Shown here: piece by piece, positions 1 to 64,000 of the stretch | How the letters are laid out: every line of letters begins with the position of its first letter | Numbering within the stretch: the first letter of the stretch is position 1 | NCBI RefSeq assembly: GCF_033954455.1 | Contig: NZ_CP121473.1 | Location: forward strand, 2,342,501-2,406,500 | Source: Thiorhodovibrio litoralis | GTDB lineage: Bacteria; Pseudomonadota; Gammaproteobacteria; Chromatiales; Chromatiaceae | Direction: 5' to 3' | Length of the DNA: 64,000 nucleotides | The notes under the pieces: model-generated | Told to the model about the DNA's origin: nothing | The model's input: the letters and a program-made list of their open reading frames with translations, nothing else | The model's database searches: none | Made by a program: the position numbers and the translations under genes

Positions 1-428
1 ATGAAGCGGCGCACGGTGGCATAGGAGGGCAGCGGCCCCAGGGTCTGATCGCCCGCGCACAAGGCGGCGAGGTTGTCGTAATGCAGCTGCACCGTCCAAC
101 CGGGGTAGTCGCGGTACTGGGCTTGCACCGCATCCATCAGGCGCGGACTCAGCGCGCGCTGCTCCCCGGCATCGCTGCGCCGGCGCGGGCGCAGTGCCGC
201 CACCGGGTCTTGGGCATCGCGTGCGAGGTAATACCAACGCTCCAAGGTGCCAAAGCTAAAACTGACCGCCCGCCCAGTCACCGGATGGCGCCATGACTTG
301 GCCGCTAGCGCCTTCAGCCGCGCGCCCAGCGCGTTCGCCGGCGCAGGATCAGCCAATAAAGGACCAATAATGGCAAAGCGCAACCGCGCCCAACCATCGG
401 GATCACCGAGGCCGTTGTCATCGGACAT
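1..428 (-). CDS. DDE/integrase-core type transposase, N-terminal part
   Basis: The frame opens at ATG 428 with a good ribosome site (GGGAGGTG) just upstream and runs off the left edge after about 142 residues. The visible part contains the family-like stretches RFAIIGPLLADP, SWRHPVTG and FGTLERWYYLARD, then a proline/arginine-rich segment and LPSYATVRRF. This fits the N-terminal helix-turn-helix region of integrase-core (rve, Mu/IS481-like) transposases. The catalytic DDE core is not in view. It follows the cysteine-rich companion gene by 93 bases. The exact IS family is uncertain. Confidence 0.7.
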   Translation of the reverse strand, partial: MSDDNGLGDPDGWARLRFAIIGPLLADPAPANALGARLKALAAKSWRHPVTGRAVSFSFGTLERWYYLARDAQDPVAALRPRRRSDAGEQRALSPRLMDAVQAQYRDYPGWTVQLHYDNLAALCAGDQTLGPLPSYATVRRF

Positions 429-521
429 TCGTCTTCACCTCCCAGTTGTTTCACACATCACCGGGAGTCTAGAAGGCGCCGCCCAGCGGCGCGATGAGGT
501 CTTCTGCGGGTTGGCGTTGCC

Positions 522-1091
522 CTACAGCGAGCCTGTCGCTGTCGTGCTCGGGGCGATCAATATCAGCAGTTGCACGACGCGCTCGGACAACGCTTTTGCG
601 CTCAATTTTTCCAGCAGGGATCCTGGCAGGTGCTCGGTGGCGATCGGCGGCATCAACAGACCAGCCAAGGATCGAAAGCAGCGGGTTTGCACAAACTGCT
701 CACGCCACCAGTGCTGCCACCGCCGCAGGGTTTGGACGGTGACACCGAGCGTCTTGATCAAGCGCTGGCGACGCGATGCGCTCAGCCCGCAATGCAGGGC
801 GGAAATCAGCACGACGATGACCCCGAGATAGACCTTGCGGCCCAGAAACCGAACGGAAGGCGGGGTGCTGCGCCGCCGGCACCCGTCCGCGGCACAGCAG
901 AAACTCAGACGGCTCTGGTAGCTCTCATCCAAGACGCCACGCACAACACCTCGGGGCTTACGCGGATAACGGGCGCTGTGCAACGCACCACCGCAGTCAC
1001 AGCCGCCCGCGCGGACTTCCTCGGCAATCGACTCGTCGATCCGGGTGAGCAGGTGGTAAAAGTTCGTGTCGGCAAGAAAGGCGTGACACAC
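522..1091 (-). CDS. Transposon-associated cysteine-rich protein
   Basis: A 189-residue protein read from GTG 1091, preceded by AGGAGA about nine bases away; no in-frame ATG fits better. Near the N-terminus it carries TNFYHLLTRIDESIAEE followed by CDCGG, and later CCAADGCRRR. These paired cysteines look like a zinc ribbon. A helix-turn-helix-like segment (TLGVTVQTLRRWQHWW) lies further on. Proteins of this kind regularly precede the integrase-core transposase of the same element, as here, and are thought to help DNA binding; the function is inferred from that pairing. It appears full length. Confidence 0.65.
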   Translation of the reverse strand: MCHAFLADTNFYHLLTRIDESIAEEVRAGGCDCGGALHSARYPRKPRGVVRGVLDESYQSRLSFCCAADGCRRRSTPPSVRFLGRKVYLGVIVVLISALHCGLSASRRQRLIKTLGVTVQTLRRWQHWWREQFVQTRCFRSLAGLLMPPIATEHLPGSLLEKLSAKALSERVVQLLILIAPSTTATGSL

Positions 1092-1239
1092 TGGGACTGT
1101 CTCCTGGTTTTTGGCGAAATTCGGAGACAGCCCTCTCGGGCAACTTGCGTCAAGTTGTTTGAGGGGGTTTTTTGTTTTCCCTCACTGAATTTGCTCAGAA
1201 TCGCGGCCGATTCCCGCAAATAGTCTGCTCAGGCTCACT

Positions 1240-1485
1240 GTACTCCTCGCGAAAGAGGAAGACCGCTGAATCCGATAGGCGCGGCCAACCCAGCTCGAAG
1301 GTGCCTGTCGTGATATCGATGGAGAGCCCCTCGATCTTGGTTTGGCCGGATCGCCAGAACACCCCAGCAATGGAGAAGCGCCCGAGCAAGGCGATCAGGC
1401 TGTGCGGAATGCGCTCCAGCAGCGGGATAGACACGGTGACGGCGGTGGCCAGACGGCTCGGGTGGGGCAGGGTATCAGCGTTCAT
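1240..1485 (-). pseudogene. bufD: DoxX-family membrane protein of the bufferin operon, 3' end lost to transposon insertion
   Basis: The frame starts at ATG 1485, ten bases after the bufC stop, and shows the start of a DoxX-like membrane protein: RFSIAGVFWRSGQTKIEG, then AVFLFREEY. DoxX proteins of about 140 residues continue with further membrane helices. Here the family sequence ends at residue 82 and 14 unrelated residues follow to a stop at 1195, inside the transposon. The product would lack the last membrane segments and is probably non-functional. A separate intact DoxX gene at 15437-15874 might replace it. Confidence 0.8.
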
Positions 1486-1495
1486 GGGCAGGTCC

Positions 1496-2263
1496 TCAGG
1501 TCGTAGCCGTGGAGTGGAAGCCGGTCAAGACCTGCTCGCGCAGCAGGACCGCCAGACAGCGAGTGAGATCAAAGTCGGCCTGGGTTGACGCCGTCTCGGC
1601 CGCCTCGCCCAGGGTGAGGCCGGCGCGCAAGGCGGCGATAAAGCGGACATCGCCAACCGCCATCGGCAGCACCCGCACCGAGCGTTCGTGGCGCAGCACC
1701 CAGGCGCTCTCGGGCACGCCGGGATCTGCGATTTCAGCGTTTTCCTCGCCTTGGTGCGCCGCCCAGATCGAGACGACCGCATAGGTGCAGCAAATGCCGC
1801 TCAGGCATGGGTGCAGCTCCAAACGCAGGCTGGCCAGTTGTTCTGGCGCAGCCATCAGCGGCGTCAAGGTGCCGGGATCGATGGGGGCGGCATCGGCAGC
1901 GTGGAGCGCATCCAGGCAGGCCAGCTCCAGCCGTGCCAAGTCGGACAGATAAGGCCAGTCCTCGGCCAGTTGGTTTGTGGCGATGAAGTCCGCGAAGCTC
2001 GCTCCGTAACGTGCCAGAATTGGCGAGCGGGGCGGATGGGCGCGTACGAAGGCGCGCGCCAGCTCGCGAAAGCGCGCCGCACCGACCACGGCCTGACAGA
2101 TCGGGAAGGTATCGGCGATGGCGCCCATGAGCGACAGGGTGACGTTGTTGCGGTAGACGGCGAATCGCTGCGCGGGATCGGACCCGTTCCAGGTGGTCAG
2201 CCCCGCCGGAATCGCTCGCTCCGGGTCCAGCAGTGCGCCGCACCAGGCATTTTGTTCGCTCAT
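1496..2263 (-). CDS. bufC: BufC-type (DUF2063) partner protein of bufferin maturation
   Basis: A 255-residue DUF2063 protein. In bufferin and related MNIO clusters this family acts as recognition partner for the iron-dependent oxidase that modifies cysteines of the precursor peptide. Family features include FAVYRNNVTLSLMGAIADTFPICQAVVG near the N-terminus (residues about 33-60), and PPRSPILARYGASFADFI and LARLELA further on. The start ATG 2263 overlaps the bufB stop by four bases (ATGA), which indicates translational coupling. The C-terminal half is the more variable domain that normally contacts the precursor. The gene is intact although its downstream neighbour is broken. Confidence 0.88.
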   Translation of the reverse strand: MSEQNAWCGALLDPERAIPAGLTTWNGSDPAQRFAVYRNNVTLSLMGAIADTFPICQAVVGAARFRELARAFVRAHPPRSPILARYGASFADFIATNQLAEDWPYLSDLARLELACLDALHAADAAPIDPGTLTPLMAAPEQLASLRLELHPCLSGICCTYAVVSIWAAHQGEENAEIADPGVPESAWVLRHERSVRVLPMAVGDVRFIAALRAGLTLGEAAETASTQADFDLTRCLAVLLREQVLTGFHSTATT

Positions 2264-3174
2264 GCGGCCAGCTCTCGCGCGGTATCCGCGTGTGTCAGAT
2301 GCGCTTGGGCGCGCGCAGCCTCCTCGAACAGGCGCCCAAAGTCAGGGACATCGTTATCCCACTCGATCAGCGTCGGTTGCGGGCCGATGCGCTCGAGTGT
2401 CCAGGCATAGAGCGACCAGACCGCTGCGTCCACGGCGCTGCCGTGGTCATCGATCAGCAGCGGATCACCGACGCTGTCGGTTTCGCGATGGAACCCGGCC
2501 AGATGGATCTCGCCGACCTGCGCGAGCGGCAGCGCCGCAAGATAGGCCAGCACATCGCGCCCGTGATTGGTGCAGGAAACATAGGCATTGTTGACATCGA
2601 GCAGCAGGCCGCAGCCGGTGCGCGCGACCAGCTCGCTGATGAAGTCGGACTCGCTCAGCGTAGAACCAGCAAACTCCAGATAGGTCGCCGGATTCTCCAG
2701 CAGGATGCGTCGGCCCAGAGAGTCCTGGACCTGATCGATGTGGGCGCGGACTCGGTTTAGGGTCGGGCGATCATAGGGAACCGGCAGCAGGTCGTTCCAG
2801 AAGACGCCGCCGTGGGTTGACCAGGCGAGATGTTCCGAGAACATCGCTGGTTGATAGCGATCAAGCAATGCGCGCAGTGCGCGAAGATGGTCAAGATCAA
2901 GCGGATCTTCCCCGCCGATCGACAGCCCTATGCCATGAACCGAGAGCGGGTAGCGCTCGGCGATGCAGGCCAGGTCGGCGTGCATCGGACCGCCGTCTAT
3001 CAAGTAATTTTCGGCATGGACCTCAAGAAACCCGAGGTCTGGTTGCCCTTGCAGGATCTCCGGCACATGCTGCGGTTTGAGACCCACGCCGACCCCGAGG
3101 GGCAGGCCGGCGTGGCGCCCGGACCGGAGAGCGCCAGCCGGCGCCCCTGAGCTTGAATGGCTGATTGGACACAT
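2260..3174 (-). CDS. bufB: BufB, DUF692/MNIO-family multinuclear iron oxidase
   Basis: A 304-residue DUF692 (MNIO) enzyme with a TIM-barrel fold that oxidises cysteines in ribosomally made peptides. Metal-site motifs are all visible: LGFLEVHAENY near the N-terminus, SVHGIGLSIGG, FSEHLAW, LLENPATY, LLDVNNAYVS, GEIHLAGF, DDHGSAV and LIEWDNDVPDF. ATG 3174 was chosen because a GGGGGAG ribosome site lies about ten bases upstream and homology begins just after it; the frame is open further upstream into bufA1 but without family sequence. It is 23 bases from bufA1 and overlaps bufC by four, so the three are one operon. Confidence 0.92.
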   Translation of the reverse strand: MCPISHSSSGAPAGALRSGRHAGLPLGVGVGLKPQHVPEILQGQPDLGFLEVHAENYLIDGGPMHADLACIAERYPLSVHGIGLSIGGEDPLDLDHLRALRALLDRYQPAMFSEHLAWSTHGGVFWNDLLPVPYDRPTLNRVRAHIDQVQDSLGRRILLENPATYLEFAGSTLSESDFISELVARTGCGLLLDVNNAYVSCTNHGRDVLAYLAALPLAQVGEIHLAGFHRETDSVGDPLLIDDHGSAVDAAVWSLYAWTLERIGPQPTLIEWDNDVPDFGRLFEEAARAQAHLTHADTARELAA

Positions 3175-3197
3175 GGCTGGCACTCCCCCACTGGCCC

Positions 3198-3506
3198 CTA
3201 GGACGCTTCCTTGAAGGCCGCGAGCTGGCCGTTGCCGGTTGGGGAAGTTGGCGAGGCGGTGGTCTCGCAACTGTCCTTGGGCACCAGCTTCCAGGCGTTG
3301 CCCTGATAGTCCTCGGTGGAAGTTCCCGCGCAGGTGGTGCCCGGCCCAGCGGCACAGTCGTTCTTCCCCTTCAACGCGACGCCGAAGCACTTTTCCTTGG
3401 CCCCGGAATCGGCTGCGCCCGCCGGAGCGGTGGCCATGGTCATGGCAGCCCCAAGGGCCAAGGCAAGAGCGGCGGTGGTGGCTTTCTGGTTGGTGGTCGT
3501 AGTCAT
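3198..3506 (-). CDS. bufA1: Bufferin precursor BufA1 (DUF2282), exported copper-binding peptide
   Basis: A 102-residue precursor. Residues 1-34 form a signal peptide ([19 protein letters not shown], cleavage near GAA-DS). The mature part has four cysteines in the arrangement [21 protein letters not shown] and VPKDSCE, typical of DUF2282 bufferins, whose cysteines are modified by BufB/BufC to chelate copper in the periplasm. The start at 3506 (MTTTTNQ) follows GGAG by six bases, which favours it over ATG 3518. A serine/threonine/proline-rich tail ends in FKEAS. It is the first gene of the operon and has a SigF-like promoter about 80 bases upstream. Confidence 0.92.
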
Positions 3507-3587
3507 GGTTAGCTCCAATTTGGGATACGCGAATCAGTGTTGTTGAGCCCCGAAGCCAGGTTGCTCCGCAAGGGTCTCGGGTGAATA

Positions 3588-3612
3588 GTCGGTGGAGGGA
3601 GCGAATCCTTAC
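3588..3612 (-). promoter_or_regulatory. SigF-type ECF promoter for the buf operon
   Basis: Read on the minus strand the site is GTAAGG, a 15-base spacer, then CGAC (followed by T). It closely resembles the two GTAACC-N16-CGACT sites flanking the sigma-factor locus at 16.4 kb. It differs at the last two -35 bases and by one base in spacing. It lies about 80 bases upstream of the bufA1 start, a sensible distance for a promoter. Confidence 0.6.
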
Positions 3613-3925
3613 AGCCGAATCGCGTTAACTTATGTTTGACATGTGGAGATATAGTTATCCGTATAATCAGATGGATAAGTTAATGCAGATGTATTTATTC
3701 GGCTGGCTGGATCACGCGTGTCGCTGAGATCGACAGGGCCGATACCCGATTGCACCAACGTTTCGGTCCCTCGCTGATGCTGGTGGGCGGGAAGATGCCT
3801 GGCGGGATATTGAGCCAATCTGGACCGCAATCGCCGCAAACCAGGCAACTGAAGGCTTTATGGGCATCAGCGCCGATTTTGGGTCGTGGTCGATCCGATT
3901 GGGCGTGACGGGCCGATGGCCGTTC
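3613..3925 (+). other. Gene-poor interval between the buf operon and the hybrid kinases
   Basis: The part nearest bufA1 (3613-3700) is AT-rich compared with its surroundings. From about 3740 one plus-strand frame reads AWRDIEPIWTAIAANQ and stays open to a stop overlapping the end of the kinase gene. It resembles the tail of some protein but matches no family I recognise and has no start. Nothing here can be called with confidence. Confidence 0.3.
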
Positions 3926-6900
3926 CTATGACGCTGCGGCGACCACCTGGTCCAGCGCCTCGTTCAGGGCCTGGATGTCGATCGGTTTGGACAAGTAGTC
4001 ATTCATCCCCGCAGCCAGATACTTCTCCCGGTCCCCGGCAAGCGCGCGGGCGGTCAGCGCGATGATGGGGATCGACTGATTCAAGTCGCCTGTGGTGTTC
4101 TCCCGGATTTGACGGGTGGCCTCGACGCCATCCATCTCGGGCATTTGCACGTCCATGAGCACCAGATCGAACATTTGGCTTCCGAGCAACACCAATGCCT
4201 TGCGACCGTTGCTCGCTATCTGTACTTGATGGCCCAGCTTTTCCAGCAATTTCTGCACGACTTTGGCGTTGGTCGGTTCGTCCTCGGCCACCAGTATGCG
4301 CAGGGCCTTGGTCGGTGGCTCTGCCACCTTGAGATCTGTCGCTCCCAGCTCGTTCATGGCGGTCTCTTCAGCCGATTCGGTTCCCACCATGATCGTGAAT
4401 TGGACGTGGGTTCCCTCGCCCAGGGTGCTGTCCATCTCGACCTGGCCGCCCATCAGGCCCACCAGTCGCTTGACGATGGACAGGCCCAGACCGGTGCCCT
4501 GAAAGCGGCGCGTGGGGGAACCGTCGGCCTGGGTGAAGGGCTCGAACAGGAAGTCGATCATGTTCTCCGCGACGCCAATGCCGGTGTCGCGAATGGAGCA
4601 GCGCAGGCGGACGTGTTCGGCATCGATCTGCTCCAGCACATCGGCTTCGACGATCACCTCTCCATGCTCGGTGAACTTAACCGCGTTACCCACCAGATTG
4701 AACAGCACTTGGCGCAGCCGCGCCGGGTCTCCGATCAGGATGGTGGGAATCGTGGGGGCAATGCGCGCATGCAGGGCGATCCCTTTGGCAGCGGCTTGAT
4801 GGGCCAAGGCGGCCATGACCGGTTCCAACTGGGCGGCGAGTGCGAAGGGTTCTTCCAGGAGGCCCATGCGGTTGGCTTCGAGCTTGGAGAAATCAAGGAT
4901 GTCGTTGATCACCCGCAGCAGGAGTTGGGAGGACTGCATGGCCAGATCGACGCACTCGGCCTGTTCCGGCTCGAGTTCCGACATCTCAAGGAGCTGGAGA
5001 AAGCCCTGGACCCCATTGAGCGGCGTGCGCAGTTCGTGGCTCATGTTGGCCAGGAATTCGGATTTGGCCCGACTGGCGGCCTCGGCTTGTTCCTTGGCCA
5101 CGATGAGTTGCGCCTGAACCTGTTTGATAGCAGTCAGGTCCAGGGTCTGGGCCACGGAGTACAAGAACTGTCCGTCCGCGTCCCTGACCTTGGAGACGGT
5201 GACCAATCCCCAGCGGATTTCACCGTCCTTGCGCAGATAGCGCTTTTCCAGCTCGTAGCTGTCCTGGTCGCCATTGAGGTAGTGCTGATACAGCGCTTTG
5301 GAACTCTTTAGATCCTCAGGGTAGGTAATGTCCTTGAAGGTCCTGGCGAGCAGCTCCTGCCGGCTGTATCCATACAGCTGACAGGCCTTGTCGTTGACTT
5401 CCAAGAAATGTCCGCCCGGGCTGACCAGGGCCATGCCCACGCCGCTGTTGTGGAAGGCGCGGACGAAACGCGCCTCGTTCTCCTTGCGGGCGGCCTCGAT
5501 CCTCTTGCGCTGTGAGATGTCGCGCAGGATCAGGACGTGCCGGTCGGGCAGATAATTGGCCAGAGCGCTGTATTCCGCGATGACCCGGACGCCGTTCTTG
5601 CGGAACAGGGTGCATTCACCCGTTGCCTGAGGGCCAAATCCTTGTGGTGCGAGATCCGATGGCGCGAGGGCGCAGAATTCCTCGCGCCGATAGCCGGTCA
5701 GATCGCAGGCCGCCTGATTGACATTGAGGAAACGCCCTTGTGCGTCGGTGATGAAGATGGCTTCCTGGATATTCTCGAACAGGGTTCGGTACTTGACTTC
5801 GCTCTGGCGCAGGGACTGCTCGGCCTGCTTGAGTTCAGTGACATCCAGGATCGAGCCGTGAAGGCGGATTACCTGGCCATCGGCATTCCGATCCGCCAAG
5901 CCTTTGGCCTGTAGGTGCCGTTCCCGCCCATCAGGATGGGGTCGTCGTAACGCCAAGTTGTAGGGGGTGCCGTCCTCCAGGGTGCGCATCACCGCCTGGT
6001 GCAGCTTCTCCGCATCCTCGGGGTTGTAGAGAGCCAGTTGCCCCTGAAGGCCAGGTGGCGGCTGGGACGGATCCAGGCCCAAAATGCCATAAAGGTTCTC
6101 AGACCAAGTGATGATGCCGCTGTGAACCTCCCAGTCCCAGTCGCCCAAGCCTCCGACACGTTGGGCTTCTTTCAGACGCTGTTCCGAGCGTTTGAGCGCC
6201 TCCTCCGAGCGTTTGCGTTCGGTGATATCTTTGAAAACGACATAGTGCTGTCCGGTTTCCTGATTTCGCGTGATGGTGACCAAAACCGGGACGAAATGTC
6301 CCTTGACGTGTCGATAGCGGCGTTCCAGATGTGCCACGCCTTGCTGTTGGAACGCCAAGGTGTCCGGCGGCAGACCATCCTTTGTGAGATCGTCGGGATG
6401 GACATGCTCCCTGGCGTTCAAACCGACCATCTGCTGCGGCGAGTCATAGCCGAGAATGGCGGCAGCGGCCGGATTGGCTTCCCGAATGATGGAATCGGCT
6501 TGGCCCAGAAAAATACCCTCGCCAACATGCTCAAACACATGACGGAACTTCGCCTCGCTCTCCCGAAGCGCCACGGCCTGCCGATGCTCGGTGAGGTCCA
6601 CGCCCAAGCCGGTCAGTTCCAATGGATAGCCTTGGTCGTTTAGGGTCAGCACATTGGCCCAGGAAACATTCCGTCGCTCACCGCAGCGGGTCAGGATCTC
6701 GTTTTCATAGGTCACAATGCCTTGATCCGGTTTCCGGGCCATGAGCGCGTTGAAGACTTCGCGAATCTCGGCGCGGATGTTCTTGGGGATGAACAGTTCG
6801 AACCAGTCCTGCCCAAGCACTTCCTCGCGATTCCAGCCGGTCAGGCGCAGCAAATAGTTGTTGGCAAAGGTGATCTGGCCTTGACGGTCGAGGGTTACGC

Positions 6901-7039
6901 TGATTTGCGGCGCGTTGACCAGGATGTCCCGCCATTTCCGCTCGGATTCGTTTAGGGCCGCTTCGGCCGCTGTTGGCTCGGAGAGATCATGGACCAAGCC
7001 CATCAGCTCCTGCTTGGTCTTGTGCTGGTCGCCAGACAT
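3926..7039 (-). CDS. Hybrid histidine kinase with five PAS domains and a receiver
   Basis: A 1037-residue, probably cytoplasmic sensor kinase with no membrane segment. In order: five PAS/PAC units (about 33-155, 162-275, 290-400, 408-515, 527-650; boundaries marked by DLTEH, DITERKR, DVTELK and DISQRKR), a dimerisation/phosphoacceptor domain with FLANMSHELRTPLNG, an HATPase domain with NLVGNAVKFTEHGE and FQGTGLGLSIVKRLVG, and a receiver whose acceptor aspartate is in LVLMDVQMPEMDG. Start ATG 7039. It is the last of three tandem minus-strand kinases, 40 bases after the phytochrome gene, and shares a nearly identical kinase-receiver module with both neighbours. No output domain is present. Confidence 0.92.
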   Translation of the reverse strand: MSGDQHKTKQELMGLVHDLSEPTAAEAALNESERKWRDILVNAPQISVTLDRQGQITFANNYLLRLTGWNREEVLGQDWFELFIPKNIRAEIREVFNALMARKPDQGIVTYENEILTRCGERRNVSWANVLTLNDQGYPLELTGLGVDLTEHRQAVALRESEAKFRHVFEHVGEGIFLGQADSIIREANPAAAAILGYDSPQQMVGLNAREHVHPDDLTKDGLPPDTLAFQQQGVAHLERRYRHVKGHFVPVLVTITRNQETGQHYVVFKDITERKRSEEALKRSEQRLKEAQRVGGLGDWDWEVHSGIITWSENLYGILGLDPSQPPPGLQGQLALYNPEDAEKLHQAVMRTLEDGTPYNLALRRPHPDGRERHLQAKGLADRNADGQVIRLHGSILDVTELKQAEQSLRQSEVKYRTLFENIQEAIFITDAQGRFLNVNQAACDLTGYRREEFCALAPSDLAPQGFGPQATGECTLFRKNGVRVIAEYSALANYLPDRHVLILRDISQRKRIEAARKENEARFVRAFHNSGVGMALVSPGGHFLEVNDKACQLYGYSRQELLARTFKDITYPEDLKSSKALYQHYLNGDQDSYELEKRYLRKDGEIRWGLVTVSKVRDADGQFLYSVAQTLDLTAIKQVQAQLIVAKEQAEAASRAKSEFLANMSHELRTPLNGVQGFLQLLEMSELEPEQAECVDLAMQSSQLLLRVINDILDFSKLEANRMGLLEEPFALAAQLEPVMAALAHQAAAKGIALHARIAPTIPTILIGDPARLRQVLFNLVGNAVKFTEHGEVIVEADVLEQIDAEHVRLRCSIRDTGIGVAENMIDFLFEPFTQADGSPTRRFQGTGLGLSIVKRLVGLMGGQVEMDSTLGEGTHVQFTIMVGTESAEETAMNELGATDLKVAEPPTKALRILVAEDEPTNAKVVQKLLEKLGHQVQIASNGRKALVLLGSQMFDLVLMDVQMPEMDGVEATRQIRENTTGDLNQSIPIIALTARALAGDREKYLAAGMNDYLSKPIDIQALNEALDQVVAAAS

Positions 7040-7079
7040 GGTGTTCAGTCTCTTTCGGAGAACAGGAGCGCGCTTGCAA

Positions 7080-9857
7080 TTAACAACAGATGGATGGGCG
7101 AGTCGTACAGACTTTTAACCCACCACTGGCAATCACCCGATCCAGCACCATCCGCAGGGCCTTCGCGTCAATAGGCTTGGTCAGGTAGTCGTCCATGCCC
7201 GCAGCGAGGTATTTCTCCCGATCGCCCTTCAGGGCATGGGCGGTCATGGCGACGATGGTGACCGACGGATCCAGGTCGCCGTTGTGGTTCTCCCGGATGT
7301 GTCGGGTGGCCTCGATGCCATCCATCTCCGGCATCTGCACGTCCATGAACACCAGGTTGAATGCCTGACCCGACAAGGCTTCCAGCGCCTGGCGGCCATT
7401 GAAGACTGAGCAGACGCGATGCCCCCAGCGCTCCAGCAGCATCGTCATGACCCGCAAGCTGTTCGGGTCGTCCTCGACGACCAGGATGCGCAGACCCTTG
7501 GCCGACGAGGGTTTCGCGGTCTGGCACTCTGCCGGGGTCGTCTCGGCGGCGACCATGCCCACCCTGATATCGAACCGCACGGTGGTTCCCCGGCCCAGGG
7601 TGCTTTCAATGGCGACCTGCCCGTCCATCAGGCCGACCAGTCGTTTGACAATGGACAGACCTAGGCCGGTGCCCTGGAAACGCCGACTGGAGGAGCTATC
7701 GACTTGGGTGAAGGGCTCGAACAGCTCGTCGATCCGGTCCGCGGGGATGCCGGCACCCGTGTCGGCCACCGAAAATCGCAGACGTTGGTGCCCGGCATCG
7801 ATCGGCTCCAGCACCTGGACGTCCACGCGAACCTCTCCCCGGTCGGTGAACTTGACGGCGTTGCCAACCAGGTTGAATAGCACCTGGCGCAGCCGCGCGG
7901 CGTCGCCGATCAATTCCGCGGGCACCTCGGGGGCGATGTGTGAGTGCAGCGCGATGCCTTTGGCCGCGACCTGCGGCCGAAAGGCCGCTTTGATCTGTTC
8001 CAAGAGGGCGCCCAAGGTAAAAGGTTCGCACGCGATGGACAACATGCCGGCCTCGATCTTGGAAAAGTCGAGGATGTCGTTGATTACGGTCAGCAAGCTC
8101 TGGGAGGACGCCTTCGCCGATTTCACATATTCGGCCATTTCCTCATCCAGATCCGACATCTCCATGAGCTGGAGATAGCCCATCACACCATTGAGGGGCG
8201 TGCGGACTTCGTGGCTCATGTTGGCCAGGAACTCGGACTTGGCCCGACTGGAGGCCTCGGCCCGCTCCTTGGCGTCGATCAGCTCCGCTTGTGTCTGGCT
8301 GCGCGCTGCCTCGGCCTGATAGCGCAGCTCGATATCGATCAAGGCGCCCAGCTTGCTCGCCGATGCCAGTTCCTCGTCGCTCCAGCGCCAGCTATGCAAA
8401 TGCACCGTCTGCGTCCAGGCCGCGAATGACTTGCGCGGACTAATGCGACCATCCGTCTCGATGGTGACCGGCTTGTTGGGATCGCCGCCCCAACTGACGT
8501 GGCGCACCTGCTCGGCGCGAAACCAGAGCAGCGCGAGATCCGGCGCCGAGGTCAAACGCAGGAAGACCAGGCCGGCCGCCGTGGCCCCCAGGTCTTGGGT
8601 GTCTGGGAGGTGATCACTGAGGCAATCGGTGGCGAAGACTGAGGCGCTGTCAACGCCGGTCCACGCGGGTAACTCGGCGACCAGCGCGGCGATGCGCGCG
8701 GTATCCGGTGTCGCGCCGCCGATTCGAACCTCCCCGCCATCGATCAGCGCGACACCTTCGGCCCCAACGGCGCCGAGCAGGTCGGGCCGATAGGGATCCT
8801 CAAGCAAGGCGGGAAGCCGCACCCCCTGGCGCATGGCGGCAATCACCCGCTCGCGGCAGGCTTTCAAGTCATGCTCATGGCGGCGGTGTTGAGCGTCTTC
8901 GGCGAGCTGGATCTGCGTCTCCATGTCTTGCGCCATCCAGTCCATCACCCGGCGGACTCGCTCCGGAACCTGATAGGGCGCACCATGGTGGCAGCCGATC
9001 AGTCCCCACAGCCGCTCCTCGCGGTAGAGCGACAGCGTCAGAGAAGCACGCACGCCCATGTTGCGCATGTACTCGACATGCACCGGTGAGACGCTGCGCA
9101 GCAGGCTGTGCGAGAGGTCGAGCGGCTGGCCGCTGACGGGATTGAGCGCCGGCGTGAGCGGCACTGGGACATAGTCGATATCGACGATCACCCGGGTGCG
9201 GTTGATCAAATACAGCTGCCGGGCCTGCACCGGAATGTCGGAGGCCGGATAGTGTAGCCCCAGAAAGGGCTCCAGGGCGTCCCGACGCGATTCGGCGACC
9301 ACCTCGCCATGCCAATCCACCGGGTCGAGACGGTAGATCATCACCCGGTCGTAGCCGGTCAGATCACGCAACAAGGCGGCGGCGTTGTGCAGCTTTGCCG
9401 TCAGGTCTTTTTGCGCGCGGATCGGGTTGAGCCCGCGCACGGCCATGGCGAGCAGATCGCCTGGGACGGCGCCGGCGGGCGGTTCCGGCTCCAATTCCAG
9501 CAACACCAGCCCGTCGGACTCGTGCACATAGCCGGTCAGGGCGCGCGCATCCAGAGGGGATGGCCACGGAAACGAATAGGGGGCGCTGGGTTGTGCCTGG
9601 TAAGCCGCCAAGGCGTCTCGCACGGCGCTGACCAGCACGGCGCCCAGGGCCTGTTCCAGCGTCCGCTCGAGCAGATCCTCGGCGGCGATGCCGAGCAGTT
9701 CGCGGCCGGTGGCGGTGGCCTGGACAATCCGCCAATCCGGCCCGTGCAGGGCGAGCAGCACCCCGTGCGGCTGAATGGCGCCCGAGAAATGAATCGGTTC
9801 GGCGTCGCATTGGCTGAGGTCGGGAAGCTCAGGCGTGGCGTCAGGATTGGCTGCCAT
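7080..9857 (-). CDS. Bacteriophytochrome hybrid histidine kinase
   Basis: A 925-residue red/far-red light sensor kinase. The N-terminus has CDAEPIHFSGAIQPHG, in which Cys17 is at the biliverdin-attachment position of bacteriophytochromes. A PAS_2-GAF-PHY core follows: GAF with YDRVMIYRLD and HYPASDIPVQARQLYL (the DIP motif), and PHY with SWGGDPNKPV and PRKSF, the tongue motif. After about residue 530 come HisKA (FLANMSHEVRTPLNG), HATPase (NLVGNAVKFTDRGE, FQGTGLGLSIV) and a receiver (LVFMDVQMPEMDG). All photosensory landmarks are present, so it is probably photoactive. No heme oxygenase gene is next to it, so biliverdin must come from elsewhere. Confidence 0.93.
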   Translation of the reverse strand: MAANPDATPELPDLSQCDAEPIHFSGAIQPHGVLLALHGPDWRIVQATATGRELLGIAAEDLLERTLEQALGAVLVSAVRDALAAYQAQPSAPYSFPWPSPLDARALTGYVHESDGLVLLELEPEPPAGAVPGDLLAMAVRGLNPIRAQKDLTAKLHNAAALLRDLTGYDRVMIYRLDPVDWHGEVVAESRRDALEPFLGLHYPASDIPVQARQLYLINRTRVIVDIDYVPVPLTPALNPVSGQPLDLSHSLLRSVSPVHVEYMRNMGVRASLTLSLYREERLWGLIGCHHGAPYQVPERVRRVMDWMAQDMETQIQLAEDAQHRRHEHDLKACRERVIAAMRQGVRLPALLEDPYRPDLLGAVGAEGVALIDGGEVRIGGATPDTARIAALVAELPAWTGVDSASVFATDCLSDHLPDTQDLGATAAGLVFLRLTSAPDLALLWFRAEQVRHVSWGGDPNKPVTIETDGRISPRKSFAAWTQTVHLHSWRWSDEELASASKLGALIDIELRYQAEAARSQTQAELIDAKERAEASSRAKSEFLANMSHEVRTPLNGVMGYLQLMEMSDLDEEMAEYVKSAKASSQSLLTVINDILDFSKIEAGMLSIACEPFTLGALLEQIKAAFRPQVAAKGIALHSHIAPEVPAELIGDAARLRQVLFNLVGNAVKFTDRGEVRVDVQVLEPIDAGHQRLRFSVADTGAGIPADRIDELFEPFTQVDSSSSRRFQGTGLGLSIVKRLVGLMDGQVAIESTLGRGTTVRFDIRVGMVAAETTPAECQTAKPSSAKGLRILVVEDDPNSLRVMTMLLERWGHRVCSVFNGRQALEALSGQAFNLVFMDVQMPEMDGIEATRHIRENHNGDLDPSVTIVAMTAHALKGDREKYLAAGMDDYLTKPIDAKALRMVLDRVIASGGLKVCTTRPSICC

Positions 9858-9977
9858 AACAAACCTTTGAGTATTGAGCCCTGAGATCGACGGCCAGGGA
9901 ATCGAAGTCTACCACGGCAGCAAAATCAAGCGTTCCGACGCGCCCTGGTCATGCTCCGCGAAGCCGTTCGATGGCGT

Positions 9978-12437
9978 TCACTCCTGAACGGGGTCACCCC
10001 GCGAGTTCCCTTTGCCCATTACTCTGTGCAGCGCGTCGTGCAGGGCTTGGACGACGATGGGCTTGGACAAGTAGTCGTCCATGCCGGCGGCGAGGAACCT
10101 TTCCCGGTCTCCCTTCATGGCGTGGGCAGTCAGGGCGACGATCGGGACCGACGGATTCAAGTCGCCGTCCTGATTGTCCCGGATGTGTCGGGTGGCCTCA
10201 AGACCGTCCATCTCGGGCATGGATGCATCCATGAACACCAGGTCGAACGCCTGGCTTCTGAGTCTGTCCAGAGCCTGGCGGCCGTTCGCGGCTGTCTGCA
10301 CCTGGTGACCCAGCTTATTGAGCATCATGCTTAGGACCTTGGTGTTGGTTGGTTCGTCATCGACCACTAGGACCTGCAACGCCTTGGTCGGTGCCAGCCC
10401 TGTCCGCAGCCCCGCCCGGACCGGCTCGTGGGGAGCCAGCTCGTCTTCGGCAGCGGTTTCCACCCTGATGTCAAACCGGACCTCAGTACCCTGGCCCAGG
10501 GTACTTGCGATGGTCACCTGGCCGTCCATCAGACCGACCAGTCGCCTGACAATCGCCAGACCCAGGCCGGAGCCCTGGAAGCGCCGGGTGTTGGAGCTGT
10601 CCACCTGGGTGAAGGACTCGAAGATGTCGGCGAGCCGGTCCTCGGGGATGCCGATGCCGGTGTCGCTGATCGCGAACTCCAGGCGCATCCGCGCCGGATC
10701 CTTTCCGGACAGAACACGGGTGTCCAGGCGGACCTCGCCGCGCTCGGTGAACTTGATGGCGTTGCCGAGCAGATTGAACAGCACCTGGCGCAGTCGGGCG
10801 GCGTCGCCGAGCACCCGCGCGGGCAGGTCAGGGGCCAAACCGGAGTGCAGGGCTACGCCCTTGTTTGCTGCCTGCTGGCGAAAAGCCGCGATGACCGATG
10901 GCAGCAGGGCATTGAGGTTGAAGGGTTCGTGGGCGATGGACAACTTGCCCGCTTCAATTTTCGAGAAGTCGAGAATGTCGTTAATCACGGTGAGCAGGGT
11001 CTGGGATGAGCCCATGGCGATGCTCACGGCTTCTTTGAACTGCGGCTCCAGCTCGGCATCGTCGAGCACCTGGAGCATGCCCATCACCCCGTTGAGTGGC
11101 GTGCGGATCTCATGGCTCATGTTGGCCAGGAACTCAGATCTGGCCTGGCTGGCGGCCTCGGCCCGCTCTTTGGCCTCGATCAGTTCTTGCTCGAGCGCTT
11201 TCTGATTGGTGATATCGATATGCGAGCCGATGATCCGGATGGGCTTTCCCGTGGGATCTTGGTGGATGAAGGCTTGGGCCAGCACCCAGATGTAATGGCC
11301 GTCCTTGTGGCGAAAGCGGAAAACGAGCTCATATCGGTCGGCCTTTGTGTTGATTGCCTGATCGAAATGCGCGAGGGCCTTGTCCAAATCATCCGGATGA
11401 ACGCGGCTTTGCCATTCCTCGAAAGCATCGCCGATCTCGTCGTCGGCGTAGCCGATTTGTCCTTTCCATTCCTCGGAATAGTGGACTTTGTTGGTGATGA
11501 AATCCCAGTCCCACAGGCCAACATTGGCGAATCGAACCGCTTGCTCCAAGTCGTCTTTGGTCTCTTGGAGCGCGAGTTCGGCCTGTTTTCGCGCGGTGAC
11601 GTCCTGAAAGGCGCCGGTGAGCTTGACCACTTCACCGTCTTTCAGGACTGGCTTGCCGATGGAGCGAGTCCACAGTGCCTGGCCCTTGGCCGTGATAAAG
11701 CGGACTTCGATGTCGTAGGGCTGAGCCTGCTCCAAGGCCGCCTGGACAACCGCCGCAATCTTGGGCCGATCTTCGGGGTGATAGAAATCGATGGCCTCTT
11801 GGACGGAGGGCATCTGGCCGACGGGAAGCTCATGAATCGCGTACGTCTGCTCGGTCCAGGTCATCTCCAGAGTGCGGGCGTCGAGCTCCCAGCCGCCGAC
11901 CTTCGCCATGGCTCCGGTCTGCTGGAGCAAGGTCTTTAGTTGCTCCTCGGCCAGCGCTTGGCCGGTCATGTCGCGGGCAAGGTTCACCAAGCCGGTGACC
12001 CGGCCCTCTGGGTCGCGCAGCGGCTGATAGGTGACATCCATGTGCCGCCGGCCCAGGACAGGGAACTCGAACCAGCCTGAATACCTGACGACCTCCCCGG
12101 CCAAGCAGCGGTCGAGGCGGTCTTTGAGCTGGCTGGAAAAAAACGCTTCTCCAAAAAGATCGGTCACGGAGCGGCCGATAATTTCTTCCTTGGACAGGCC
12201 CCAGAAGCGCTCGTAAGCCGGGTTGACGCGCTGGTAGACGTAACTTTTGTCCAACACCCCCAGTGCATCCTCGGTGAGCTGCGCCAGCGGGGAACACCAG
12301 CGCAATTCTTCCAGCCGCAGCCACTCATCGCCCCCCTCGCTGACACCCCCGCATCTCTCCAGCTCAGCGATACGCCGGCGAGCTTGGTTCAGCTCGTCGA
12401 TAAGCGCCTGCTTGGTCTTGTACTGATCGGAAGACAT
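9978..12437 (-). CDS. Hybrid histidine kinase with three PAS domains and a receiver
   Basis: An 819-residue soluble sensor kinase. After a short coiled N-terminus (TKQALIDELNQARRRIAELE) come three PAS domains (about 55-165, 170-290, 300-415; the last with HYSEEWKGQIGY and FRHKDGHYIWVLAQAF, a PAS_3 type), HisKA (FLANMSHEIRTPLNG), HATPase (NLLGNAIKFTERGE, FQGSGLGLAIVRRLVG) and a receiver (LVFMDASMPEMDG). The first residues MSSDQYKTKQ match the first residues of the five-PAS kinase (MSGDQHKTKQ), evidence that both ends are duplicated. It is first of the three kinase genes, 120 bases upstream of the phytochrome gene. Confidence 0.91.
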   Translation of the reverse strand: MSSDQYKTKQALIDELNQARRRIAELERCGGVSEGGDEWLRLEELRWCSPLAQLTEDALGVLDKSYVYQRVNPAYERFWGLSKEEIIGRSVTDLFGEAFFSSQLKDRLDRCLAGEVVRYSGWFEFPVLGRRHMDVTYQPLRDPEGRVTGLVNLARDMTGQALAEEQLKTLLQQTGAMAKVGGWELDARTLEMTWTEQTYAIHELPVGQMPSVQEAIDFYHPEDRPKIAAVVQAALEQAQPYDIEVRFITAKGQALWTRSIGKPVLKDGEVVKLTGAFQDVTARKQAELALQETKDDLEQAVRFANVGLWDWDFITNKVHYSEEWKGQIGYADDEIGDAFEEWQSRVHPDDLDKALAHFDQAINTKADRYELVFRFRHKDGHYIWVLAQAFIHQDPTGKPIRIIGSHIDITNQKALEQELIEAKERAEAASQARSEFLANMSHEIRTPLNGVMGMLQVLDDAELEPQFKEAVSIAMGSSQTLLTVINDILDFSKIEAGKLSIAHEPFNLNALLPSVIAAFRQQAANKGVALHSGLAPDLPARVLGDAARLRQVLFNLLGNAIKFTERGEVRLDTRVLSGKDPARMRLEFAISDTGIGIPEDRLADIFESFTQVDSSNTRRFQGSGLGLAIVRRLVGLMDGQVTIASTLGQGTEVRFDIRVETAAEDELAPHEPVRAGLRTGLAPTKALQVLVVDDEPTNTKVLSMMLNKLGHQVQTAANGRQALDRLRSQAFDLVFMDASMPEMDGLEATRHIRDNQDGDLNPSVPIVALTAHAMKGDRERFLAAGMDDYLSKPIVVQALHDALHRVMGKGNSRGDPVQE

Positions 12438-12606
12438 GGCGTTTGCTTCCCAGGAGCGGTGGTCGCTTCATGCGGATTGGTAAGGTGCCGAGTTTACAGG
12501 GAAAGCTAGCGGATGAGCCAAAAAAAGGGGCAGTGAAATATGCCGGATGATGTTGCCGCGAATTCGCGAATGCCGAGGTTGTCATCTGGTAGGTCATCGA
12601 GGCTAA

Positions 12607-13995
12607 TCAAGCAGCCCGAGGATTGCGCTCAGAGGCGTTGCCAACGGACAGCACAGCAGCGCGCTTGGGATCTTCCAATAATTGGCAGGCGACCAGGTAG
12701 CCCGCCGCGCTCCAGGTCTGTTGCCGACGCGCCTGCTGGCCCACCAGGCGGCCGCGACGTCCGTCGTAATATTCCGGCCAGTCGTCGCGGCTCAGGCGGA
12801 GCTCGGCGGCCTCGAGCGCGCGTTCGGCCAGCGCCTCAGTGCCGGTTTGCAGGCCGACCAGGGTCAACAGCCACAGCAGCATCGGCCAATGTCCCCCGTT
12901 GTGATAGGACCAGGGGCGGTTCTTGCGGTCGCAGCCGGTGAGGATGCGCCAGTCGTGATCGGCCAGGGCCGGGAAGCAGAGCTTGAGCGGCACCTCACCG
13001 ATCAGATCCTCAGCACGCTCGCTGAGTAGCTGCATGATGGCGCCGGTTTGCTCCTGGCTGGCCAGTCCGGCGGCGCAGGCAAGCAGATTGCCCTGTGCGA
13101 ACCACCGGTAGTCAATTCGCCCGGGGCCGAGATTGCCGGCCAGATAACCGCCGCGCTCCGGCAGCCAGTCCATCAGCCATTCAGGAATGGTGTCGGGGTG
13201 GATGTTGAACTTGTTGATCGAGGTCGGGCCGTATTCCTCCACGCCATAGCGGTAGATCTGATTCAGTTGTGGCAGATCGAGCCAGTAGTAGGTGCGCACA
13301 TGATGGGCGAGGTTGGACAGGCGTTGATCGAGCACCGGTCGATAGGCTTCGCTGGCCGGGTCCTTGGCGTCGAGCAGATCCGTGGCGGCGCGCAGAGCGG
13401 CGAAGAACTGCGCTTGAATATCGAGCGGATAGCCATAAACACCCATGCGGCGGTCGATCATGAATGAGCCGTCGGGCACCAGCATGGTCGGGAACATATC
13501 GAAGCGGCTGATCAGGCACAGATCCAGGATCAGACGAATGGCCTGTTGCACCTCGGGCCGCTCAGAAAACGCGCGGTCTGCGCTCGTGCGCACATAGGCG
13601 TGCAGGATCAACAGCCACCAGAAGCCAGAATCCACCGGCGCCACTTGGGCGATGGAGTATTCGCCGAAATCTGCGATTAACTGCTCGTCGGGCCCGTGGC
13701 AGGCCACTTTGAAGCTGGCCGGCATCAGCCCTTCGCCGGGTTTGAAGCAGTCGAGCTGCTGCTCCTGGCTCTGCAGGCGCAGGGTCGTTGCGAGAAAGTT
13801 GCGCACGATCTCCGGGCGACCGTCGAGCAGAAAGGCGAAGGCCGAGACGGCAAAGTCCCGGGTGAACACCTGATCGTAATTCAGCGGCGCAGTCTCGGCA
13901 TCCTGTGCCGCCACGGTCCCGACCGCTTGGCCCTGGTAGGTCACCACGGAGGATTCGAGCAGCTGCCAGGCCTGTTGGATTGCCTTTGAGTTCAT
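12607..13995 (-). CDS. Alkaline/neutral invertase, glycoside hydrolase family 100
   Basis: A 462-residue cytoplasmic (no signal peptide) GH100 enzyme expected to hydrolyse sucrose to glucose and fructose. Family motifs include LNYDQVFTRDFAVSAFAFLL (the catalytic-acid region), GEGLMPASFKV, VDSGFWWLL, GYPLDIQAQFFAAL and the C-terminal RPWSYHNGGHWPMLLWLL. Length is normal for bacterial members. It starts at ATG 13995. The nearest genes do not form an obvious sugar pathway. In cyanobacteria and other phototrophs these enzymes handle sucrose made as an osmoprotectant, a plausible role here. Confidence 0.88.
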   Translation of the reverse strand: MNSKAIQQAWQLLESSVVTYQGQAVGTVAAQDAETAPLNYDQVFTRDFAVSAFAFLLDGRPEIVRNFLATTLRLQSQEQQLDCFKPGEGLMPASFKVACHGPDEQLIADFGEYSIAQVAPVDSGFWWLLILHAYVRTSADRAFSERPEVQQAIRLILDLCLISRFDMFPTMLVPDGSFMIDRRMGVYGYPLDIQAQFFAALRAATDLLDAKDPASEAYRPVLDQRLSNLAHHVRTYYWLDLPQLNQIYRYGVEEYGPTSINKFNIHPDTIPEWLMDWLPERGGYLAGNLGPGRIDYRWFAQGNLLACAAGLASQEQTGAIMQLLSERAEDLIGEVPLKLCFPALADHDWRILTGCDRKNRPWSYHNGGHWPMLLWLLTLVGLQTGTEALAERALEAAELRLSRDDWPEYYDGRRGRLVGQQARRQQTWSAAGYLVACQLLEDPKRAAVLSVGNASERNPRAA

Positions 13996-14118
13996 ATCGC
14001 GGTCTCTTTCGGCGATGTTTAGCGCTTGAACCGCGACACCGTCTTAGTCAGCGCCTTGGTCAGCTGGTTCGCGCTTTGATTTGTTGACCGAAATGTCCGT
14101 TCGAGTGGCGGATTTCTT

Positions 14119-14961
14119 TCAGCGATTCAAGCCTTCCTGTGCGGATAGATCGGCCAATGCGGCAAGAATGTCCGCCGGCTCGGCACGCTGACGGTAATCG
14201 GTCTCGGCAAAGGCGTAGCGCACGACACCGTCGCGGTCGATCACAAAGGTCGCCGGGACCGGCAGCACAAAGCGGCCATCGCCGTTGTAGTCGGCGAGAT
14301 CCAGCCCGAGTCCCCGTTGGTAGATCGCGCGCAGGGACTCCGGTACAGAGAAGGCAAGCCGGTAGGCCCGCATGGTTGTATCCTCGAGGTCGCTTAAAAT
14401 CTCGAAGGGATAGCCGTCCTGTTCGATCTGCGCGAGGGAGCGATCCGGTTGCTGTGGTGTGACGGCGATCAGCTGTGCTTGATAGCGCGCGAAATGCGCC
14501 AGGCTTTGATGCAATCCGCGCAGTTGCAGATTGCAATAGGGGCACCAGGCACCGCGATAGAAAGTCAGAACCACCGGCCCATCGCGCAGACGTGCGGAGA
14601 GTCGCACTGTCTCGCCTCTGGCGTTGGGCAAGGCGAAGTCTGGCGCGGTCTCGCCAACCCGCAGCCCGGGCTCGGGCATGGCTGCGGCCAGCGCGGCCGC
14701 GGCTTGCTCCATCTGGTCGCGTTCATCGGCGTTGAAGGGGGATGGGTTGTTGGCTTTCTTGGCCTGAAAGGCCTGAAGTTCAGCCTGGTAACTCGGCAGT
14801 TTCGTTTCGTCGGCTGCGGTTGCGTTGCCGATGGGTGCGGCGGCCATGGTCATTGCAACAGCCAACGCGAAACCTCGATGGCGTCGCCTCGGCCAGGTAT
14901 CACCGATCAATGAAAAGTCTCGGGTGACGGCTGTAACTTGCGTTGGCGATACTGTGCGCAT
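14119..14961 (-). CDS. Exported peroxiredoxin-like (AhpC/TSA) protein
   Basis: A 280-residue thioredoxin-fold protein. A long signal peptide (about residues 1-45) carries an arginine run followed by FALAVAMTMAAAP, which could be a Tat- or Sec-type signal. The mature part has VGETAPDFALPNARGETVRL and the active site FYRGAWCPYCNLQL, a CxxC form of the peroxiredoxin/TlpA superfamily, then ATFVIDRDGVVRYAF. ATG 14961 was preferred over 15048 because GAGGAG stands just upstream and the longer start would overlap the divergent gene. The hydrophobic core of its signal resembles that of BufA1. Role: probably a periplasmic peroxide or thiol reductase. Confidence 0.8.
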   Translation of the reverse strand: MRTVSPTQVTAVTRDFSLIGDTWPRRRHRGFALAVAMTMAAAPIGNATAADETKLPSYQAELQAFQAKKANNPSPFNADERDQMEQAAAALAAAMPEPGLRVGETAPDFALPNARGETVRLSARLRDGPVVLTFYRGAWCPYCNLQLRGLHQSLAHFARYQAQLIAVTPQQPDRSLAQIEQDGYPFEILSDLEDTTMRAYRLAFSVPESLRAIYQRGLGLDLADYNGDGRFVLPVPATFVIDRDGVVRYAFAETDYRQRAEPADILAALADLSAQEGLNR

Positions 14962-14992
14962 GGCGTTCGCTCCTCTGCGACGGGGTGTTGGA

Positions 14993-15331
14993 ATGAAACA
15001 GTTAATGAAGGCGTTAGCTTTCAATAAGGGATATAGCGAGGGTAGCATGATCGTAGGGTTGCTAATGTTACTTCTGCCGGTACTAGTTTACTTGGCGACG
15101 TTCCCGGTCTCTCGCAGACTGAGGCCGTCTATAAGGCTTGTGTACCGAATACTGGGCGGAATTCTCGTATTTGTTGGCAGTGCAACCTCGTTGTACTTTG
15201 CTGCATATACTGGAGATCAAGGAGGTATTGCCGCGTTCTTTTTTCAAATCGTTGTAATCTCGACGTATGTGCTGTTTTCGATAGTTTTAGTGGTCGCAAA
15301 TTGGCTGATGCGAAAGCAAGAAAAGAAGTAG
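14993..15331 (+). CDS. Small four-helix membrane protein of unknown function
   Basis: A 112-residue protein from ATG 14993 (MKQLMKALAF); ATG 15047 (MIVGLL) is an alternative. Four hydrophobic stretches are visible: MIVGLLMLLLPVLVYLATF, YRILGGILVFVGSATSLYF, GIAAFFFQIVVISTYVLF and SIVLVVANWLM, ending in a basic tail RKQEKK. The base composition is clearly more AT-rich than the neighbours, which suggests acquired DNA. It is divergent from the peroxiredoxin gene and followed by a strong hairpin. No family recognised. Confidence 0.6.
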   Translation: MKQLMKALAFNKGYSEGSMIVGLLMLLLPVLVYLATFPVSRRLRPSIRLVYRILGGILVFVGSATSLYFAAYTGDQGGIAAFFFQIVVISTYVLFSIVLVVANWLMRKQEKK

Positions 15332-15349
15332 AACGCGGTCAACGTGAAC

Positions 15350-15370
15350 GCGGGCGCGAAACGCGCCCGC
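15350..15370 (+). terminator. GC-rich hairpin after the small membrane-protein gene
   Basis: A nine-base perfect stem (GCGGGCGCG / CGCGCCCGC) with an AAA loop begins 18 bases after the stop codon. Only two T residues follow, so it is a terminator-like stem without a full T-run. Confidence 0.5.
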
Positions 15371-15436
15371 TTGGGACGAAATGCCAGTTGGGAAGCTGCG
15401 TCAAGACGCTTGGCAAGCCTGAACCAGCTTACGTCC

Positions 15437-15874
15437 TCAGCTTACCTCGCCGTTACCGTGAACAACGAAATAGAGTGCTGTGAGCAGCAAGCTGACCTGA
15501 AACTCCATTCCGCCCATGGGATGGCTTTCAGTGGCCACGAAGCTCCACTGGCCCCAGTGGACCATCGCGATGGCACCGATGAGCACCGGAACCGTCGCTA
15601 GCGCGGCCAGGCGCGTGATCCAATCCCGGCGAAAAATTGGGCCCGCGAGCAGCCCCAGACCGCCAGCCACCTCAGCGACGGCAACGGCCAGCGCAATCGG
15701 CAAAGCCAGCCCCATCATGTCGGCAAATTGAGCCGGCGCAAGCAGCTTGCCGATGCCATGGAAAAGAAAGACCGCGGCGAAGCCGATCCGCAGTAGCCAG
15801 TGAGCATGAGGTGCCAAGTCCGCGAGTTGCAGCGTGGGGGATGAGATGGTATTCGTCGAGATAGCTGTTGCCAT
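15437..15874 (-). CDS. DoxX-family membrane protein
   Basis: A 145-residue DoxX family integral membrane protein with about four helices: WLLRIGFAAVFLFHGIGKLL, PIALAVAVAEVAGGLGLLAG, TRLAALATVPVLIGAIAMVH, and the C-terminal MEFQVSLLLTALYFVVHG. ATG 15874 follows AAGGAG at a good distance. DoxX proteins often sit in redox or metal-stress operons, and in SigF/bufferin regulons a DoxX gene is a usual member. Here it follows the SigF-promoted secreted-protein gene by 123 bases, so it is probably in the same transcript. It is a candidate to substitute for the truncated bufD. Confidence 0.85.
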   Translation of the reverse strand: MATAISTNTISSPTLQLADLAPHAHWLLRIGFAAVFLFHGIGKLLAPAQFADMMGLALPIALAVAVAEVAGGLGLLAGPIFRRDWITRLAALATVPVLIGAIAMVHWGQWSFVATESHPMGGMEFQVSLLLTALYFVVHGNGEVS

Positions 15875-15935
15875 GATGATCTCCTTAGATCAGCCGAAAA
15901 TTGATGTTGGACGCAGTATGTTGACCCGACCCGTC

Positions 15936-15960
15936 GTCGGGCGGCGCGCGGCCGCCCGAC
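15936..15960 (-). promoter_or_regulatory. Strong intercistronic hairpin upstream of doxX
   Basis: A perfect ten-base stem (GTCGGGCGGC / GCCGCCCGAC) with a five-base loop lies between the secreted-protein gene and doxX. There is no T-run on either strand, so it is more likely a transcript-stabilising or attenuating structure than a simple terminator. Confidence 0.45.
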
Positions 15961-15997
15961 GGGCCTTGTCCAGGTCTGATTCTGCTCTGCGATGAGA

Positions 15998-16285
15998 TCA
16001 GTACGCCAGATCAGGACTGCCGCCGAAGGCCCCGTAAATGTCCGGGCGTGCATGCGTGGGCGAACGGCCTTCACCAACATTCAGCAAATCCGGGTTGCCT
16101 TGGGCGACACCTTGATAGCGATCCAAGGTGTTCCCGGTGCCCGGCGAGACCGGTCCCGATGCTTGGAAAGCCCCGACGCGATGATCGCTGTCAGGATTGC
16201 CGCTGATAAAATCTTGCAGGCTGTCGGCGGCCTGCACGGACGTGGCGAGCAGAAGACCGGCGGTGGTAGTAAGGATCTTGTTCAT
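15998..16285 (-). CDS. Small secreted protein under a SigF-like promoter, function unknown
   Basis: A 95-residue protein with a clear signal peptide (MNKILTTTAGLLLATSVQA, cleavage before ADS). The mature 75 residues have no cysteine and are rich in Gly, Asp and Pro, with two repeats around GNPDSDH and GNPDLLN, a DRYQGVAQ stretch, and the C-terminal RPDIYGAFGGSPDLAY. ATG 16285 was chosen because a frame extension upstream would cross the promoter site. It is not a bufferin precursor since it lacks cysteines. The promoter at 16400-16425 points to it, and doxX follows. I do not recognise the family. Confidence 0.75.
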   Translation of the reverse strand: MNKILTTTAGLLLATSVQAADSLQDFISGNPDSDHRVGAFQASGPVSPGTGNTLDRYQGVAQGNPDLLNVGEGRSPTHARPDIYGAFGGSPDLAY

Positions 16286-16399
16286 GGGAAGACTCCGATA
16301 ATTGGTTGGTTGATCAGATACCGGGTGTCGCAAGTCGCGGTCCCGGAGGCGGGTGCGGTGCCGGAATATCCGGCAGAGCATCGCGCCCTCACTGACCGA

Positions 16400-16425
16400 G
16401 TCGCTGGCAGACCCCGAAGGGTTAC
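16400..16425 (-). promoter_or_regulatory. SigF-type ECF promoter for the secreted-protein/doxX transcript
   Basis: Read on the minus strand: GTAACC, 16 bases, CGAC followed by T. It is identical in both boxes and in spacing to the divergent site at 16470-16495. It leaves a leader of roughly 110 bases before ATG 16285. Confidence 0.75.
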
Positions 16426-16469
16426 AGCGCAAGTGAAAAAATTTCTTGCTGCGGATTGTTGTTTGGGTT

Positions 16470-16495
16470 GTAACCTTTAATGCCGCACGCACGAC
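16470..16495 (+). promoter_or_regulatory. SigF-type ECF promoter for the sigma factor operon (autoregulation)
   Basis: GTAACC, a 16-base spacer, then CGAC followed by T, only 13 bases before ATG 16509. The transcript would have a very short leader. The match to the other two sites suggests the sigma factor drives its own operon. The consensus resembles the motif reported for Caulobacter SigF promoters, as I recall it. Confidence 0.75.
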
Positions 16496-16508
16496 TCACC
16501 AAATTGAG

Positions 16509-17090
16509 ATGACCAAGCACCCAGGCGAAAGCACCGCAACCGCGCTCGACGACTTCGAAGCCACCCTGCGGCCGTTGTGGGATCGCGGACAAGAGGGCGA
16601 CGAGGCCGCCTATCGACAAGCGCTGGAGCAGATTGCCAAGCGCTTGCGCGGCTGGTTTCGCCGGCGCATGCAAACCTTGCCGGATGATGTCGAGGATCTG
16701 GTGCAGGAGACGCTGCTGGCGATTCATCTGCAACGCGGCACCTACGACCCGAAGGTCCCGGTCAGCCGCTGGGTGTTCGCCATTGCCCGTCACAAGCTGA
16801 TTGATCTGTGGCGCCGGCGCGGTCGCCGGGAGGCACGTCATCTGGTATTGGACGATCTCGCCGAAGGGGCGCTGCCAACAGTGAACGAGGAGTTCCCCGT
16901 TCAGCGCGATCTGGCGACCCTCCTTGGAACGCTGCCCCAGACCCAGCGCGCGGCGATTACGATGACCAAACTAGAGGGCTTGACCATGGATGAGGCCTCA
17001 CAACGCAGCGGCACCTCGGTATCGGCGCTCAAGGTGCAGGTGCACCGCGGATTGAAACGGCTCTCGGAACTTGCGAGGAAGACCCTATGA
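16509..17090 (+). CDS. sigF: SigF-type ECF RNA polymerase sigma factor
   Basis: A 193-residue ECF sigma factor. Region 2 is visible in DDVEDLVQETLLAIH and SRWVFAIARHKLIDLWRRRG, region 4 in LPQTQRAAITMTKLEGLTMD and SALKVQVHRGLKRL. An in-frame ATG at 16446 exists but lies upstream of the promoter, so ATG 16509 is preferred. It overlaps the anti-sigma gene by four bases (ATGA). In Caulobacter, SigF paired with NrsF responds to heavy metals and controls DUF2282/DUF692/DUF2063/DoxX genes. The same combination occurs in this window, though 13 kb apart. Confidence 0.88.
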   Translation: MTKHPGESTATALDDFEATLRPLWDRGQEGDEAAYRQALEQIAKRLRGWFRRRMQTLPDDVEDLVQETLLAIHLQRGTYDPKVPVSRWVFAIARHKLIDLWRRRGRREARHLVLDDLAEGALPTVNEEFPVQRDLATLLGTLPQTQRAAITMTKLEGLTMDEASQRSGTSVSALKVQVHRGLKRLSELARKTL

Positions 17091-17722
17091 AAACCAGTAA
17101 TTTGATCGACTTGCTCGCCACCGAAGCCGGCCCCGCGCCGCGTGCGGTGGTGGCCCGGCGCTTCACCCCGGTCGTGCCGTTTGGATTACTGGCAAGCATC
17201 GCCGCGACCCTGGTGCTGCTCGGCCCGATTCCGGCGAACCTCTGGGCCGAGCCCGCACCCTGGATCAAGCTCGCCTATGCTGGCGGGCTTGCCACCGGCG
17301 CGCTCTGGCTCACAACGCGACTCGCCCGGCCGGTTGCACGCACCGACGGGCCCGTCATCAGCGTCACGGTGGTTGTGGTCCTCATGGCATTGCTGGCCTT
17401 GGCGACGCTTGTGGCTCTACCCGCGTCCGAGCGTCTGGCGGCACTGCTTGGGCACTCCTGGACGCGCTGCCCGGTCAATGTCCTTTTGTTGTCCCTGCCG
17501 ACGCTGGCCGGAGCGGTCTGGGCGCTGCGCGGGCTGGCGCCGACCAAAGCGCGCGCGGCTGGCATGGCTGCCGGACTGCTGGCTGGGGCCGTCGGTGCCT
17601 TTGCCTATGCCCTGTCTTGTACCGAACTGTCAGCGGCTTTCGTGGCTGTTTGGTACAGTCTTGGCATTGCGTTGGCCGGCGGGCTTGGTGCCCTGATCGG
17701 CCCACGGATGCTGCGTTGGTAA
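17087..17722 (+). CDS. nrsF: NrsF-type (DUF1109) membrane anti-sigma factor
   Basis: A 211-residue DUF1109 protein with six predicted membrane helices: VVPFGLLASIAATLVLLG, WIKLAYAGGLATGALWL, VISVTVVVVLMALLALATL, a helix over NVLLLSLPTLAGAVWAL, GMAAGLLAGAVGAFAYAL and FVAVWYSLGIALAGGLGAL. Cysteines occur in SWTRCPVNV and YALSCTELS; such pairs are the proposed metal/oxidant sensors of NrsF. The short N-terminus (TSNLIDLLATEAGP) would face the cytoplasm and hold the sigma factor. It is translationally coupled to the sigma gene. Confidence 0.85.
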   Translation: MKTSNLIDLLATEAGPAPRAVVARRFTPVVPFGLLASIAATLVLLGPIPANLWAEPAPWIKLAYAGGLATGALWLTTRLARPVARTDGPVISVTVVVVLMALLALATLVALPASERLAALLGHSWTRCPVNVLLLSLPTLAGAVWALRGLAPTKARAAGMAAGLLAGAVGAFAYALSCTELSAAFVAVWYSLGIALAGGLGALIGPRMLRW

Positions 17723-18053
17723 TGCGGCAGTTTTCCTCGAGCACTCTGAGCCAGCCCTCCGCTGCGGAGGCCGTTGCCGATCCGGTGCGGACCCTAGTTT
17801 GGCAAACAGCGACGGCAGCAATGCATCCCAATGAGGGCGCTGAGAGACCATGCTTCGGATGGAGAACGGCCACGATCACCGCCGCCCAGGAAGGGACCAC
17901 CGGTTGGGATGTTTGGCCCCGAGCCGATACGACGCATCTCGCCCTCGCGAGCCTCCTGTCTCAAGCCGCACCTAAACTCGTAAGGGTTGCTTGGTTTTCC
18001 TGTCCATATAATCTGACTGACAAATCTCCAGAAAGAATCTCCCGGAGCACCCT
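17723..18053 (+). other. Intergenic region upstream of fumC
   Basis: No convincing gene. Short open frames here lack ribosome sites and family resemblance. The last 60 bases contain the probable fumC promoter, described separately. Confidence 0.4.
18007..18012 (+). promoter_or_regulatory. Probable housekeeping -10 box of fumC
   Basis: A perfect TATAAT stands 42 bases before ATG 18054. The -35 region is weak: TTGCTT stands 14 bases upstream and GGGTTG 17 bases upstream. Confidence 0.45.
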
Positions 18054-19451
18054 ATGACCGAGTTCCGCACCGAAACCGACAGCCTTGGGGAGGTCCAGGT
18101 TCCTGCCGACAAGCTCTGGGGCGCTCAGACCCAGCGCTCGCTTGAGCATTTCAGCATCGGCGACGACCTCATGCCGCGGGAGATGATCGGCGCCTATGCC
18201 ACGCTGAAGAAGGCCGCGGCAACGGTCAATCACGCCGGCGGGCGACTAGGCGAGCCGCAGCATGCGCTCATCGTGCAGGTCTGCGACGAGATCTTGGTCG
18301 GTCAGCACCATGACCAATTCCCTTTGCATGTCTGGATGACCGGCAGCGGCACCCAGTTCAACATGAATGTGAACGAGGTGATCTCCAACCGCTGCTGCCA
18401 GATCGCCGGCAGCCCGCTCGGGGCCAAGACCCCGGTGCACCCCAACGATCACGTCAACATGTCGCAGTCGTCGAACGATTCCTTTCCCTCGGCGATGGCT
18501 ATCGCCGCAGCAGTGGCGACGACCGCAAAGCTTCTGCCCTCTGTGCGCGCGCTGCGTGACGCGCTCGACGCCAAGTCCAAAGCATGGGACGGACTCGTCA
18601 AGATCGGCCGCACCCACATGCAGGACGCCACGCCGCTGACGCTGGGCCAAGAGGTTTCCGGCTACGTTGGCATGTTGGATGAAGCCGCCGGATGGATCGA
18701 GCAGGCGCTGTCGGGCGTCTACCGCCTCGCCCTCGGGGGGACCGCAGTGGGCACCGGCCTCAACGCGGCACCCAACTTCGACACCGAGGCCGCCACGGAG
18801 ATCGCCAAGCTGACTGGCCTGCCGTTCGTGACCGCGCCGAACAAGTTCACGGTGCAGGGCGCCCACGACGCCCTCGTGCAGTTGCACGGCAGCTTCAAGA
18901 CGCTGGCCGTATCGTTGTTCAAGATCGCCAACGACATCCGGCTGCTGTCCTGCGGACCGCGTTGCGGACTCGGGGAGCTCAATATTCCCGCCAACGAGCC
19001 GGGCTCCTCCATCATGCCGGGCAAGGTCAACCCGACCCAGTGCGAGGCGCTGGCGATGCTGGCTGCCCAGGTCATGGGCAACGATGTGGCGGTCGGTATC
19101 GGCGGAGCCAGCGGCTATCTCGAGATGAACGTCTATAAGCCGCTGATCATCTTTAACGTCGCCAAATCCGCGCGGCTGATCGCCGATGGCTGTCACAACT
19201 TCCGCGTCTTCCTAGTCGAGGGCACCGAGCCCAACGAGAAGCGGATCGCAGACTATGTCGAGCGCTCGCTGATGCTGGTGACGGCCCTGAGCCCAGTGAT
19301 CGGTTACGACAAGGCATCGCAGGTCGCCCACTATGCCCTGGACCATGACATGACCCTGCGCGAGGCCGCATTGAAGCTCGGCTTCGTCGCTGCAGACGAA
19401 TTTGACCGGGTGGTGGACCCGGCGAAGATGACCCATTCCTACATCGCCTAA
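18054..19451 (+). CDS. fumC: Class II fumarate hydratase
   Basis: A 465-residue iron-independent fumarase converting fumarate to L-malate in the TCA cycle. Typical landmarks: [20 protein letters not shown] at the N-terminus, [43 protein letters not shown] and the signature loop [16 protein letters not shown]. Length matches the family. A GGAG site lies eight bases before ATG 18054. It precedes NAD-malic enzyme by 105 bases, so fumarate to malate to pyruvate may be co-expressed. Confidence 0.96.
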
Positions 19452-19556
19452 GCCACCGACGAGGTCAGCGGCATCAGTTAAACGCGCCGCCGATTTTGAT
19501 GCTCGTTGTCGGCCCCTCGGCTCCGTTCGCTCCTATCAACACGAGAGAGACAGACC

Positions 19557-21194
19557 ATGCCCATGACGACCATCTCCAAGCGCGGTTCAGAGCTGCTTCA
19601 AGATCCCTCCTTGAACAAATCCACCGCCTTCACCGAGGCCGAAAGGCAGGCCCTGGGCCTTGTGGGTCTGGTACCCGATGTGACCGAGACCGAGGATCTG
19701 CAACTGCGCCGGGTGATGCTGCAGCTCAGCCATAAGCACACCGACCTCGATCGCTACATCTTTCTGGTCAATCTGCTCGACCACGATGAAACCCTGTTTT
19801 ACCGGACCATCATGTCCGACCCGGCCCGCTTCCTGCCGATCATCTACGACCCGACAATCGGCGAGGTCTGTCTCAAGTTCGGTCACATTTACCGCCAAAC
19901 CCGGGGTATGTATGTTTCGATCGAGCGGCGCGGGCAGGTTCGGGACATCCTTGGAAACTGGCCCCAGAAGGACATCCGCTTCATCTGCGTAACCGACGGT
20001 GGACGCATCCTCGGCCTCGGTGACCTCGGTGCCAACGGCATGGGCATCCCGATTGGTAAGCTCCAGCTCTACACTGCTGCGGCCGGGGTGCCCCCTCAGT
20101 ACCTACTCCCGATGTATCTGGACGCGGGCACCAACAACGAGCAATACCGCAATGACCCGCTCTATCTCGGGCTGCGCAAGGCGCGTCCGCCGACGGACGA
20201 GCTTTTTTCGTTCGTCGACGAGCTGGTTGAGGCGGTGCAGGAGGTGTTTCCGCGTTGCTGCATCCATTTCGAGGACTGGACGGGGGTAGATGCGGTGCAT
20301 TTGCTCGAGCGCTACCGCGACCGATACTGCGTCTACAACGACGATGTTCAGGGTACAGCCGGTATCACCCTGGCCGGGATGATCAACGCCGTGAAGCTCA
20401 AGGGCACCCAGCTCAAGGACGAGAGCTACCTCTTCCTCGGCGCCGGATCGGCGGGCATTGGCCTTGCCAACCTGCTGTGTTCGGCGCTGGTCGCCCAAGG
20501 CATGTCGCTCGCCGACGCGCAGGCCAAGGTGCACATGTTTGACGTCAAAGGCCTGCTGGAGCCGAGCCGCACGGACCTAGTCGACTTCCAGCGACCCTAT
20601 GCGCACCCGAACGAGCCCTGCACGGACTTCGCCGCTGCGATCAAGCACCTGAAGCCGACGACGCTTATCGGGGTCAGCACGGTCGGCGGCGCCTTCACCC
20701 AAGAGGTCGTCGAGGCGATGTCGCAGGTGAACGAGCGCCCGGTGATCCTCGCCCTGTCGAACCCGACCGATCACGCAGAATGCACCGCAGAGCAGGCCTA
20801 CACCTGGTCCAAGGGCAAGGTGATCTATGCCGCAGGTGTCCAGTTCGATCCGGTCCATTATGAGGGGCAGGTCTTCCTGCCGGGACAAGCCAACAATTTT
20901 TACATCTTCCCGGCGGTGGGCATGGCGATTTACGCGACCCAGGCCAGTCGCGTCAACGACGAAATGTTCATCGAGGCAGCAGCGGCGGTCGCGGATCAGG
21001 TGCCGCCCGAGATGCTCAAGCAGGGGCTGCTTTATCCGCCTCAGTCGAACATCTTGGAGACCGAAATCCAAACCGCCGCTCGGGTCGCGCAACTCGTTTT
21101 CGACCTGGGCCTCGCGCGCGTTGATCGTCCGACTGATATGGTCGATTTCATTCGCGCCCATGTCTATCGGCCCGAATATCCGACGCTCGTCTGA
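19557..21194 (+). CDS. maeA: NAD-dependent malic enzyme (oxaloacetate-decarboxylating)
   Basis: A 545-residue enzyme converting malate plus NAD to pyruvate, CO2 and NADH. Motifs: LDRYIFLVNLLDHDETLFY, LPIIYDPTIGEVCLKFGHIY, the conserved RFICVTDGGRILGLGDLG, FEDWTGVDAVHLLERYRDRY, VQGTAGITLAGMINA and the dinucleotide site FLGAGSAGIGLANL. ATG 19557 was chosen because GAGAGAGA lies just upstream. Length is normal for the large bacterial type. Its position after fumC suggests a shared C4-acid role. Confidence 0.94.
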   Translation: MPMTTISKRGSELLQDPSLNKSTAFTEAERQALGLVGLVPDVTETEDLQLRRVMLQLSHKHTDLDRYIFLVNLLDHDETLFYRTIMSDPARFLPIIYDPTIGEVCLKFGHIYRQTRGMYVSIERRGQVRDILGNWPQKDIRFICVTDGGRILGLGDLGANGMGIPIGKLQLYTAAAGVPPQYLLPMYLDAGTNNEQYRNDPLYLGLRKARPPTDELFSFVDELVEAVQEVFPRCCIHFEDWTGVDAVHLLERYRDRYCVYNDDVQGTAGITLAGMINAVKLKGTQLKDESYLFLGAGSAGIGLANLLCSALVAQGMSLADAQAKVHMFDVKGLLEPSRTDLVDFQRPYAHPNEPCTDFAAAIKHLKPTTLIGVSTVGGAFTQEVVEAMSQVNERPVILALSNPTDHAECTAEQAYTWSKGKVIYAAGVQFDPVHYEGQVFLPGQANNFYIFPAVGMAIYATQASRVNDEMFIEAAAAVADQVPPEMLKQGLLYPPQSNILETEIQTAARVAQLVFDLGLARVDRPTDMVDFIRAHVYRPEYPTLV

Positions 21195-21344
21195 GCCGTG
21201 CAGAGCAGCCACCGCCTATGGGCGTGAGGTCACGGATAATGCGAACGTTCGCGCCGACCCGACCGAACACCAACCGGCGCCGGCTCCGAGCGCTCGATCC
21301 CCGGTCCGCTACCCTTCGGCCAACTCAGGGTAGGGCTCTGGGCC
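21195..21344 (+). terminator. Possible terminator after malic enzyme
   Basis: A seven-base inverted repeat (CTACCCT / AGGGTAG) spans about 21309-21334 in a short non-coding stretch. There is no clear T-run, so this is weak. Confidence 0.25.
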
Positions 21345-21500
21345 ATGCTCTTAGCGCGGCTGTTCAAGTCCCTGCCGCTGACCCGCCAGAACTACGGCAC
21401 GGACATGCGGATCATCGCCTGTATCACCGATGCCGCGCCCGTCGAGAAGATTCTCGGGCAAATCGGCGAGCCTGGTCGACTGCTTCGCTCCGTTATTCGC
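21345..21500 (+). pseudogene. IS91-like transposase, C-terminal fragment
   Basis: The frame reads LPLTRQNYGTDMRIIACITD followed by APVEKILGQIGEP, which resembles the extreme C-terminus of IS91/ISCR-type rolling-circle transposases (usually MRIIAFI.. then a KILxHLGEP-like segment). The rest of the gene is absent and the downstream residues are unrelated. It is a remnant inside a scar of several element fragments. Confidence 0.55.
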
Positions 21501-21602
21501 GGCAGTGAAAAGCCGAAGATAGACGCTTGCGCGCTTAACCATTCAATGTCCGGTTTGTCGAAATTGCCACCAATGGCAGCCGAAGGCGCGACTGTCTGCT
21601 CC

Positions 21603-21634
21603 TGGCCGCTATGTGAAGCTTCACATAGCGGCCA
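21603..21634. repeat. 32-bp perfect palindrome, also found near 52.1 kb
   Basis: A perfect palindrome with half-site TGGCCGCTATGTGAAG. A one-mismatch copy is at 52131-52162. The preceding bases (GGCGCGAC, then GCT before the palindrome) are also partly shared, so a longer dispersed repeat is likely. It probably represents the end of a mobile element. Confidence 0.75.
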
Positions 21635-22101
21635 AAAGCCGACGCACGGGTGAGCCCTACTTCACCTATCGTCTGGTGGAGTCGGTTCGCGAAGCCGGGC
21701 GCGTGCGCCAACGCACGGTGGTGAATCTCGGCCGCCACTTCGAGGTCCCGCGCGAGCAATGGCCGGCCTTGGCACGGCGCATTGAGGCATTGGTTGGCGG
21801 GCAGTCGGAGCTGTTCTCGCAACTGGATGCCCGTTGGGGCGGAGAAGAGTTCGCTGTGATCCTGCCAAACTGCAGGCTCAGCGATGCGGCACTACTGGCC
21901 GAAAAGCTTCGCGCCCTGATTGCCGATGAAGCCTTCGCCCACGTGGGGCAAGTCACCTCCAGCTTCGGTGTCGCCGAGTGGGCACCGCAAGAGAGCCTTG
22001 ATCAGTGGATCAAGCATGCCGATAATGCCTTATACGCGGCCAAGGCAGCCGGACGCAACTCTGCTTTTGTGCATAAGGGTCAACCGAATGGAGCACATTA
22101 A
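21613..22101 (+). pseudogene. Chimeric ORF: IS1634-type transposase N-terminus fused to the C-terminal half of a GGDEF domain
   Basis: An open frame of 162 residues from GTG 21613 (inside the palindrome). Residues 1 to about 68 look like the start of an IS1634-type transposase (TGEPYFTYRLVESVREAG, RQRTVVNLGRHFEVPREQWP). From about residue 72 the frame becomes the second half of a diguanylate cyclase: ARWGGEEFAVILPNC and HADNALYAAKAAGRN. The first half of the GGDEF fold, including the metal-binding DxDxFK region, is missing, so enzymatic activity is unlikely. The uninterrupted fusion suggests insertion plus deletion, not a functional design. Confidence 0.7.
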
Positions 22102-22429
22102 CCTAAATCCGGCAGCTCGGGAGCCTGAAATTCTCTAAGCCCATGTTTTGTAAGTAGGCCACTCAACTGCAGAGCAGTTGGAATGGTCACTAAACGAGTG
22201 ACTTGCAACTTCCAACAATGTCGCATGGTTTCAGGCTGATATGATCAGAAAGCTAGCCCAACTGCCGGTTTTAAGATTAAGGCAGCTCCCCGCAACGAAG
22301 TAAGCAGTGATTTCTGATAACCACCGCCGACCTGAATAGTCACCCGATGCATCAATGACATGCCATTTTTCCAGGACTTGACAGTTAGAAAATTACAGAA
22401 AGGCCAAACAAGCGGAATCGACTTATACG
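22102..22429 (+). other. Non-coding interval upstream of the GGDEF-EAL gene
   Basis: AT-richer than its surroundings, with no credible gene. TTGACA at 22379-22384 could be a -35 box for the downstream gene, but no good -10 follows at the right distance. Confidence 0.3.
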
Positions 22430-24649
22430 ATGGAACAGGGATCTAACAGCCACAGCGGTTGCAACGAGCCCGAACATCTATCGTCCGCGCCGCGCGCCCT
22501 GTGGTCGAACGAACGGGAACAGATGCTATCCCACGCTGCGCGCATGGCCCAGGTGGGCGGCTGGACGCTAGAGCCAAACAGCAGTCGATTCCGACCGACC
22601 GTTCACTGGTGCCATATCCACGGCGTCGAGCCGGGTGAATCGACCCTGGACAGCCTATTGCGAATCCTCCATCCCGATGACCGCGCGGGGATGCTGGCGG
22701 CCATCCAGCGCGCCTTGGAAGAAAAAACGCCCTACGTTCATCAGCACCGCATTATCCGTCCGGACGACCAAAGAACTCGCTTCATTCAGGACTATGGCGA
22801 GTTCCTGTATGACGCCAATGGCAAGCCCACGACTTTGTGCGGCGCCGCGCAGGACATTACTGAGCGGATTCGGATGCAAGACGCAATCCGGGATACCGAG
22901 GAACATTTGTATCTGGCGTTGCAACTTTCAAAAACGGCGATCTGGGAGTGGCATACAGACACCGACCAAGTGACATGGTCTGAGGACATGGCTTCAATGT
23001 GGGGCCTTGCTCCGAGACTGTTTCGTGGCACCTTCGAGGAGATCGCCTCGCGCATCCACCCCGATGATCTTGCGCACTGGCGCAAGAGCATGCAGGCCTG
23101 TGTTGAGGATGGCGCCGAACTCAACCTCGAGTTTCGTGTCCTCTGGCCCGACGGGTCAAGTCACTGGTTGGCCACCGATGGCGACGCGATTCGCGGCGCA
23201 AACGGTCGAGCCATCCGCCTGGCAGGTGTGGCCCGCGACATCACCGAACGTAAAACGAGCGAGCAGGATTTGCTCGAAAGCCAGATACGGCTGGAACAGT
23301 TGGCCTATTACGATCATCTCACCGGACTCGCCAACCGACGACTGCTGTTGGATCGACTGAGCCAAGCGATCGCCGTCGCCGACCGTGAGAACTCTCGGCT
23401 GGCCGTCTGCTATCTGGACCTGGACGATTTCAAGCCTGTCAACGATCAGTGCGGACACCAAGTAGGGGATATTCTTCTGCAAGCCGTTGCAGCACGCCTG
23501 GTTTCCTGTGTCCGCCCAAGCGATACCATTGCCCGCTGGGGTGGCGATGAGTTCGCGCTACTGTTTTCCGATGTCGCCGACCGGAACGCATGCATTCAGA
23601 TTCTTGACCGTATTCTGCATGGCCTGAACGAACGCCTGATCAAAGAGCAACCACAACCCGTTTCGGCCAGTATCGGTGTGACCCTGTATCCAGAAGATCA
23701 TGGCGATGCCGACAGCCTGTTGCGACATGCCGATCACGCCATGTACCTGGCAAAGCAGTGCGGACGCAACAACTATCAGTTCTTCGACCCCGAGAAGGAT
23801 CCTCTCGGCATCGCCAGCCGCGAACGTCTGCGCGACATCCAGCAGGCGATCAACGCCGGCGAGCTAAGACTCCTATATCAACCGATCGTCAACATGCGCA
23901 GCGAGTCCACTGCGGCGGTCGAGTCCGTGGAGGCGCTGGTGCGCTGGCAGCATCCGCGGCGCGGCCTCCTGGCGCCGGGCGAATTTCTACCCGCCATCGA
24001 GGGCAGCGACCTGATCCGCCAACTCGATCGCTGGGTGCTGCGCGAGGCCTTGGCCCAGCAAGAAGCCTGGGTCGGTCAAGGGCTGCACCTGCGCCTGCAT
24101 ATCAATGTCTCAGCCTATTCGCTGCTGACACCCGATTTCATGGTGGATGTTTCAGGATTCATCGGCCAGCACCCAGGTGTCCAGCCCGGTGGTATTGAAC
24201 TCGAAATCCTGGAAACCGCAGCGCTCAATGACCTGGATCTGGTCAGCGCGGTGATCCACCAGGGTACCCTGCTCGGGTTGTCCTTCTCACTCGATGACTT
24301 CGGAACCGGCTATTCGTCGCTGACCTACATCCGTCGACTCTCCGCCCGGACGCTCAAAATCGATCAAACCTTTGTGCGAAACATGATCAAGGATCATGAA
24401 GACCGCGCCATCGTCGAAGGGGTCATCGGACTGGCCCGCGCCTTTAATCTTGCGGTCATTGCCGAAGGCGTGGAAACCCTGGAGCACGGTTGTCTGCTGA
24501 TGCGCCTGGGTTGTGATCGCGTTCAAGGCTATGGCATCGCCCGCCCCATGAATGCCGAACGACTCACCGAATGGGCGACCGCTTATCGGCAGCCCGCGCT
24601 CTGGGCTGAGCTGACGGAATATCTGGCAGAAGACTTGGCGCCGGCATAG
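22430..24649 (+). CDS. PAS-PAS-GGDEF-EAL c-di-GMP signalling protein
   Basis: A 739-residue soluble protein. Two PAS_3-type domains (about 35-150 and 155-280; each ends in DITER) precede a GGDEF domain with DHLTGLANRR, DLDDFKPVNDQCGH and an intact RWGGDEF, and an EAL domain with YQPIVNM, ESVEALVRWQHP, LHINVSA, DDFGTGYSSL, TLKIDQTFV and VIAEGVET. Both catalytic motifs look complete, so it could make and break c-di-GMP, or use the GGDEF domain for GTP-controlled hydrolysis. It is convergent with the chemotaxis operon. No inhibitory RxxD site is evident before GGDEF. Confidence 0.92.
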   Translation: MEQGSNSHSGCNEPEHLSSAPRALWSNEREQMLSHAARMAQVGGWTLEPNSSRFRPTVHWCHIHGVEPGESTLDSLLRILHPDDRAGMLAAIQRALEEKTPYVHQHRIIRPDDQRTRFIQDYGEFLYDANGKPTTLCGAAQDITERIRMQDAIRDTEEHLYLALQLSKTAIWEWHTDTDQVTWSEDMASMWGLAPRLFRGTFEEIASRIHPDDLAHWRKSMQACVEDGAELNLEFRVLWPDGSSHWLATDGDAIRGANGRAIRLAGVARDITERKTSEQDLLESQIRLEQLAYYDHLTGLANRRLLLDRLSQAIAVADRENSRLAVCYLDLDDFKPVNDQCGHQVGDILLQAVAARLVSCVRPSDTIARWGGDEFALLFSDVADRNACIQILDRILHGLNERLIKEQPQPVSASIGVTLYPEDHGDADSLLRHADHAMYLAKQCGRNNYQFFDPEKDPLGIASRERLRDIQQAINAGELRLLYQPIVNMRSESTAAVESVEALVRWQHPRRGLLAPGEFLPAIEGSDLIRQLDRWVLREALAQQEAWVGQGLHLRLHINVSAYSLLTPDFMVDVSGFIGQHPGVQPGGIELEILETAALNDLDLVSAVIHQGTLLGLSFSLDDFGTGYSSLTYIRRLSARTLKIDQTFVRNMIKDHEDRAIVEGVIGLARAFNLAVIAEGVETLEHGCLLMRLGCDRVQGYGIARPMNAERLTEWATAYRQPALWAELTEYLAEDLAPA

Positions 24650-24699
24650 CACAACCAGGCTGCTTCCGCGTTCATCCGGGCTGTCTCGCAAGCTGTGCG

Positions 24700-25488
24700 C
24701 TATACATTCTTAGAGTCAGCGTCCACGCCATCCAAGAGTGGCACGAGGGTTGCTGCCAGATTGGCGAAATCCTGAGCGCCACGACACTTTGGCGCATAGC
24801 TACGAACCGGCTTGCCAACACTGAAGGCTTCAGCCAAACGAATGTCGGAGCGAATGCCGGCCAGAACCCTCGGCGCGCCGAATTGACGCGCGACCTCGCC
24901 GGTCACCAGACGATGCTGGCGGATGTGCGCCGCCGACATGGTCGGCACAAAGCCGAGGATTTTCAGTTGCGGATTGGCGCCGCCCGAGATGATCTTGAAA
25001 AGCACCCGCATCAGTTGCCGCACCCCTTCCAGGGAGAGATGGTGCGGAACATAGGGCACCAGCACCCAATGCGCCGCCGTCAGTGCGTTGAACAACAGAT
25101 GGTCCAAAGAAGGGGGCGTGTCGAGAATCACCAAATCGAAAGCCGAGGCGATGTCTTGGTGCGCGAGCGCTTCAGCTAACCGCCCTTGCCCCCCCACACC
25201 GCTACCATGCTCGAATCGTTGGTCGGCCGGACATAGGGAGAGATTCGCAAAGGCGCTCGGGTAGACGGCAGCCGAGAGTTTTGCCAGAGGGTCGAGAAAG
25301 ATGCTATGGGCCGTGGGCGCATCCCGGTCCAATTTCAGGCCCAGCCCGGCGGCACAATGGCCCTGTGAGTCGAGATCAACCAGAAGAACCCGGCGCCCGA
25401 GCGCGGCCAGTTCGGCAGCGAGATTGACTGCCACCGTGGTCTTGCCGGTGCCACCCTTGCGGTTGGAGACGGCAATGATCCGGGGCAT
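24700..25488 (-). CDS. ParA-family ATPase at the end of the chemotaxis operon
   Basis: A 262-residue deviant-Walker ATPase: MPRIIAVSNRKGGTGKTTVA (Walker A with signature lysine), VLLVDLDSQGHCAAGLGL, LVILDTPPSLD and LVPYVPHHLSLEGVRQL. ATG 25488 begins at the homology. No ParB partner is next to it. It follows the membrane receptor by 16 bases, the last gene of the che operon. ParA-like proteins linked to chemotaxis (ParC of Vibrio, PpfA of Rhodobacter) position chemoreceptor arrays at poles or along the cell, and that is the likely role. Confidence 0.87.
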   Translation of the reverse strand: MPRIIAVSNRKGGTGKTTVAVNLAAELAALGRRVLLVDLDSQGHCAAGLGLKLDRDAPTAHSIFLDPLAKLSAAVYPSAFANLSLCPADQRFEHGSGVGGQGRLAEALAHQDIASAFDLVILDTPPSLDHLLFNALTAAHWVLVPYVPHHLSLEGVRQLMRVLFKIISGGANPQLKILGFVPTMSAAHIRQHRLVTGEVARQFGAPRVLAGIRSDIRLAEAFSVGKPVRSYAPKCRGAQDFANLAATLVPLLDGVDADSKNV

Positions 25489-25504
25489 GGCTAGACCGCA
25501 CCCA

Positions 25505-26791
25505 TCAAAACAGCTCGATCTGGGGCCGCTCGTCAGTCGCCGCCCCGGCACCGACCACTGCGGCGTGGGCATTACGCTGACTGGACATCACATAGCGATC
25601 AAGATGTCCATCCAAGCGCTTCTTGAGGCTTGGCTGCACCGAGCCGTCCCATGCAGCATCGCCAAAACGATCCATGAGCGACTGCAAATGTTCGCCCAAC
25701 TCGCCAAGAGCGATTCCGACCTGTTCCAGACGTTGGCGGACCACATCCTGAAACTGAATATATCCCAGTGCGCCGGACAGGCGTGTGACGATTTCCTGAT
25801 TCCCCGTCTCCACCCCTTGAATCACCTCCAGCAGCAAGGCGCTCCCCTCGGCGAAACGCGCCTCCATGGCGCTGATGTCGGTGATAATCCGATGAATATG
25901 GTCGCTGTATTGCTTGCGGTCCCTGGCCTCGCGTGCCACGATAAGCTCTTTTTCCGTGCTCTTTGTCGCTGTATTGATCTTGTTGGCAATATCCTCGGCT
26001 GCGCGGGCGGTTTGGGTGGAGAGGGTTCGCACCTCATCCGCCACCACAGCAAAACCGCGTCCTGTCTCCCCCGCACGCGCCGCCTCGATGGCCGCATTGA
26101 GCGCCAGAAGATTGATCTGTCTGGCGATATCGGAAATTACCCCAACCAGCGGAGACAGCGCATCCACCTGCCCGGAGAGGTGTTCGATGCGCTCCAGGTT
26201 GCTGTCGAGCTCCGTCATCTGCTCGTTGAGATGATCGCTCAGAACGGCTATGACCTCTTTGTTATTGGCCACCTGCTGTTCCATGACCTCCGCCAGTTCC
26301 ATGCCGTTCGCCATGGAATGCCCGATCCGATCCATCTGCGCACGGGAGAGTCCATGCACCTGATTGATCTGCTCGATCACCGACATGACTCCCTGTTCGG
26401 TCTCTTGGACGGTACCTTCCATCTGTTTCCTCATGATGTCGAGGTAAGGTGAAACATGGCCGATTTCGTCCTTGACCAGGGCTTCCTGAATGGACACGCT
26501 TTCAAGTTGAGAGTGGCCTTCGTGAAGCAAGCGAATAAAGGCTTTCAGGTCCTGGCGCAGAAACACCCAGGCCAGGACTCCGCTCAATGCCAACACGGAC
26601 ACCGTGGATAAGAAGGTAGTGAGGGCGATCTCAGTGGCATAGCTCATGCCCAGCGGGATGAGAAAGAGATCGCGCAGCCAGGGCGAGATCACCCAAGCAA
26701 CCATTACGTTGATAGCAAGCGCTACCGCGGCGGCCACCATAAGCCTGGAACGCGCGCCGCGCAATGGCAGTTGAGCATCCACCGTTTGCAT
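25505..26791 (-). CDS. Membrane methyl-accepting chemotaxis protein without a sensory domain
   Basis: A 428-residue receptor. Two membrane helices near the N-terminus ([18 protein letters not shown] and the stretch ending [13 protein letters not shown]) are separated by only about 25 residues, so there is no periplasmic ligand domain. The signalling tip reads [15 protein letters not shown] followed by [12 protein letters not shown]. The tail has [12 protein letters not shown] and ends RPQIELF. ATG 26791 (MQTVDAQ) is chosen because AGGTGGG lies upstream; a GTG at 26803 directly after the cheY stop is the alternative. It probably senses the membrane or an internal signal through partner proteins. 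Confidence 0.88.
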
Positions 26792-26803
26792 TCCGATGCC
26801 CAC

Positions 26804-27178
26804 CTAGGCGCCCGGCAGCACTTGCTTGATCACCTTGACAAGGGCGGGGCCGTCGACGGGTTTCACCAGCCAGCCGGTGGCGCCCAGTTTCTTGCCCTCG
26901 TCGCGCTTGTCCGCCTGACTCTCGGTGGTCAGGGTCAGGATGGGCGTGAAGCGGAACCCAGGAAGCGCGCGCACGTTCTTGATGAGCTCGAATCCACCCA
27001 TGTTGGGCATGTTGATATCGGTAATGATGAGGTCGGGCTTCACGCCACCCTTAAGCTTGGCCAGTGCCTGCACGCCGTCTCCGGCCGTCTCGACATCGAA
27101 GCCGTTCATCTCCAGGGTCGTCTTGACGCTATAGACCATGGTGGCGGAGTCGTCCACAATCAGGATTTTCTTGGGCAT
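26804..27178 (-). CDS. cheY: CheY-like single-domain response regulator
   Basis: A 124-residue receiver: acidic pocket VDDS (8-11), phosphoacceptor Asp54 in LIITDINMPNMGG, the conserved threonine region LTLTTES and lysine in WLVKPVDGP. It lies between the small STAS-like gene and the membrane receptor. It is one of two CheY proteins in the operon. Either could bind the motor or act as a phosphate sink; the sequence does not decide. Confidence 0.9.
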   Translation of the reverse strand: MPKKILIVDDSATMVYSVKTTLEMNGFDVETAGDGVQALAKLKGGVKPDLIITDINMPNMGGFELIKNVRALPGFRFTPILTLTTESQADKRDEGKKLGATGWLVKPVDGPALVKVIKQVLPGA

Positions 27179-27195
27179 TCTTGTTTTCCTTCAGG

Positions 27196-27432
27196 CTACT
27201 CGAGCAAGGCGGATTCGAGCCAACTACGTAATCCAGCATCCTTGGGCCAAGCTTTGATGACAGGCTTGGCTGCCATCAAGACTTGCAGATTGGCAGGATG
27301 CAGATGGACGCAATCGGCCAAATTCACCTTGGCAGTCGGCTTCTTCTGCAACCATTCCAATAAAGTTTCGGCTTCCTCAACGGTCACAATGTCAAGAAAC
27401 ATGGCATGATTGCCTTTGAACTCAATGGGCAT
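27196..27432 (-). CDS. Small STAS-like protein of the chemotaxis operon
   Basis: A 78-residue protein starting at ATG 27432, which overlaps the cheA stop (TGATG) and has AAGGAGA upstream. The alternating pattern VNLADCVHLHPANLQVLMAA resembles the core strand-helix unit of STAS/anti-sigma-antagonist folds but lacks the usual phosphorylated serine, so the assignment is tentative. Position between CheA and CheY suggests a structural or adaptor role. Similar small genes occur beside cheA in related clusters, as I recall. Confidence 0.55.
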   Translation of the reverse strand: MPIEFKGNHAMFLDIVTVEEAETLLEWLQKKPTAKVNLADCVHLHPANLQVLMAAKPVIKAWPKDAGLRSWLESALLE

Positions 27433-30182
27433 CACAGAATCTCCTTGACATTGAGCACCATCAGCACCGAGCCATCGCCCATCAGCGCGGAACCGGAATA
27501 GGCAGACAGACTCGCCAGAACACCAGTCATGGGCTTGAGGATGATATCGACGGTCTCGCGGAAATCGTCCACCAAAAGGCCCAGGGTTTCATCGCCCAGT
27601 CGCACCACTAGCACCGCCAACTCGTCATCAGCGTTGGCCTTGTGCTGCGCCTGAATCCCGAGCAGGGTGTTGATCGACTTCAGCGGCACAATACGCCCGC
27701 GCAAGACCGTGGCCAGACTGCGTTTGATAGTGCGAATCGCAGACTGGGGCACTCGCACAGTTTCCACCACAGTGTCCATCGGGACACCGAAGGACTGATC
27801 ATCGGAGACCACGATCATGACGTTGGTCACGGCCATCGACAAAGGCACCGACAGCCGCAGTTGGGTCCCCTGCCCCAGAACACTGGTCAAGGTCATAGCG
27901 CCGTTGACCTTCTCCACAGCTGAGCGGACCACATCCATCCCCACCCCGCGTCCAGAGAGGTCCGACACCGTCTCTGCGGTCGATAAACCAGCGGCAAAGA
28001 CCAGATTCACAGCCTCCTGGTCGCTGATGCGCTCCAGCGTGGCCTCGTCGATGAGTCCCTTGGTATAGGCCTTGTGCTTGATGACATCGGGGTCGATGCC
28101 CTTGCCGTCGTCCTTGATCTCAATCACCACACGGTCGGATTCCTGGGTGGCACGCAGCGTCAGGGTGCCAGCCACTGGTTTGCCGGCAGCGGCGCGCACC
28201 TCGGGCGACTCGAACCCATGATCAAGACTGTTGCGCACGATATGCACCAACGGATCACCCAATGCCTCGATGATGTTCTTATCGGCCTCGGTGTCCTCCC
28301 CTTCCATGACCAGGTGCACATCCTTGCCGAGCTTGCGCGAGATGTCGCGCACCAGACGCGGGAAGCGCTGGAAAACAAAGGAAACGGGCATCATGCGCAC
28401 CTGCATGATAGCGTCCTGCATCTCCTCGGCGATGCGATTGATCACCGCGTAATGGCCCTTGATGTCGCGCGAGAGCTCACGCACCCCAAACACATCCTCA
28501 GCCCGTCCCGCCAAGTACGGCAGGCCATTCTTAGCCACAACCATCTCGCCGATCAGGTTCATCAGGCGGTCGATTTTGGTCTGATCGACCTTGAGGCTCT
28601 TGGGGCCGGCGATGGCATCCTCGGCGCGGCGACCGAATTTGACCCCGCCGCTCTCCCCTTCTGGCGCCGGTGTTGCCTGAGCAGCGGCTGGTGGAGCTTC
28701 GCTGGGCGCTGGAGCACTTTCTGTGGGAAGCTGAGGCGATACCGACGGATGCTCTGCGCCGGCTTCGGCAAGCACCGGAGCCATGGCGGGAAAGCGCGCA
28801 TCCAGCCAGGCCAGAAGGGCCGCGCCGCTGTTTGCCTCCAAGGCATCTCCGGTTGCCGCATCAAGCCCCGGCAGCGCCGCACTGTCGCCGCAGACGCGCA
28901 GGCAGCCGGACAGTGCGGCAGCGACGGACTGAATCCGACCAGGCAGCCAATCGGGATTGTCTGTCTGACTCAGAATGGTCCGTTGCGTGGCGACGACAGC
29001 CTCCAGCGCCTCAGCCTCCTCCGCAGACAAGGTGGCGACATCGTCGCGTTGAGTGCTGCCCTCTGCTGCGACAGCCCCGACGCCATCCCAAGCGGGCGGC
29101 TCGAAGGTACGCAATGACTCCAGGAGTGCGTCGAGAACGGCCGGGCTCTCTGGCTCGGTCTCCGGCTCAGTTTCCAGTACCAGCCGCAGCCAGCGCAGGG
29201 CCGAGGCGATCCAAAGATCGGGGTTGGAGAGTTCGAGCATGGTGCCGGCATTGCGAGCCAGGCCGTCAAGATCGCCGGCTCGCAACAGCTCCAATGCATC
29301 AGAGAGGAAGTCATCGTAGACCGGCCCACCATTGGTGTCGCCCTGGGGCAGAACCAGCGCGAGCCGGGCAACCGGTATAAGCCTTATCTGGTCCGCCACA
29401 TAGCGATAGTGTTCCTCCAGCGCGGCACGGGGTGCGGCGGTCAGCAGACTGAAATCCAGCAGGCAGGCATAGGCGTCCAGCTCGGCCAAGGGCGACCATG
29501 GGTCGCGTGCCTCAATGCCGCCCCACAGTAGTTCGGGGGTTTGGCGCACCAGAAAGAAGGGATCATCGCCCTGGTAAAAACATTGCTCCGACGGGGTGTA
29601 GACGAGCCAGTGCAGCGGATCACCCGCGCGGGCACGCCGATAAGCCTCCATGCGCGCGGTCTCGGGAATAGCGGCGAGCGGCAGTTGCGCGGATGCCTCG
29701 GGGTCCGGTTCTTTGCTCTCCACAGCCGTTGCGACATCGGGCGCGCCGGGCTTGCCTGGAGCCTGGCCGGAAGCCTGGTCAGGAGCCTGGCCGTCATCGG
29801 CTTGCATCAGCTCGCGCAGCGAGGCTCCCAGGCGTGCGGCATCCGTCCCGTGGGTTTTGCCCATGACACCGTCCGACTCAACTTCATCGCACAGCATGCC
29901 GACGAAATCCATCGCATCCAGGAGACGATCAGCCAGGAGCTGCGAGTAAGCCACCCGGCCGTTGCGCACCACATCCATCAGGTCTTCGCCGGCGTGCAGC
30001 ACCCGGGTCATTTCGGGAAAATCGAACAGACCACTGTTGCCCTTGAGGGTATGCACCAGACGAAACAGCTCATTCATCATGGCCGCGTCGCCGGGGGCGT
30101 TTTCCAACTCCATCAGCTTTTCGCTGATGCCTTGCAGAAAATCGCGCGCCTCCGACAGAAACTGTTCGAGCAATGGATTCAT
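27432..30182 (-). CDS. cheA: Chemotaxis histidine kinase CheA
   Basis: A 916-residue kinase. The Hpt (P1) domain has the phosphoacceptor His44 in RLVHTLKGNSG. A long variable region (about 130-520) rich in Ala, Glu and Pro replaces the usual short P2 and includes a poorly conserved segment of about 250 residues. P3 dimerisation starts near KVDQTKIDRLMNLIGEMVV. P4 ATPase has LVHIVRNSLDHGFE, DDGKGID and DLSGRGVGMDVV. The P5 CheW-like regulatory domain ends the protein. It overlaps cheY upstream by four bases. It is longer than E. coli CheA (about 650 residues) because of the middle region. Confidence 0.93.
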   Translation of the reverse strand: MNPLLEQFLSEARDFLQGISEKLMELENAPGDAAMMNELFRLVHTLKGNSGLFDFPEMTRVLHAGEDLMDVVRNGRVAYSQLLADRLLDAMDFVGMLCDEVESDGVMGKTHGTDAARLGASLRELMQADDGQAPDQASGQAPGKPGAPDVATAVESKEPDPEASAQLPLAAIPETARMEAYRRARAGDPLHWLVYTPSEQCFYQGDDPFFLVRQTPELLWGGIEARDPWSPLAELDAYACLLDFSLLTAAPRAALEEHYRYVADQIRLIPVARLALVLPQGDTNGGPVYDDFLSDALELLRAGDLDGLARNAGTMLELSNPDLWIASALRWLRLVLETEPETEPESPAVLDALLESLRTFEPPAWDGVGAVAAEGSTQRDDVATLSAEEAEALEAVVATQRTILSQTDNPDWLPGRIQSVAAALSGCLRVCGDSAALPGLDAATGDALEANSGAALLAWLDARFPAMAPVLAEAGAEHPSVSPQLPTESAPAPSEAPPAAAQATPAPEGESGGVKFGRRAEDAIAGPKSLKVDQTKIDRLMNLIGEMVVAKNGLPYLAGRAEDVFGVRELSRDIKGHYAVINRIAEEMQDAIMQVRMMPVSFVFQRFPRLVRDISRKLGKDVHLVMEGEDTEADKNIIEALGDPLVHIVRNSLDHGFESPEVRAAAGKPVAGTLTLRATQESDRVVIEIKDDGKGIDPDVIKHKAYTKGLIDEATLERISDQEAVNLVFAAGLSTAETVSDLSGRGVGMDVVRSAVEKVNGAMTLTSVLGQGTQLRLSVPLSMAVTNVMIVVSDDQSFGVPMDTVVETVRVPQSAIRTIKRSLATVLRGRIVPLKSINTLLGIQAQHKANADDELAVLVVRLGDETLGLLVDDFRETVDIILKPMTGVLASLSAYSGSALMGDGSVLMVLNVKEIL

Positions 30183-30550
30183 TGCGCCACCTCCCCCAAG
30201 AGCACCCGGACCTGGGCCAAGAGCTGATCGGGCTTGACCGGTTTGATCACATAGAGGTTGGCGCCGGCGGCATAGGCGCGTTGCTCATCGGCAGGCTGTG
30301 CCTCGGTGGAGATCATGATGGCCGGCACCTGCGGCAGATCGCCGCTGCGCAGTTCGTGCAGAAAACCATAGCCATCCAATTTAGGCATGTTAATGTCCAC
30401 CAGATAGAGATCGAAGCTCGACTGCAAGGCTTTTTCCAGTGCCTCAATGCCGTTCATCGCCTCCTCCACGGCGAAATTCGCCGTTTCGAGAATCCGGCGG
30501 TGATACAAGCGCACTGTCGCCGCATCATCGATAATCAGAATGCGCTTCAT
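30179..30550 (-). CDS. cheY: CheY-like single-domain response regulator
   Basis: A 123-residue receiver: IIDDA at the acidic pocket, phosphoacceptor Asp52 in LYLVDINMPKLDG, IMISTEA and the conserved lysine in YVIKPVKPDQ. Its start overlaps the cheR stop, and its stop overlaps the cheA start, each by four bases, so the three are translationally coupled. It is the more divergent of the two CheY proteins. Confidence 0.9.
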   Translation of the reverse strand: MKRILIIDDAATVRLYHRRILETANFAVEEAMNGIEALEKALQSSFDLYLVDINMPKLDGYGFLHELRSGDLPQVPAIMISTEAQPADEQRAYAAGANLYVIKPVKPDQLLAQVRVLLGEVAQ

Positions 30551-31407
30551 GACGTCTCCAGTGGCCTTTGATAGACGATGGCCTCAGGGAATTTCCGCAC
30601 CTTGTAAAGTGACGAACTGCGGCTCATGGATTCCGAATGACCAAGACAAACAAAGCCGCCTGGCTTCAAAGCGTCATAAAAGGTCTCAGTCGCCGTTTTG
30701 CGTGAGACATCGTCGAAATAGATCAGCAGGTTGCGGCAGAAGATCACGTCAAAGTCGCGATAACCCCGGGTATCGCCGCGCTCGGAGACATTGACCCGAG
30801 TGAACTCCACCGACTCACGCAGATCATCACAAATCTGATAGCCGTCAGCCTGGCGGCGAAAATACCGCTGCAGGTATTTGGCCGGCAAATGCTGCACCGA
30901 GCGGATTGAATAAAGCCCCTCACGGGCGCGAGCGAGAATTCGGGTATCAATGTCGGACGCAACGATTTCGACATCCCAGTGATTGATTCCTGGCCAGCGC
31001 TCCAAAAGATAAATAGCAATGGAATAAGGTTCCTCGCCGGAGGAAGATGGAACCACCCAGATACGGATGGCGCGCTGATCGCGTTTGCGCGCGACGATCT
31101 CCGGCAGCAGTGAATCGACCAAACACTGAAACTGATACTCTTCACGGAAAAAATAGGTTTCATTGACCGTCATCAGATTGGTCAATAACTGCACTTCATC
31201 GCTGCTCGCCTGAAAGCGCAGCAAGGTGAAATAACTGCGAAAGGTGCCGCTGTCCGTGGCTTCAATGCGCTCCACTAACCGCTTATCGACGAAATAGCGC
31301 TTGGATGCATCAAACTGGATGCCGGTCTTGCGATAGAAAAACTCCCGAAACTTCTGGAAATCCTCGTCGCTGATCCGGATATTGGCCGGCGCCGGATCAG
31401 GCTTCAC
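30547..31407 (-). CDS. cheR: Chemoreceptor methyltransferase CheR
   Basis: A 286-residue SAM-dependent glutamate methyltransferase for receptor adaptation. Landmarks: FYRKTGIQFDASKRYFVDKR in the N-terminal helical domain, LMTVNETYFFRE, the SAM site SSSGEEPYSIAI (usually CSTGEEPYS; here SSS), ASDIDTRILARAREG, FDVIFCRNLLIYFD and PGGFVCLGHSES. It starts inside the end of the HEAT-repeat gene (11-base overlap). Paired with CheB in the same operon. Confidence 0.93.
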   Translation of the reverse strand: MKPDPAPANIRISDEDFQKFREFFYRKTGIQFDASKRYFVDKRLVERIEATDSGTFRSYFTLLRFQASSDEVQLLTNLMTVNETYFFREEYQFQCLVDSLLPEIVARKRDQRAIRIWVVPSSSGEEPYSIAIYLLERWPGINHWDVEIVASDIDTRILARAREGLYSIRSVQHLPAKYLQRYFRRQADGYQICDDLRESVEFTRVNVSERGDTRGYRDFDVIFCRNLLIYFDDVSRKTATETFYDALKPGGFVCLGHSESMSRSSSLYKVRKFPEAIVYQRPLETS

Positions 31408-32020
31408 GAAGACGCCCTAGCGCCAGGTCGGTCGCAAAGCGGATGTATGGCTCGTCGGCAAAGCGCACCTGAAGGCGCAACAGGCTCTCGCGGGCTGACA
31501 CCGTCCCGACCTCACCGAGCAGATCCACTGCCGTGCCGCAAACATTGACATGGGAGTCGCGATCAATGACCTCGATCAGCCAGGTCTCCACCTCCGGATG
31601 ACAGAGGGATTCCAGAATATTGACCGCGAAGATCCGGACATCCGGATCGGAGTCGGCGAGCAATCCACGCATCATGGGCGCCACCGCGTCCGGCAGTTTC
31701 TGCATGGCCTCAATGGCCTCGTTGCGCAGCGCCGGTTCCTCGCTGCGCAGGCAGTCGACGAGACCCGCTACCGCTGTGGCGTCGCCCAGGCTGGTCAGGG
31801 TCGTAAGAATGACTTCCCGAACGGAAACATCCGCTTCTTGTTTGAGACGCGCCACCAACGCAGGCGCGGCATCCGGGCAATCGACCAGATCACGCGCCGC
31901 CCAACGCCGGGCGGTCGGGTCAGACGCCGCCAGCTGCACCATCAGACTCGCGCAATCACGGCCCGCCTGACGTGCATCGACGGTGATAGGCTCGTCTGTT
32001 TGGGTTTTGACGAGAGCCAT
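31397..32020 (-). CDS. HEAT-repeat protein of the chemotaxis operon
   Basis: A 207-residue protein made mostly of HEAT/armadillo-like helical pairs of about 31 residues: DPTARRWAARDLVDCP, DVSVREVILTTLTSLGD, EPALRNEAIEAMQKLPD, DPDVRIFAVNILESL and DSHVNVCGTAVDLLGEVG. Such repeats bind proteins and are not part of the standard Che set. ATG 32020 (MALVKTQTDEP) is ten bases after the cheB stop. The first residues MALVK also begin the soluble receptor (MALVKHSS). Its place between cheB and cheR suggests an adaptor for the adaptation enzymes or for a receiver; the function is unknown. Confidence 0.82.
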   Translation of the reverse strand: MALVKTQTDEPITVDARQAGRDCASLMVQLAASDPTARRWAARDLVDCPDAAPALVARLKQEADVSVREVILTTLTSLGDATAVAGLVDCLRSEEPALRNEAIEAMQKLPDAVAPMMRGLLADSDPDVRIFAVNILESLCHPEVETWLIEVIDRDSHVNVCGTAVDLLGEVGTVSARESLLRLQVRFADEPYIRFATDLALGRLREA

Positions 32021-32030
32021 GATCGAAGCC

Positions 32031-33095
32031 TCAACGCCCCGCCCAGGTATTAACCTGCGCGGCGATCTTCTCCGCATGCAGCACCAGGCTGGCACCACCG
32101 CGCGCGATCAGTTCCGCTGGCATCCCAAAGACCACAGAAGATTCCTCGGATTCGGCGATGGTGCGCCCGCCGCGCGCTTTTATCTCGGCGAAGGCATCGG
32201 CGCCGTCATAGCCCATGCCTGTCAGTAGGATGCCGATGACCCGCGCGGGGTCGCAATGCTCCAGCACCGAGCGACCCAAGAGCTCGACCGAGGGGTGCCA
32301 GAGAAAGTCGTGATTCTCGGGCTTGGAGAGGACTGTCAGGCACCCGCCGCGCTGACCCACCACCATGTCGGCGCCGCCCTTGCCGATGTAGATGGTGCCC
32401 GGCTCGACCGGCATGGGACGCGCGACCTCCACGACATTCAGGGTGCAGAGCCCGTTCATGCGCTGAGCGAAGGGGAGCGTGAAGGACGCGGGCATGTGTT
32501 GAGACACCAGAACCGGCCAAGGGAAATCTGCCGGCAAGCGCGGCAGGATGTCCTCCAGAGTGCGCGGGCCGCCGGTCGAGACGCCAATCACCACCAGCCC
32601 CTCGCCCGCCACGCCGCGACGCACGGCAAGCGGTCGCGGGGCCGGTTTCGCCTGCTCCTGACGCAAGCGGTTACTGACCGTCCGAGCTGTCCTGGATTTG
32701 AGTCGGGCACCTGCCGCAGCGCGCACTTTAGCCACCAGTTCAGCGCTGATCTCGTCGATAGAGAGCGAAATGGTGCCGCCCGGTTTGGCCAGATAGTCCA
32801 CGGCCCCTAGATTGAGCGCCTCGAAGGTCGCCAGCGCCCCCTGCTCGGTGAGCGAGGACACCATGACCACCGGCACCGGCCGCTCTGCCATTATCAGCGA
32901 TAGTGCTGTGATGCCGTCCATCTCCGGCATGTTGATATCGAGCGTCACCACGTCCGGCTCGAAGGCGCGATTCTCCTCGACCGCCTCCTGGCCGTTGCGC
33001 GCCTGACGAATCTCAAAGTCTCCCTCTGCCTGGAAGACATTGGCCAACTGACGGCGCATCAGCGCCGAATCGTCAACAAGCAGCAGCTTAATCAT
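32031..33095 (-). CDS. cheB: Receptor methylesterase/deamidase CheB
   Basis: A 354-residue response regulator with an N-terminal receiver (VDDS, phosphoacceptor Asp53 in VTLDINMPEMDG, YLAKPGG) joined by a basic linker to the methylesterase domain. Catalytic residues are visible: Ser173 in VIGVSTGGPRTL, His200 in VSQHMPASF, and the aspartate in LLTGMGYDGADAF. Its start overlaps the triple-CheW gene by four bases. It removes receptor methyl groups and, with CheR, gives this system its own adaptation. Confidence 0.94.
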   Translation of the reverse strand: MIKLLLVDDSALMRRQLANVFQAEGDFEIRQARNGQEAVEENRAFEPDVVTLDINMPEMDGITALSLIMAERPVPVVMVSSLTEQGALATFEALNLGAVDYLAKPGGTISLSIDEISAELVAKVRAAAGARLKSRTARTVSNRLRQEQAKPAPRPLAVRRGVAGEGLVVIGVSTGGPRTLEDILPRLPADFPWPVLVSQHMPASFTLPFAQRMNGLCTLNVVEVARPMPVEPGTIYIGKGGADMVVGQRGGCLTVLSKPENHDFLWHPSVELLGRSVLEHCDPARVIGILLTGMGYDGADAFAEIKARGGRTIAESEESSVVFGMPAELIARGGASLVLHAEKIAAQVNTWAGR

Positions 33096-34774
33096 GCGGA
33101 CAAGGCCGCCAGGTCGGCCAGCTCAGGTCCCCGCACCAACTGCGTGGGATCAATCAACTGCACCAGACGCTGCTGCTTTTCAAGGTTCGCCATGCGCGCG
33201 AGGAGTTGTGATTGCTCGCTGGACAATTGCGGCGCCGGTTCGATGGCGGTTTTGGGAATCTTGAGCACCTCAGCCACCGAATCCACAATGAAGCCGGTGC
33301 GCGCGCCTTCGATCAGAAACACCATGACACGTTGGCGGTCCGTGCGCTCCACGCTCTGCAAGCCCAGGCGTCGGCGCAGATCGATCACCGGAAGGACAGT
33401 CCCGCGCAGGTTGATGACCCCCTCGACGAAGGCCGGCGCCTTGGGCACATGAGTCAATTCATCTGGGACACGCACGATCTCCTGCACGCTCTCAATCGGC
33501 ACACCGAACTCCTCCTTGTCGAGGCGGAACACCACGACCTGCTCATCATCGTCGGCGCTTTCCTCGTCAGAATCCTCAACATCGGCTCGCTCGTCCTCAG
33601 TCATGCTATCCACGGTGGTCAAGGCCTCCTTGATGGCTGAATGACGGAAAAGGTTGTCGGTGGAGATGATCGAGACCAGGCGCTTGCCGCCGTCGAGCCG
33701 ACAGATATCGGAGATGTCGGCCATATCCCCGTCGCGCGCCAAGAGACCAGGCATGGCCTCGACCTCGGCCTTGGCGACTCGCAGGACTTCGTTGACGCTG
33801 TCCATCACCAGGCCGACCGAGGTCCCGCCCAGCGACACCACCACGATGCGGCTATGTTCGTCCGCCTCCTGCGGCGGCAGCGCGAACATCCGGCGCAGAC
33901 TCACCAGGGGCAGCAGCCGATTGCGGAGGCTCATGACACCCAACACATGTTGCTCCGAGCGCGGCACCTGCACGATATGCTCGGGCACCTGCACGATCTC
34001 CTGAACATTCTCGATGGCGATGGCGTACTCCTGCCCGGCGACATCGAAGCTCACCAGTTGCAGCTCGTCGCTGTCCTCTTCCTCTTCGGTTTCGGCCTGC
34101 CTGGAAAGCCCCGCCGTCATTCCTGCGGACTTGGCCAGCTTGGCGATGTCCGCGAACTCCCGGCTAATGAGTTGAGCGAAGTCCAGCACCATAATCATGG
34201 CGTGACCGCCCACGTCCTTGATGAGACCGGACAGCAGTTGGGTATCCACAGTGCTGCTGATGGAGCCGACCGCCTCGATTTTGGCCGGCTCCACGCCTAT
34301 CACGCTGGCAACCCGGTCGACCACAAAGCCTAGGGGCTGGCCAATGTCGATCACCAAGGCGCGGGTGGTGTCATCATGCTCTCGCTCAGGCAGTCCGAAC
34401 AGATGGCGCAGCGCGATGATCGGCAACACCTTGCCACGCAGGTTGGCCAAGCCTTGCAGACTGGGTGGAGCCAATGGCACCCGGACCACCTCCGGTACGC
34501 GGATGATCTCTTGCACCGGGGCCATGTCGACGGCGAAGACCTCCTCGCCGACGACGAAGGTGACGAACTGGCGGATGTCGCTGACCTGCTCATCGAGGTC
34601 ATCATCCAGTGGCACCCCATCGCGTCCTTGCTTGCTTTGCCCTTGGCTGCTTTGCCCTTGCCTGCTTTTAGGGGGGGAGTCCTTGGGGTTTTCCGTCAGG
34701 GTCTCTGGTCCAATTTGTTCTGGTCCAATTTTTTTTTCTGGGCGAATCTCTGGAGGGGGAGTCTCTATCGTCAT
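33092..34774 (-). CDS. cheW: Triple-domain CheW scaffold protein
   Basis: A 560-residue coupling protein containing three full CheW domains (about 65-200, 226-365, 410-550). Each has the CheW pattern: EVFAVDMAPVQEIIRVPEV then LANLRGKVLPIIALR, EYAIAIENVQEIVQVPEHI then SLRNRLLPLVSLR, and EFGVPIESVQEIVRVPDEL then NLRGTVLPVIDLRRRLGL. Acidic linkers (EEEEDSDE, EDSDEESADDDE) separate them. The N-terminus is low complexity, with a GQSSQGQSKQG repeat. Ordinary CheW is about 160 residues with one domain. Multi-CheW proteins could join several receptor-kinase units. No single-domain CheW is present here. Confidence 0.93.
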   Translation of the reverse strand: MTIETPPPEIRPEKKIGPEQIGPETLTENPKDSPPKSRQGQSSQGQSKQGRDGVPLDDDLDEQVSDIRQFVTFVVGEEVFAVDMAPVQEIIRVPEVVRVPLAPPSLQGLANLRGKVLPIIALRHLFGLPEREHDDTTRALVIDIGQPLGFVVDRVASVIGVEPAKIEAVGSISSTVDTQLLSGLIKDVGGHAMIMVLDFAQLISREFADIAKLAKSAGMTAGLSRQAETEEEEDSDELQLVSFDVAGQEYAIAIENVQEIVQVPEHIVQVPRSEQHVLGVMSLRNRLLPLVSLRRMFALPPQEADEHSRIVVVSLGGTSVGLVMDSVNEVLRVAKAEVEAMPGLLARDGDMADISDICRLDGGKRLVSIISTDNLFRHSAIKEALTTVDSMTEDERADVEDSDEESADDDEQVVVFRLDKEEFGVPIESVQEIVRVPDELTHVPKAPAFVEGVINLRGTVLPVIDLRRRLGLQSVERTDRQRVMVFLIEGARTGFIVDSVAEVLKIPKTAIEPAPQLSSEQSQLLARMANLEKQQRLVQLIDPTQLVRGPELADLAALSA

Positions 34775-34784
34775 GATCGCACCC

Positions 34785-36701
34785 CTAGGCGCTTTGCAGT
34801 TCGTCGGCGAGGGAGGCGATCTCCTCGACGGCGGACGCCAGTTCCTCAGCCCCTTGCGACTGCTGCTGGGAAGCGGACGCCGCCTCGGTCGCGGCCTTAT
34901 CGGCCTGCTGAGCGGCAGCGGAGATCTGCTCGATGCCAGTCTTCACCTGGGTGACAGCCGCGACAATCTCACCAGCGGCGGCAAGAATTTCCTGCGTTCC
35001 TTCCTCCACGGTGACGATATCCGTCTCGATGGTTGTCAGATTGGCTGTGGTCGCCTTGGCCTTTTCCACCTCAGTGAGCGCAGAGGAGACAATCTCCTCC
35101 AGATCGCGCCCGACGATGCCGATCTGATCCTGCACTGCCTTGACCAGATCCTTGATGTTGTCGGCGTTTTCGGCCGAGTCATGGGCCAGGTTGCGAATGT
35201 CGGTGGCCACCACCACAAAGCCCTTGCCGAATTCACCCGCCCGCGCTGCTTCAATCGAACCATTCACAGCCAACATATTGGTCTGGATGGAAACCGTAGT
35301 GATGGCGTCGACGATCTTGTCAATGCGCCGGGAAACTAGCTCCAGGTCATTGATCTGTTTGATGCTCGAGCGCGAGGCATCCGCCGCAGTCGAGACCCCG
35401 CTAACCAGGCCGTCGACGGTGGTCTTGTTCTCGGCCAACAGGGCCTTGATCGCTTCCACCTTCTCGGCGCCGGCGGTGGCGCGCGCCTGGGCCAGCTCCA
35501 GCCCCCGCTCGATCTGGGTCACAGCAGCGGCCGACTCCTCGGTGCTCGCAGACTGCACCTCGGCACCCTTGCGGATCTGGTCGATAGCGACCTCGATCTG
35601 GGTGCTGGAACGATTGATCTCAGCGACGGCGGATGACAGTTCCTCAGCGGCGGAGGCCACCTCCTCGGCACTCTTGGCGACATCGGTCGATGTCTTGAGG
35701 TCCTCGGCCAGCTCCGAGAGCGCCTGGGCCGCCTGCTCGCACTCGGCCAACGCCTGCGACTGTTCAGCCACCGTCTTGGCGGCTTCCTCGGCAGCAGCGG
35801 ACTGCTCCTCGGCAGCGGCGGCAATATCCTCCGAGCCCTTGAGCGCCTGCTTGGCGGCGGTGCTCGACTGCTGGGCGCCGGTGGCGATCTCCTGCACGCC
35901 CTTGACGATCTCGGCCGCATCCTGACGGATCTGCTCCAGTTGGGTAATGATGGACTTACCCTTTGCCGCCTCCGCCCCCACGGTTTTGGCCGATGTGCCG
36001 ATGCCCTGGGCGATGGTCTTCACCTCGCCTTGGATCTGCCCCACCAGGTCTTGGATCTGCTTGGCGCTCTTCTCCGAGGTCTCGGCCAGGGTGCGCACCT
36101 CGTCAGCCACCACCGCGAATCCCTTGCCGTGCTTGCCGGCGCGGGCCGCCTCGATGGCAGCATTGAGCGCCAGCAGGTTGGTTTGGTCAGCGATGCGCGC
36201 CACTGCCTTGACGATATCGCCGATGTTGGCCGCCTGTTTCTCCAGTTCGGCCACGCGCTCGACCGAGGCCGATTGACGCTGGGCCGAGAGACCGACATTC
36301 GTAACCAGAGCGTCGATCTCAGCGCTGGCCTTAGCCACCAAGGTCTGAGTGGCATCACTCTTCTCTTGACTGGTATTCGCGCTACGCAATTGGCGCCCGA
36401 TGGCCACCTCGACCTGTTTGAAGGCCGTGAGTGACTCCTGGGCCGCACCGGACGCCTCCTCGGCGCCGGCGGCAATCTGATCGACCGCGCGCTTGAGTTC
36501 CTCAGCCGCGGAGGCTGCCTCATTGACGCCCGAGGACAACTCGCCGGTGGCGGCGGCGATGCGCTCGGCCGCCTGCTGCTGCTTGGCCAGGGTGCGCGCG
36601 CGCTTGCGCTGCGCCTCCGCCTCGCGGGCGGCCGCCGCCGATGTCTTGCCTTCAGCCGCATTGGCGCTAGCGGCGGTTGAGGAATGTTTCACGAGGGCCA
36701 T
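34785..36701 (-). CDS. Soluble chemoreceptor with two tandem signalling modules
   Basis: A 638-residue receptor with no membrane segment. It contains two complete signalling tips: [20 protein letters not shown] then [15 protein letters not shown] (near 180-240), and [20 protein letters not shown] then [15 protein letters not shown] (near 470-530). Ala/Glu/Ser-rich heptad coiled coils flank both, with many EEAS/EELASA-type patches that could be methylation sites. No sensory domain is recognisable. ATG 36701 (MALVKHSS) follows AGGAG by eight bases and is preferred to ATG 36749. It is the first gene of the operon. Its promoter region now abuts an IS element about 95 bases upstream. Confidence 0.9.
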
Positions 36702-36796
36702 GCGGTGTCTCCTGAGGTTCGCACTGAAAGGTCTGACCAGCTTATTCAAGTCTAGCCGATATCCGCAACGTCAAGACCAAACAAATCAATTATTCT

Positions 36797-38409
36797 TTCA
36801 CCGGTGTCCGGTTCAAATTTCCACCATGACGCATAATTCCACCATACAGAAGCGCCATGCAGTCCTGTGCAAGCGTGTTGCAGTTGGAATGCGTTTTTTG
36901 TCTCGTTGGACAGGGCCGCTGTAGCGGTCCGCGAAATAGAAAACCGCTGGGAAAAACTGAAAAAAAGACTTGACAAGCACATTGAGTGTTCGCAACACGT
37001 GGGTGTCTCAAAGATACCACACTGGAGTGCTCCTCATGATCCCCAACCGACTCGATGCCCTGATGAATGGCCTGCTTAATGACACCGTTTTCGCCGACCT
37101 GGTGGCGCCCGTGCAGCGCGCACTGGCGTTTGTGCGCCGGGCAGCCTCGGTGGGGCGGGTGTTGAGCATGGAGCGCTTTATTGCCTTGGGCGTGTGGCGG
37201 CAGTTGCAGGGGATGGGGGTGCTGCGCGAGCAGGTGCAAGCACTCGATCATCTGCGTGATCAGCTGGCCCCGCAGGCAGAGTCGGTGGTGCCCTTGGCGC
37301 GCTCGACCTGGTCCGATGCCTTGGCCTCCACTGAACGCCGCGCATTGCTGCAAGCGATGATTCCGGTGCTGATGCGCGAGGTGGGGGCGGTGCTGCCTGA
37401 TCGTCTGGCGGGAGTTCCTGGACTGGATGGCCGCCCGGTGCGGGCGATGGATGGCACCTATCAGGAAGAAAGTGCGCATTATCGCCGCTGCACGCCCAAG
37501 CAAGGCGGGGAGGATAATCCCAAGGGACATGGCGAGTTGGTGTTCTACAACCTGCGCCTGGGGTTGGCCGAGGATGCGTTGGTGGAGACGCGTAGCCGCC
37601 ATGAGATCAACCTATTGCGGGACTACGATGCGCGCCCGGGCGCGCTGACACAGGAGGCGCGAACGCTGTGGGTGGTTGATCGCGCCTTCATTGATGCCGC
37701 CTTCTGGGACCGGAAGAAACGCACCCAGGGCAGTACCCTGATCACGCGCATGAAGTCAAATCTGGTGGTGGGCTCGCGTGCCGCCATGCCCATTGCCAAG
37801 ACGCCGGAGAACGCCGTGGTGCTGCGCGATGAGCGCCGGGCCTTGTTGAGTTCTTCTCAGGAATGGCGGTTGATCACCTTGCGCACCCGCCAGGGTCGGC
37901 GCTTGGAGTTTCTGACCAATGATTTCAGTCTCTTGCCCGGTGTTGTCGCGTTTCTTTATGCCCGCAGATGGGACGAGGAGGTGTACTTCAAGGAAGCCAA
38001 GCAGTCTCTGGGCTTGCTCTGGGAGCAAACCGAGACCTTTGCCTCGCATCTGGCCCCGATCCACTTAACCGCCGTGCGCTATTGCCTGCTGGCGTTCGCC
38101 CAGATCCAAGGCGCCGGGACGCGGGTCTGCGAAGTCCGCACGGCCGTAGGCGCGCAGCTCAGTGAGCTCGATTTCGCCAAACGCCTGTGGGGCTTTTTCC
38201 GCGCCTTGATCGCCGAGGCCGTCGACGGACTCCAGAAGACGTTCGGGCCAGCCGGCACGCTGGTGATGAGTGCCATCGATGAGCGGGTGCAGCGCTTCTT
38301 TGTCCAGGCATTGCAACTCGATGAGTTTACCCTTCGGTTAGAAGGCGTGGAGCACGGTTCTATCGAGGCTTGAGCCGGCCAGTATGGCTTTTTTGAACTC
38401 CGAAACGTG
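36797..38409 (+). mobile_element. IS4-type insertion sequence between the che operon and cusA
   Basis: The right boundary is fixed by cusA: codons are family-like down to position 38410. The left boundary is tentative. A CAC..CGG-GTTCAAA..CCAT pattern at about 36800-36827 resembles the inverted sequence at about 38380-38409, which would make imperfect terminal repeats. One transposase gene is inside. No direct repeat of the target can be shown, because the two flanks come from different loci. Confidence 0.6.
37036..38373 (+). CDS. IS4-family DDE transposase
   Basis: A 445-residue transposase. [11 protein letters not shown] holds the first catalytic aspartate and [10 protein letters not shown] the second. 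The IS4 signature Y-x2-R-x3-E-x6-K is perfect in [18 protein letters not shown] 37036 ([10 protein letters not shown]) follows GGAGTGCTCCTC closely. A TTGACA in the upstream stretch (36971-36976) may be its -35 box. The gene looks intact, so the element may still be mobile. Confidence 0.88.
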
Positions 38410-39777
38410 AGTAATAATCAGCAGGCTGAAGAAGAGCGCCGGGCCGACCTCGGCGGCGGCTTCGCCGATCACCCTCCAATGGTCCTCGCCGCGCGGGCGC
38501 TCGCCATGCGCGGCTTGCCAACGCTCAAGATGCTTATGGGCGTTCTCGATCATCACAATGGCCGCGTCCACCATGGCACCGATGGCAATGGCGATGCCGC
38601 CTAAGGACATGATGTTGGCGTTGATGCCCTGGTGTTGCATGATGACGAAGGCCGCCAGAATGCCGAGCGGCAGGCTGATGATGACCACCAACGCCGAGCG
38701 CAGATGGAACAGGAAGGCGATGCACACCAGAGCGACGACGATGAATTCCTCAATCAGCTTGGTCTTGAGGTTGTCCACCGCATCCAGAATCAGCCCGGAA
38801 CGGTCGTAGGTCTCGACGATCTCGACCCCATCGGGCAAGCTCGCGCGCAGGGCCTCGAGCCGATTCTTGACCGCATCTATAGTGGCAAGCGCATTCTCGC
38901 CCGAGCGCATCACGATAATGCCGCCGGTGATCTCGCCTTCGCCGTCGAGGTCCGCCACCACCCGGCGCATCTCGGGGCCGATCTGCACCCGCGCGATGTC
39001 GCGCAGCAGCACCGGGGTGCCTTCAGGACTGGTGCGCACCGGGATCAACTCGATATCCTCAAGCGAGCGCAGATAACCGCGCGTGCGCACCATGTATTCG
39101 GCCTCGGCCAATTCCAACACCGAGCCGCCGACATCGCGGTTGGCGTTCTGCACCGCTGTGATGACCTGCCGCAGCGGGATGCCGAACCCGCGCAGCTTCT
39201 CCGGGTCGACCACAATTTGATACTGGCGCACCATGCCACCGACGGTCGCCACCTCGGCCACGCCGGGCAGGGATTGCAGCTCGAACTTCAAGAACCAGTT
39301 CTGCAGGCTGGTCAACTCGGCCAGATCATGCTGACCGCTGCGGTCCACCAGCGCATAGCTGTAGATCCATCCCACGCCGGTCGCATCCGGGCCGAGACGC
39401 GGCTGCACGCCGTCCGGCAGATCGGCCGCAGCCTGATTCAAATACTCGAGCACCCGGGCGCGCGCCCAGTAGAGGTCGGTGCCGTCCTCGAAGATCACAT
39501 AGACATAGCTGTCGCCAAAAAAGCTATAACCACGCACCGCCTTGGCGCCCGGCACCGACAGCATGGTGGTGGTGATGGGGTAGGTGACCTGTTCCTCGAC
39601 CACCCGCGGCGCTTGACCGGGAAAGCTGGTCTTGACGATCACCTGCACGTCGGACAGATCGGGAATGGCATCTAGCGGTGTGCGCGCCAGGGCATAGAGG
39701 CCCCAGGCCGTCAGCGCCAGGGCCGCGAGCAGGACCAGGAAGCGGTTGTTGAGCGACCAGGCGATGACCGCTTTCAT
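38410..39777 (-). pseudogene. cusA: CusA-type heavy-metal RND efflux pump, 3' half lost
   Basis: The first 456 residues match a heavy-metal RND pump: [92 protein letters not shown] and [20 protein letters not shown]. CusA is normally about 1040 residues. Here the family sequence stops after SLLIIT and 23 unrelated residues from the IS follow to a stop at 38338. The remaining transmembrane helices and second porter domain are absent from the window, so the pump cannot work. The start abuts the cusB stop directly. Confidence 0.92.
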
Positions 39778-41130
39778 CTAGTGGGCTCCATGTCCGCGGG
39801 CCGCTGCCGCGCCTTCGGCATCGGGCTCGGGCTCAGTTAGGCGCTGGAAGCTCGCCTGCAGATTGGATTCTGAGTCGATCAGGAACTGCCCGGAGGTCAC
39901 GACGCGATCGCCCGCCTCAAGGCCGGAGAGAATCTCCACCGCGCCATCGCGCTGCATGCCGGTGACCACGTCGACCGGCTGGAAGCGCCCGTCGCCGAGC
40001 GCCAGCACCACGCTCTCGCGCTCACCGGTCATGATCAGCGCCTCGGCCGGGATCTTGAGCACATCCTTCTTGGGTCCACCAAAGATCTCCACGTCCGCGA
40101 ACATATTCGGCTTCAGGCTCAGGTCTGGGTTGTCGAAGACCAAGCGCACGCGCAGGGTGCGGGTGTTTGGGTCCAGTTCCGGATAGAGATAATCGACCTT
40201 GCCTTTCCAGTCGCGCCCCGGCCGCGCCGGCACGCGCATCTCTGCTGCGGCGCCCGGCTTGAGCCAGTCAATCTGGTGTTCGTAGACGTCGACCATCACC
40301 CACACGCGGCTTAAGTCCGCCACCCGAAACATCTCGGTGGCCTCGGTGACATACATCCCCTCGCGTGCGGCGATGTGGGTGACGATGCCGTCCATGGGCG
40401 CGCGGATGGGCACCCGGTTGCGCGGTTCGCCGTCGCGCTCGATGGCGGCGATCACATCGTCCGGCACCGCCAGCAGCCGCAGCAGATTGCGCGCCTTGTC
40501 CGCGCTGATGCGGCGTTGGCCGCCGCCTTCGCGCGAGAGCAGAAAATCGACCTGGGCGGACAATATCTGCGGCGCATAGAGCTCCGCCAGCGTCTCTCCC
40601 TGTTTCACCGGCTCGCCCTCGGCGCGCAGGTCGAGCGCCTCGATCCAGCCCGGCGCGCGCGGATGCACATGCGCAAGGCGCGTCTCGTCATAGGTCACAC
40701 GCCCGAGGGTGCGGATATAGCGCCACAGGGTGCCGCGCTCCGCCGCCGCCGTGCGCACGCCGAGCGTCTGCACCACCGCCGATGTCAGACCGACCTCCGG
40801 ATGCTTGCCGGTCATGGGGGCGAGCCATTTCTCGACCAGATCCATGCCGCAGATCGGGCAGGTGCCGGGCTCGTTCTTGATGATCTGCGGATGCATGGGG
40901 CAGACGTATTTCGGATCGGCATGATGATGCTGATTATGGCGCGCATGCTCGACCAGGCTGTCGTCTTGCGCCTCGGCCCGAGATTCGCTTGGCGACGCCT
41001 CCGCGCCAGCAGCCGGGTCCGCGAAGCTAACTCCCCAGCCGAGGGCCAACAAGCCAAGCAGGGAGATCGAAGCCAGAAAAAGACCAGCCAGCGGTTGGCT
41101 GTCTTTCGATGCAAGCACAGGTTTGGACAT
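39778..41130 (-). CDS. cusB: CusB-type periplasmic adaptor with heavy-metal-binding domain
   Basis: A 450-residue membrane-fusion protein. The N-terminus has a membrane anchor (GLFLASISLLGLLALGWGV), a histidine-rich stretch (HARHNQHHHAD) and a metal-binding motif YVCPMHPQIIKNEPGTCPIC-GMDL. The adaptor body follows: VHPRAPGWIEAL, VKQGETLAELYAPQ, APMDGIVTHIAAREGMYV, FRVADLSRVWVMVDVYE and VVTSGQFLIDSESNL. ATG 41130 follows GAGGA. It appears intact, but its pump partner is truncated and no outer-membrane factor is present, so it is probably an orphan. It may still bind copper or silver in the periplasm. Confidence 0.92.
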   Translation of the reverse strand: MSKPVLASKDSQPLAGLFLASISLLGLLALGWGVSFADPAAGAEASPSESRAEAQDDSLVEHARHNQHHHADPKYVCPMHPQIIKNEPGTCPICGMDLVEKWLAPMTGKHPEVGLTSAVVQTLGVRTAAAERGTLWRYIRTLGRVTYDETRLAHVHPRAPGWIEALDLRAEGEPVKQGETLAELYAPQILSAQVDFLLSREGGGQRRISADKARNLLRLLAVPDDVIAAIERDGEPRNRVPIRAPMDGIVTHIAAREGMYVTEATEMFRVADLSRVWVMVDVYEHQIDWLKPGAAAEMRVPARPGRDWKGKVDYLYPELDPNTRTLRVRLVFDNPDLSLKPNMFADVEIFGGPKKDVLKIPAEALIMTGERESVVLALGDGRFQPVDVVTGMQRDGAVEILSGLEAGDRVVTSGQFLIDSESNLQASFQRLTEPEPDAEGAAAARGHGAH

Positions 41131-41151
41131 GCAATGATCCTCGTCACCTGT

Positions 41152-42402
41152 TCAATTCTTGACGATCGTCAAGTCCGTCATGGAACGCAGCCGAAGCGCG
41201 TTCGTGATCACCGAGACAGAGCTGAAGCTCATCGCGGCCGCGGCAATGATCGGCGAGAGCAGCAGGCCGAATACCGGATAGAGCACACCCGCCGCGATAG
41301 GCACGCCGAGGGCGTTATAGACGAAGGCGAAGAACAGATTCTGACGGATGTTGCGCATGACCGCACGGCTCAGCCGCCGGGCGCGCAGGATACCGCGCAG
41401 ATCGCCCTTGACCAGGGTGACACCGGCGCTTTCCATGGCCACATCGGTCCCGGTGCCCATGGCGATGCCAACATCAGCTTGGGCCAGTGCCGGGGCATCA
41501 TTGATGCCGTCTCCGGCCATCGCGACCCGGTGCCCCTCGGCCTGCAGGCGCTTGACGATGTCGGCTTTGCGCTCCGGCAGGACCTCTGCTTCGACCCTGT
41601 CGATGCCGAGTGTGCGTGCCACGGCTGCGGCCGTGGTGGCGTTGTCGCCGGTCAGCATGACCACCGACAGGCCCTCGGCCTGTAGATCCCGGATCGCCTC
41701 CGCCGTTGTCTCCTTGATCGGGTCCGCGACGGCGATCAGTCCGGCGGCCTGATCGTCGATGGCGACGAGCATGACCGTCCGGCCCTCGGCGCGCTGCGAC
41801 TCGGCCTGGGCCTCCAGCGTGCCGGGCTCGATGTCGATCGTGGCGAGATAGCGACTGGTGCCAATGGCGACGCGGTGGCCACCAATGATGCCGGTGACGC
41901 CCTTGCCGGTGACGGACTCGAAGGTCTCGGTCTCGGTGAGGGTGAGGCCTTTGTCCTCGGCCCCCCGCACGATGGCCTCGGCCAACGGATGCTCGCTGGC
42001 GCGTTCCAGGCTGGCGGCAAGGCGAAGCAGGGTGTCCTCATCCTGATCGGACTCCGCATGGACCGCGACGAGCTTGGGTCGTCCTTCGGTCAGGGTCCCG
42101 GTCTTGTCCAGCACCAGGGTATCGACCTGCTCCATGACCTCCAGGGCCTCGGCATTCTTGACCAGCACCCCCATGCGCGCGCCCTTGCCGGTGCCGACCA
42201 TGATTGACATCGGTGTTGCGAGCCCAAGGGCGCAGGGACAGGCAATGATGAGCACGGCGACGGCATTGACCACGGCATGCGCCAGGCGCGGCTCCGGCCC
42301 CCAGACGAACCAGACGACAAAGGCCGCGACGGCGGACAGCACCACGGCGGGCACGAACCAGCCCGCAACCACATCGGCCAGACGCTGGATCGGGGCGCGC
42401 GG
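41152..42402 (-). pseudogene. copA: CopA-type copper P1B-ATPase, 5' part lost
   Basis: The C-terminal two thirds of a copper-transporting ATPase: [20 protein letters not shown], the ion-channel motif [17 protein letters not shown], phosphorylation site DKTGTLTEG, the HP motif region [11 protein letters not shown], and [20 protein letters not shown]. Full-length CopA is about 750-820 residues and begins with metal-binding domains and four more helices, all missing here. An open frame extends upstream to ATG 42453, but those residues come from a different gene in another frame. The junction lies at about 42400-42430. A shortened product is possible but could not move copper. Confidence 0.88.
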
Positions 42403-42424
42403 TCGCGGTATCGAGACGCTGGCG

Positions 42425-42794
42425 CACAAAAAAACCAAAGCGCCAGCAACCACAAACTCGCCGCCACCGCCGAGGGCAGGCGCAGCGCGAATTCGTTCAG
42501 GCCCAGCGCCTTCACCGACCCCGCTTGAAGCCAGTAGATCAGCACCGGTTTGTCGTAGCGCGGCTCGCCATCCTTGTAGGGCGTGATGAAATTGCCGCTT
42601 GCCAGCATCTCGCGGGTCGCCTAGGTAAAGGCGCCCTCGTCGAGATCATAGAGCGGCGGGCCGCCTAACTGCCAGAAAAACGTCAGCCAAACGACCAGCA
42701 ACAGCAGCCAGGCCGACGTCAGCCAGCGAGTCGGAAGCGGAGCCGGGGCAGAGGTCTGAGCCGGATCGCGCGAATGGTCAACATCGGCTGTCAT
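42425..42794 (-). pseudogene. Glycosyltransferase family 39/ArnT-like gene, N-terminal fragment with an in-frame TAG
   Basis: From ATG 42794 the frame reads a membrane N-terminus (SAWLLLLVVWLTFFWQLGG) and [12 protein letters not shown], then TAG (42622-42624) where related proteins usually have a glutamate codon, then [40 protein letters not shown] and [20 protein letters not shown]. This is the start of a PMT/ArnT-type glycosyltransferase (normally about 500 residues). The remainder is gone and copA sequence begins. It overlaps the stop of the Uma2 gene by four bases, so it was once a translated operon member. Confidence 0.8.
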
Positions 42795-43369
42795 GTCAGA
42801 GATGTTTCAGGTGTATCCACATCCAGATAGATATCCGCCACGTCCAGAGAGGTCGCCAGACAATCCAGCCGGATCTCGCCGCTGCTGTAGACTTCCGCTT
42901 GCCAGTTATTGATCCGACGAAACACCTCCACCCGAGCGGCATCCTGCCCTACCAGCAGATATTCCATCAAGCTGGGCAAAGTCTGGTAAGCCAGCAGTTT
43001 CTCGCGCCGGTTGATGCGCTCGGTGGATTTGGACAGCACCTCGACAATCAGACAGGGGGTGCGACTGAAATAGGTTTCGCGATCCTGCCCGTCGCAGGAC
43101 AGCAGCAAGTCCGGGTAGTAAAACAGCGTCTGACCGCTGATTTCCAACTGCACCTTCATATCCGAGGTGAAAAGCTGACAACCCTTGCGTCGGGCGGCCG
43201 GAGTCAAAGCAAAGGCCAGCGCATTAACGATCAATCCATGCGCACGGCTCGCGCACGTCATGGCATAAACCTGCCCGTCAATGTACTCGTGGCGGATCTC
43301 GTTCTCAGCCTCCCCAGCCAGATAGTCTGCAACACTCAGCTCGGATGTCCGTTCGGCAACTGATGACAT
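42791..43369 (-). CDS. Uma2-family (DUF820) putative restriction-endonuclease-like protein
   Basis: A 192-residue protein of the PD-(D/E)XK-like Uma2 family, common in multiple copies in cyanobacteria and phototrophic proteobacteria; function not established. Features: IRHEYIDGQVYAMT (conserved glutamate), LIVNALAFAL, FYYPDLLLSC (PD motif), TPCLIVEVLSKSTERIN (ExLS motif) and RREKLLAYQTLPSLMEYLLV. ATG 43369 begins the homology; upstream in-frame ATG 43432 is less likely. It precedes the glycosyltransferase pseudogene with a four-base overlap. Confidence 0.85.
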   Translation of the reverse strand: MSSVAERTSELSVADYLAGEAENEIRHEYIDGQVYAMTCASRAHGLIVNALAFALTPAARRKGCQLFTSDMKVQLEISGQTLFYYPDLLLSCDGQDRETYFSRTPCLIVEVLSKSTERINRREKLLAYQTLPSLMEYLLVGQDAARVEVFRRINNWQAEVYSSGEIRLDCLATSLDVADIYLDVDTPETSLT

Positions 43370-43729
43370 GGTGGAACTTCTCAACGATAAACCCATTCGA
43401 CGATAAATCAGTGTAGCCAAGCTCATGCGCACATATCAGATACATACCTCAACATCAGAACCTGCCAAGACCCCCTAGCTATGTCAGCAAAAAGCTGCAA
43501 TAAATAGCGCATATTTCCTTCATTTCGCGCCTGATTTGACCGTCGGCGCACTTGGAAGTCAGGTGAATATCCAACAATCGCTGTCTCAAAGCAACCCCAC
43601 AGATCGACTCCTTCATCCTTCGCCTCAATGAGCCTGAAGGATGACTTTAATGAGCAACGTAAGGTTTCGGGTAATGCGCCAAATTGGTCCGGAGAGGTTC
43701 CGAGACACACGACTGACCGGTAAACGAAT
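43370..43729 (+). other. Interval upstream of the phosphorelay kinase
   Basis: AT-richer than its surroundings. A minus-strand frame is open across it and into the kinase gene, but it has no start with a ribosome site and no recognisable motif. No firm regulatory site is seen. Confidence 0.3.
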
Positions 43730-46700
43730 ATGCCCCACTCCCCCCGGAAGACACTGAACCTCTCGATCACCATCCTGGCCACCCTGGGCCTGGCCTTGCT
43801 GGCCGTTTTGGGCAATGTCCTGACGATGCCTTTGGGTTTTGGGGTGGTTCTTATCTTCGGCTCTGTCTTCGCGATGCTGGCGGTGGTCTTGCTCGGACCG
43901 CTGCCCGCTATGCTGGTCGGATTCGCCGGAGGACTCTACACCTGGGTGCTCTGGGGTCATCCCTACGCGCTCGTGGTCATGACGCTCGAACCGCTGGTGG
44001 TGGGACTGCTGTACCGGCGCGGGCGGGTTAACCTGGTGATGGCCGACATGGCCTTCTGGCTGGTCCTGGGCGCGCCTCTGGTGATCTTGTTTTACGGTCA
44101 ATTCATTGGCCTACCGTGGTCGGCCGTGCTTCAGATCTCGCTCAAACAGCCGCTGAACGGTGTCTTCAACGCACTGCTGGCGGGATTGCTGGTGATCGGT
44201 GCGCGCTTGCTGTGGCCCAGATGGAAGCTCCCGGGGAGCCTGCGGATGGGCGACCTGATCTTCCATGTGGTGCTGGTTTCCATCCTGCTGGCCGGCAGCC
44301 TGCCGCTCGTCTACGAGAGTTATCAGCAGCGCGCCGAGCTGGAGGAACGGCTCCGGATCGAATTGGCCGGTATCCTCGATCACCTGGCACTGCGCTTGGA
44401 ACGGAACGCCAGCGAGGGGCGCCTCGACCTTGACGAGGCCATGGCGCGGGAGCGGCTAAAGCCAGACATGGGGCTCGCGGTGACCGATACCGCCGGCGAG
44501 ATTCTGGCCAGGCGCGGCCAGATGAATAGCCTGGACAATGCCGAGGCGCCCCTCGCCCGACCGCCTACGGAGCTGCGGGTCTGGATGCCCGGCGGCGAGC
44601 TTCCGCTGATGAAACGCTGGAAGCAAGGTCGTTATCGCCTGGCTACGCCGGTCGCGGTGGCGGGACTGGGTCAGGTGGTGGTGGAAGCCCCGGCCGCGCC
44701 CCTGGTCGCAGCCCTGGAAGCGGGCAGCGTGACGCTGTTCGGGTTTCTGGTGCTGCTGTTGCTGATCGGCATTTCGGTGGCGGCTGTGCTGAGCCACTGG
44801 CTCAGCCGGCCACTGCGCGAGCTTGGAATCCTCGGCGAACGCTTGGCCGAGACGGTGGCCCAGGGGAGAGAGCCGCGACTGCCGAACAATCCCCTGCGCG
44901 AGTACAACGACCTGGCGATGCGCCTGCAATCCATGGCGCAGAGCTTAGCCGCCAGCTTTTCTGAATTGCGTGTGACCCAGTCTGGGTTGGAGGCGCAGGT
45001 CGCGCAGCGCACGCAGCAGTTGGAGCGACTCTCGCAAGTGGCCCGTCAGACCACCAATGGGGTCATCATCACCGACACCGAGGGCCGGGTGCAATGGACA
45101 AACGAGGGATTCACCCGTATTTCAGGTTATCCACTCGATGAGATGCTCGGTCGCAAGCCGGGCGAGATGCTCCAGGGCGCTCAAACCGATCCCGATACCG
45201 TCGCACGCATCCGCGCGGCAGTCGTTGCCCAGCAGCCCTTCACAGAGAACATCCTCAACTACAGCCGCGCTGGCGAGCCCTACTGGATCAACATCGATTG
45301 CAATCCCTTGACGGACGCCGACGGCCAGGTCTACGGCTTCATGGCCATCGAGTCCGACATCACAGCGCAGAAACGGGCCGAGGATGCCCTGCAGCTGAGT
45401 AACTTGCGCCTGCGCAGCCTGTTTGAGCTGTCGCCCTTGGGGATTGCCCTGAATGACATGGCGAGCGGCGATTTCATTGAGGTCAATGACGCCCTGATCA
45501 CGCCGACGGATTACAGTCGGGAGGAATTCCTCGCGCTGAGCTACTGGGATCTCACCCCGATGGATTACGCGGACCAGGAGCAGGTCCAGCTCGAGAGCCT
45601 GAAGTCCACCGGCCGCTACGGTCCCTACGAGAAGGAGTACATCCGCAAGGACGGCAGCCGCTACCCGGTGCTGCTGAACGGGGTGACGATCGAGGATCCC
45701 GGTGGCACCCGCATCTGGTCCATCATCCAGGACATCTCCGAGCGCAAGCGCGTCGAGATGGCGATTCGCGACCAGGCCCAGCAGACCCAGGCCATTGTCG
45801 ATAACATCGTCGATGGCATCATCACCATTGATCGCGAGGGAATGATCGCCTCGGCCAATCCGGCGGCGCTGAGAATCTTCGATTATCCCCCCGAGGACGT
45901 GATTGGAGAGCATGTTGGAATGTTGATGCCCGAGTCCCAGGGGCGCGCCCACGACAGCTACATACGCAATTTCCTGGCCACCGGAGTAGCCCGGGCCGTT
46001 GGTCTCAGCAGGGAGATGGAAGGTCGGCGTCGCGACGGGACCATCTTCCCGATTGAGCTCGCGGTCTCCGAGGTCAGTTGCCAGGACCAGCCGATGTTCA
46101 TCGGCATGGTACGCGACATCACCGAGCGTAAGCGGGTGGAACGGATGAAGAGTGAATTCGTTTCGACGGTCAGCCATGAACTGCGCACGCCCCTGACCTC
46201 GATTTCCGGCTCCCTGGGTCTGCTGCTCGGGGGTGCCATGGGCGAGCTGCCGGAGACCATGCGCCCGCTGCTTGAGATCGCGCACAAGAACAGCCAACGC
46301 TTGAGCTACATGATCAACGACCTGCTCGACATGGAGAAGATCGCGGCCGGCAAGATGCAGTTCGACCTGCAAGAGACCGCCCTGATGCCCCTGGTGGAGC
46401 AGGCGGTGAGCGCCAACCTGACCTATGGCGAGGCACGTGGGGTGCGCCTTGAGCTGACCGAGCGGATTGCCGAGGAGATCGCGGTGCGGGTCGACAGCCA
46501 GCGCTTGCAGCAGGTCCTGGCCAATTTTCTCTCCAATGCCGCCAAGTTCTCGCCCGACGGCAGCACCGTCGAGATCGGCGTGCGGCTGCGCGACACCTGC
46601 GCCAGGATCTGGGTGCGGGATCGGGGACCCGGCATTCCGCGGGAATTCCGTTCCCGGATTTTCCAGAAGTTCTCTCAGGCCGACGCCTCCGACACCCGAC

Positions 46701-47620
46701 AGCGGGGTGGCACCGGGCTGGGGTTGGCCATCACCAAGGAGCTGATGGAGCGCATGGGCGGCGCGGTCGGTTTCGAGTCGGTTGTCGGCGAGGGGGCCAC
46801 CTTCTGGGCCGACCTGCCAGTCATGGCGCACGGCTTAGCGGGGGCGCAACCGTCGCCGGACCCGGACCATCCCACCGATGGACCGCCGGTTCTGGTGGTG
46901 GAAGACGATCCCGACGTTGCCCAGTTGCTGAGCCTGATGCTGACCCGGGCCGGCTACCAAAGCCAGATCGCGACCAGTGGCGAGGAGGCCTTGCGCATCC
47001 TGGGCGAAGCGGACCTAGCCGCCATGACGCTGGACTTGCAACTGCCCGGCATCCATGGTCTGGAAGTCATCCGACAGGTGCGTCAAAATCCCCGCACGGC
47101 GGAACTGCCGATCATCGTGATTTCCGCCAGCGTGGCCGAGGGCAAGCTGGCCATTGACGGGGATTTGTCCTTCGTCGAGTGGCTCCCCAAGCCGCTCGAC
47201 GACCAGCGTCTGGTATCCGTCCTGGCACAGGCATTGCCTGATGACCGGGTGGGTCATCCGCGCATTCTCCATATTGAAGACGACCTGGATTTGCACCAAG
47301 TGGTCAAAATCATGGTCGGCCATCGCTACCAGTTCGACCATGCGGCGACCCTGGCCGAGGCACGCGCCCTGTTGGCCGGGATGGAGTACGATCTGGCGAT
47401 TCTGGATCTGAACCTGCCCGATGGCTCGGGCTGGGAGTTGCTGCCGCTGATTCGTCGCCAATCATCCCGGCCACAGATCCTGATCCTGTCGAGTATGGAG
47501 GTATCGCGAAACGAGGCGGAGCAGGTCGAGGCGGTTCTGCTGAAATCCCAGATCACGCCAACAACGCTGCTCAACGCGCTTGGCGGTCGCATTCGAAGAC
47601 ATCAGGAAGCATCCTCATGA
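43730..47620 (+). CDS. Large membrane hybrid histidine kinase with two receivers
   Basis: A 1296-residue sensor kinase. The first 170 residues form about six membrane helices (ITILATLGLALLAVLGNVL, FGVVLIFGSVFAMLAVVLLG and others), a MASE-like integral sensor. Another helix (about 180-200), a periplasmic segment (about 200-330), a helix and a HAMP domain (SHWLSRPLRELGILGERLAE) follow. Then three PAS domains (the first with MLQGAQTDPDTVARIR), HisKA (FVSTVSHELRTPLTSISG), HATPase (NFLSNAAKFSPDGS, GGTGLGLAITKELM) and two receivers (AMTLDLQLPGIHG; LAILDLNLPDGSG). The second receiver is followed by KSQI where the lysine-proline turn is expected, so it may be atypical. It overlaps the next gene by four bases. 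Confidence 0.9.
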   Translation: MPHSPRKTLNLSITILATLGLALLAVLGNVLTMPLGFGVVLIFGSVFAMLAVVLLGPLPAMLVGFAGGLYTWVLWGHPYALVVMTLEPLVVGLLYRRGRVNLVMADMAFWLVLGAPLVILFYGQFIGLPWSAVLQISLKQPLNGVFNALLAGLLVIGARLLWPRWKLPGSLRMGDLIFHVVLVSILLAGSLPLVYESYQQRAELEERLRIELAGILDHLALRLERNASEGRLDLDEAMARERLKPDMGLAVTDTAGEILARRGQMNSLDNAEAPLARPPTELRVWMPGGELPLMKRWKQGRYRLATPVAVAGLGQVVVEAPAAPLVAALEAGSVTLFGFLVLLLLIGISVAAVLSHWLSRPLRELGILGERLAETVAQGREPRLPNNPLREYNDLAMRLQSMAQSLAASFSELRVTQSGLEAQVAQRTQQLERLSQVARQTTNGVIITDTEGRVQWTNEGFTRISGYPLDEMLGRKPGEMLQGAQTDPDTVARIRAAVVAQQPFTENILNYSRAGEPYWINIDCNPLTDADGQVYGFMAIESDITAQKRAEDALQLSNLRLRSLFELSPLGIALNDMASGDFIEVNDALITPTDYSREEFLALSYWDLTPMDYADQEQVQLESLKSTGRYGPYEKEYIRKDGSRYPVLLNGVTIEDPGGTRIWSIIQDISERKRVEMAIRDQAQQTQAIVDNIVDGIITIDREGMIASANPAALRIFDYPPEDVIGEHVGMLMPESQGRAHDSYIRNFLATGVARAVGLSREMEGRRRDGTIFPIELAVSEVSCQDQPMFIGMVRDITERKRVERMKSEFVSTVSHELRTPLTSISGSLGLLLGGAMGELPETMRPLLEIAHKNSQRLSYMINDLLDMEKIAAGKMQFDLQETALMPLVEQAVSANLTYGEARGVRLELTERIAEEIAVRVDSQRLQQVLANFLSNAAKFSPDGSTVEIGVRLRDTCARIWVRDRGPGIPREFRSRIFQKFSQADASDTRQRGGTGLGLAITKELMERMGGAVGFESVVGEGATFWADLPVMAHGLAGAQPSPDPDHPTDGPPVLVVEDDPDVAQLLSLMLTRAGYQSQIATSGEEALRILGEADLAAMTLDLQLPGIHGLEVIRQVRQNPRTAELPIIVISASVAEGKLAIDGDLSFVEWLPKPLDDQRLVSVLAQALPDDRVGHPRILHIEDDLDLHQVVKIMVGHRYQFDHAATLAEARALLAGMEYDLAILDLNLPDGSGWELLPLIRRQSSRPQILILSSMEVSRNEAEQVEAVLLKSQITPTTLLNALGGRIRRHQEASS

Positions 47621-48003
47621 GCGAATTACAACGCGTTCTCTGCGTCGAGGACGAGCCCGACATTCAAACCGTGGCCAAGATCGCCCTGGAAGCGGTGGGT
47701 GGTTTCACCGTCAAGATTTGTTCCTCTGGGGAGGAGGCACTGGCTGCGGCGGAAGACTTCGACCCCGACATGATCCTGCTCGACGTCATGATGCCCGGGA
47801 TGGATGGTCCGTCCACGCTCGCGGCCCTGCGCCAGCGCCCGGCACTGGCGCAGACGCCTGTGGTCTTCATGACCGCCAAGGTGCAGCCCCAAGAGGTCGC
47901 GCAGTTCAAGTCCCTTGGCGCGCTGGACGTCATTCCCAAACCTTTCGAGCCCATGCAACTGGCCAATCAGGTGCGCGCCCTCTGGGATGAATCGTATGAC
48001 TGA
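47617..48003 (+). CDS. Single-domain response regulator
   Basis: A 128-residue stand-alone receiver: CVEDEPD at the acidic pocket, phosphoacceptor aspartate in [21 protein letters not shown] and IPKPFEP with the conserved lysine. It overlaps the upstream kinase (four bases) and the downstream cyclase gene (eight bases). It probably carries phosphate between the kinase and the Hpt domain of the next protein, or acts as a phosphate sink. Confidence 0.9.
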
Positions 48004-49666
48004 TGTCCAGATCAACCTGGCCGCTGAACTCGCCAGGATTGGCGAGGACTATGCGCAACGGGTGCGCGGCGAGCTGGCCGAATTAACCCAGTTGGCCGCT
48101 CGTCTCGAGAGCGAGGTGGATGTGCGCCCGTTCCTTGAGAGGTTGCACCCGCGTCTGCACCGCATCGCGGGCTCAGGAGGCTCGTTCGGCTTCAAGACGC
48201 TAAGCAAGGCGGCGCGCGATCTCGAGGTCGAGGCGAACGGATGGCTGAGCCAAGACGCTGTAACGCTCGATCTCGCCCAGCGACGACGATTCGCCAAAGA
48301 GGTTGCCGCGCTGGCGAACCGTCTCACGCAACGCGAGGCGGCGCCGACTCAGGCGGTGGCGCAGGCGCCGAGCGCCAAGACGACGGTATCCGGCAACGGC
48401 GGCAAGGTCGCCGTCTGGCTGGTCGAAGATGAGATTCCGCTGGGTGAGCATATCGTCCATCTGCTTGGGCAGTTTGGCTACCAGCCGCGCCTCTATACCC
48501 GGTTCGATGCGGTCGCCGCCGCCGTCCAGGATGAATGCCCGGATTGTTTGGTGATGGACCCGCGTTTCACCGAGGAGGATCTGGGCGCGGTCGAAGCGCT
48601 CATGGCCAGCCCAAGCTTTCAGGCGTTAAACTGCCCTGTTATTTTCGTGTCTGCCAGTGGCGACTTTCCGTCGCGCATGCGCGCCGCGCGGCTCGGAGCC
48701 GATGGCTTTATGTTAAAGCCGCTCGATATCCCGCGTCTTGTGGATCGGATCGGACGCATTCTGGAAGAACGCCACGCGGCTCCCTATCGGATTTTGGTCG
48801 TGGATGACGACCTGGATCTGGCCGAGCATCTTCGTCTGGTGCTGAGTGCGGATGGCATGGATGTGGAGGTCTTAAGCGAGCCAGAGCAGGTCATCGAGGC
48901 GGTTGCGACCTTCCACCCGGAACTGGTCCTGATGGACATGCACATGCCCGACTACTCGGGTCCCGAGTTGGCCACCGTGATTCGCCACCACGATGACTTG
49001 CTTGGCCTGCCCATCGTTTATCTGTCCGCCGAGCAAGACCGCAAAAAGCAGATCCAGGCCCTGCGCAGCGGCGCGGACGATTTTCTCACCAAGCCGATTT
49101 CGGACGCCGAACTGGTGGCGGCGGTCAGAGTACGCGCCGCGCGTTTCCGCCAGTTGGCCAATCTGATGACCAAGGACAGCCTGACTGGGTTGCTCAAGCA
49201 CGCGCACATCAAAGAGGGCATTGTTCGGGAGCTTGCCCGTGCCCAACGCACCGACCATCCGCTGGCGGTGGCCATGCTGGACATCGACCATTTCAAACAG
49301 GTCAACGACAGCTATGGGCACGCCGTCGGCGATCGCGTGATCATGGCCCTAGCCCACCTGCTCAAGCAGCGTTTACGCAAGTCCGATGGCATCGGGCGCT
49401 ATGGTGGGGAAGAGTTCGTGGTGATTCTTCCCGATTGCAATCTCCAAGTGGCGCAAAGCGTGTTGGAAGATATTCGCGCGCGCTTTGAAGTGCTGCCATT
49501 TCTGCACAACGATCATGAGTTTCGCTGCACCCTGTCCGCCGGCATCGCCTCAACACTGGAGTACCCTGATGCCGATGATGGACAATTGCTCATCGCGGCG
49601 GATCAGGCCCTCTATGCGGCCAAGCATGCCGGGCGCAATCGAGTCCATGTCAGCCAATCTATGTGA
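47996..49666 (+). CDS. Hpt-REC-REC-GGDEF diguanylate cyclase
   Basis: A 556-residue c-di-GMP synthase under phosphorelay control. Residues 1-110 form an Hpt domain with His55 in LHRIAGSGGSFGF. The first receiver (about 140-260) has VEDE and CLVMDPRF. The second (about 264-385) has VDDDLD and LVLMDMHMPDYSG then DDFLTKPI. The GGDEF domain has DSLTGLLKHAHI, DIDHFKQVNDSYGHAVGD and active-site RYGGEEF. ATG 47996 overlaps the preceding gene, and the N-terminal residues are family-like from there. The Hpt plus receivers suggest it both receives and relays phosphate. Confidence 0.9.
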   Translation: MTDVQINLAAELARIGEDYAQRVRGELAELTQLAARLESEVDVRPFLERLHPRLHRIAGSGGSFGFKTLSKAARDLEVEANGWLSQDAVTLDLAQRRRFAKEVAALANRLTQREAAPTQAVAQAPSAKTTVSGNGGKVAVWLVEDEIPLGEHIVHLLGQFGYQPRLYTRFDAVAAAVQDECPDCLVMDPRFTEEDLGAVEALMASPSFQALNCPVIFVSASGDFPSRMRAARLGADGFMLKPLDIPRLVDRIGRILEERHAAPYRILVVDDDLDLAEHLRLVLSADGMDVEVLSEPEQVIEAVATFHPELVLMDMHMPDYSGPELATVIRHHDDLLGLPIVYLSAEQDRKKQIQALRSGADDFLTKPISDAELVAAVRVRAARFRQLANLMTKDSLTGLLKHAHIKEGIVRELARAQRTDHPLAVAMLDIDHFKQVNDSYGHAVGDRVIMALAHLLKQRLRKSDGIGRYGGEEFVVILPDCNLQVAQSVLEDIRARFEVLPFLHNDHEFRCTLSAGIASTLEYPDADDGQLLIAADQALYAAKHAGRNRVHVSQSM

Positions 49667-49724
49667 TGCCGAAACCTCCTAGGTTTCAAGGGCTTAATTG
49701 AACCTGTAGTAACTTCTCAATCTC

Positions 49725-50240
49725 TCATGGCACCACACCCGCCGCAGTGGCGCGCTCGCGAATGATGTCAGGCAATGGCGGGATGTTGTGATGCCCTTCG
49801 ATGCGATCGCCGAGGTAGCCCCAGAAGGAGATGCCGAGCTTGCGACAGGTCTTTTTCAAACTGGCAAATCCTTCACGACAGCGTCTACCCAGGTCGCTGC
49901 GAGTACCGCCGCTAATCTTGCGCCACTTCACATAGCCGCGGATGTCGCCTTCGGAACCGTTGGTATATAGCACAATCTCCGGGCGTTGGAGCACCAGCAG
50001 CAGTTTCTGCTTGTGCCGATGCAGGCGCTTGAGCGTCTGATTGAGGGTGGCAAAGGAGGTGTGCTGGGTGAAAATGGTCTCAAAGCGCGCCTCAAGCGCC
50101 GGCGCCAATGCGGGATCGGGATTGCGCTGATAGGCCTTGAGGTCGGCATACAAATTCCAGATCTCCCGATGCACCCGCTCTTGATCCTGGCGGTGCTGGT
50201 CATTGAGTGCGATGAGCTTATGCACTGATATGTTTTGACC
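49725..50240 (-). pseudogene. IS66-like transposase, C-terminal fragment
   Basis: The frame contains HKLIALNDQHR, HREIWNLYADLKAYQ, YTNGSEGDIRGYVK, RKISGGTRSDLGRRCREGF, ASLKKTCRKLGISFWGYL and PPLPDIIRERA, the C-terminal part of an IS66-like DDE transposase including the third catalytic region (NGSExDIR). The first two catalytic aspartates are missing. The frame is open to about 50390, but the upstream 50 residues are unrelated and overlap the start of the HD-GYP gene. A decayed insertion. Confidence 0.72.
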
Positions 50241-50366
50241 TGTCACTTTTTGGTAGTGACTATTGCTTAACCACCTCTTCTTCTTTGTCTTTTTCCGAAA
50301 ACGTTGTTCTGACAACTGCTCGTCGGTGTAGACTGAAAAGTCACATACTCCCATCGGAGAGAGACG

Positions 50367-51899
50367 ATGATGGCTCAGTCTGACCTTCAAAAAGAGCTGA
50401 GGTTTTCGGAAGCCCGCTACCGCCGCCTATTTGAGGCTGCGCAGGACGGAATTCTGCTTCTGAACGCTAATACAGCGGAGATCGAAGACGTCAACCCGTT
50501 CCTGATGGACCTGCTGGACTATTCTCATGATGAATTTCTGGGTAAGAAACTGTGGGAAATCGGGGCCTTCAAAGACACGAGCTTGAGCAAAGATTCTTTT
50601 CTCGAACTTCAGATGAAGCATTACATCCGATACGACGATCTGCCGCTGGAGACAAAGGACGGCAGGCGGATTTCAGTTGAATTTGTCAGTAATCTGTGCG
50701 AGTGCGACGGCATCGACGTCATTCAGTGCAACATCCGCGACAACACCAAGCGCCATATTGCGGAAATGATGTTGAGAGCGACGGCCAGAGAGCTTCAAAT
50801 GTTGAGTGAAAGCAACATTGCGTTGCTCAACGCCAAGACGGAAAATGAGTTGTATGACGAGTATTGCCGGATCGCTGTCGAAACAGGAGGCTATCGCATG
50901 GCCTGGGTAGGCCTTGCGGATCAAGGTCCAGATCAGCGCATCATACCCTTGGCATTTTCCGGCAGCGAAGCAGGCTATTTGCAGCTTGCAGACATCTCAT
51001 GGGCCGATACCGAGCGTGGCAATGGTCCCGTCGGCCGTTGCATTCGCACCGGGGAGGCCCAGGTCGTCGAAGATATTTCGACCGATCCTGTGATGGCACC
51101 TTGGCGAACCGAAGCCTTGCGACGGGGCTATCGTTCGATCATCGCAGTACCGTTTCGACTCCCCGATGCAACGATGGCCTGTCTGGCACTCTACGGCGCA
51201 ACCAGTGATCTGTGGTCAGCGCCGGAACGGAAACTGTTGCAGGGGATGTCCGATGACCTTGTCTTTGGGGTCGGCACCCTTCGGATGGCGATTGCACGGA
51301 CGCAGTTTCAAGAATCCCTGCGCTCCAGTTTGGAACAAACGATTCAGGTCGTGGCCGGCACGATTGCCGAGAAGGATCTCTATACCGCGGGCCATCAACG
51401 GCGTGTGGCACACCTAAGCGCTCGAATCGCGACCGACTTGGGGCTGCCTGCTGATCGTGTCCACGCCCTTCACTTAGCCGCGACGATCCACGATCTAGGA
51501 AAGATTGGCATTCCAGCAGAGATCCTTGCCAAGCCGAGACACTTGAGCGCCATGGAGTTTGGGTTGGTTAAAGAGCATCCGCAAATCGGCTTCAATATTC
51601 TCAAAGACGTCGTTTTTCCATGGCCCATTGCCGAGATGATCTTGCAACACCACGAGCGCATTGATGGCTCCGGCTATCCCCGTGGGCTAAAGGGCGATGA
51701 CATGCTACTGGAGGCGAAAATTCTCGGAGTGGCCGACGCTGTCGAGGCGATGGCGTCTCATCGCCCTTACCGCGCGGCATTAGGGATCGAGGCAGCTCTG
51801 TCTGAAGTTTCCTCGCTACGCGGTGTGGCTTTTGACGCCGATGTAGTGGACGTCTGCTTGCGACTATTCCGCGAGCAGGGATATGAGATTGTCGATTAG
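50367..51899 (+). CDS. PAS-GAF-HD-GYP c-di-GMP phosphodiesterase
   Basis: A 510-residue soluble protein. A PAS domain (about 15-130; RRLFEAAQDGILLLNANTAE, DVNPFLMDLLDYS) is followed by a GAF domain (about 145-310; GGYRMAWVGLA, GPVGRCIRTGEAQVVEDIST, SIIAVPFRLP) and an HD-GYP domain (about 320-505) with YTAGHQRRV, ATIHDLGKIGIP, LVKEHPQIG, MILQHHERIDGSGYPRGL and VADAVEAMASHRPYR. All HD-GYP metal ligands and the GYP signature are present, so it should hydrolyse c-di-GMP. Tandem ATGs at 50367/50370 follow CGGAGAGAG. It stands alone between mobile-element remnants. Confidence 0.92.
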   Translation: MMAQSDLQKELRFSEARYRRLFEAAQDGILLLNANTAEIEDVNPFLMDLLDYSHDEFLGKKLWEIGAFKDTSLSKDSFLELQMKHYIRYDDLPLETKDGRRISVEFVSNLCECDGIDVIQCNIRDNTKRHIAEMMLRATARELQMLSESNIALLNAKTENELYDEYCRIAVETGGYRMAWVGLADQGPDQRIIPLAFSGSEAGYLQLADISWADTERGNGPVGRCIRTGEAQVVEDISTDPVMAPWRTEALRRGYRSIIAVPFRLPDATMACLALYGATSDLWSAPERKLLQGMSDDLVFGVGTLRMAIARTQFQESLRSSLEQTIQVVAGTIAEKDLYTAGHQRRVAHLSARIATDLGLPADRVHALHLAATIHDLGKIGIPAEILAKPRHLSAMEFGLVKEHPQIGFNILKDVVFPWPIAEMILQHHERIDGSGYPRGLKGDDMLLEAKILGVADAVEAMASHRPYRAALGIEAALSEVSSLRGVAFDADVVDVCLRLFREQGYEIVD

Positions 51900-52130
51900 A
51901 CGTGTCGCCGGATCGTTGCCAATTCGGCAGTGTGCGGATCGGTTGCTGACCATCCGCAGGCTTCAATGGTCGCCGCGGGTATGGCTCTTCATCGCCGAAT
52001 CTTGACGCCGACTGAGTGGTCACTCAACGTCTGGTGATAGCCGAGAGCTGTAAGTCGGCTCCCTGCCGACGAGGGTCTGCTTCCTGTCCCACTGCGGACG
52101 CAATGGGTGGAGGGCGCGACCGTCCGCTGT
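51900..52130 (+). other. Non-coding interval with dispersed-repeat sequence
   Basis: No gene. Its last 30 bases resemble the sequence that precedes the palindrome at 21.6 kb, so it is probably the flank of the same repeat family. Confidence 0.35.
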
Positions 52131-52162
52131 TGGCCGCTATTTGAAGCTTCACATAGCGGCCA
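52131..52162. repeat. 32-bp near-perfect palindrome, second copy
   Basis: The same palindrome as at 21603-21634 with one changed base (CTATTTGAAG instead of CTATGTGAAG in the left arm). Its right end touches the long inverted repeat at 52158. Confidence 0.75.
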
Positions 52163-52586
52163 GTATGTGTAGCTACAAACTATGTGAAGTTCGGTGAAAT
52201 TTTTTACCCAGCCATTGCGCGGTTGCTGGCTTTGAGGCGCGGCGTGCGACACGAGAACTTCACATAGTCTGTCGATTTTCTGAAGTGTTGTGAGTAACTT
52301 CAACTTCAGTCAGGCGTGCACTTCAAGGACATTGCACTCTACCTCGAGTATGAAACACTGACCACGACGCATCAGTATGTTGAGGCGAATATGGCCATGA
52401 AGGAACAAGCGCTCGCGCGCCTGCAAGAGCCAACCGCCGTAGTTCCTTCCCGTTTCCAGCCAACTGACGCGCTACGCCAGTTCCTGGAGAACCTGTAACT
52501 ATGTGAAAAATGGGCTGGCTCCAACGCAGGTCAGCCCAGCAATCAGCATCCGAACTTCACATAGTTTGTAGCTCCACATAGTGGCC
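52158..52586. mobile_element. 429-bp element remnant with 37-bp terminal inverted repeats
   Basis: The left end (52158-52194) and the inverted right end (52550-52586) match at 35 of 37 positions. Each end carries two CTATGTG-type motifs separated by about 10 bases, and further copies lie inside, at about 52255-52266 (TTCACATAGT) and 52497-52508. Such repeated motifs look like recombinase binding sites. The interior holds the tail of a tyrosine recombinase gene and a hairpin near the right end. It is probably an internally deleted tyrosine-recombinase element (similar in plan to recombinase-in-trio elements). Confidence 0.7.
52316..52498 (+). pseudogene. Tyrosine recombinase, C-terminal remnant
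   Basis: The frame reads DIALYLEYETLTTTHQYVEA then MAMKEQALARLQEP and DALRQFLENL. This matches the end of XerC-like phage/transposon integrases: after the active-site region, ...WLGHESxxTTxxYVEAD with the catalytic tyrosine, then a short tail. The tyrosine is present (HQYVEA), but the preceding RHR catalytic residues are absent. Its stop codon overlaps one of the CTATGTG motifs. Confidence 0.65.
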
Positions 52587-52912
52587 GACTGCTGCCATCC
52601 GGCGGGCCTCGCTGCTCGCGCAACAATGAATTCGGTAGCAAATGCTGCGGCGGAATCCTGCGGTGTCAGTGCGGATTTTTCTGAGCATCGGCGGCGCGAA
52701 AACCTCAAGTAAGACGCGTAGTCCAAGCCGACCTCCTTTGCTGGCTGTGTTAAAGAACGGCGCCGTCGGGGACGCCATTTGCCAGGGAACATCCGCTTCC
52801 TCCATGAGCAACCCAGAATCACCCCGATTTCACCGAGATTTCACTGTCGCTTCAGACGCCTGCATCCGGGCAAGCTATGTTCCCACAGCAACCCGACTGA
52901 TGCAGGTTTCCG
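52587..52912 (+). other. Non-coding interval upstream of the conjugation operon
   Basis: No recognisable gene or promoter. The traL, traE, traK and traB genes that usually stand upstream of traV in F/SXT-type operons are not here. Confidence 0.35.
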
Positions 52913-53635
52913 ATGCGCCAAGTACTTCGTTCCAGTCTCCCTTGCCTGCTGGCCCTGAGCGGACCGGCGGCGAATGCAACTCTTCCTCTTCCGCCTGATC
53001 TCGCCGATCTCTCAGCCCCGCTGGAGGCCTCGATCCAGCTGCCCGGCAGCGGTGTGCAGATGCTGCAACTGCAAGACCGGGTCGCCTTTCTCAGCGGCAA
53101 CGGTCGCTATGCCTTCACCGGCGATGCCTGGGATCTGTGGCATGGCGAACAACTGACATCGGTCCGCCAGGCGCAGGTACTCGCCAGCCGGGTCGATCTC
53201 AATCGACTCGGGCTTGACCCAGCGGACCTGGGCGCCATCAACCTCGGCTCCCTGGGTACCGACACGCAACCCACCTGGGTCTTCATCGATCCACTGTGCT
53301 CGGCCTGCCAGGAACTGCTCGAGCGTCTCGCGCAAACCGGGACCCCGGCGCACGTCATTCCACTCCCACTCGGCGGCGCTGAATCGGCCCAGGCCGCGCG
53401 TCGTCTGCTCTGCGCGCCATCAACCCACGCCGCCCGATCCGCGTTGCTGGATCACTCCTGGTCCGACCTGCCCGCAGCGACGCCCGACTGCGACACCCAA
53501 CCCCTGGTCAGAGCACTGATCACCGCGCGGCTGCTGGGGATCGATTCCGTCCCGACCTTGATTGCCCCGGACGGGCGCATCCATCGCGGACTCCCCAAGA
53601 ACTTGACCGTCTGGCTGGAAGGAGCGCAGCCATGA
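52913..53635 (+). CDS. dsbC: DsbC-like thioredoxin-fold protein of a conjugation system
   Basis: A 240-residue exported protein with a signal peptide (RSSLPCLLALSGPAANA). A thioredoxin-like domain follows, with the redox motif CSAC in WVFIDPLCSACQELLERL and the cis-proline loop SVPTLIAPDGRIHRGLP. In F- and SXT-type transfer operons a DsbC-like isomerase folds cysteine-rich TraU and TraN in the periplasm, and both are encoded downstream. ATG 52913 follows a GCAGG site. It overlaps the next gene by four bases and is first in the visible operon. Confidence 0.82.
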   Translation: MRQVLRSSLPCLLALSGPAANATLPLPPDLADLSAPLEASIQLPGSGVQMLQLQDRVAFLSGNGRYAFTGDAWDLWHGEQLTSVRQAQVLASRVDLNRLGLDPADLGAINLGSLGTDTQPTWVFIDPLCSACQELLERLAQTGTPAHVIPLPLGGAESAQAARRLLCAPSTHAARSALLDHSWSDLPAATPDCDTQPLVRALITARLLGIDSVPTLIAPDGRIHRGLPKNLTVWLEGAQP

Positions 53636-53841
53636 GAAGGCGCTCCGGCGTTCTCTCCGCGCTGGTCCTCATGCCCCTGTGCCTTTCCGGCTGCGCGGGT
53701 GGTCTCGGTGCCAAGCGCTACGCCTGCGATGGTCTTCCCAGCCGCCCGTTGTGCCTGTCCACCGCCGAGATCTACACCCTGACCGATGGCAATGGCCCAC
53801 CCCCAGCCGAGCGCCGACTGCAACAGGAGAAAGCCCGATGA
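53632..53841 (+). CDS. traV: Small lipoprotein matching the N-terminal part of TraV
   Basis: A 69-residue lipoprotein with lipobox LSGC (Cys at about 22) and the TraV-like segment YACDGLPSRPLCLSTAEIYT then LTDGNGPPP. TraV is the outer-membrane lipoprotein that anchors the TraK/TraB core. Normal TraV is about 170-200 residues, with this cysteine-rich part first. Here the protein ends early and the TraV-like C-terminal segment is encoded by the next gene. Coupled by ATGA overlaps on both sides. Confidence 0.7.
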   Translation: MRRRSGVLSALVLMPLCLSGCAGGLGAKRYACDGLPSRPLCLSTAEIYTLTDGNGPPPAERRLQQEKAR

Positions 53842-54296
53842 TCCGCGTTCGTCAACTCCATCATTCCCTTCTCGCCGTCCTGATCAGCACAGCGCTCTCA
53901 GGCTGCATCACGGCATTGCCGCGCCCCTCTGAAGAAGCCACCTCGGTAATCGTGGCAGGGGAGGGCGTTGTGCGCGAGAGACCTGCGGTCACTCCCAGCG
54001 GTAACCCATCGCCGAGCAAGTCAGCGCAGATGCCAGCGTCCGCCAAACAGCGCCCGCCAACCCCCGTCGCCGAATCCAACCCCACCCGCAAGCCTGCCCA
54101 AGTGATGCGCATCTGGATCGCCCCCTGGGAAGACAGCGCCGGCAATCTCCATGGCGCAAGTCACGTCTTCAGCGAGGTTGTTCCCCGTCGCTGGAGTCTG
54201 GCCTCGGACACCGACACGCCAGCAACCACCGTCCTCACACCCCTGCAAATCCAACCGCGCCAGGTTTCGACTTCCGAATCCGAGCGCAAACCCTAA
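53838..54296 (+). CDS. Second TraV-like lipoprotein (C-terminal part)
   Basis: A 152-residue lipoprotein with its own signal and lipobox (STALSGCIT). A low-complexity Pro/Ser/Ala linker (about 30-85) leads to QVMRIWIAPWEDSAGNLHGA then FSEVVPRRWSLA, the pattern expected for the end of TraV proteins. With the preceding gene it seems to make a TraV split into two separately lipidated proteins. The overlap ATGA and intact lipoboxes argue against a simple frameshift error. Confidence 0.65.
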   Translation: MIRVRQLHHSLLAVLISTALSGCITALPRPSEEATSVIVAGEGVVRERPAVTPSGNPSPSKSAQMPASAKQRPPTPVAESNPTRKPAQVMRIWIAPWEDSAGNLHGASHVFSEVVPRRWSLASDTDTPATTVLTPLQIQPRQVSTSESERKP

Positions 54297-54319
54297 CCCA
54301 ACCCAAGAAGGAGTTACCC

Positions 54320-54670
54320 ATGACCACTGTCTCTAACCAAACGCAGTCCCCAACCAACCCCCTGTCTTCAAGCCCACTGCTGCACGCCGCCCTGATCGGT
54401 ACGCCGCTGCTGGTGCTCTTGTTTCCCGACACCGCGCTGGCCGGCTCCGGCGGCACCGAGTTCCAGGCCACCTACGACATGCTGATCGGCTGGATGACCG
54501 GTCTGCTCGGCCGGATCATCGCGGTGGCCTTCATCATCGTCGGGCTGATCGCCGGTGTCGCGCGCCAGTCGATCATGTCCTTCGCCATCGGCATTTCGGC
54601 CGGTCTTGGCCTGTTCATGGCCCCCGACATCGTCGATGCGGTTGTTTCCGCCACCCTGCCCATCGTCTGA
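54320..54670 (+). CDS. traA: Conjugative pilin-like protein (TraA/VirB2 type)
   Basis: A 116-residue protein. A long leader (about 1-42) ends in FPDTALA before GSGG, a typical signal-peptidase site. The mature 74 residues hold two hydrophobic helices (MLIGWMTGLLGRIIAVAFII then VGLIAGVA, and IMSFAIGISAGLGLFMAPDI then VDAVV), as in TraA/VirB2 pilins. GAAGGAG lies well placed before ATG 54320. A 122-base non-coding gap follows, the largest in the operon, as often seen after pilin genes. Confidence 0.78.
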   Translation: MTTVSNQTQSPTNPLSSSPLLHAALIGTPLLVLLFPDTALAGSGGTEFQATYDMLIGWMTGLLGRIIAVAFIIVGLIAGVARQSIMSFAIGISAGLGLFMAPDIVDAVVSATLPIV

Positions 54671-54792
54671 GCAACGCTTGCTGACTGACCGGCCCTTGTT
54701 AGGACCAAGGCGTGCCGAGCCTGGGCGGGAAACCGCCTCCCATGAATTCACAACCCGTTCCAATTCAAGAATTCAGCGAGGCCACTCCCACC

Positions 54793-54990
54793 ATGCGACA
54801 CCAACGAGGACCCAGACGCCGGCCATCCGCCGTGGCGGTGCTGGATGACCAAGGCCGCTTTCTCGCCCCCTGCAAACCGGCCCGTGCGCGTCAACTGATC
54901 ACCCGCGGTCGCGCCTGGCTGCTGAGCGCGGAGCCGCCGCGGATTCAATTGACCGATCAGCCCCAGCAAGAGACCCCCGACCAGCCATGA
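54793..54990 (+). CDS. Stand-alone RRXRR/PLMP-like small protein in the conjugation operon
   Basis: A 65-residue basic protein (starts at 54712 and 54742 are also possible). Its core VAVLDDQGRFLAPCKPARAR then QLITRGRAWLLS and RIQLT closely resembles the RRXRR (PLMP) domain found at the N-terminus of IscB-type RNA-guided nucleases and related HNH proteins (pattern V-D-x-x-G-K-P-L-M-P-x-x-P-A-R-A-R-K-L-L-x-x-G-K-A). No HNH or RuvC part follows; the frame ends by overlapping traC (ATGA). Whether it is functional on its own is unknown. The N-terminus RHQRGPRRRP suggests nucleic-acid binding. Confidence 0.6.
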   Translation: MRHQRGPRRRPSAVAVLDDQGRFLAPCKPARARQLITRGRAWLLSAEPPRIQLTDQPQQETPDQP

Positions 54991-57389
54991 CCCATCCCGC
55001 CCGTCAGTTTCAGGGCGAGCGCGCAGCGAACCTGTTCAGCCCGCTCGCCTTCGCCCCCGATTGTTTTCTGTTCCACCACGACGACCAGACCCTGGGGTAT
55101 GGCTTTCTCTGTACCCCCCTGGCCGGAGCTGATTCATCCTGTGCCGAGCGTCTCTCGGTCCTGCTCAACCAGGACTGGCCCGCCGGCACCCAGATGCAGG
55201 TGGCCCTCTGGTCCACCCCGGACATCGACCAAGCCCTGGCCGTCATGCTCGGACTGCGTCTGGATCTGGACGAGGGCGTTCTGCGCGAAGCCACCCAGGA
55301 GCGCGCCCAGTTTCTGCGCACCGGCGTGAGCGAGCCCATCATCCCCGGCACCGACGCGCGGGTGCGTGATCTGCGGGTCTTCGTCGGGGTGAAAGTGCCC
55401 ATCGCCGCCATGCTGCCCAACGCGGCCGAGATCGCCCATACCAACGAGCATCGCGCCGAGACCGAGCAGATGCTCAGCACTGCCGGGCTGCGTCCGCAAC
55501 CACTCACCGCTGAGCACTATGTCCGCCTGCTGGGTACCCTGCTCAACTGGGGCGAGGAAGCCTCCTGGCGCCATCGCATCGCCCCGGAGTGCGACCCGAC
55601 TCGCATCCTGCGCGAGCAATTGCTCGATTACGACCATGCCTTGGAGGTCGATGCCGATGGGCTGACCCTTGGGGAGACCCGCGTGCAGGTGCTCTCCTGC
55701 AAGCGCTACCCGGATCAGGTCCACTTCGGCCTGGCAGCGCGCTATCTGGGCGATCCCCTGTCCGGCACCCGGGGCATTCGCCACAACGCCTTGGTCACGC
55801 TGAATCTGTATTTCCCCGACCAGGAACGCCTGCGCAGCCGCATGAAAGGCCAGCGCCAGTGGGCGACCAATACCGCCTATGGCCCGCTGGCCAAGTTTAT
55901 GCCGGAACTGGTCTCGCGCAAGCAGGGGTTCGATGCCTTGTTCGCTGCCTTGGATCAGGGCGACCGCCCGGTGCAGTGTTATCTGAGCCTGGTGCTGTTT
56001 TCCTCTCCGGCCGAGGCGGCGGCGGTCGCTTCCAATGCCATCACCTACTGGCGCGAGCTTGGCTTTCAGCTGATGCGCGATCGCTACTTCGTGCTGCCCT
56101 TATTCCTGCAGGCCTTGCCCTTTGGCATGGACCGCCGGGCGATCCGCGACATGATGCGCTACCGCACCCTGGCGGCACGCCATGCGGTGACTCTGTTGCC
56201 GGTCTTTGGTGACTGGAAAGGCACGCCAACTCCCGTCGTCAATCTGCTCTCGCGCAGCGGACAGCTGATGGGGCTGTCGCTGTTTGATTCCACCAGCAAC
56301 TACAACGCGGTGGTGGCGGCCAGTTCCGGAGCAGGGAAGAGCTTTTTCACCAATGAGCTGATTGCCTCTTCCCTCAGCGCCGGGGCGCGCTGCTGGATTG
56401 TCGATGTCGGGCGCAGTTATCAGAAACTCTGCGAGGCGCTGGGCGGACAGTTCATCGCCTTCAATGCCGCATCAGACATCTGCATCAATCCCTTCGAGCT
56501 AGTGCAGCGCTGGGAGGAAGAAGCCGATGTGGTGCTGGCGATCATCACCGCCATGGCCGCCCCGACCGAGCTGCTGGGGGACTATCGCACCGCCGGGCTG
56601 AAACGGGTGCTCAAGCAGGTCTGGGATGCCCTGGGTCCGAAGATGACGGTGGATGCGATCGCCGATGCCTTGCTCCAGGAAGACGATCCCCGGGTGCAGG
56701 ATATTGGCCGCCAGCTCTATGCCTTCACCAGCCAGGGCGAGTATGGACGCTTCTTCAATGGCACGAACAGCATCCGCTTCACCGCGCCGCTGGTGGTGCT
56801 GGAACTGGAGGAGCTGAAAAGCCGGAGACATCTGCAACAGGTGGTCCTGCTCCAGCTGATCTACCAGATCCAGCAGGCCATGTACCTCGGCGAGCGCGGC
56901 CAGCAGAAGTTGGTGGTGATCGACGAGGCCTGGGACTTGCTCAACCAGGGTGATGTCGGGCGCTTCATCGAATCCGGCTATCGGCGATTCCGGAAATACG
57001 GCGGCGCGGCGGTCACTGTCACCCAGTCACTGGCGGACCTCTATGCCAACCCGGTCGGACGGGCCATTGCCGAGAACAGTGCCAATACCTTCTTGCTGGC
57101 GCAGCCGTCCCAGAGCATTGACCAGCTGGCCCAGGAAAAACGCCTGCCGATTCCTATCCAAGCCGCCGAGTTGCTCAAGACCGTCCATACGGTCCCCGGC
57201 GCCTACTCGGAAATCTTCTGCCTGACCACCATGGGCGGCGGCATTGGCCGACTGGTGGTCGATCCGTTCAGACGCTTGCTCTACAGCACCGCGCCGCAGG
57301 ATGTGGCGGCCTTGGAAAGCTTGAGACAGCAAGGGCTGGATGTGGTCGGAGCCATCCGCCGGCTGCTTTGGGAGCGTGGGCATGGGTGA
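54987..57389 (+). CDS. traC: Type IV secretion ATPase TraC (VirB4 family)
   Basis: An 800-residue VirB4-type ATPase that powers pilus assembly and transfer. N-terminal TraC domain with CFLFHHDDQTLGYGFLCTPL. Walker A ASSGAGKSFFTNELIAS near residue 450, Walker B KLVVIDEAWDLL near 640, and the C-terminal RRFRKYGGAAVTVTQSLADL. Length fits TraC of F/SXT-type systems (about 800-870). The start overlaps the RRXRR gene, and the stop overlaps the next gene by eight bases. Confidence 0.93.
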   Translation: MTHPARQFQGERAANLFSPLAFAPDCFLFHHDDQTLGYGFLCTPLAGADSSCAERLSVLLNQDWPAGTQMQVALWSTPDIDQALAVMLGLRLDLDEGVLREATQERAQFLRTGVSEPIIPGTDARVRDLRVFVGVKVPIAAMLPNAAEIAHTNEHRAETEQMLSTAGLRPQPLTAEHYVRLLGTLLNWGEEASWRHRIAPECDPTRILREQLLDYDHALEVDADGLTLGETRVQVLSCKRYPDQVHFGLAARYLGDPLSGTRGIRHNALVTLNLYFPDQERLRSRMKGQRQWATNTAYGPLAKFMPELVSRKQGFDALFAALDQGDRPVQCYLSLVLFSSPAEAAAVASNAITYWRELGFQLMRDRYFVLPLFLQALPFGMDRRAIRDMMRYRTLAARHAVTLLPVFGDWKGTPTPVVNLLSRSGQLMGLSLFDSTSNYNAVVAASSGAGKSFFTNELIASSLSAGARCWIVDVGRSYQKLCEALGGQFIAFNAASDICINPFELVQRWEEEADVVLAIITAMAAPTELLGDYRTAGLKRVLKQVWDALGPKMTVDAIADALLQEDDPRVQDIGRQLYAFTSQGEYGRFFNGTNSIRFTAPLVVLELEELKSRRHLQQVVLLQLIYQIQQAMYLGERGQQKLVVIDEAWDLLNQGDVGRFIESGYRRFRKYGGAAVTVTQSLADLYANPVGRAIAENSANTFLLAQPSQSIDQLAQEKRLPIPIQAAELLKTVHTVPGAYSEIFCLTTMGGGIGRLVVDPFRRLLYSTAPQDVAALESLRQQGLDVVGAIRRLLWERGHG

Positions 57390-57690
57390 GATTGGAGCGA
57401 AACGAACAAGCTTATCGGGTGCCAGCATGGCCATTCCGGTGCTGGTCGGCGCGTTGGGCGGACTGGTTGGCGCCTTGGTTGCGGATCGGATCGCGGCCGA
57501 GCCGGACAACCAAGCGAACCTTGTTGTCGTGCTGTCCGTCGCCGACTGGCTGCGCGGCGGACAGGACGGTGAGGCGATTCGGACGCTGGCCGAACGGCTA
57601 GCAGAGCATGGCTTTCTGGTGTTGGACGATCAGGCGGTTCTGGCCGCGCCAGAAGAGCTTTACCTCCAGCCGACGGAGGGGCAGCCATGA
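57382..57690 (+). CDS. trbI: TrbI-like small inner-membrane protein
   Basis: A 102-residue protein with one membrane helix (MAIPVLVGALGGLVGALVA) followed by a soluble part, VVVLSVADWLRGGQDGEAIR then AEHGFLVLDDQAVLAAPEEL, with a C-terminal layout like TrbI (F) family proteins that influence pilus retraction. ATG 57382 overlaps the traC stop, and the stop overlaps the peptidase gene by four. Position between traC and the peptidase/traW supports the assignment; sequence similarity alone is modest. Confidence 0.6.
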   Translation: MGEIGAKRTSLSGASMAIPVLVGALGGLVGALVADRIAAEPDNQANLVVVLSVADWLRGGQDGEAIRTLAERLAEHGFLVLDDQAVLAAPEELYLQPTEGQP

Positions 57691-58244
57691 TTGGGTCGGT
57701 GCTCGAATCCAAGTCCCATCCCAAGCCCAAGCCCAGCCACGAACCCTGGGACCGCTTTGCCATGAAAGCCCTGCTGGTGCTGACCGCCATGCTGATTCTC
57801 ATTGGCTATGGCTGCGCGCGCTATCGCATCGGCATCGACGATCAGGTCAGTCAATGTCTGCCACCGTATCGTTGGTATTTGATCGACACCTTTGACCGGC
57901 AGTCCATCAAGCGCGATCAGCTCATCGCCTTCGCGGCGACCGAGGTGATGGCGCCGTATTTCCGTCGCGAGCAGACGATCATCAAGCGGGTTGCCGGGAT
58001 TCCGGGTGACCAGTTATCGGTCACGGCAGAGGGAACGTCCATCAACGGCGTCATGCAGCCGCAGAGCGATCCGGCTTTGGCTAAAGCGCTGGGATTGTCC
58101 GTTGCGGATTTTCTGATTGATCAACTGGCGATCCCAGAGGGTTTTCTCTGGGTCATGGGCGCCACGCGCGACAGCTTCGACTCGCGCTACTGGCGCTTGC
58201 TGCCGGAGAACCAGGTCATCGGGAGGGCGTATGCGCTGTTCTGA
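57687..58244 (+). CDS. S26-type conjugal transfer peptidase (TrhF/TraF-like)
   Basis: A 185-residue membrane protein: one N-terminal helix (ALLVLTAMLILIGYGCARY), then a leader-peptidase-like fold with the general-base lysine in TIIKRVAGIPGDQLSV and the C-terminal substrate loop LWVMGATRDSFDSRYWR. The position that usually carries the nucleophilic serine (in a SxP context) reads QCLPPYRWYL, so a cysteine may take its place. SXT/R391-type operons have such a gene (trhF) between traC and traW, probably for pilin processing. Confidence 0.8.
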   Translation: MIGSVLESKSHPKPKPSHEPWDRFAMKALLVLTAMLILIGYGCARYRIGIDDQVSQCLPPYRWYLIDTFDRQSIKRDQLIAFAATEVMAPYFRREQTIIKRVAGIPGDQLSVTAEGTSINGVMQPQSDPALAKALGLSVADFLIDQLAIPEGFLWVMGATRDSFDSRYWRLLPENQVIGRAYALF

Positions 58245-59502
58245 GATGACGCGGCTGGCAAAAAATAGACAGCTGGGACGGGTCAGCATCCTCGTTGTGA
58301 CAGTGCTGGCCGCCAGCATCGGGCAGGCATCAAACCAGCAGGCGGCCTCGCCGGGAATCGACGCGGAACTGCAAGCCATCCATTCGCGGGCCTCCGAGAT
58401 TTTGTCACAAGTCGATGGCAAGCGACTGCCAGCATGGCTGCAGGATGCCAATGAGCAGTCTGCCGCCTATGCCATCGAAGCGGAAGCGATTGCCAAAGGC
58501 GCTGGTCAGTTGGTGGGGGAGGGGAGTTGTGGCAGCCTGCCGGAGATGCCCGGCAGCATCACCGGAACACTCACCTTCACCCTGTTCGCCTCCCGCTCCC
58601 TCGGCGATGCGCAACTGCGAGACCTGTTCCTGTTCGCCTCAGGTCAACCGGAGACGCAAATCCTGTTTCGCGGCATCGGCGAGGACGAGTCGCTGCTGGA
58701 TTTCATGGCGAGCCTGAAGCCGCTGTTGCAGGACATCGACCAGCCGCCGACGGTGCTGCTCGATCCGACGCCCTTTCGGGCGCATGGCATCGAATCCGTC
58801 CCGACCCTGGTCGCGACCGGACCTGACGGCCAGGAAGTGGCGCGCGTCTCCGGCCTGGCCAGTATTCATTGGCTGCGTTCCGCCCTGGACGAGGGCAAAA
58901 CCGGCGATCTGGGCGTGCGCGGTCCGATCCGGGAGATCGCCGAGCAGGACATCCTCGAGCTGATCCACCAACGCCTGGCGCGCCTGGACTTCGAAACCCT
59001 GGGCGAACGGGCGGTGGCGAGGGCGTTCGATCGTCTGCCGTTCGAGCCCTTGCCCGCCGCCGGCGAAGACAGGGAACGCTGGATCGATCCAACCATCACG
59101 GCGGGGGCGGATGTGCATCTACCCGATGGCACGCTGCTGGTCCGAGCGGGGGATTCGGTCAATCCGCTGGACAAGCTTCCCTTTACCCAGCGCCTGGTCA
59201 TCTTCGATGCATCCGATAGCCGCCAAGTCGCCTTCGCGCACTCCCTGGCCAGCGAAGCCTCGGACAAACCCACAACATTCCTGCTGACCGGAGCCCACCG
59301 CAAAGGCGGCTGGAACGCGCTGACCCGGGTGATGGAGTTGCTCGATCGCCGGGTCTTTCTGCTCACCCCGGAGATGCGAGAACGCTTCGCCCTGGACAGG
59401 GTTCCCGCCATCATCGAGGCAGTGGGACGGCAGTTCCGGGTGCGGGAAGTGGCGATGGTTGGGCAGGTCGAACCGGATATCGCCAGGAGCGAGATGGAAT
59501 GA
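58231..59502 (+). CDS. traW: TrbC-TraW fusion pilus-assembly protein
   Basis: A 423-residue periplasmic protein. After a signal segment (RVSILVVTVLAASIGQA) the N-terminal half is TrbC-like (LFLFASGQPETQILFRGIGE and ESVPTLVATGPDGQEVARVS). The C-terminal half is TraW-like (GVRGPIREIAEQDILELIHQ, WIDPTITAGADVHLPDGTLL and AGDSVNPLDKLPFTQRLVIF). In F these are two proteins; in SXT-like systems they are fused, as here. ATG 58231 has GGGAGG upstream; ATG 58246 is the alternative. It overlaps both neighbours. Confidence 0.86.
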   Translation: MRCSEMTRLAKNRQLGRVSILVVTVLAASIGQASNQQAASPGIDAELQAIHSRASEILSQVDGKRLPAWLQDANEQSAAYAIEAEAIAKGAGQLVGEGSCGSLPEMPGSITGTLTFTLFASRSLGDAQLRDLFLFASGQPETQILFRGIGEDESLLDFMASLKPLLQDIDQPPTVLLDPTPFRAHGIESVPTLVATGPDGQEVARVSGLASIHWLRSALDEGKTGDLGVRGPIREIAEQDILELIHQRLARLDFETLGERAVARAFDRLPFEPLPAAGEDRERWIDPTITAGADVHLPDGTLLVRAGDSVNPLDKLPFTQRLVIFDASDSRQVAFAHSLASEASDKPTTFLLTGAHRKGGWNALTRVMELLDRRVFLLTPEMRERFALDRVPAIIEAVGRQFRVREVAMVGQVEPDIARSEME

Positions 59503-60515
59503 ATCGCTCCTCCCAGTATCTTCTCGCTGGCCTTGCGCTGCCAATCAGCGTCACCGCTCCAACCCAAGCCGAGGACGCCACCTGCCCGGATGCCGAGTTG
59601 CTGAGCGAAAAGCTCATCACCGATGTCTGCTGGTCCTGTCTGTTCCCGGTGCGTATCGCCGGAGTGCCCATTGGCGGGGGCCACATTCCCGCTGGCGTGA
59701 CCGATCAAGTGGTCTGCGTCTGTCCCGATCCGCTCGGCATCCCCAAACCGGGGTTCACCATCGGGATGTGGGAACCGGCGCGCATCATCGAAATGGTGCG
59801 CAATCCCACTTGCGCTCCCTCCCTGGGCGGCATCCGCTTGCCATTCGGCGATGTGCGCCTGCTCGGCAGCGGCGGAAACAGCGAGGAGGACAGCAGCGAC
59901 ACGGCTTTCTACAGCGTCCATGTCTATGCCTTCCCGTTGCTGGTGATGCTCGATCTGCTCTACGACGACCGCTGCAACCCGGATGGCTTTAGCGAGCTGG
60001 ATATCCTGCATTTCTCTGAGCTCGACCCGACCTGGAACAACTCCGAACTGGCGTTCTTCACCCATCCCGAAGCGGCCTGGCTGACCTCCCCGCCGGCGCT
60101 GGCTGCCTGCCTGGCCGATGGCGTCTCCGCCACGGCCGGCACGCCATTGGATGAACTCTTCTGGTGCGCCGGCACCTGGGGCTTGCTTTATCCCTTCGCG
60201 GGGGCGCAACCGACGCTGGGCTCACGTCCGCGCGCCACCTCGCTGTCGGCCACCCGCACCATGGCCGCGCTGCATCGCCGGGGATTTGCCCGGCGCACCA
60301 TGGGCGATGACGCCCTGTGCAAGGCCCCCATCGCACCCTTCCTGCCCAAGAGCCAATACAAGTTCTCCATGTTCTACCCGCTGCCGGAAGCCAACAGCAG
60401 TCATGTGATTGGCGAGAGTCCGTTCCGCTGGGGCATCCATCGCACTTATCCCGGTCCGGGTGAGGATCATCTCTACATCCTTTGGCGATGGCAGGACTGC
60501 TGTGCGACCCTCTGA
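59499..60515 (+). CDS. traU: Conjugal transfer protein TraU
   Basis: A 338-residue exported, cysteine-rich protein required for mating-pair formation. Signal peptide (YLLAGLALPISVTAPTQA) then LITDVCWSCLFPVRIAGVPI, VCVCPDPLGIPKPGFTIGMW, VMLDLLYDDRCNPDGFSELD, SELDPTWNNSELAFFTHPEA and SPFRWGIHRTYPG, all typical of TraU. Many cysteines (WSC, VCVC, QDCC) explain the DsbC gene in the operon. It overlaps traW by four bases and traN by 14. Confidence 0.93.
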   Translation: MNRSSQYLLAGLALPISVTAPTQAEDATCPDAELLSEKLITDVCWSCLFPVRIAGVPIGGGHIPAGVTDQVVCVCPDPLGIPKPGFTIGMWEPARIIEMVRNPTCAPSLGGIRLPFGDVRLLGSGGNSEEDSSDTAFYSVHVYAFPLLVMLDLLYDDRCNPDGFSELDILHFSELDPTWNNSELAFFTHPEAAWLTSPPALAACLADGVSATAGTPLDELFWCAGTWGLLYPFAGAQPTLGSRPRATSLSATRTMAALHRRGFARRTMGDDALCKAPIAPFLPKSQYKFSMFYPLPEANSSHVIGESPFRWGIHRTYPGPGEDHLYILWRWQDCCATL

Positions 60516-63282
60516 GTCTGATCCCGTGCTGTCCGATACATCTTTGGTGCAGGCACGTTCGCGCTCGCCGGCTTTTCGCCTGTTGGCCTCGGTAGTCAGC
60601 CTGGCCGTGGCCTGGACACCCTGGGCGCTGATCTGGGGGGATGAACTCGCGGACCTCGGGCGGGAAGGGCAGGCGTTCGGCGCCTCGCAAAGCGCTGCCT
60701 TTGTCGTTCCGCAGATCAATGGCGGCACCCTGACGTTTCCGGGCAATGGTGGGAACGACTCAGTCACCATCGAAGGGCTGTTTCCGGGTGCCTCCGCAGT
60801 CTCAGCTGAGGATTTCAGTGCCTTTTATGACAACGCGGCCGGTCTGGGTGCTCAGGGTCAGGCGGTGCAGGCCGATCTGCTCCAGACCGATTCCGCCCAT
60901 GGCGCGGCTTTCGAGAGCTTGCACGGCAGCTTCGGTGTGTCGGACATGGACCTGCGCGCTGATCCCCTGTGGTCGCAGTCCGACCCGCTGCTGTCCGACA
61001 TGGCTGGCATGACGGAGACCTTCAGCGATTGCTCGGTGGAATCCCAGTTTGCCAGCGGCAGCCGCAAGGCCCATCTGCCGGAGATTGAAACCTGTCAGCA
61101 GGTGCAGCAGGGTGGTTCCTGCCTGATCCGGCATGCCTATAGATTACCGCCGGCGGAAACCAGCGTCTCCGTTTCTGGCGACGCCGAGCTGACCTCCTGT
61201 GGGAATGGCTGTCTGGAAGTGGTCTTCGCGTTTCAGGGCTCCGATCCTGAGCCGTCCTGCCCGACCTGCGGTTTCCCACCGCCACGAACCTTCGGCTTCG
61301 CCATCACGGAGCCCGAGCGCGTCGAGCGGATTGGCGTGTCGGTCAGCGCGCAGGATGCCGATTTTGAATCAGTCTGCGGCACGGATTGCACCCTCATCGC
61401 GATGGAGCAGTCCTGGGGCGTCACTTTCCCCGGCTATCACGACGCCGACAGCAGCCAGACTCTCGGCGACGGCATTACCCGAGACCCCCTGTCGGATCGA
61501 AACCTGACCTCTGGCTTGCGCAACGGTGGTCAGTTCCAGGTCACCAACGCCGCGCGCGTCCAGACCGACGCTGGTCAGTGGTTCGTCGCCGCAGGCCCGG
61601 TCCAGATCCGCGTGCGTATCGAGCTGACACCCCGGCCGCTGACCGACCAGGGCTGGGATGCCACGCCGTCCTGTATTCACCTGGCCGAAACCATCCGCCC
61701 GGATGGATTCTGCACCGGCACCGCCGCCTGCTCAGGCGCGCCGGCGCTGGATGCCAATGGCTGTTACAACGCCATGGGCGTGCGCCTGTGTTCTTCCGAC
61801 TTTGGTTCCAATCCGGTCCACTGGCTCAACCCCTTCTGCCGCGAGATCGCCATTGAGGCCGAGTGCGCCGGGTTTAACAGCGGCCCCATGTCCTGCTGGA
61901 CCGATCCCCAGGGCGAGACCCACTGTCCCTATAACCCCGGCGACATCGCCGATGACTGCGCCATGCTGGCCGGTGATCCCCGTTGTCAGTTCCAGGATTC
62001 CGTCTGCGTCGAAGGCGCCCGCGATCCCCATGGCCTGTGCTATGTCAACGAGTCGCGCTACGACTGCGGCACCGACACCGAGATTCCGGCCATCGCCCGC
62101 CAGACCGAGATGGCCTGCGCCGGCCCGGTGCGCTGTCTCGGCGATGATTGCCTGGATTTGACCTATGAGCAGTCCGACGACTTCGCCGAAGCCGCCGCCG
62201 CGCTGCAGGCTGCGGAGTTTGTGCTGCTCGATTCCAACTGCACCGCGCCAGGGCAGTGCGAGGTCTTCGCCGGCGAGGCGGCGCAGTGCAAGCAGGCCGT
62301 CGGCGGGGTGGTGGATTGCTGCGAGACGCCCCAGGGCATTTCCCTGGTGGATTACATCCAACTGATGTTCATGGTCACCAAGGTCGATGCCGCCATCATG
62401 GCCTCCGAATCCGGCACGGCCCTGCGCGGCAGTTGGGAAGTCTTGCGCGATCCATTGGTGGATAGCTGGGATGCGGTCACCGATGCCTTCACCTCCGCGG
62501 CCAACAACCTGATGGGCAACACCGCCGCCTCGGCCAGCGAGGGCGCGGCGCGCTTGTCCCTGGATGCCGCCAAGCAAGCCGTGATGCGCCAGACCGTGCA
62601 GTGGGTGGCGAACATCTTTGGCGATGCCGCCGCCAATGCGCTATTCGTCACCAGCAGCGGAGGGCCGGCGGTTGTCGGCGGCACCGTGCAGGCGGGACAA
62701 CTCCAGCTTGGTGGACTGCTCGGTACCACCCTCAGCTGGATCATGACCGCCTACATGATCTATACGGTTGTCATGATCCTGATCCGGATAATCTGGAAAT
62801 GCGAGCAGGATGAGTTCGAACTGGGCGCCAAGCGCGAACTGCGTTCCTGCCACTATGTCGGCAGTTACTGCAAAACGGATTTTCTGGGCCTGTGCATCGA
62901 GAAGCGCAAGAGCTACTGCTGCTTCAACAGCCCGCTGGCGCGCATCATCAACCAGCAAGCACGGGCGCAGACCGGCCATGGCTGGGGTAGCGCCAAAAGC
63001 CCGGATTGCTCGGGGCTCAGCCTGCAAGAGCTGGAAAGCCTCGACTGGGAACGGATCGATCTGTCCGAGTGGCTGGCGATCCTAGCTGAATCCGGCCAAT
63101 ACCCAACGGCGGCAAATCTGGACATCGAGACCCTGACCGGCACCGGCTCGGAGCTAAGCACCGGCGCGCGGGCCGATGCGGCCGAGCGCAGTGTGCTGCG
63201 CTCCGACGGGCTCGAGGGCGGTGACATCGTCCATGATGCCGCCGGAACCTTCTATGAGGCGTGCTCTGTCAAGCCCTTTTGA
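60502..63282 (+). CDS. traN: Mating-pair stabilisation protein TraN
   Basis: A 926-residue very cysteine-rich outer-membrane protein that stabilises donor-recipient contact. GTG 60502 follows GCAGGA and overlaps traU; a signal segment (LLASVVSLAVAWTPWALI) follows. The body has the long TraN pattern of paired cysteines (SCLIRHAYRLPP, TCGFPPP, CTGTAACSGAPALDANGC, CRFQ-like repeats, VVDCCETPQGISLVDYIQL) and the C-terminal CEQDEFELGAKRELRSCHYV then GSYCKTDFLGLCIEKRKSYC and CFNSPLARIINQQAR. Length is in the family range. Confidence 0.9.
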   Translation: MRPSESDPVLSDTSLVQARSRSPAFRLLASVVSLAVAWTPWALIWGDELADLGREGQAFGASQSAAFVVPQINGGTLTFPGNGGNDSVTIEGLFPGASAVSAEDFSAFYDNAAGLGAQGQAVQADLLQTDSAHGAAFESLHGSFGVSDMDLRADPLWSQSDPLLSDMAGMTETFSDCSVESQFASGSRKAHLPEIETCQQVQQGGSCLIRHAYRLPPAETSVSVSGDAELTSCGNGCLEVVFAFQGSDPEPSCPTCGFPPPRTFGFAITEPERVERIGVSVSAQDADFESVCGTDCTLIAMEQSWGVTFPGYHDADSSQTLGDGITRDPLSDRNLTSGLRNGGQFQVTNAARVQTDAGQWFVAAGPVQIRVRIELTPRPLTDQGWDATPSCIHLAETIRPDGFCTGTAACSGAPALDANGCYNAMGVRLCSSDFGSNPVHWLNPFCREIAIEAECAGFNSGPMSCWTDPQGETHCPYNPGDIADDCAMLAGDPRCQFQDSVCVEGARDPHGLCYVNESRYDCGTDTEIPAIARQTEMACAGPVRCLGDDCLDLTYEQSDDFAEAAAALQAAEFVLLDSNCTAPGQCEVFAGEAAQCKQAVGGVVDCCETPQGISLVDYIQLMFMVTKVDAAIMASESGTALRGSWEVLRDPLVDSWDAVTDAFTSAANNLMGNTAASASEGAARLSLDAAKQAVMRQTVQWVANIFGDAAANALFVTSSGGPAVVGGTVQAGQLQLGGLLGTTLSWIMTAYMIYTVVMILIRIIWKCEQDEFELGAKRELRSCHYVGSYCKTDFLGLCIEKRKSYCCFNSPLARIINQQARAQTGHGWGSAKSPDCSGLSLQELESLDWERIDLSEWLAILAESGQYPTAANLDIETLTGTGSELSTGARADAAERSVLRSDGLEGGDIVHDAAGTFYEACSVKPF

Positions 63283-63863
63283 AAGCCTTGTCCGATTCAG
63301 TACCGTCTAGCAAATCAGAACGTTACAGTCGTTCCCGCATTGCATGAGCGCGCAAATCGGCCGATCCGCCGCGCTTCTCTCTCCCCGAAGGGGCGGGCGT
63401 GGTTCATCGAAACGCTCGCGCATGGCAAGGCCGTCGGGCGCTGTTCAGAGGCTTGCAAATCGCGTGATCACTCACCTTGAATCGTCACAGATGCATTGGA
63501 TCTCCTTGGCGATGGCGGCCGTTTAGTCAGCGCGTTTTGCTCGGTGTCATGGGCATGGCGAGCGTTGTGACAGCCATGGGTTGTCTCGGTTTGAAAGCCG
63601 ACGGATTCTGTGCGAATCCGCTCCACCTTCTATCCGTGCCGGGAAGCCCGGTCACCTGAAATTGCATGCGATGTTCGCCGCTGAAACCGATTAAAAAGGA
63701 AAGCGCCCCTTCTTTTAAAACGGCATGACCAGGGGTCAGCCCAGGTTCCAGTCGGGCGCTTTCGACAACCTTGACCGTGATCCGTCGCGTTGCTCTCTCC
63801 TCGGGCGTTGGCGCTGTGCTTGGCCGTTGGGGGTAACTGGATGTCTTCCGCGGGCGGCGGGCC
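63283..63863 (+). other. Non-coding interval between traN and the terminal IS
   Basis: No gene that I can support. The traF/traH/traG genes expected after traN are not present before the IS. The right part is probably the outer sequence of the IS110-like element. Confidence 0.35.
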
Positions 63864-64000
63864 TTAGCCGGCTTTGAGCACCGCGCCGTCTGGGATCTCG
63901 CCCTGTTCGAGATAGCGCCACAAGGCGATGAGCAGCTTGCGCGCCAGGGCGACGATGCCGATGCGACGCATGCGTTTGCCGCCGGTGGCAAAGCGCTCGC
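63864..64000 (-). CDS. IS110-like transposase, C-terminal part (cut by window edge)
   Basis: Read from the right edge to TAA 63864: RFATGGKRMRRIGIVALARK then LLIALWRYLEQGEIP and GAVLKAG. This resembles the C-terminus of IS110/IS116-type transposases, where a basic R/K patch precedes VALARKLLI. The rest is outside the window, so the family assignment rests on 45 residues. Confidence 0.55.
   Translation of the reverse strand, partial: ERFATGGKRMRRIGIVALARKLLIALWRYLEQGEIPDGAVLKAG

Follow-up and report, generated by a model that had tools for sequence, protein, structure and literature searches.

Chemosensory systems of the F9 class are recognised by two signature proteins, the soluble receptor DosM and a triple CheW, and in Vibrio cholerae they form cytoplasmic arrays with two baseplates (PMC7534058, PMC9321776), in which receptor dimers are described as grouping into trimers that make up an extended hexagonal lattice (PMC7534058). 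A published survey of 2781 genomes reports the full F9 cluster in 64 species (PMC9321776). V. cholerae cluster I (F9; VC1394, VC1397, VC1402, VC1403) is described as encoding DosM, triple CheW, CheA, CheB, CheR, two CheYs and a membrane receptor of the 24H type (VC1394), with no cheZ within the cluster (PMC7534058, PMC11940527). The McpA/CttP-like receptors of F7 clusters (PA0180, VCA1088) have a membrane region and a conserved C-terminus without the CheR pentapeptide, and are encoded with che genes that do not include cheZ (PMC7184735); receptors of this type associate with F6 arrays, and F7 arrays do not need them (PMC7184735, PMC7534058). In CheZ itself (PF04344), the motif [FY]-Q-D-x-x-x-Q lies in a hairpin, two of which pair into a four-helix bundle; beyond it come a linker and, at the C-terminus, a conserved region that binds CheY (PMC7750401).

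The window, a 64,000-nucleotide stretch of the Thiorhodovibrio litoralis genome, contains an operon of 11 genes at positions 36701-24700 of the minus strand (Table 1), with all the components of V. cholerae cluster I listed above. Among these 11 genes there is no CheZ, no CheD and no single CheW. An earlier note, made from the letters alone, had described an operon with its own CheA, CheB, CheR and two CheYs, a double-tip receptor and a triple CheW as first and second genes, a HEAT protein and a ParA-type ATPase; Pfam searches bear out these gene identities and their coordinates. DosM probably starts at the ATG at 36701, and ParA probably at the ATG at 25488 rather than at the ORF start at 25572.

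Table 1. Features of the chemosensory operon, in operon order, with the adjoining DNA (window positions)
Feature	Position	Strand	Evidence
DosM, double-tip soluble receptor, 638 aa	34785..36701	-	two Pfam MCPsignal stretches; tip glutamates 184 and 484
CheW3, triple CheW adaptor, 560 aa	33092..34774	-	Pfam CheW x3, 334.5 bits
CheB methylesterase	32031..33095	-	Pfam CheB_methylest 2.3e-53 and Response_reg
HEAT-repeat protein, 207 aa	31397..32020	-	Pfam HEAT_2 7.5e-27
CheR methyltransferase	30547..31407	-	Pfam CheR 1.2e-58
CheY1 response regulator, single receiver domain	30179..30550	-	Pfam Response_reg 2.8e-27
CheA histidine kinase, 916 aa	27432..30182	-	Pfam Hpt, H-kinase_dim, HATPase_c, CheW
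STAS-like protein, 79 aa	27196..27435	-	ORF; structure model resembling RsbV/SpoIIAA
CheY2 response regulator, single receiver domain	26804..27178	-	Pfam 2.4e-25
MCP2, McpA-like receptor anchored in the membrane, 432 aa, with CheZ-like motif and an IELF tail at the C-terminus	25505..26803	-	Pfam MCPsignal
Codons of Q350-F-Q-D-V-V-R-Q357, putative CheZ-like active-site motif in MCP2	25733..25756	-	position computed from alignment numbering
Codons of the MCP2 C-terminal IELF tail	25508..25519	-	invariant in 14/14 F9 rows
ParA-type ATPase, 262 aa, Walker motif KGGTGKTT	24700..25488	-	Pfam AAA_31 5.3e-35
DNA just 5' of dosM, unlike both relatives, with transposase ORF 36970-38373	36722..38600		Pfam DDE_Tnp_1

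The receptor with two tandem signalling domains, the adaptor with three CheW domains, and the own CheA, CheB, CheR and CheY make it very probable that the operon is a full chemosensory system of the known F9 class, an assignment based on gene content (DosM, triple CheW, core che genes), and that it forms a cytoplasmic array by analogy with V. cholerae. As DosM and triple CheW are the signatures of that class, the cytoplasmic array suggested in the earlier note has good support (PMC7534058, PMC9321776). The earlier note had counted it as a refutation if its gene set proved to be a class described before; for DosM, triple CheW and the core che genes this is the case. The non-standard lattice suggested along with it is rejected, since the sandwich arrays of the F9 class are described as having an ordinary hexagonal lattice (PMC7534058). 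The operon adds purple sulfur bacteria to the class.

The two tips of DosM are 300 residues apart in the window and in all 20 frames that have two tips 250-350 residues apart, in a scan of 33 loci, most of the others being without a whole dosM and two of the 20 repeating other records. This constancy agrees with a double-layered cytoplasmic array, where a fixed baseplate distance would need such spacing; a 300-residue ruler in DosM predicts a fixed distance between baseplates. Triple CheW and CheA would form the two baseplates. A DosM dimer has a tip at either end, so that these dimers would bridge the baseplates and keep the receptor layers a set distance apart, in a sandwich with ordinary hexagonal lattice. 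The receptors would be adapted by CheR and CheB, and CheA would phosphorylate both CheY1 and CheY2.

Over as much of the operon as each stretch covers, the related loci L042-L062 show the same gene order, which is more than chance; the exceptions are L058 and L060, with DosM and CheW3 only, and L043 and L052, where neither MCP2 nor ParA was found after CheY2. The conserved order reaches beyond Chromatiaceae, into MAGs whose titles name Desulfobulbaceae and Methylovulum. Matches covering all three CheW3 domains were found in 11 of 92 genomes, the own genome included, and the HEAT protein is matched at 47-94% identity in 19 of these 21 loci, L058 and L060 being the two without it. Neither HEAT nor STAS is mentioned in the main text of two papers on the F9 class (PMC7534058, PMC9321776). 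In contrast to V. cholerae cluster I as described in print, ParA adjoins the receptor here, and the genome has two copies of the system.

The membrane receptor MCP2 has an N-terminal hydrophobic region, as read from sequence, and, as in McpA-like receptors, a conserved C-terminus, the likeness to McpA being judged from published descriptions. The CheZ phosphatase motif, Q-x-Q-D-x-x-x-Q, is kept in 14 of 14 aligned F9 orthologues of MCP2, each with D-x-x-x-Q preceded by [FY]-Q as in CheZ. All 14 rows are invariant at Q350, Q352, D353, Q357, R358 and the C-terminal I429-F432 (IELF), the tail varying in some further F9 loci. These rows are frames following CheY2, found by position and not by motif; outside the set are L054, L061 (a repeat of L044), and L043 and L052, which have no such frame. 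For the CheZ motif, the residue numbers in E. coli CheZ are 143 and 147. The CheZ-like site was absent from the earlier note. The frame in L054 has the same motif and tail. The structure model of MCP2 (pLDDT 65.1, pTM 0.34) was too poor for use.

MCP2-type receptors also occur in other loci that are F7-like by gene content. These differ in wording: QFQDRxSQIL or similar, with a tail of [IV]xFF or similar, in place of QFQDVVRQR or similar with IELF in the F9 rows. Twelve of the 14 F9 rows (without L011 and L042) and 27 of the 29 loci L119-L147 make up a 39-row set, from which truncated L140 and L145 (QFED, which does not pass the QxQDxxxQ expression) were left out; invariance of the motif in this set is partly selection, because its rows had to pass that expression. 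A 38-row set is without L118 (own), L121, L125, L140 (truncated), L134 (tip not recognised) and L145.

Profile comparisons place this family near CheZ. A profile of the MCP2-type family picks out CheZ in every one of 11 genomes, and hhalign aligns CheZ with the 39-row family at 90.2%, against 15.7% for ordinary receptors as control; for the 14 F9 rows alone the value is 31%, against a control of 14%. The reverse ranking, by the CheZ profile, gives 39 of 39. Sub-threshold Pfam CheZ matches among relatives fall in one register, with the best at 25.6 bits, below the PF04344 cut-off of 30.7 bits; six of ten MCP2s, that of the window included, have no Pfam CheZ match, and against the CheZ profile the window protein scores 5.3 bits (E 6.5). 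Because it stays below the Pfam cut-off, MCP2 was not filed as CheZ. Searches of PDB gave CheZ (1kmi_Z) only at E 0.3 and, in a profile search with the 56-residue core, in third place at E 2.

A profile built from ordinary MCPs likewise comes up with CheZ, at a median E of 0.14 (best 1e-4), a coiled-coil background, and once the seven residues of the motif are masked the match of the family profile to CheZ is gone (median E 22). As the first 91 columns of the family are receptor-like (hhalign 95.2% with ordinary receptors), MCP2 might be an ordinary structural or signalling receptor, with QFQDxxxQ a structural feature of the helix and the CheZ resemblance a case of coiled-coil convergence; we hold this to be a serious possibility, though on balance a doubtful one. 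It sits poorly with the finding that, outside the signalling region 223-272, the only invariant positions in the 14 F9 rows are L346, the motif with R358, L397 and the tail, that D and Q are kept even in two QFED variants (L117, L145) missed by the motif expression, and that hhalign finds the CheZ register unaided.

MCP2 has a conserved C-terminal tail, a candidate CheY-P-binding peptide; unlike in CheZ, the motif lies within a receptor, below the Pfam cut-off, and the protein ends in IELF and not in DDLLSSLGF or similar. A short linker and a Phe-ending C-terminal peptide are also seen in receptors that tether CheR, and four receptor loci of the own genome (L106-L109) end in DFERF, so that the tail could serve to dock CheR or CheB, as the pentapeptide of E. 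coli receptors does, and not CheY2. This we consider improbable, and a CheR pentapeptide is not favoured, because QIELF does not fit x-[HFYW]-x(2)-[HFYW], the pattern given in print, and the variant in McpA, which has Val in position 2, is described as interacting with none of four CheRs (PMC7184735).

In 18 of 20 neighbourhoods, the MCP2-type receptor has a CheY2-type gene next to it, and no frame in the neighbourhoods has CheZ as its best match. CheY Lys92 contacts CheZ; in our alignment, the CheY2-type proteins have no basic residue at this position, which counts against a phosphatase role for MCP2. So does the F6 CheZ that the own genome carries, as it could act in trans.

We propose, as plausible but short of probable, that MCP2 is a receptor-borne CheY phosphatase supplying the activity absent from the cluster. 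The C-terminal helix of this membrane-anchored receptor, encoded beside CheY2, would carry a D-x-x-x-Q site like that of CheZ, and CheY2, docked via the IELF tail, would be dephosphorylated there. With similar caution, the proposal may be extended to McpA-type receptors of F9 and F7-like systems at large: these may be receptor-phosphatases with a CheZ-type site in the receptor four-helix bundle, some 112 residues from the signalling tip and faced by glutamate 136 of the opposite helix, and a C-terminal peptide capturing the neighbouring CheY. The N-terminal hydrophobic region and the published association of McpA-like receptors with F6 arrays, along with their dispensability for F7 arrays (PMC7184735, PMC7534058), would also suit a receptor that serves as a sink or reporter by binding CheY2-P, or one that becomes part of the membrane-bound F6 array and couples F9 to F6, in either case without hydrolysis. 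Such a role appears unlikely, as D and Q are both conserved at catalytic spacing, seemingly more than binding needs.

If MCP2-type receptors are phosphatases, signal termination in CheZ-less clusters sits in the receptor, possibly under control of receptor state, and this supplies the step missing from F9 and ancestral F7 systems and gives a direct handle on their unknown outputs. The C-terminus of McpA, strikingly conserved and of unclear role in the literature (PMC7184735), is then explained, and a receptor family present in no fewer than 28 of the 370 genomes sampled from this class acquires a function. In searches of an open-access PMC library, no listed paper has a title or abstract opening that describes a receptor with a CheZ-type site.

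The 79-aa protein encoded between CheA and CheY2 has no Pfam match, the STAS model included, at E up to 1. Its structure model has a pLDDT of 93.6, and in Foldseek searches B. subtilis RsbV (TM-score 0.65, E 8.5e-3), SpoIIAA and RsbS are among the best rows, none with E < 1e-3; the top row is another protein, Mglu (E 5.7e-3, TM-score 0.45). Stage 1 F7 clusters similarly have a gene of STAS type (anti-sigma-factor antagonist) next to cheY and cheA (PMC7184735), from which the 79-aa protein differs in having no Pfam STAS match. Any roles that the HEAT and STAS-like proteins may have are a matter of inference. The probable role of ParA is to position or partition the cluster. Che operons that have ParA but lack ParB are known from 77 of 206 species. 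One such operon, Rhodobacter sphaeroides CheOp3, includes a cytoplasmic receptor and encodes the ParA-type ATPase PpfA but no ParB (PMC2829493); the array class of that system is different.

The second F9 copy in the same genome, L011, retains the native upstream region, as does the sister genome G001, and the window copy has lost this region 20 bases before dosM. The window copy may be silent because of this loss, and the operon may be a decaying duplicate whose function has been taken over by L011, a reading that we find possible but tend to disfavour, as all its genes are open and the proteins of the two copies are 91-100% identical, with cheB identical over 1062 nt. Such identity between the F9 copies suggests gene conversion or selection.

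The chemosensory operon of the window consists of 11 minus-strand genes, which encode, in order, DosM, triple CheW, CheB, a HEAT protein, CheR, CheY1, CheA, a STAS-like protein, CheY2, the McpA-like membrane receptor MCP2 (432 aa) and ParA; none of the 11 codes for CheZ, CheD or a single CheW. The genome is a single 5.47-Mb contig. The earlier note had pointed to this set, with its own CheA, CheB and CheR and two CheYs but without CheZ, CheD or single CheW, and the observation is sound, of an already known class: the core of the set is F9. In cluster I (F9) of Vibrio cholerae, VC1402 is a triple CheW of concatenated domains and VC1403 the double-tip receptor DosM; DosM bridges two baseplates of CheA and CheW, and the array is purely cytoplasmic (PMC7534058). 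The two architectures are described as unique to F9, full clusters of which occur in 64 of 2781 species (PMC9321776). The lattice that the note had proposed as non-standard is, given these published descriptions, expected to be standard, since F9 receptors form extended hexagonal arrays in V. cholerae (PMC7534058).

A triple CheW matched across all three domains was found in 11 of 92 genomes searched, own genome counted. Loci from these genomes, and from metagenome-assembled genomes (MAGs) titled Desulfobulbaceae, Methylovulum and others, repeat the F9 gene order and gene set, along with the HEAT and STAS-like genes, within the limits of each stretch. The exceptions are Rhabdochromatium marinum (L043/L052), without MCP2 and ParA after CheY2, and L058 and L060 (the latter a 4.2-kb contig), which carry DosM and triple CheW only, with no MCP2-type receptor in either stretch. 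These two partial sets come from a Spartobacteria MAG; in L043/L052, antisense frames past CheY2 resemble the GGDEF-EAL neighbour of the window operon. ParA lies between the STAS-like gene and CheY2, not after MCP2, in L157, L160, L161 and L162, and had no match in L154 and L155. Downstream of MCP2, four loci have genes for an RsbR-like STAS protein, an RsbT-like ATPase and a SpoIIE-type phosphatase (by Pfam in L047, by eye in L046, L048 and L051). The 79-aa STAS-like protein has no Pfam match; its model is confident (pLDDT 93.6) and in Foldseek resembles RsbV (TM-score 0.65), SpoIIAA and RsbS, all at E of at least 1e-3, the top row being another protein. The tip glutamates of DosM are 300 residues apart in the window and in all 20 frames with two tips at 250-350 (33 loci scanned, most others lacking a complete dosM; two of the 20 duplicate other records), and this constant spacing fits a spacer role between two baseplates.

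MCP2 was defined by position: in 14 F9 loci, both own copies counted, it is the gene that follows CheY2. Despite identity to the window protein as low as 19%, residues L346, Q350, Q352, D353, Q357, R358 and L397, outside the signalling region 223-272, are invariant in these loci, as are the last four, I429-E430-L431-F432. Seven more triple-CheW loci retain the D and Q and vary in the tail (four IELF; one each of IQFF, LELF and VELF). The MCP2 motif Q-[FY]-Q-D-x-x-x-Q agrees with the active site of CheZ, in which a conserved [FY]Q adjoins D-x-x-x-Q; CheZ dimerises through a hairpin and, beyond a linker, binds CheY by its C-terminus (PMC7750401). The 25 CheZ proteins compared, chosen from 26 loci by the expression [FY]QDxxxQ, have [FY]-Q-D-[LI]-[TS]-G-Q and a conserved terminal peptide. 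Among 38 receptors, 24 of them selected by the motif, E136 (32 of 38) is the sole column before residue 226 with at least 80% conservation, and lies opposite Q357 by counting from the turn; in 37 of the 38, D lies 111-113 residues from the tip. A third family member in the own genome (L117/L148, C1 4850210) has QFEDITRQ and the tail ELDFF; within the surrounding 18 kb, che queries matched only two larger response-regulator frames, and none as CheA, CheW or CheR.

The CheZ-like site of MCP2 is a new and testable lead, albeit a putative one, to which we give a little less than an even chance. Pfam CheZ matched four of ten MCP2s in a common register (E 1e-4 to 0.02), the window protein not among them; the MCP2 of G002, a relative, reached 25.6 bits against a cut-off of 30.7. 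A 14-row profile of F9 C-termini had matches in 87 of 370 genomes of the class. Receptors matched best, for the most part in frames of about 370-490 aa; among the weaker matches are ordinary receptors near the tip only, frames of 180-260 aa and a known CheZ, that of G077 (E 2.8e-5). The 39-row family profile gave 43 matches in the 11 F9 genomes and recovered the CheZ gene in all 11 (E 4.4e-6 to 4.2e-4; nine positions agree with Pfam CheZ hits, and those in G034 and G050 were assigned by frame length and profile position). Another 28 were frames of 401-551 aa, taken for family members with the motif not checked in each, and four were larger receptor frames; in G050, one of these (E 2.5e-6) ranks above the CheZ of that genome. 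In a local test the family profile placed 24 of 25 CheZ proteins above all unrelated own-genome receptors, and the 25th just under one. The reverse CheZ profile put 39 of 39 family C-termini above control receptors, but just 15 at E 0.01 or better (window MCP2, E 6.5), and it missed L117 (2.2 bits). By hhalign, CheZ scored 90.2% with the family and 15.7% with ordinary receptor C-termini, and the family 95.2% with ordinary receptors (columns 1-91). When the seven motif residues were masked in CheZ, median E became 22; the evidence for likeness is therefore mainly the motif. Also against the likeness stand the ordinary receptor profile, which met CheZ at median E 0.14 (best 1e-4), and PDB searches, where CheZ appeared at E 0.3 and 2, below coiled coils.

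The family receptor adjoins a CheY2-type gene in 18 of 20 neighbourhoods fetched, with overlapping open frames in a few; the exceptions are L156 (CheY not found) and L158 (a 3.3-kb contig). The order is cheY then receptor in F9 loci and the reverse in loci judged F7-like by gene content. Two CheZ queries found no frame in the 20 neighbourhoods with CheZ as best match. In the accounts consulted, cheZ alongside stage 1-2 F7 systems sits in F6 clusters only (PMC7184735), and in V. cholerae is given for cluster II only (2025 review, PMC11940527). McpA has a strikingly conserved C-terminus without the CheR pentapeptide, its role important yet unclear (PMC7184735). Family members in these neighbourhoods end in IELF, [IV]xFF or similar; another receptor has a CheR-type pentapeptide ending (DFERF, EFVRF) in L156, L165 and L167-L171, nearly so in L166, and lacks it in L164. 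At the Lys92 position, all 15 aligned CheY2-type proteins lack a basic residue; they have T-T-E-[SAG] in common, and Trp at the site of Tyr in the one F6 CheY aligned.

A second F9 operon is present in the own genome (L011:3988-16038, C1 about 1.684-1.696 Mb), with proteins 91-100% identical. Divergence is patchy, with full identity of cheB across 1062 nt and 91% nucleotide identity of dosM, which suggests gene conversion. L011 and the sister genome G001 share a region upstream of dosM (694-bp match, 96.8%, about 560 bp past the break). The window diverges from both at base 36721, just 20 bp short of the start of dosM, where DNA with a multi-copy insertion sequence sets in; bases 36799-37979 are 98% repeats at two other genome places, with pieces elsewhere. 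Because of this loss, the window copy may be silent, or the insertion may drive it. A stretch similar to the GGDEF-EAL gene adjoins the second copy (88% nt) and is also found in G001.

Coordinates of the F9 operon and its flanking features in the window
Feature	Position	Strand
F9 chemosensory operon	36701 to 24700	-
Native dosM upstream region missing; transposase ORF 36970-38373	36722-38600	
Convergent 739-aa protein, GGDEF and EAL motifs visible in translation	22430-24649	+
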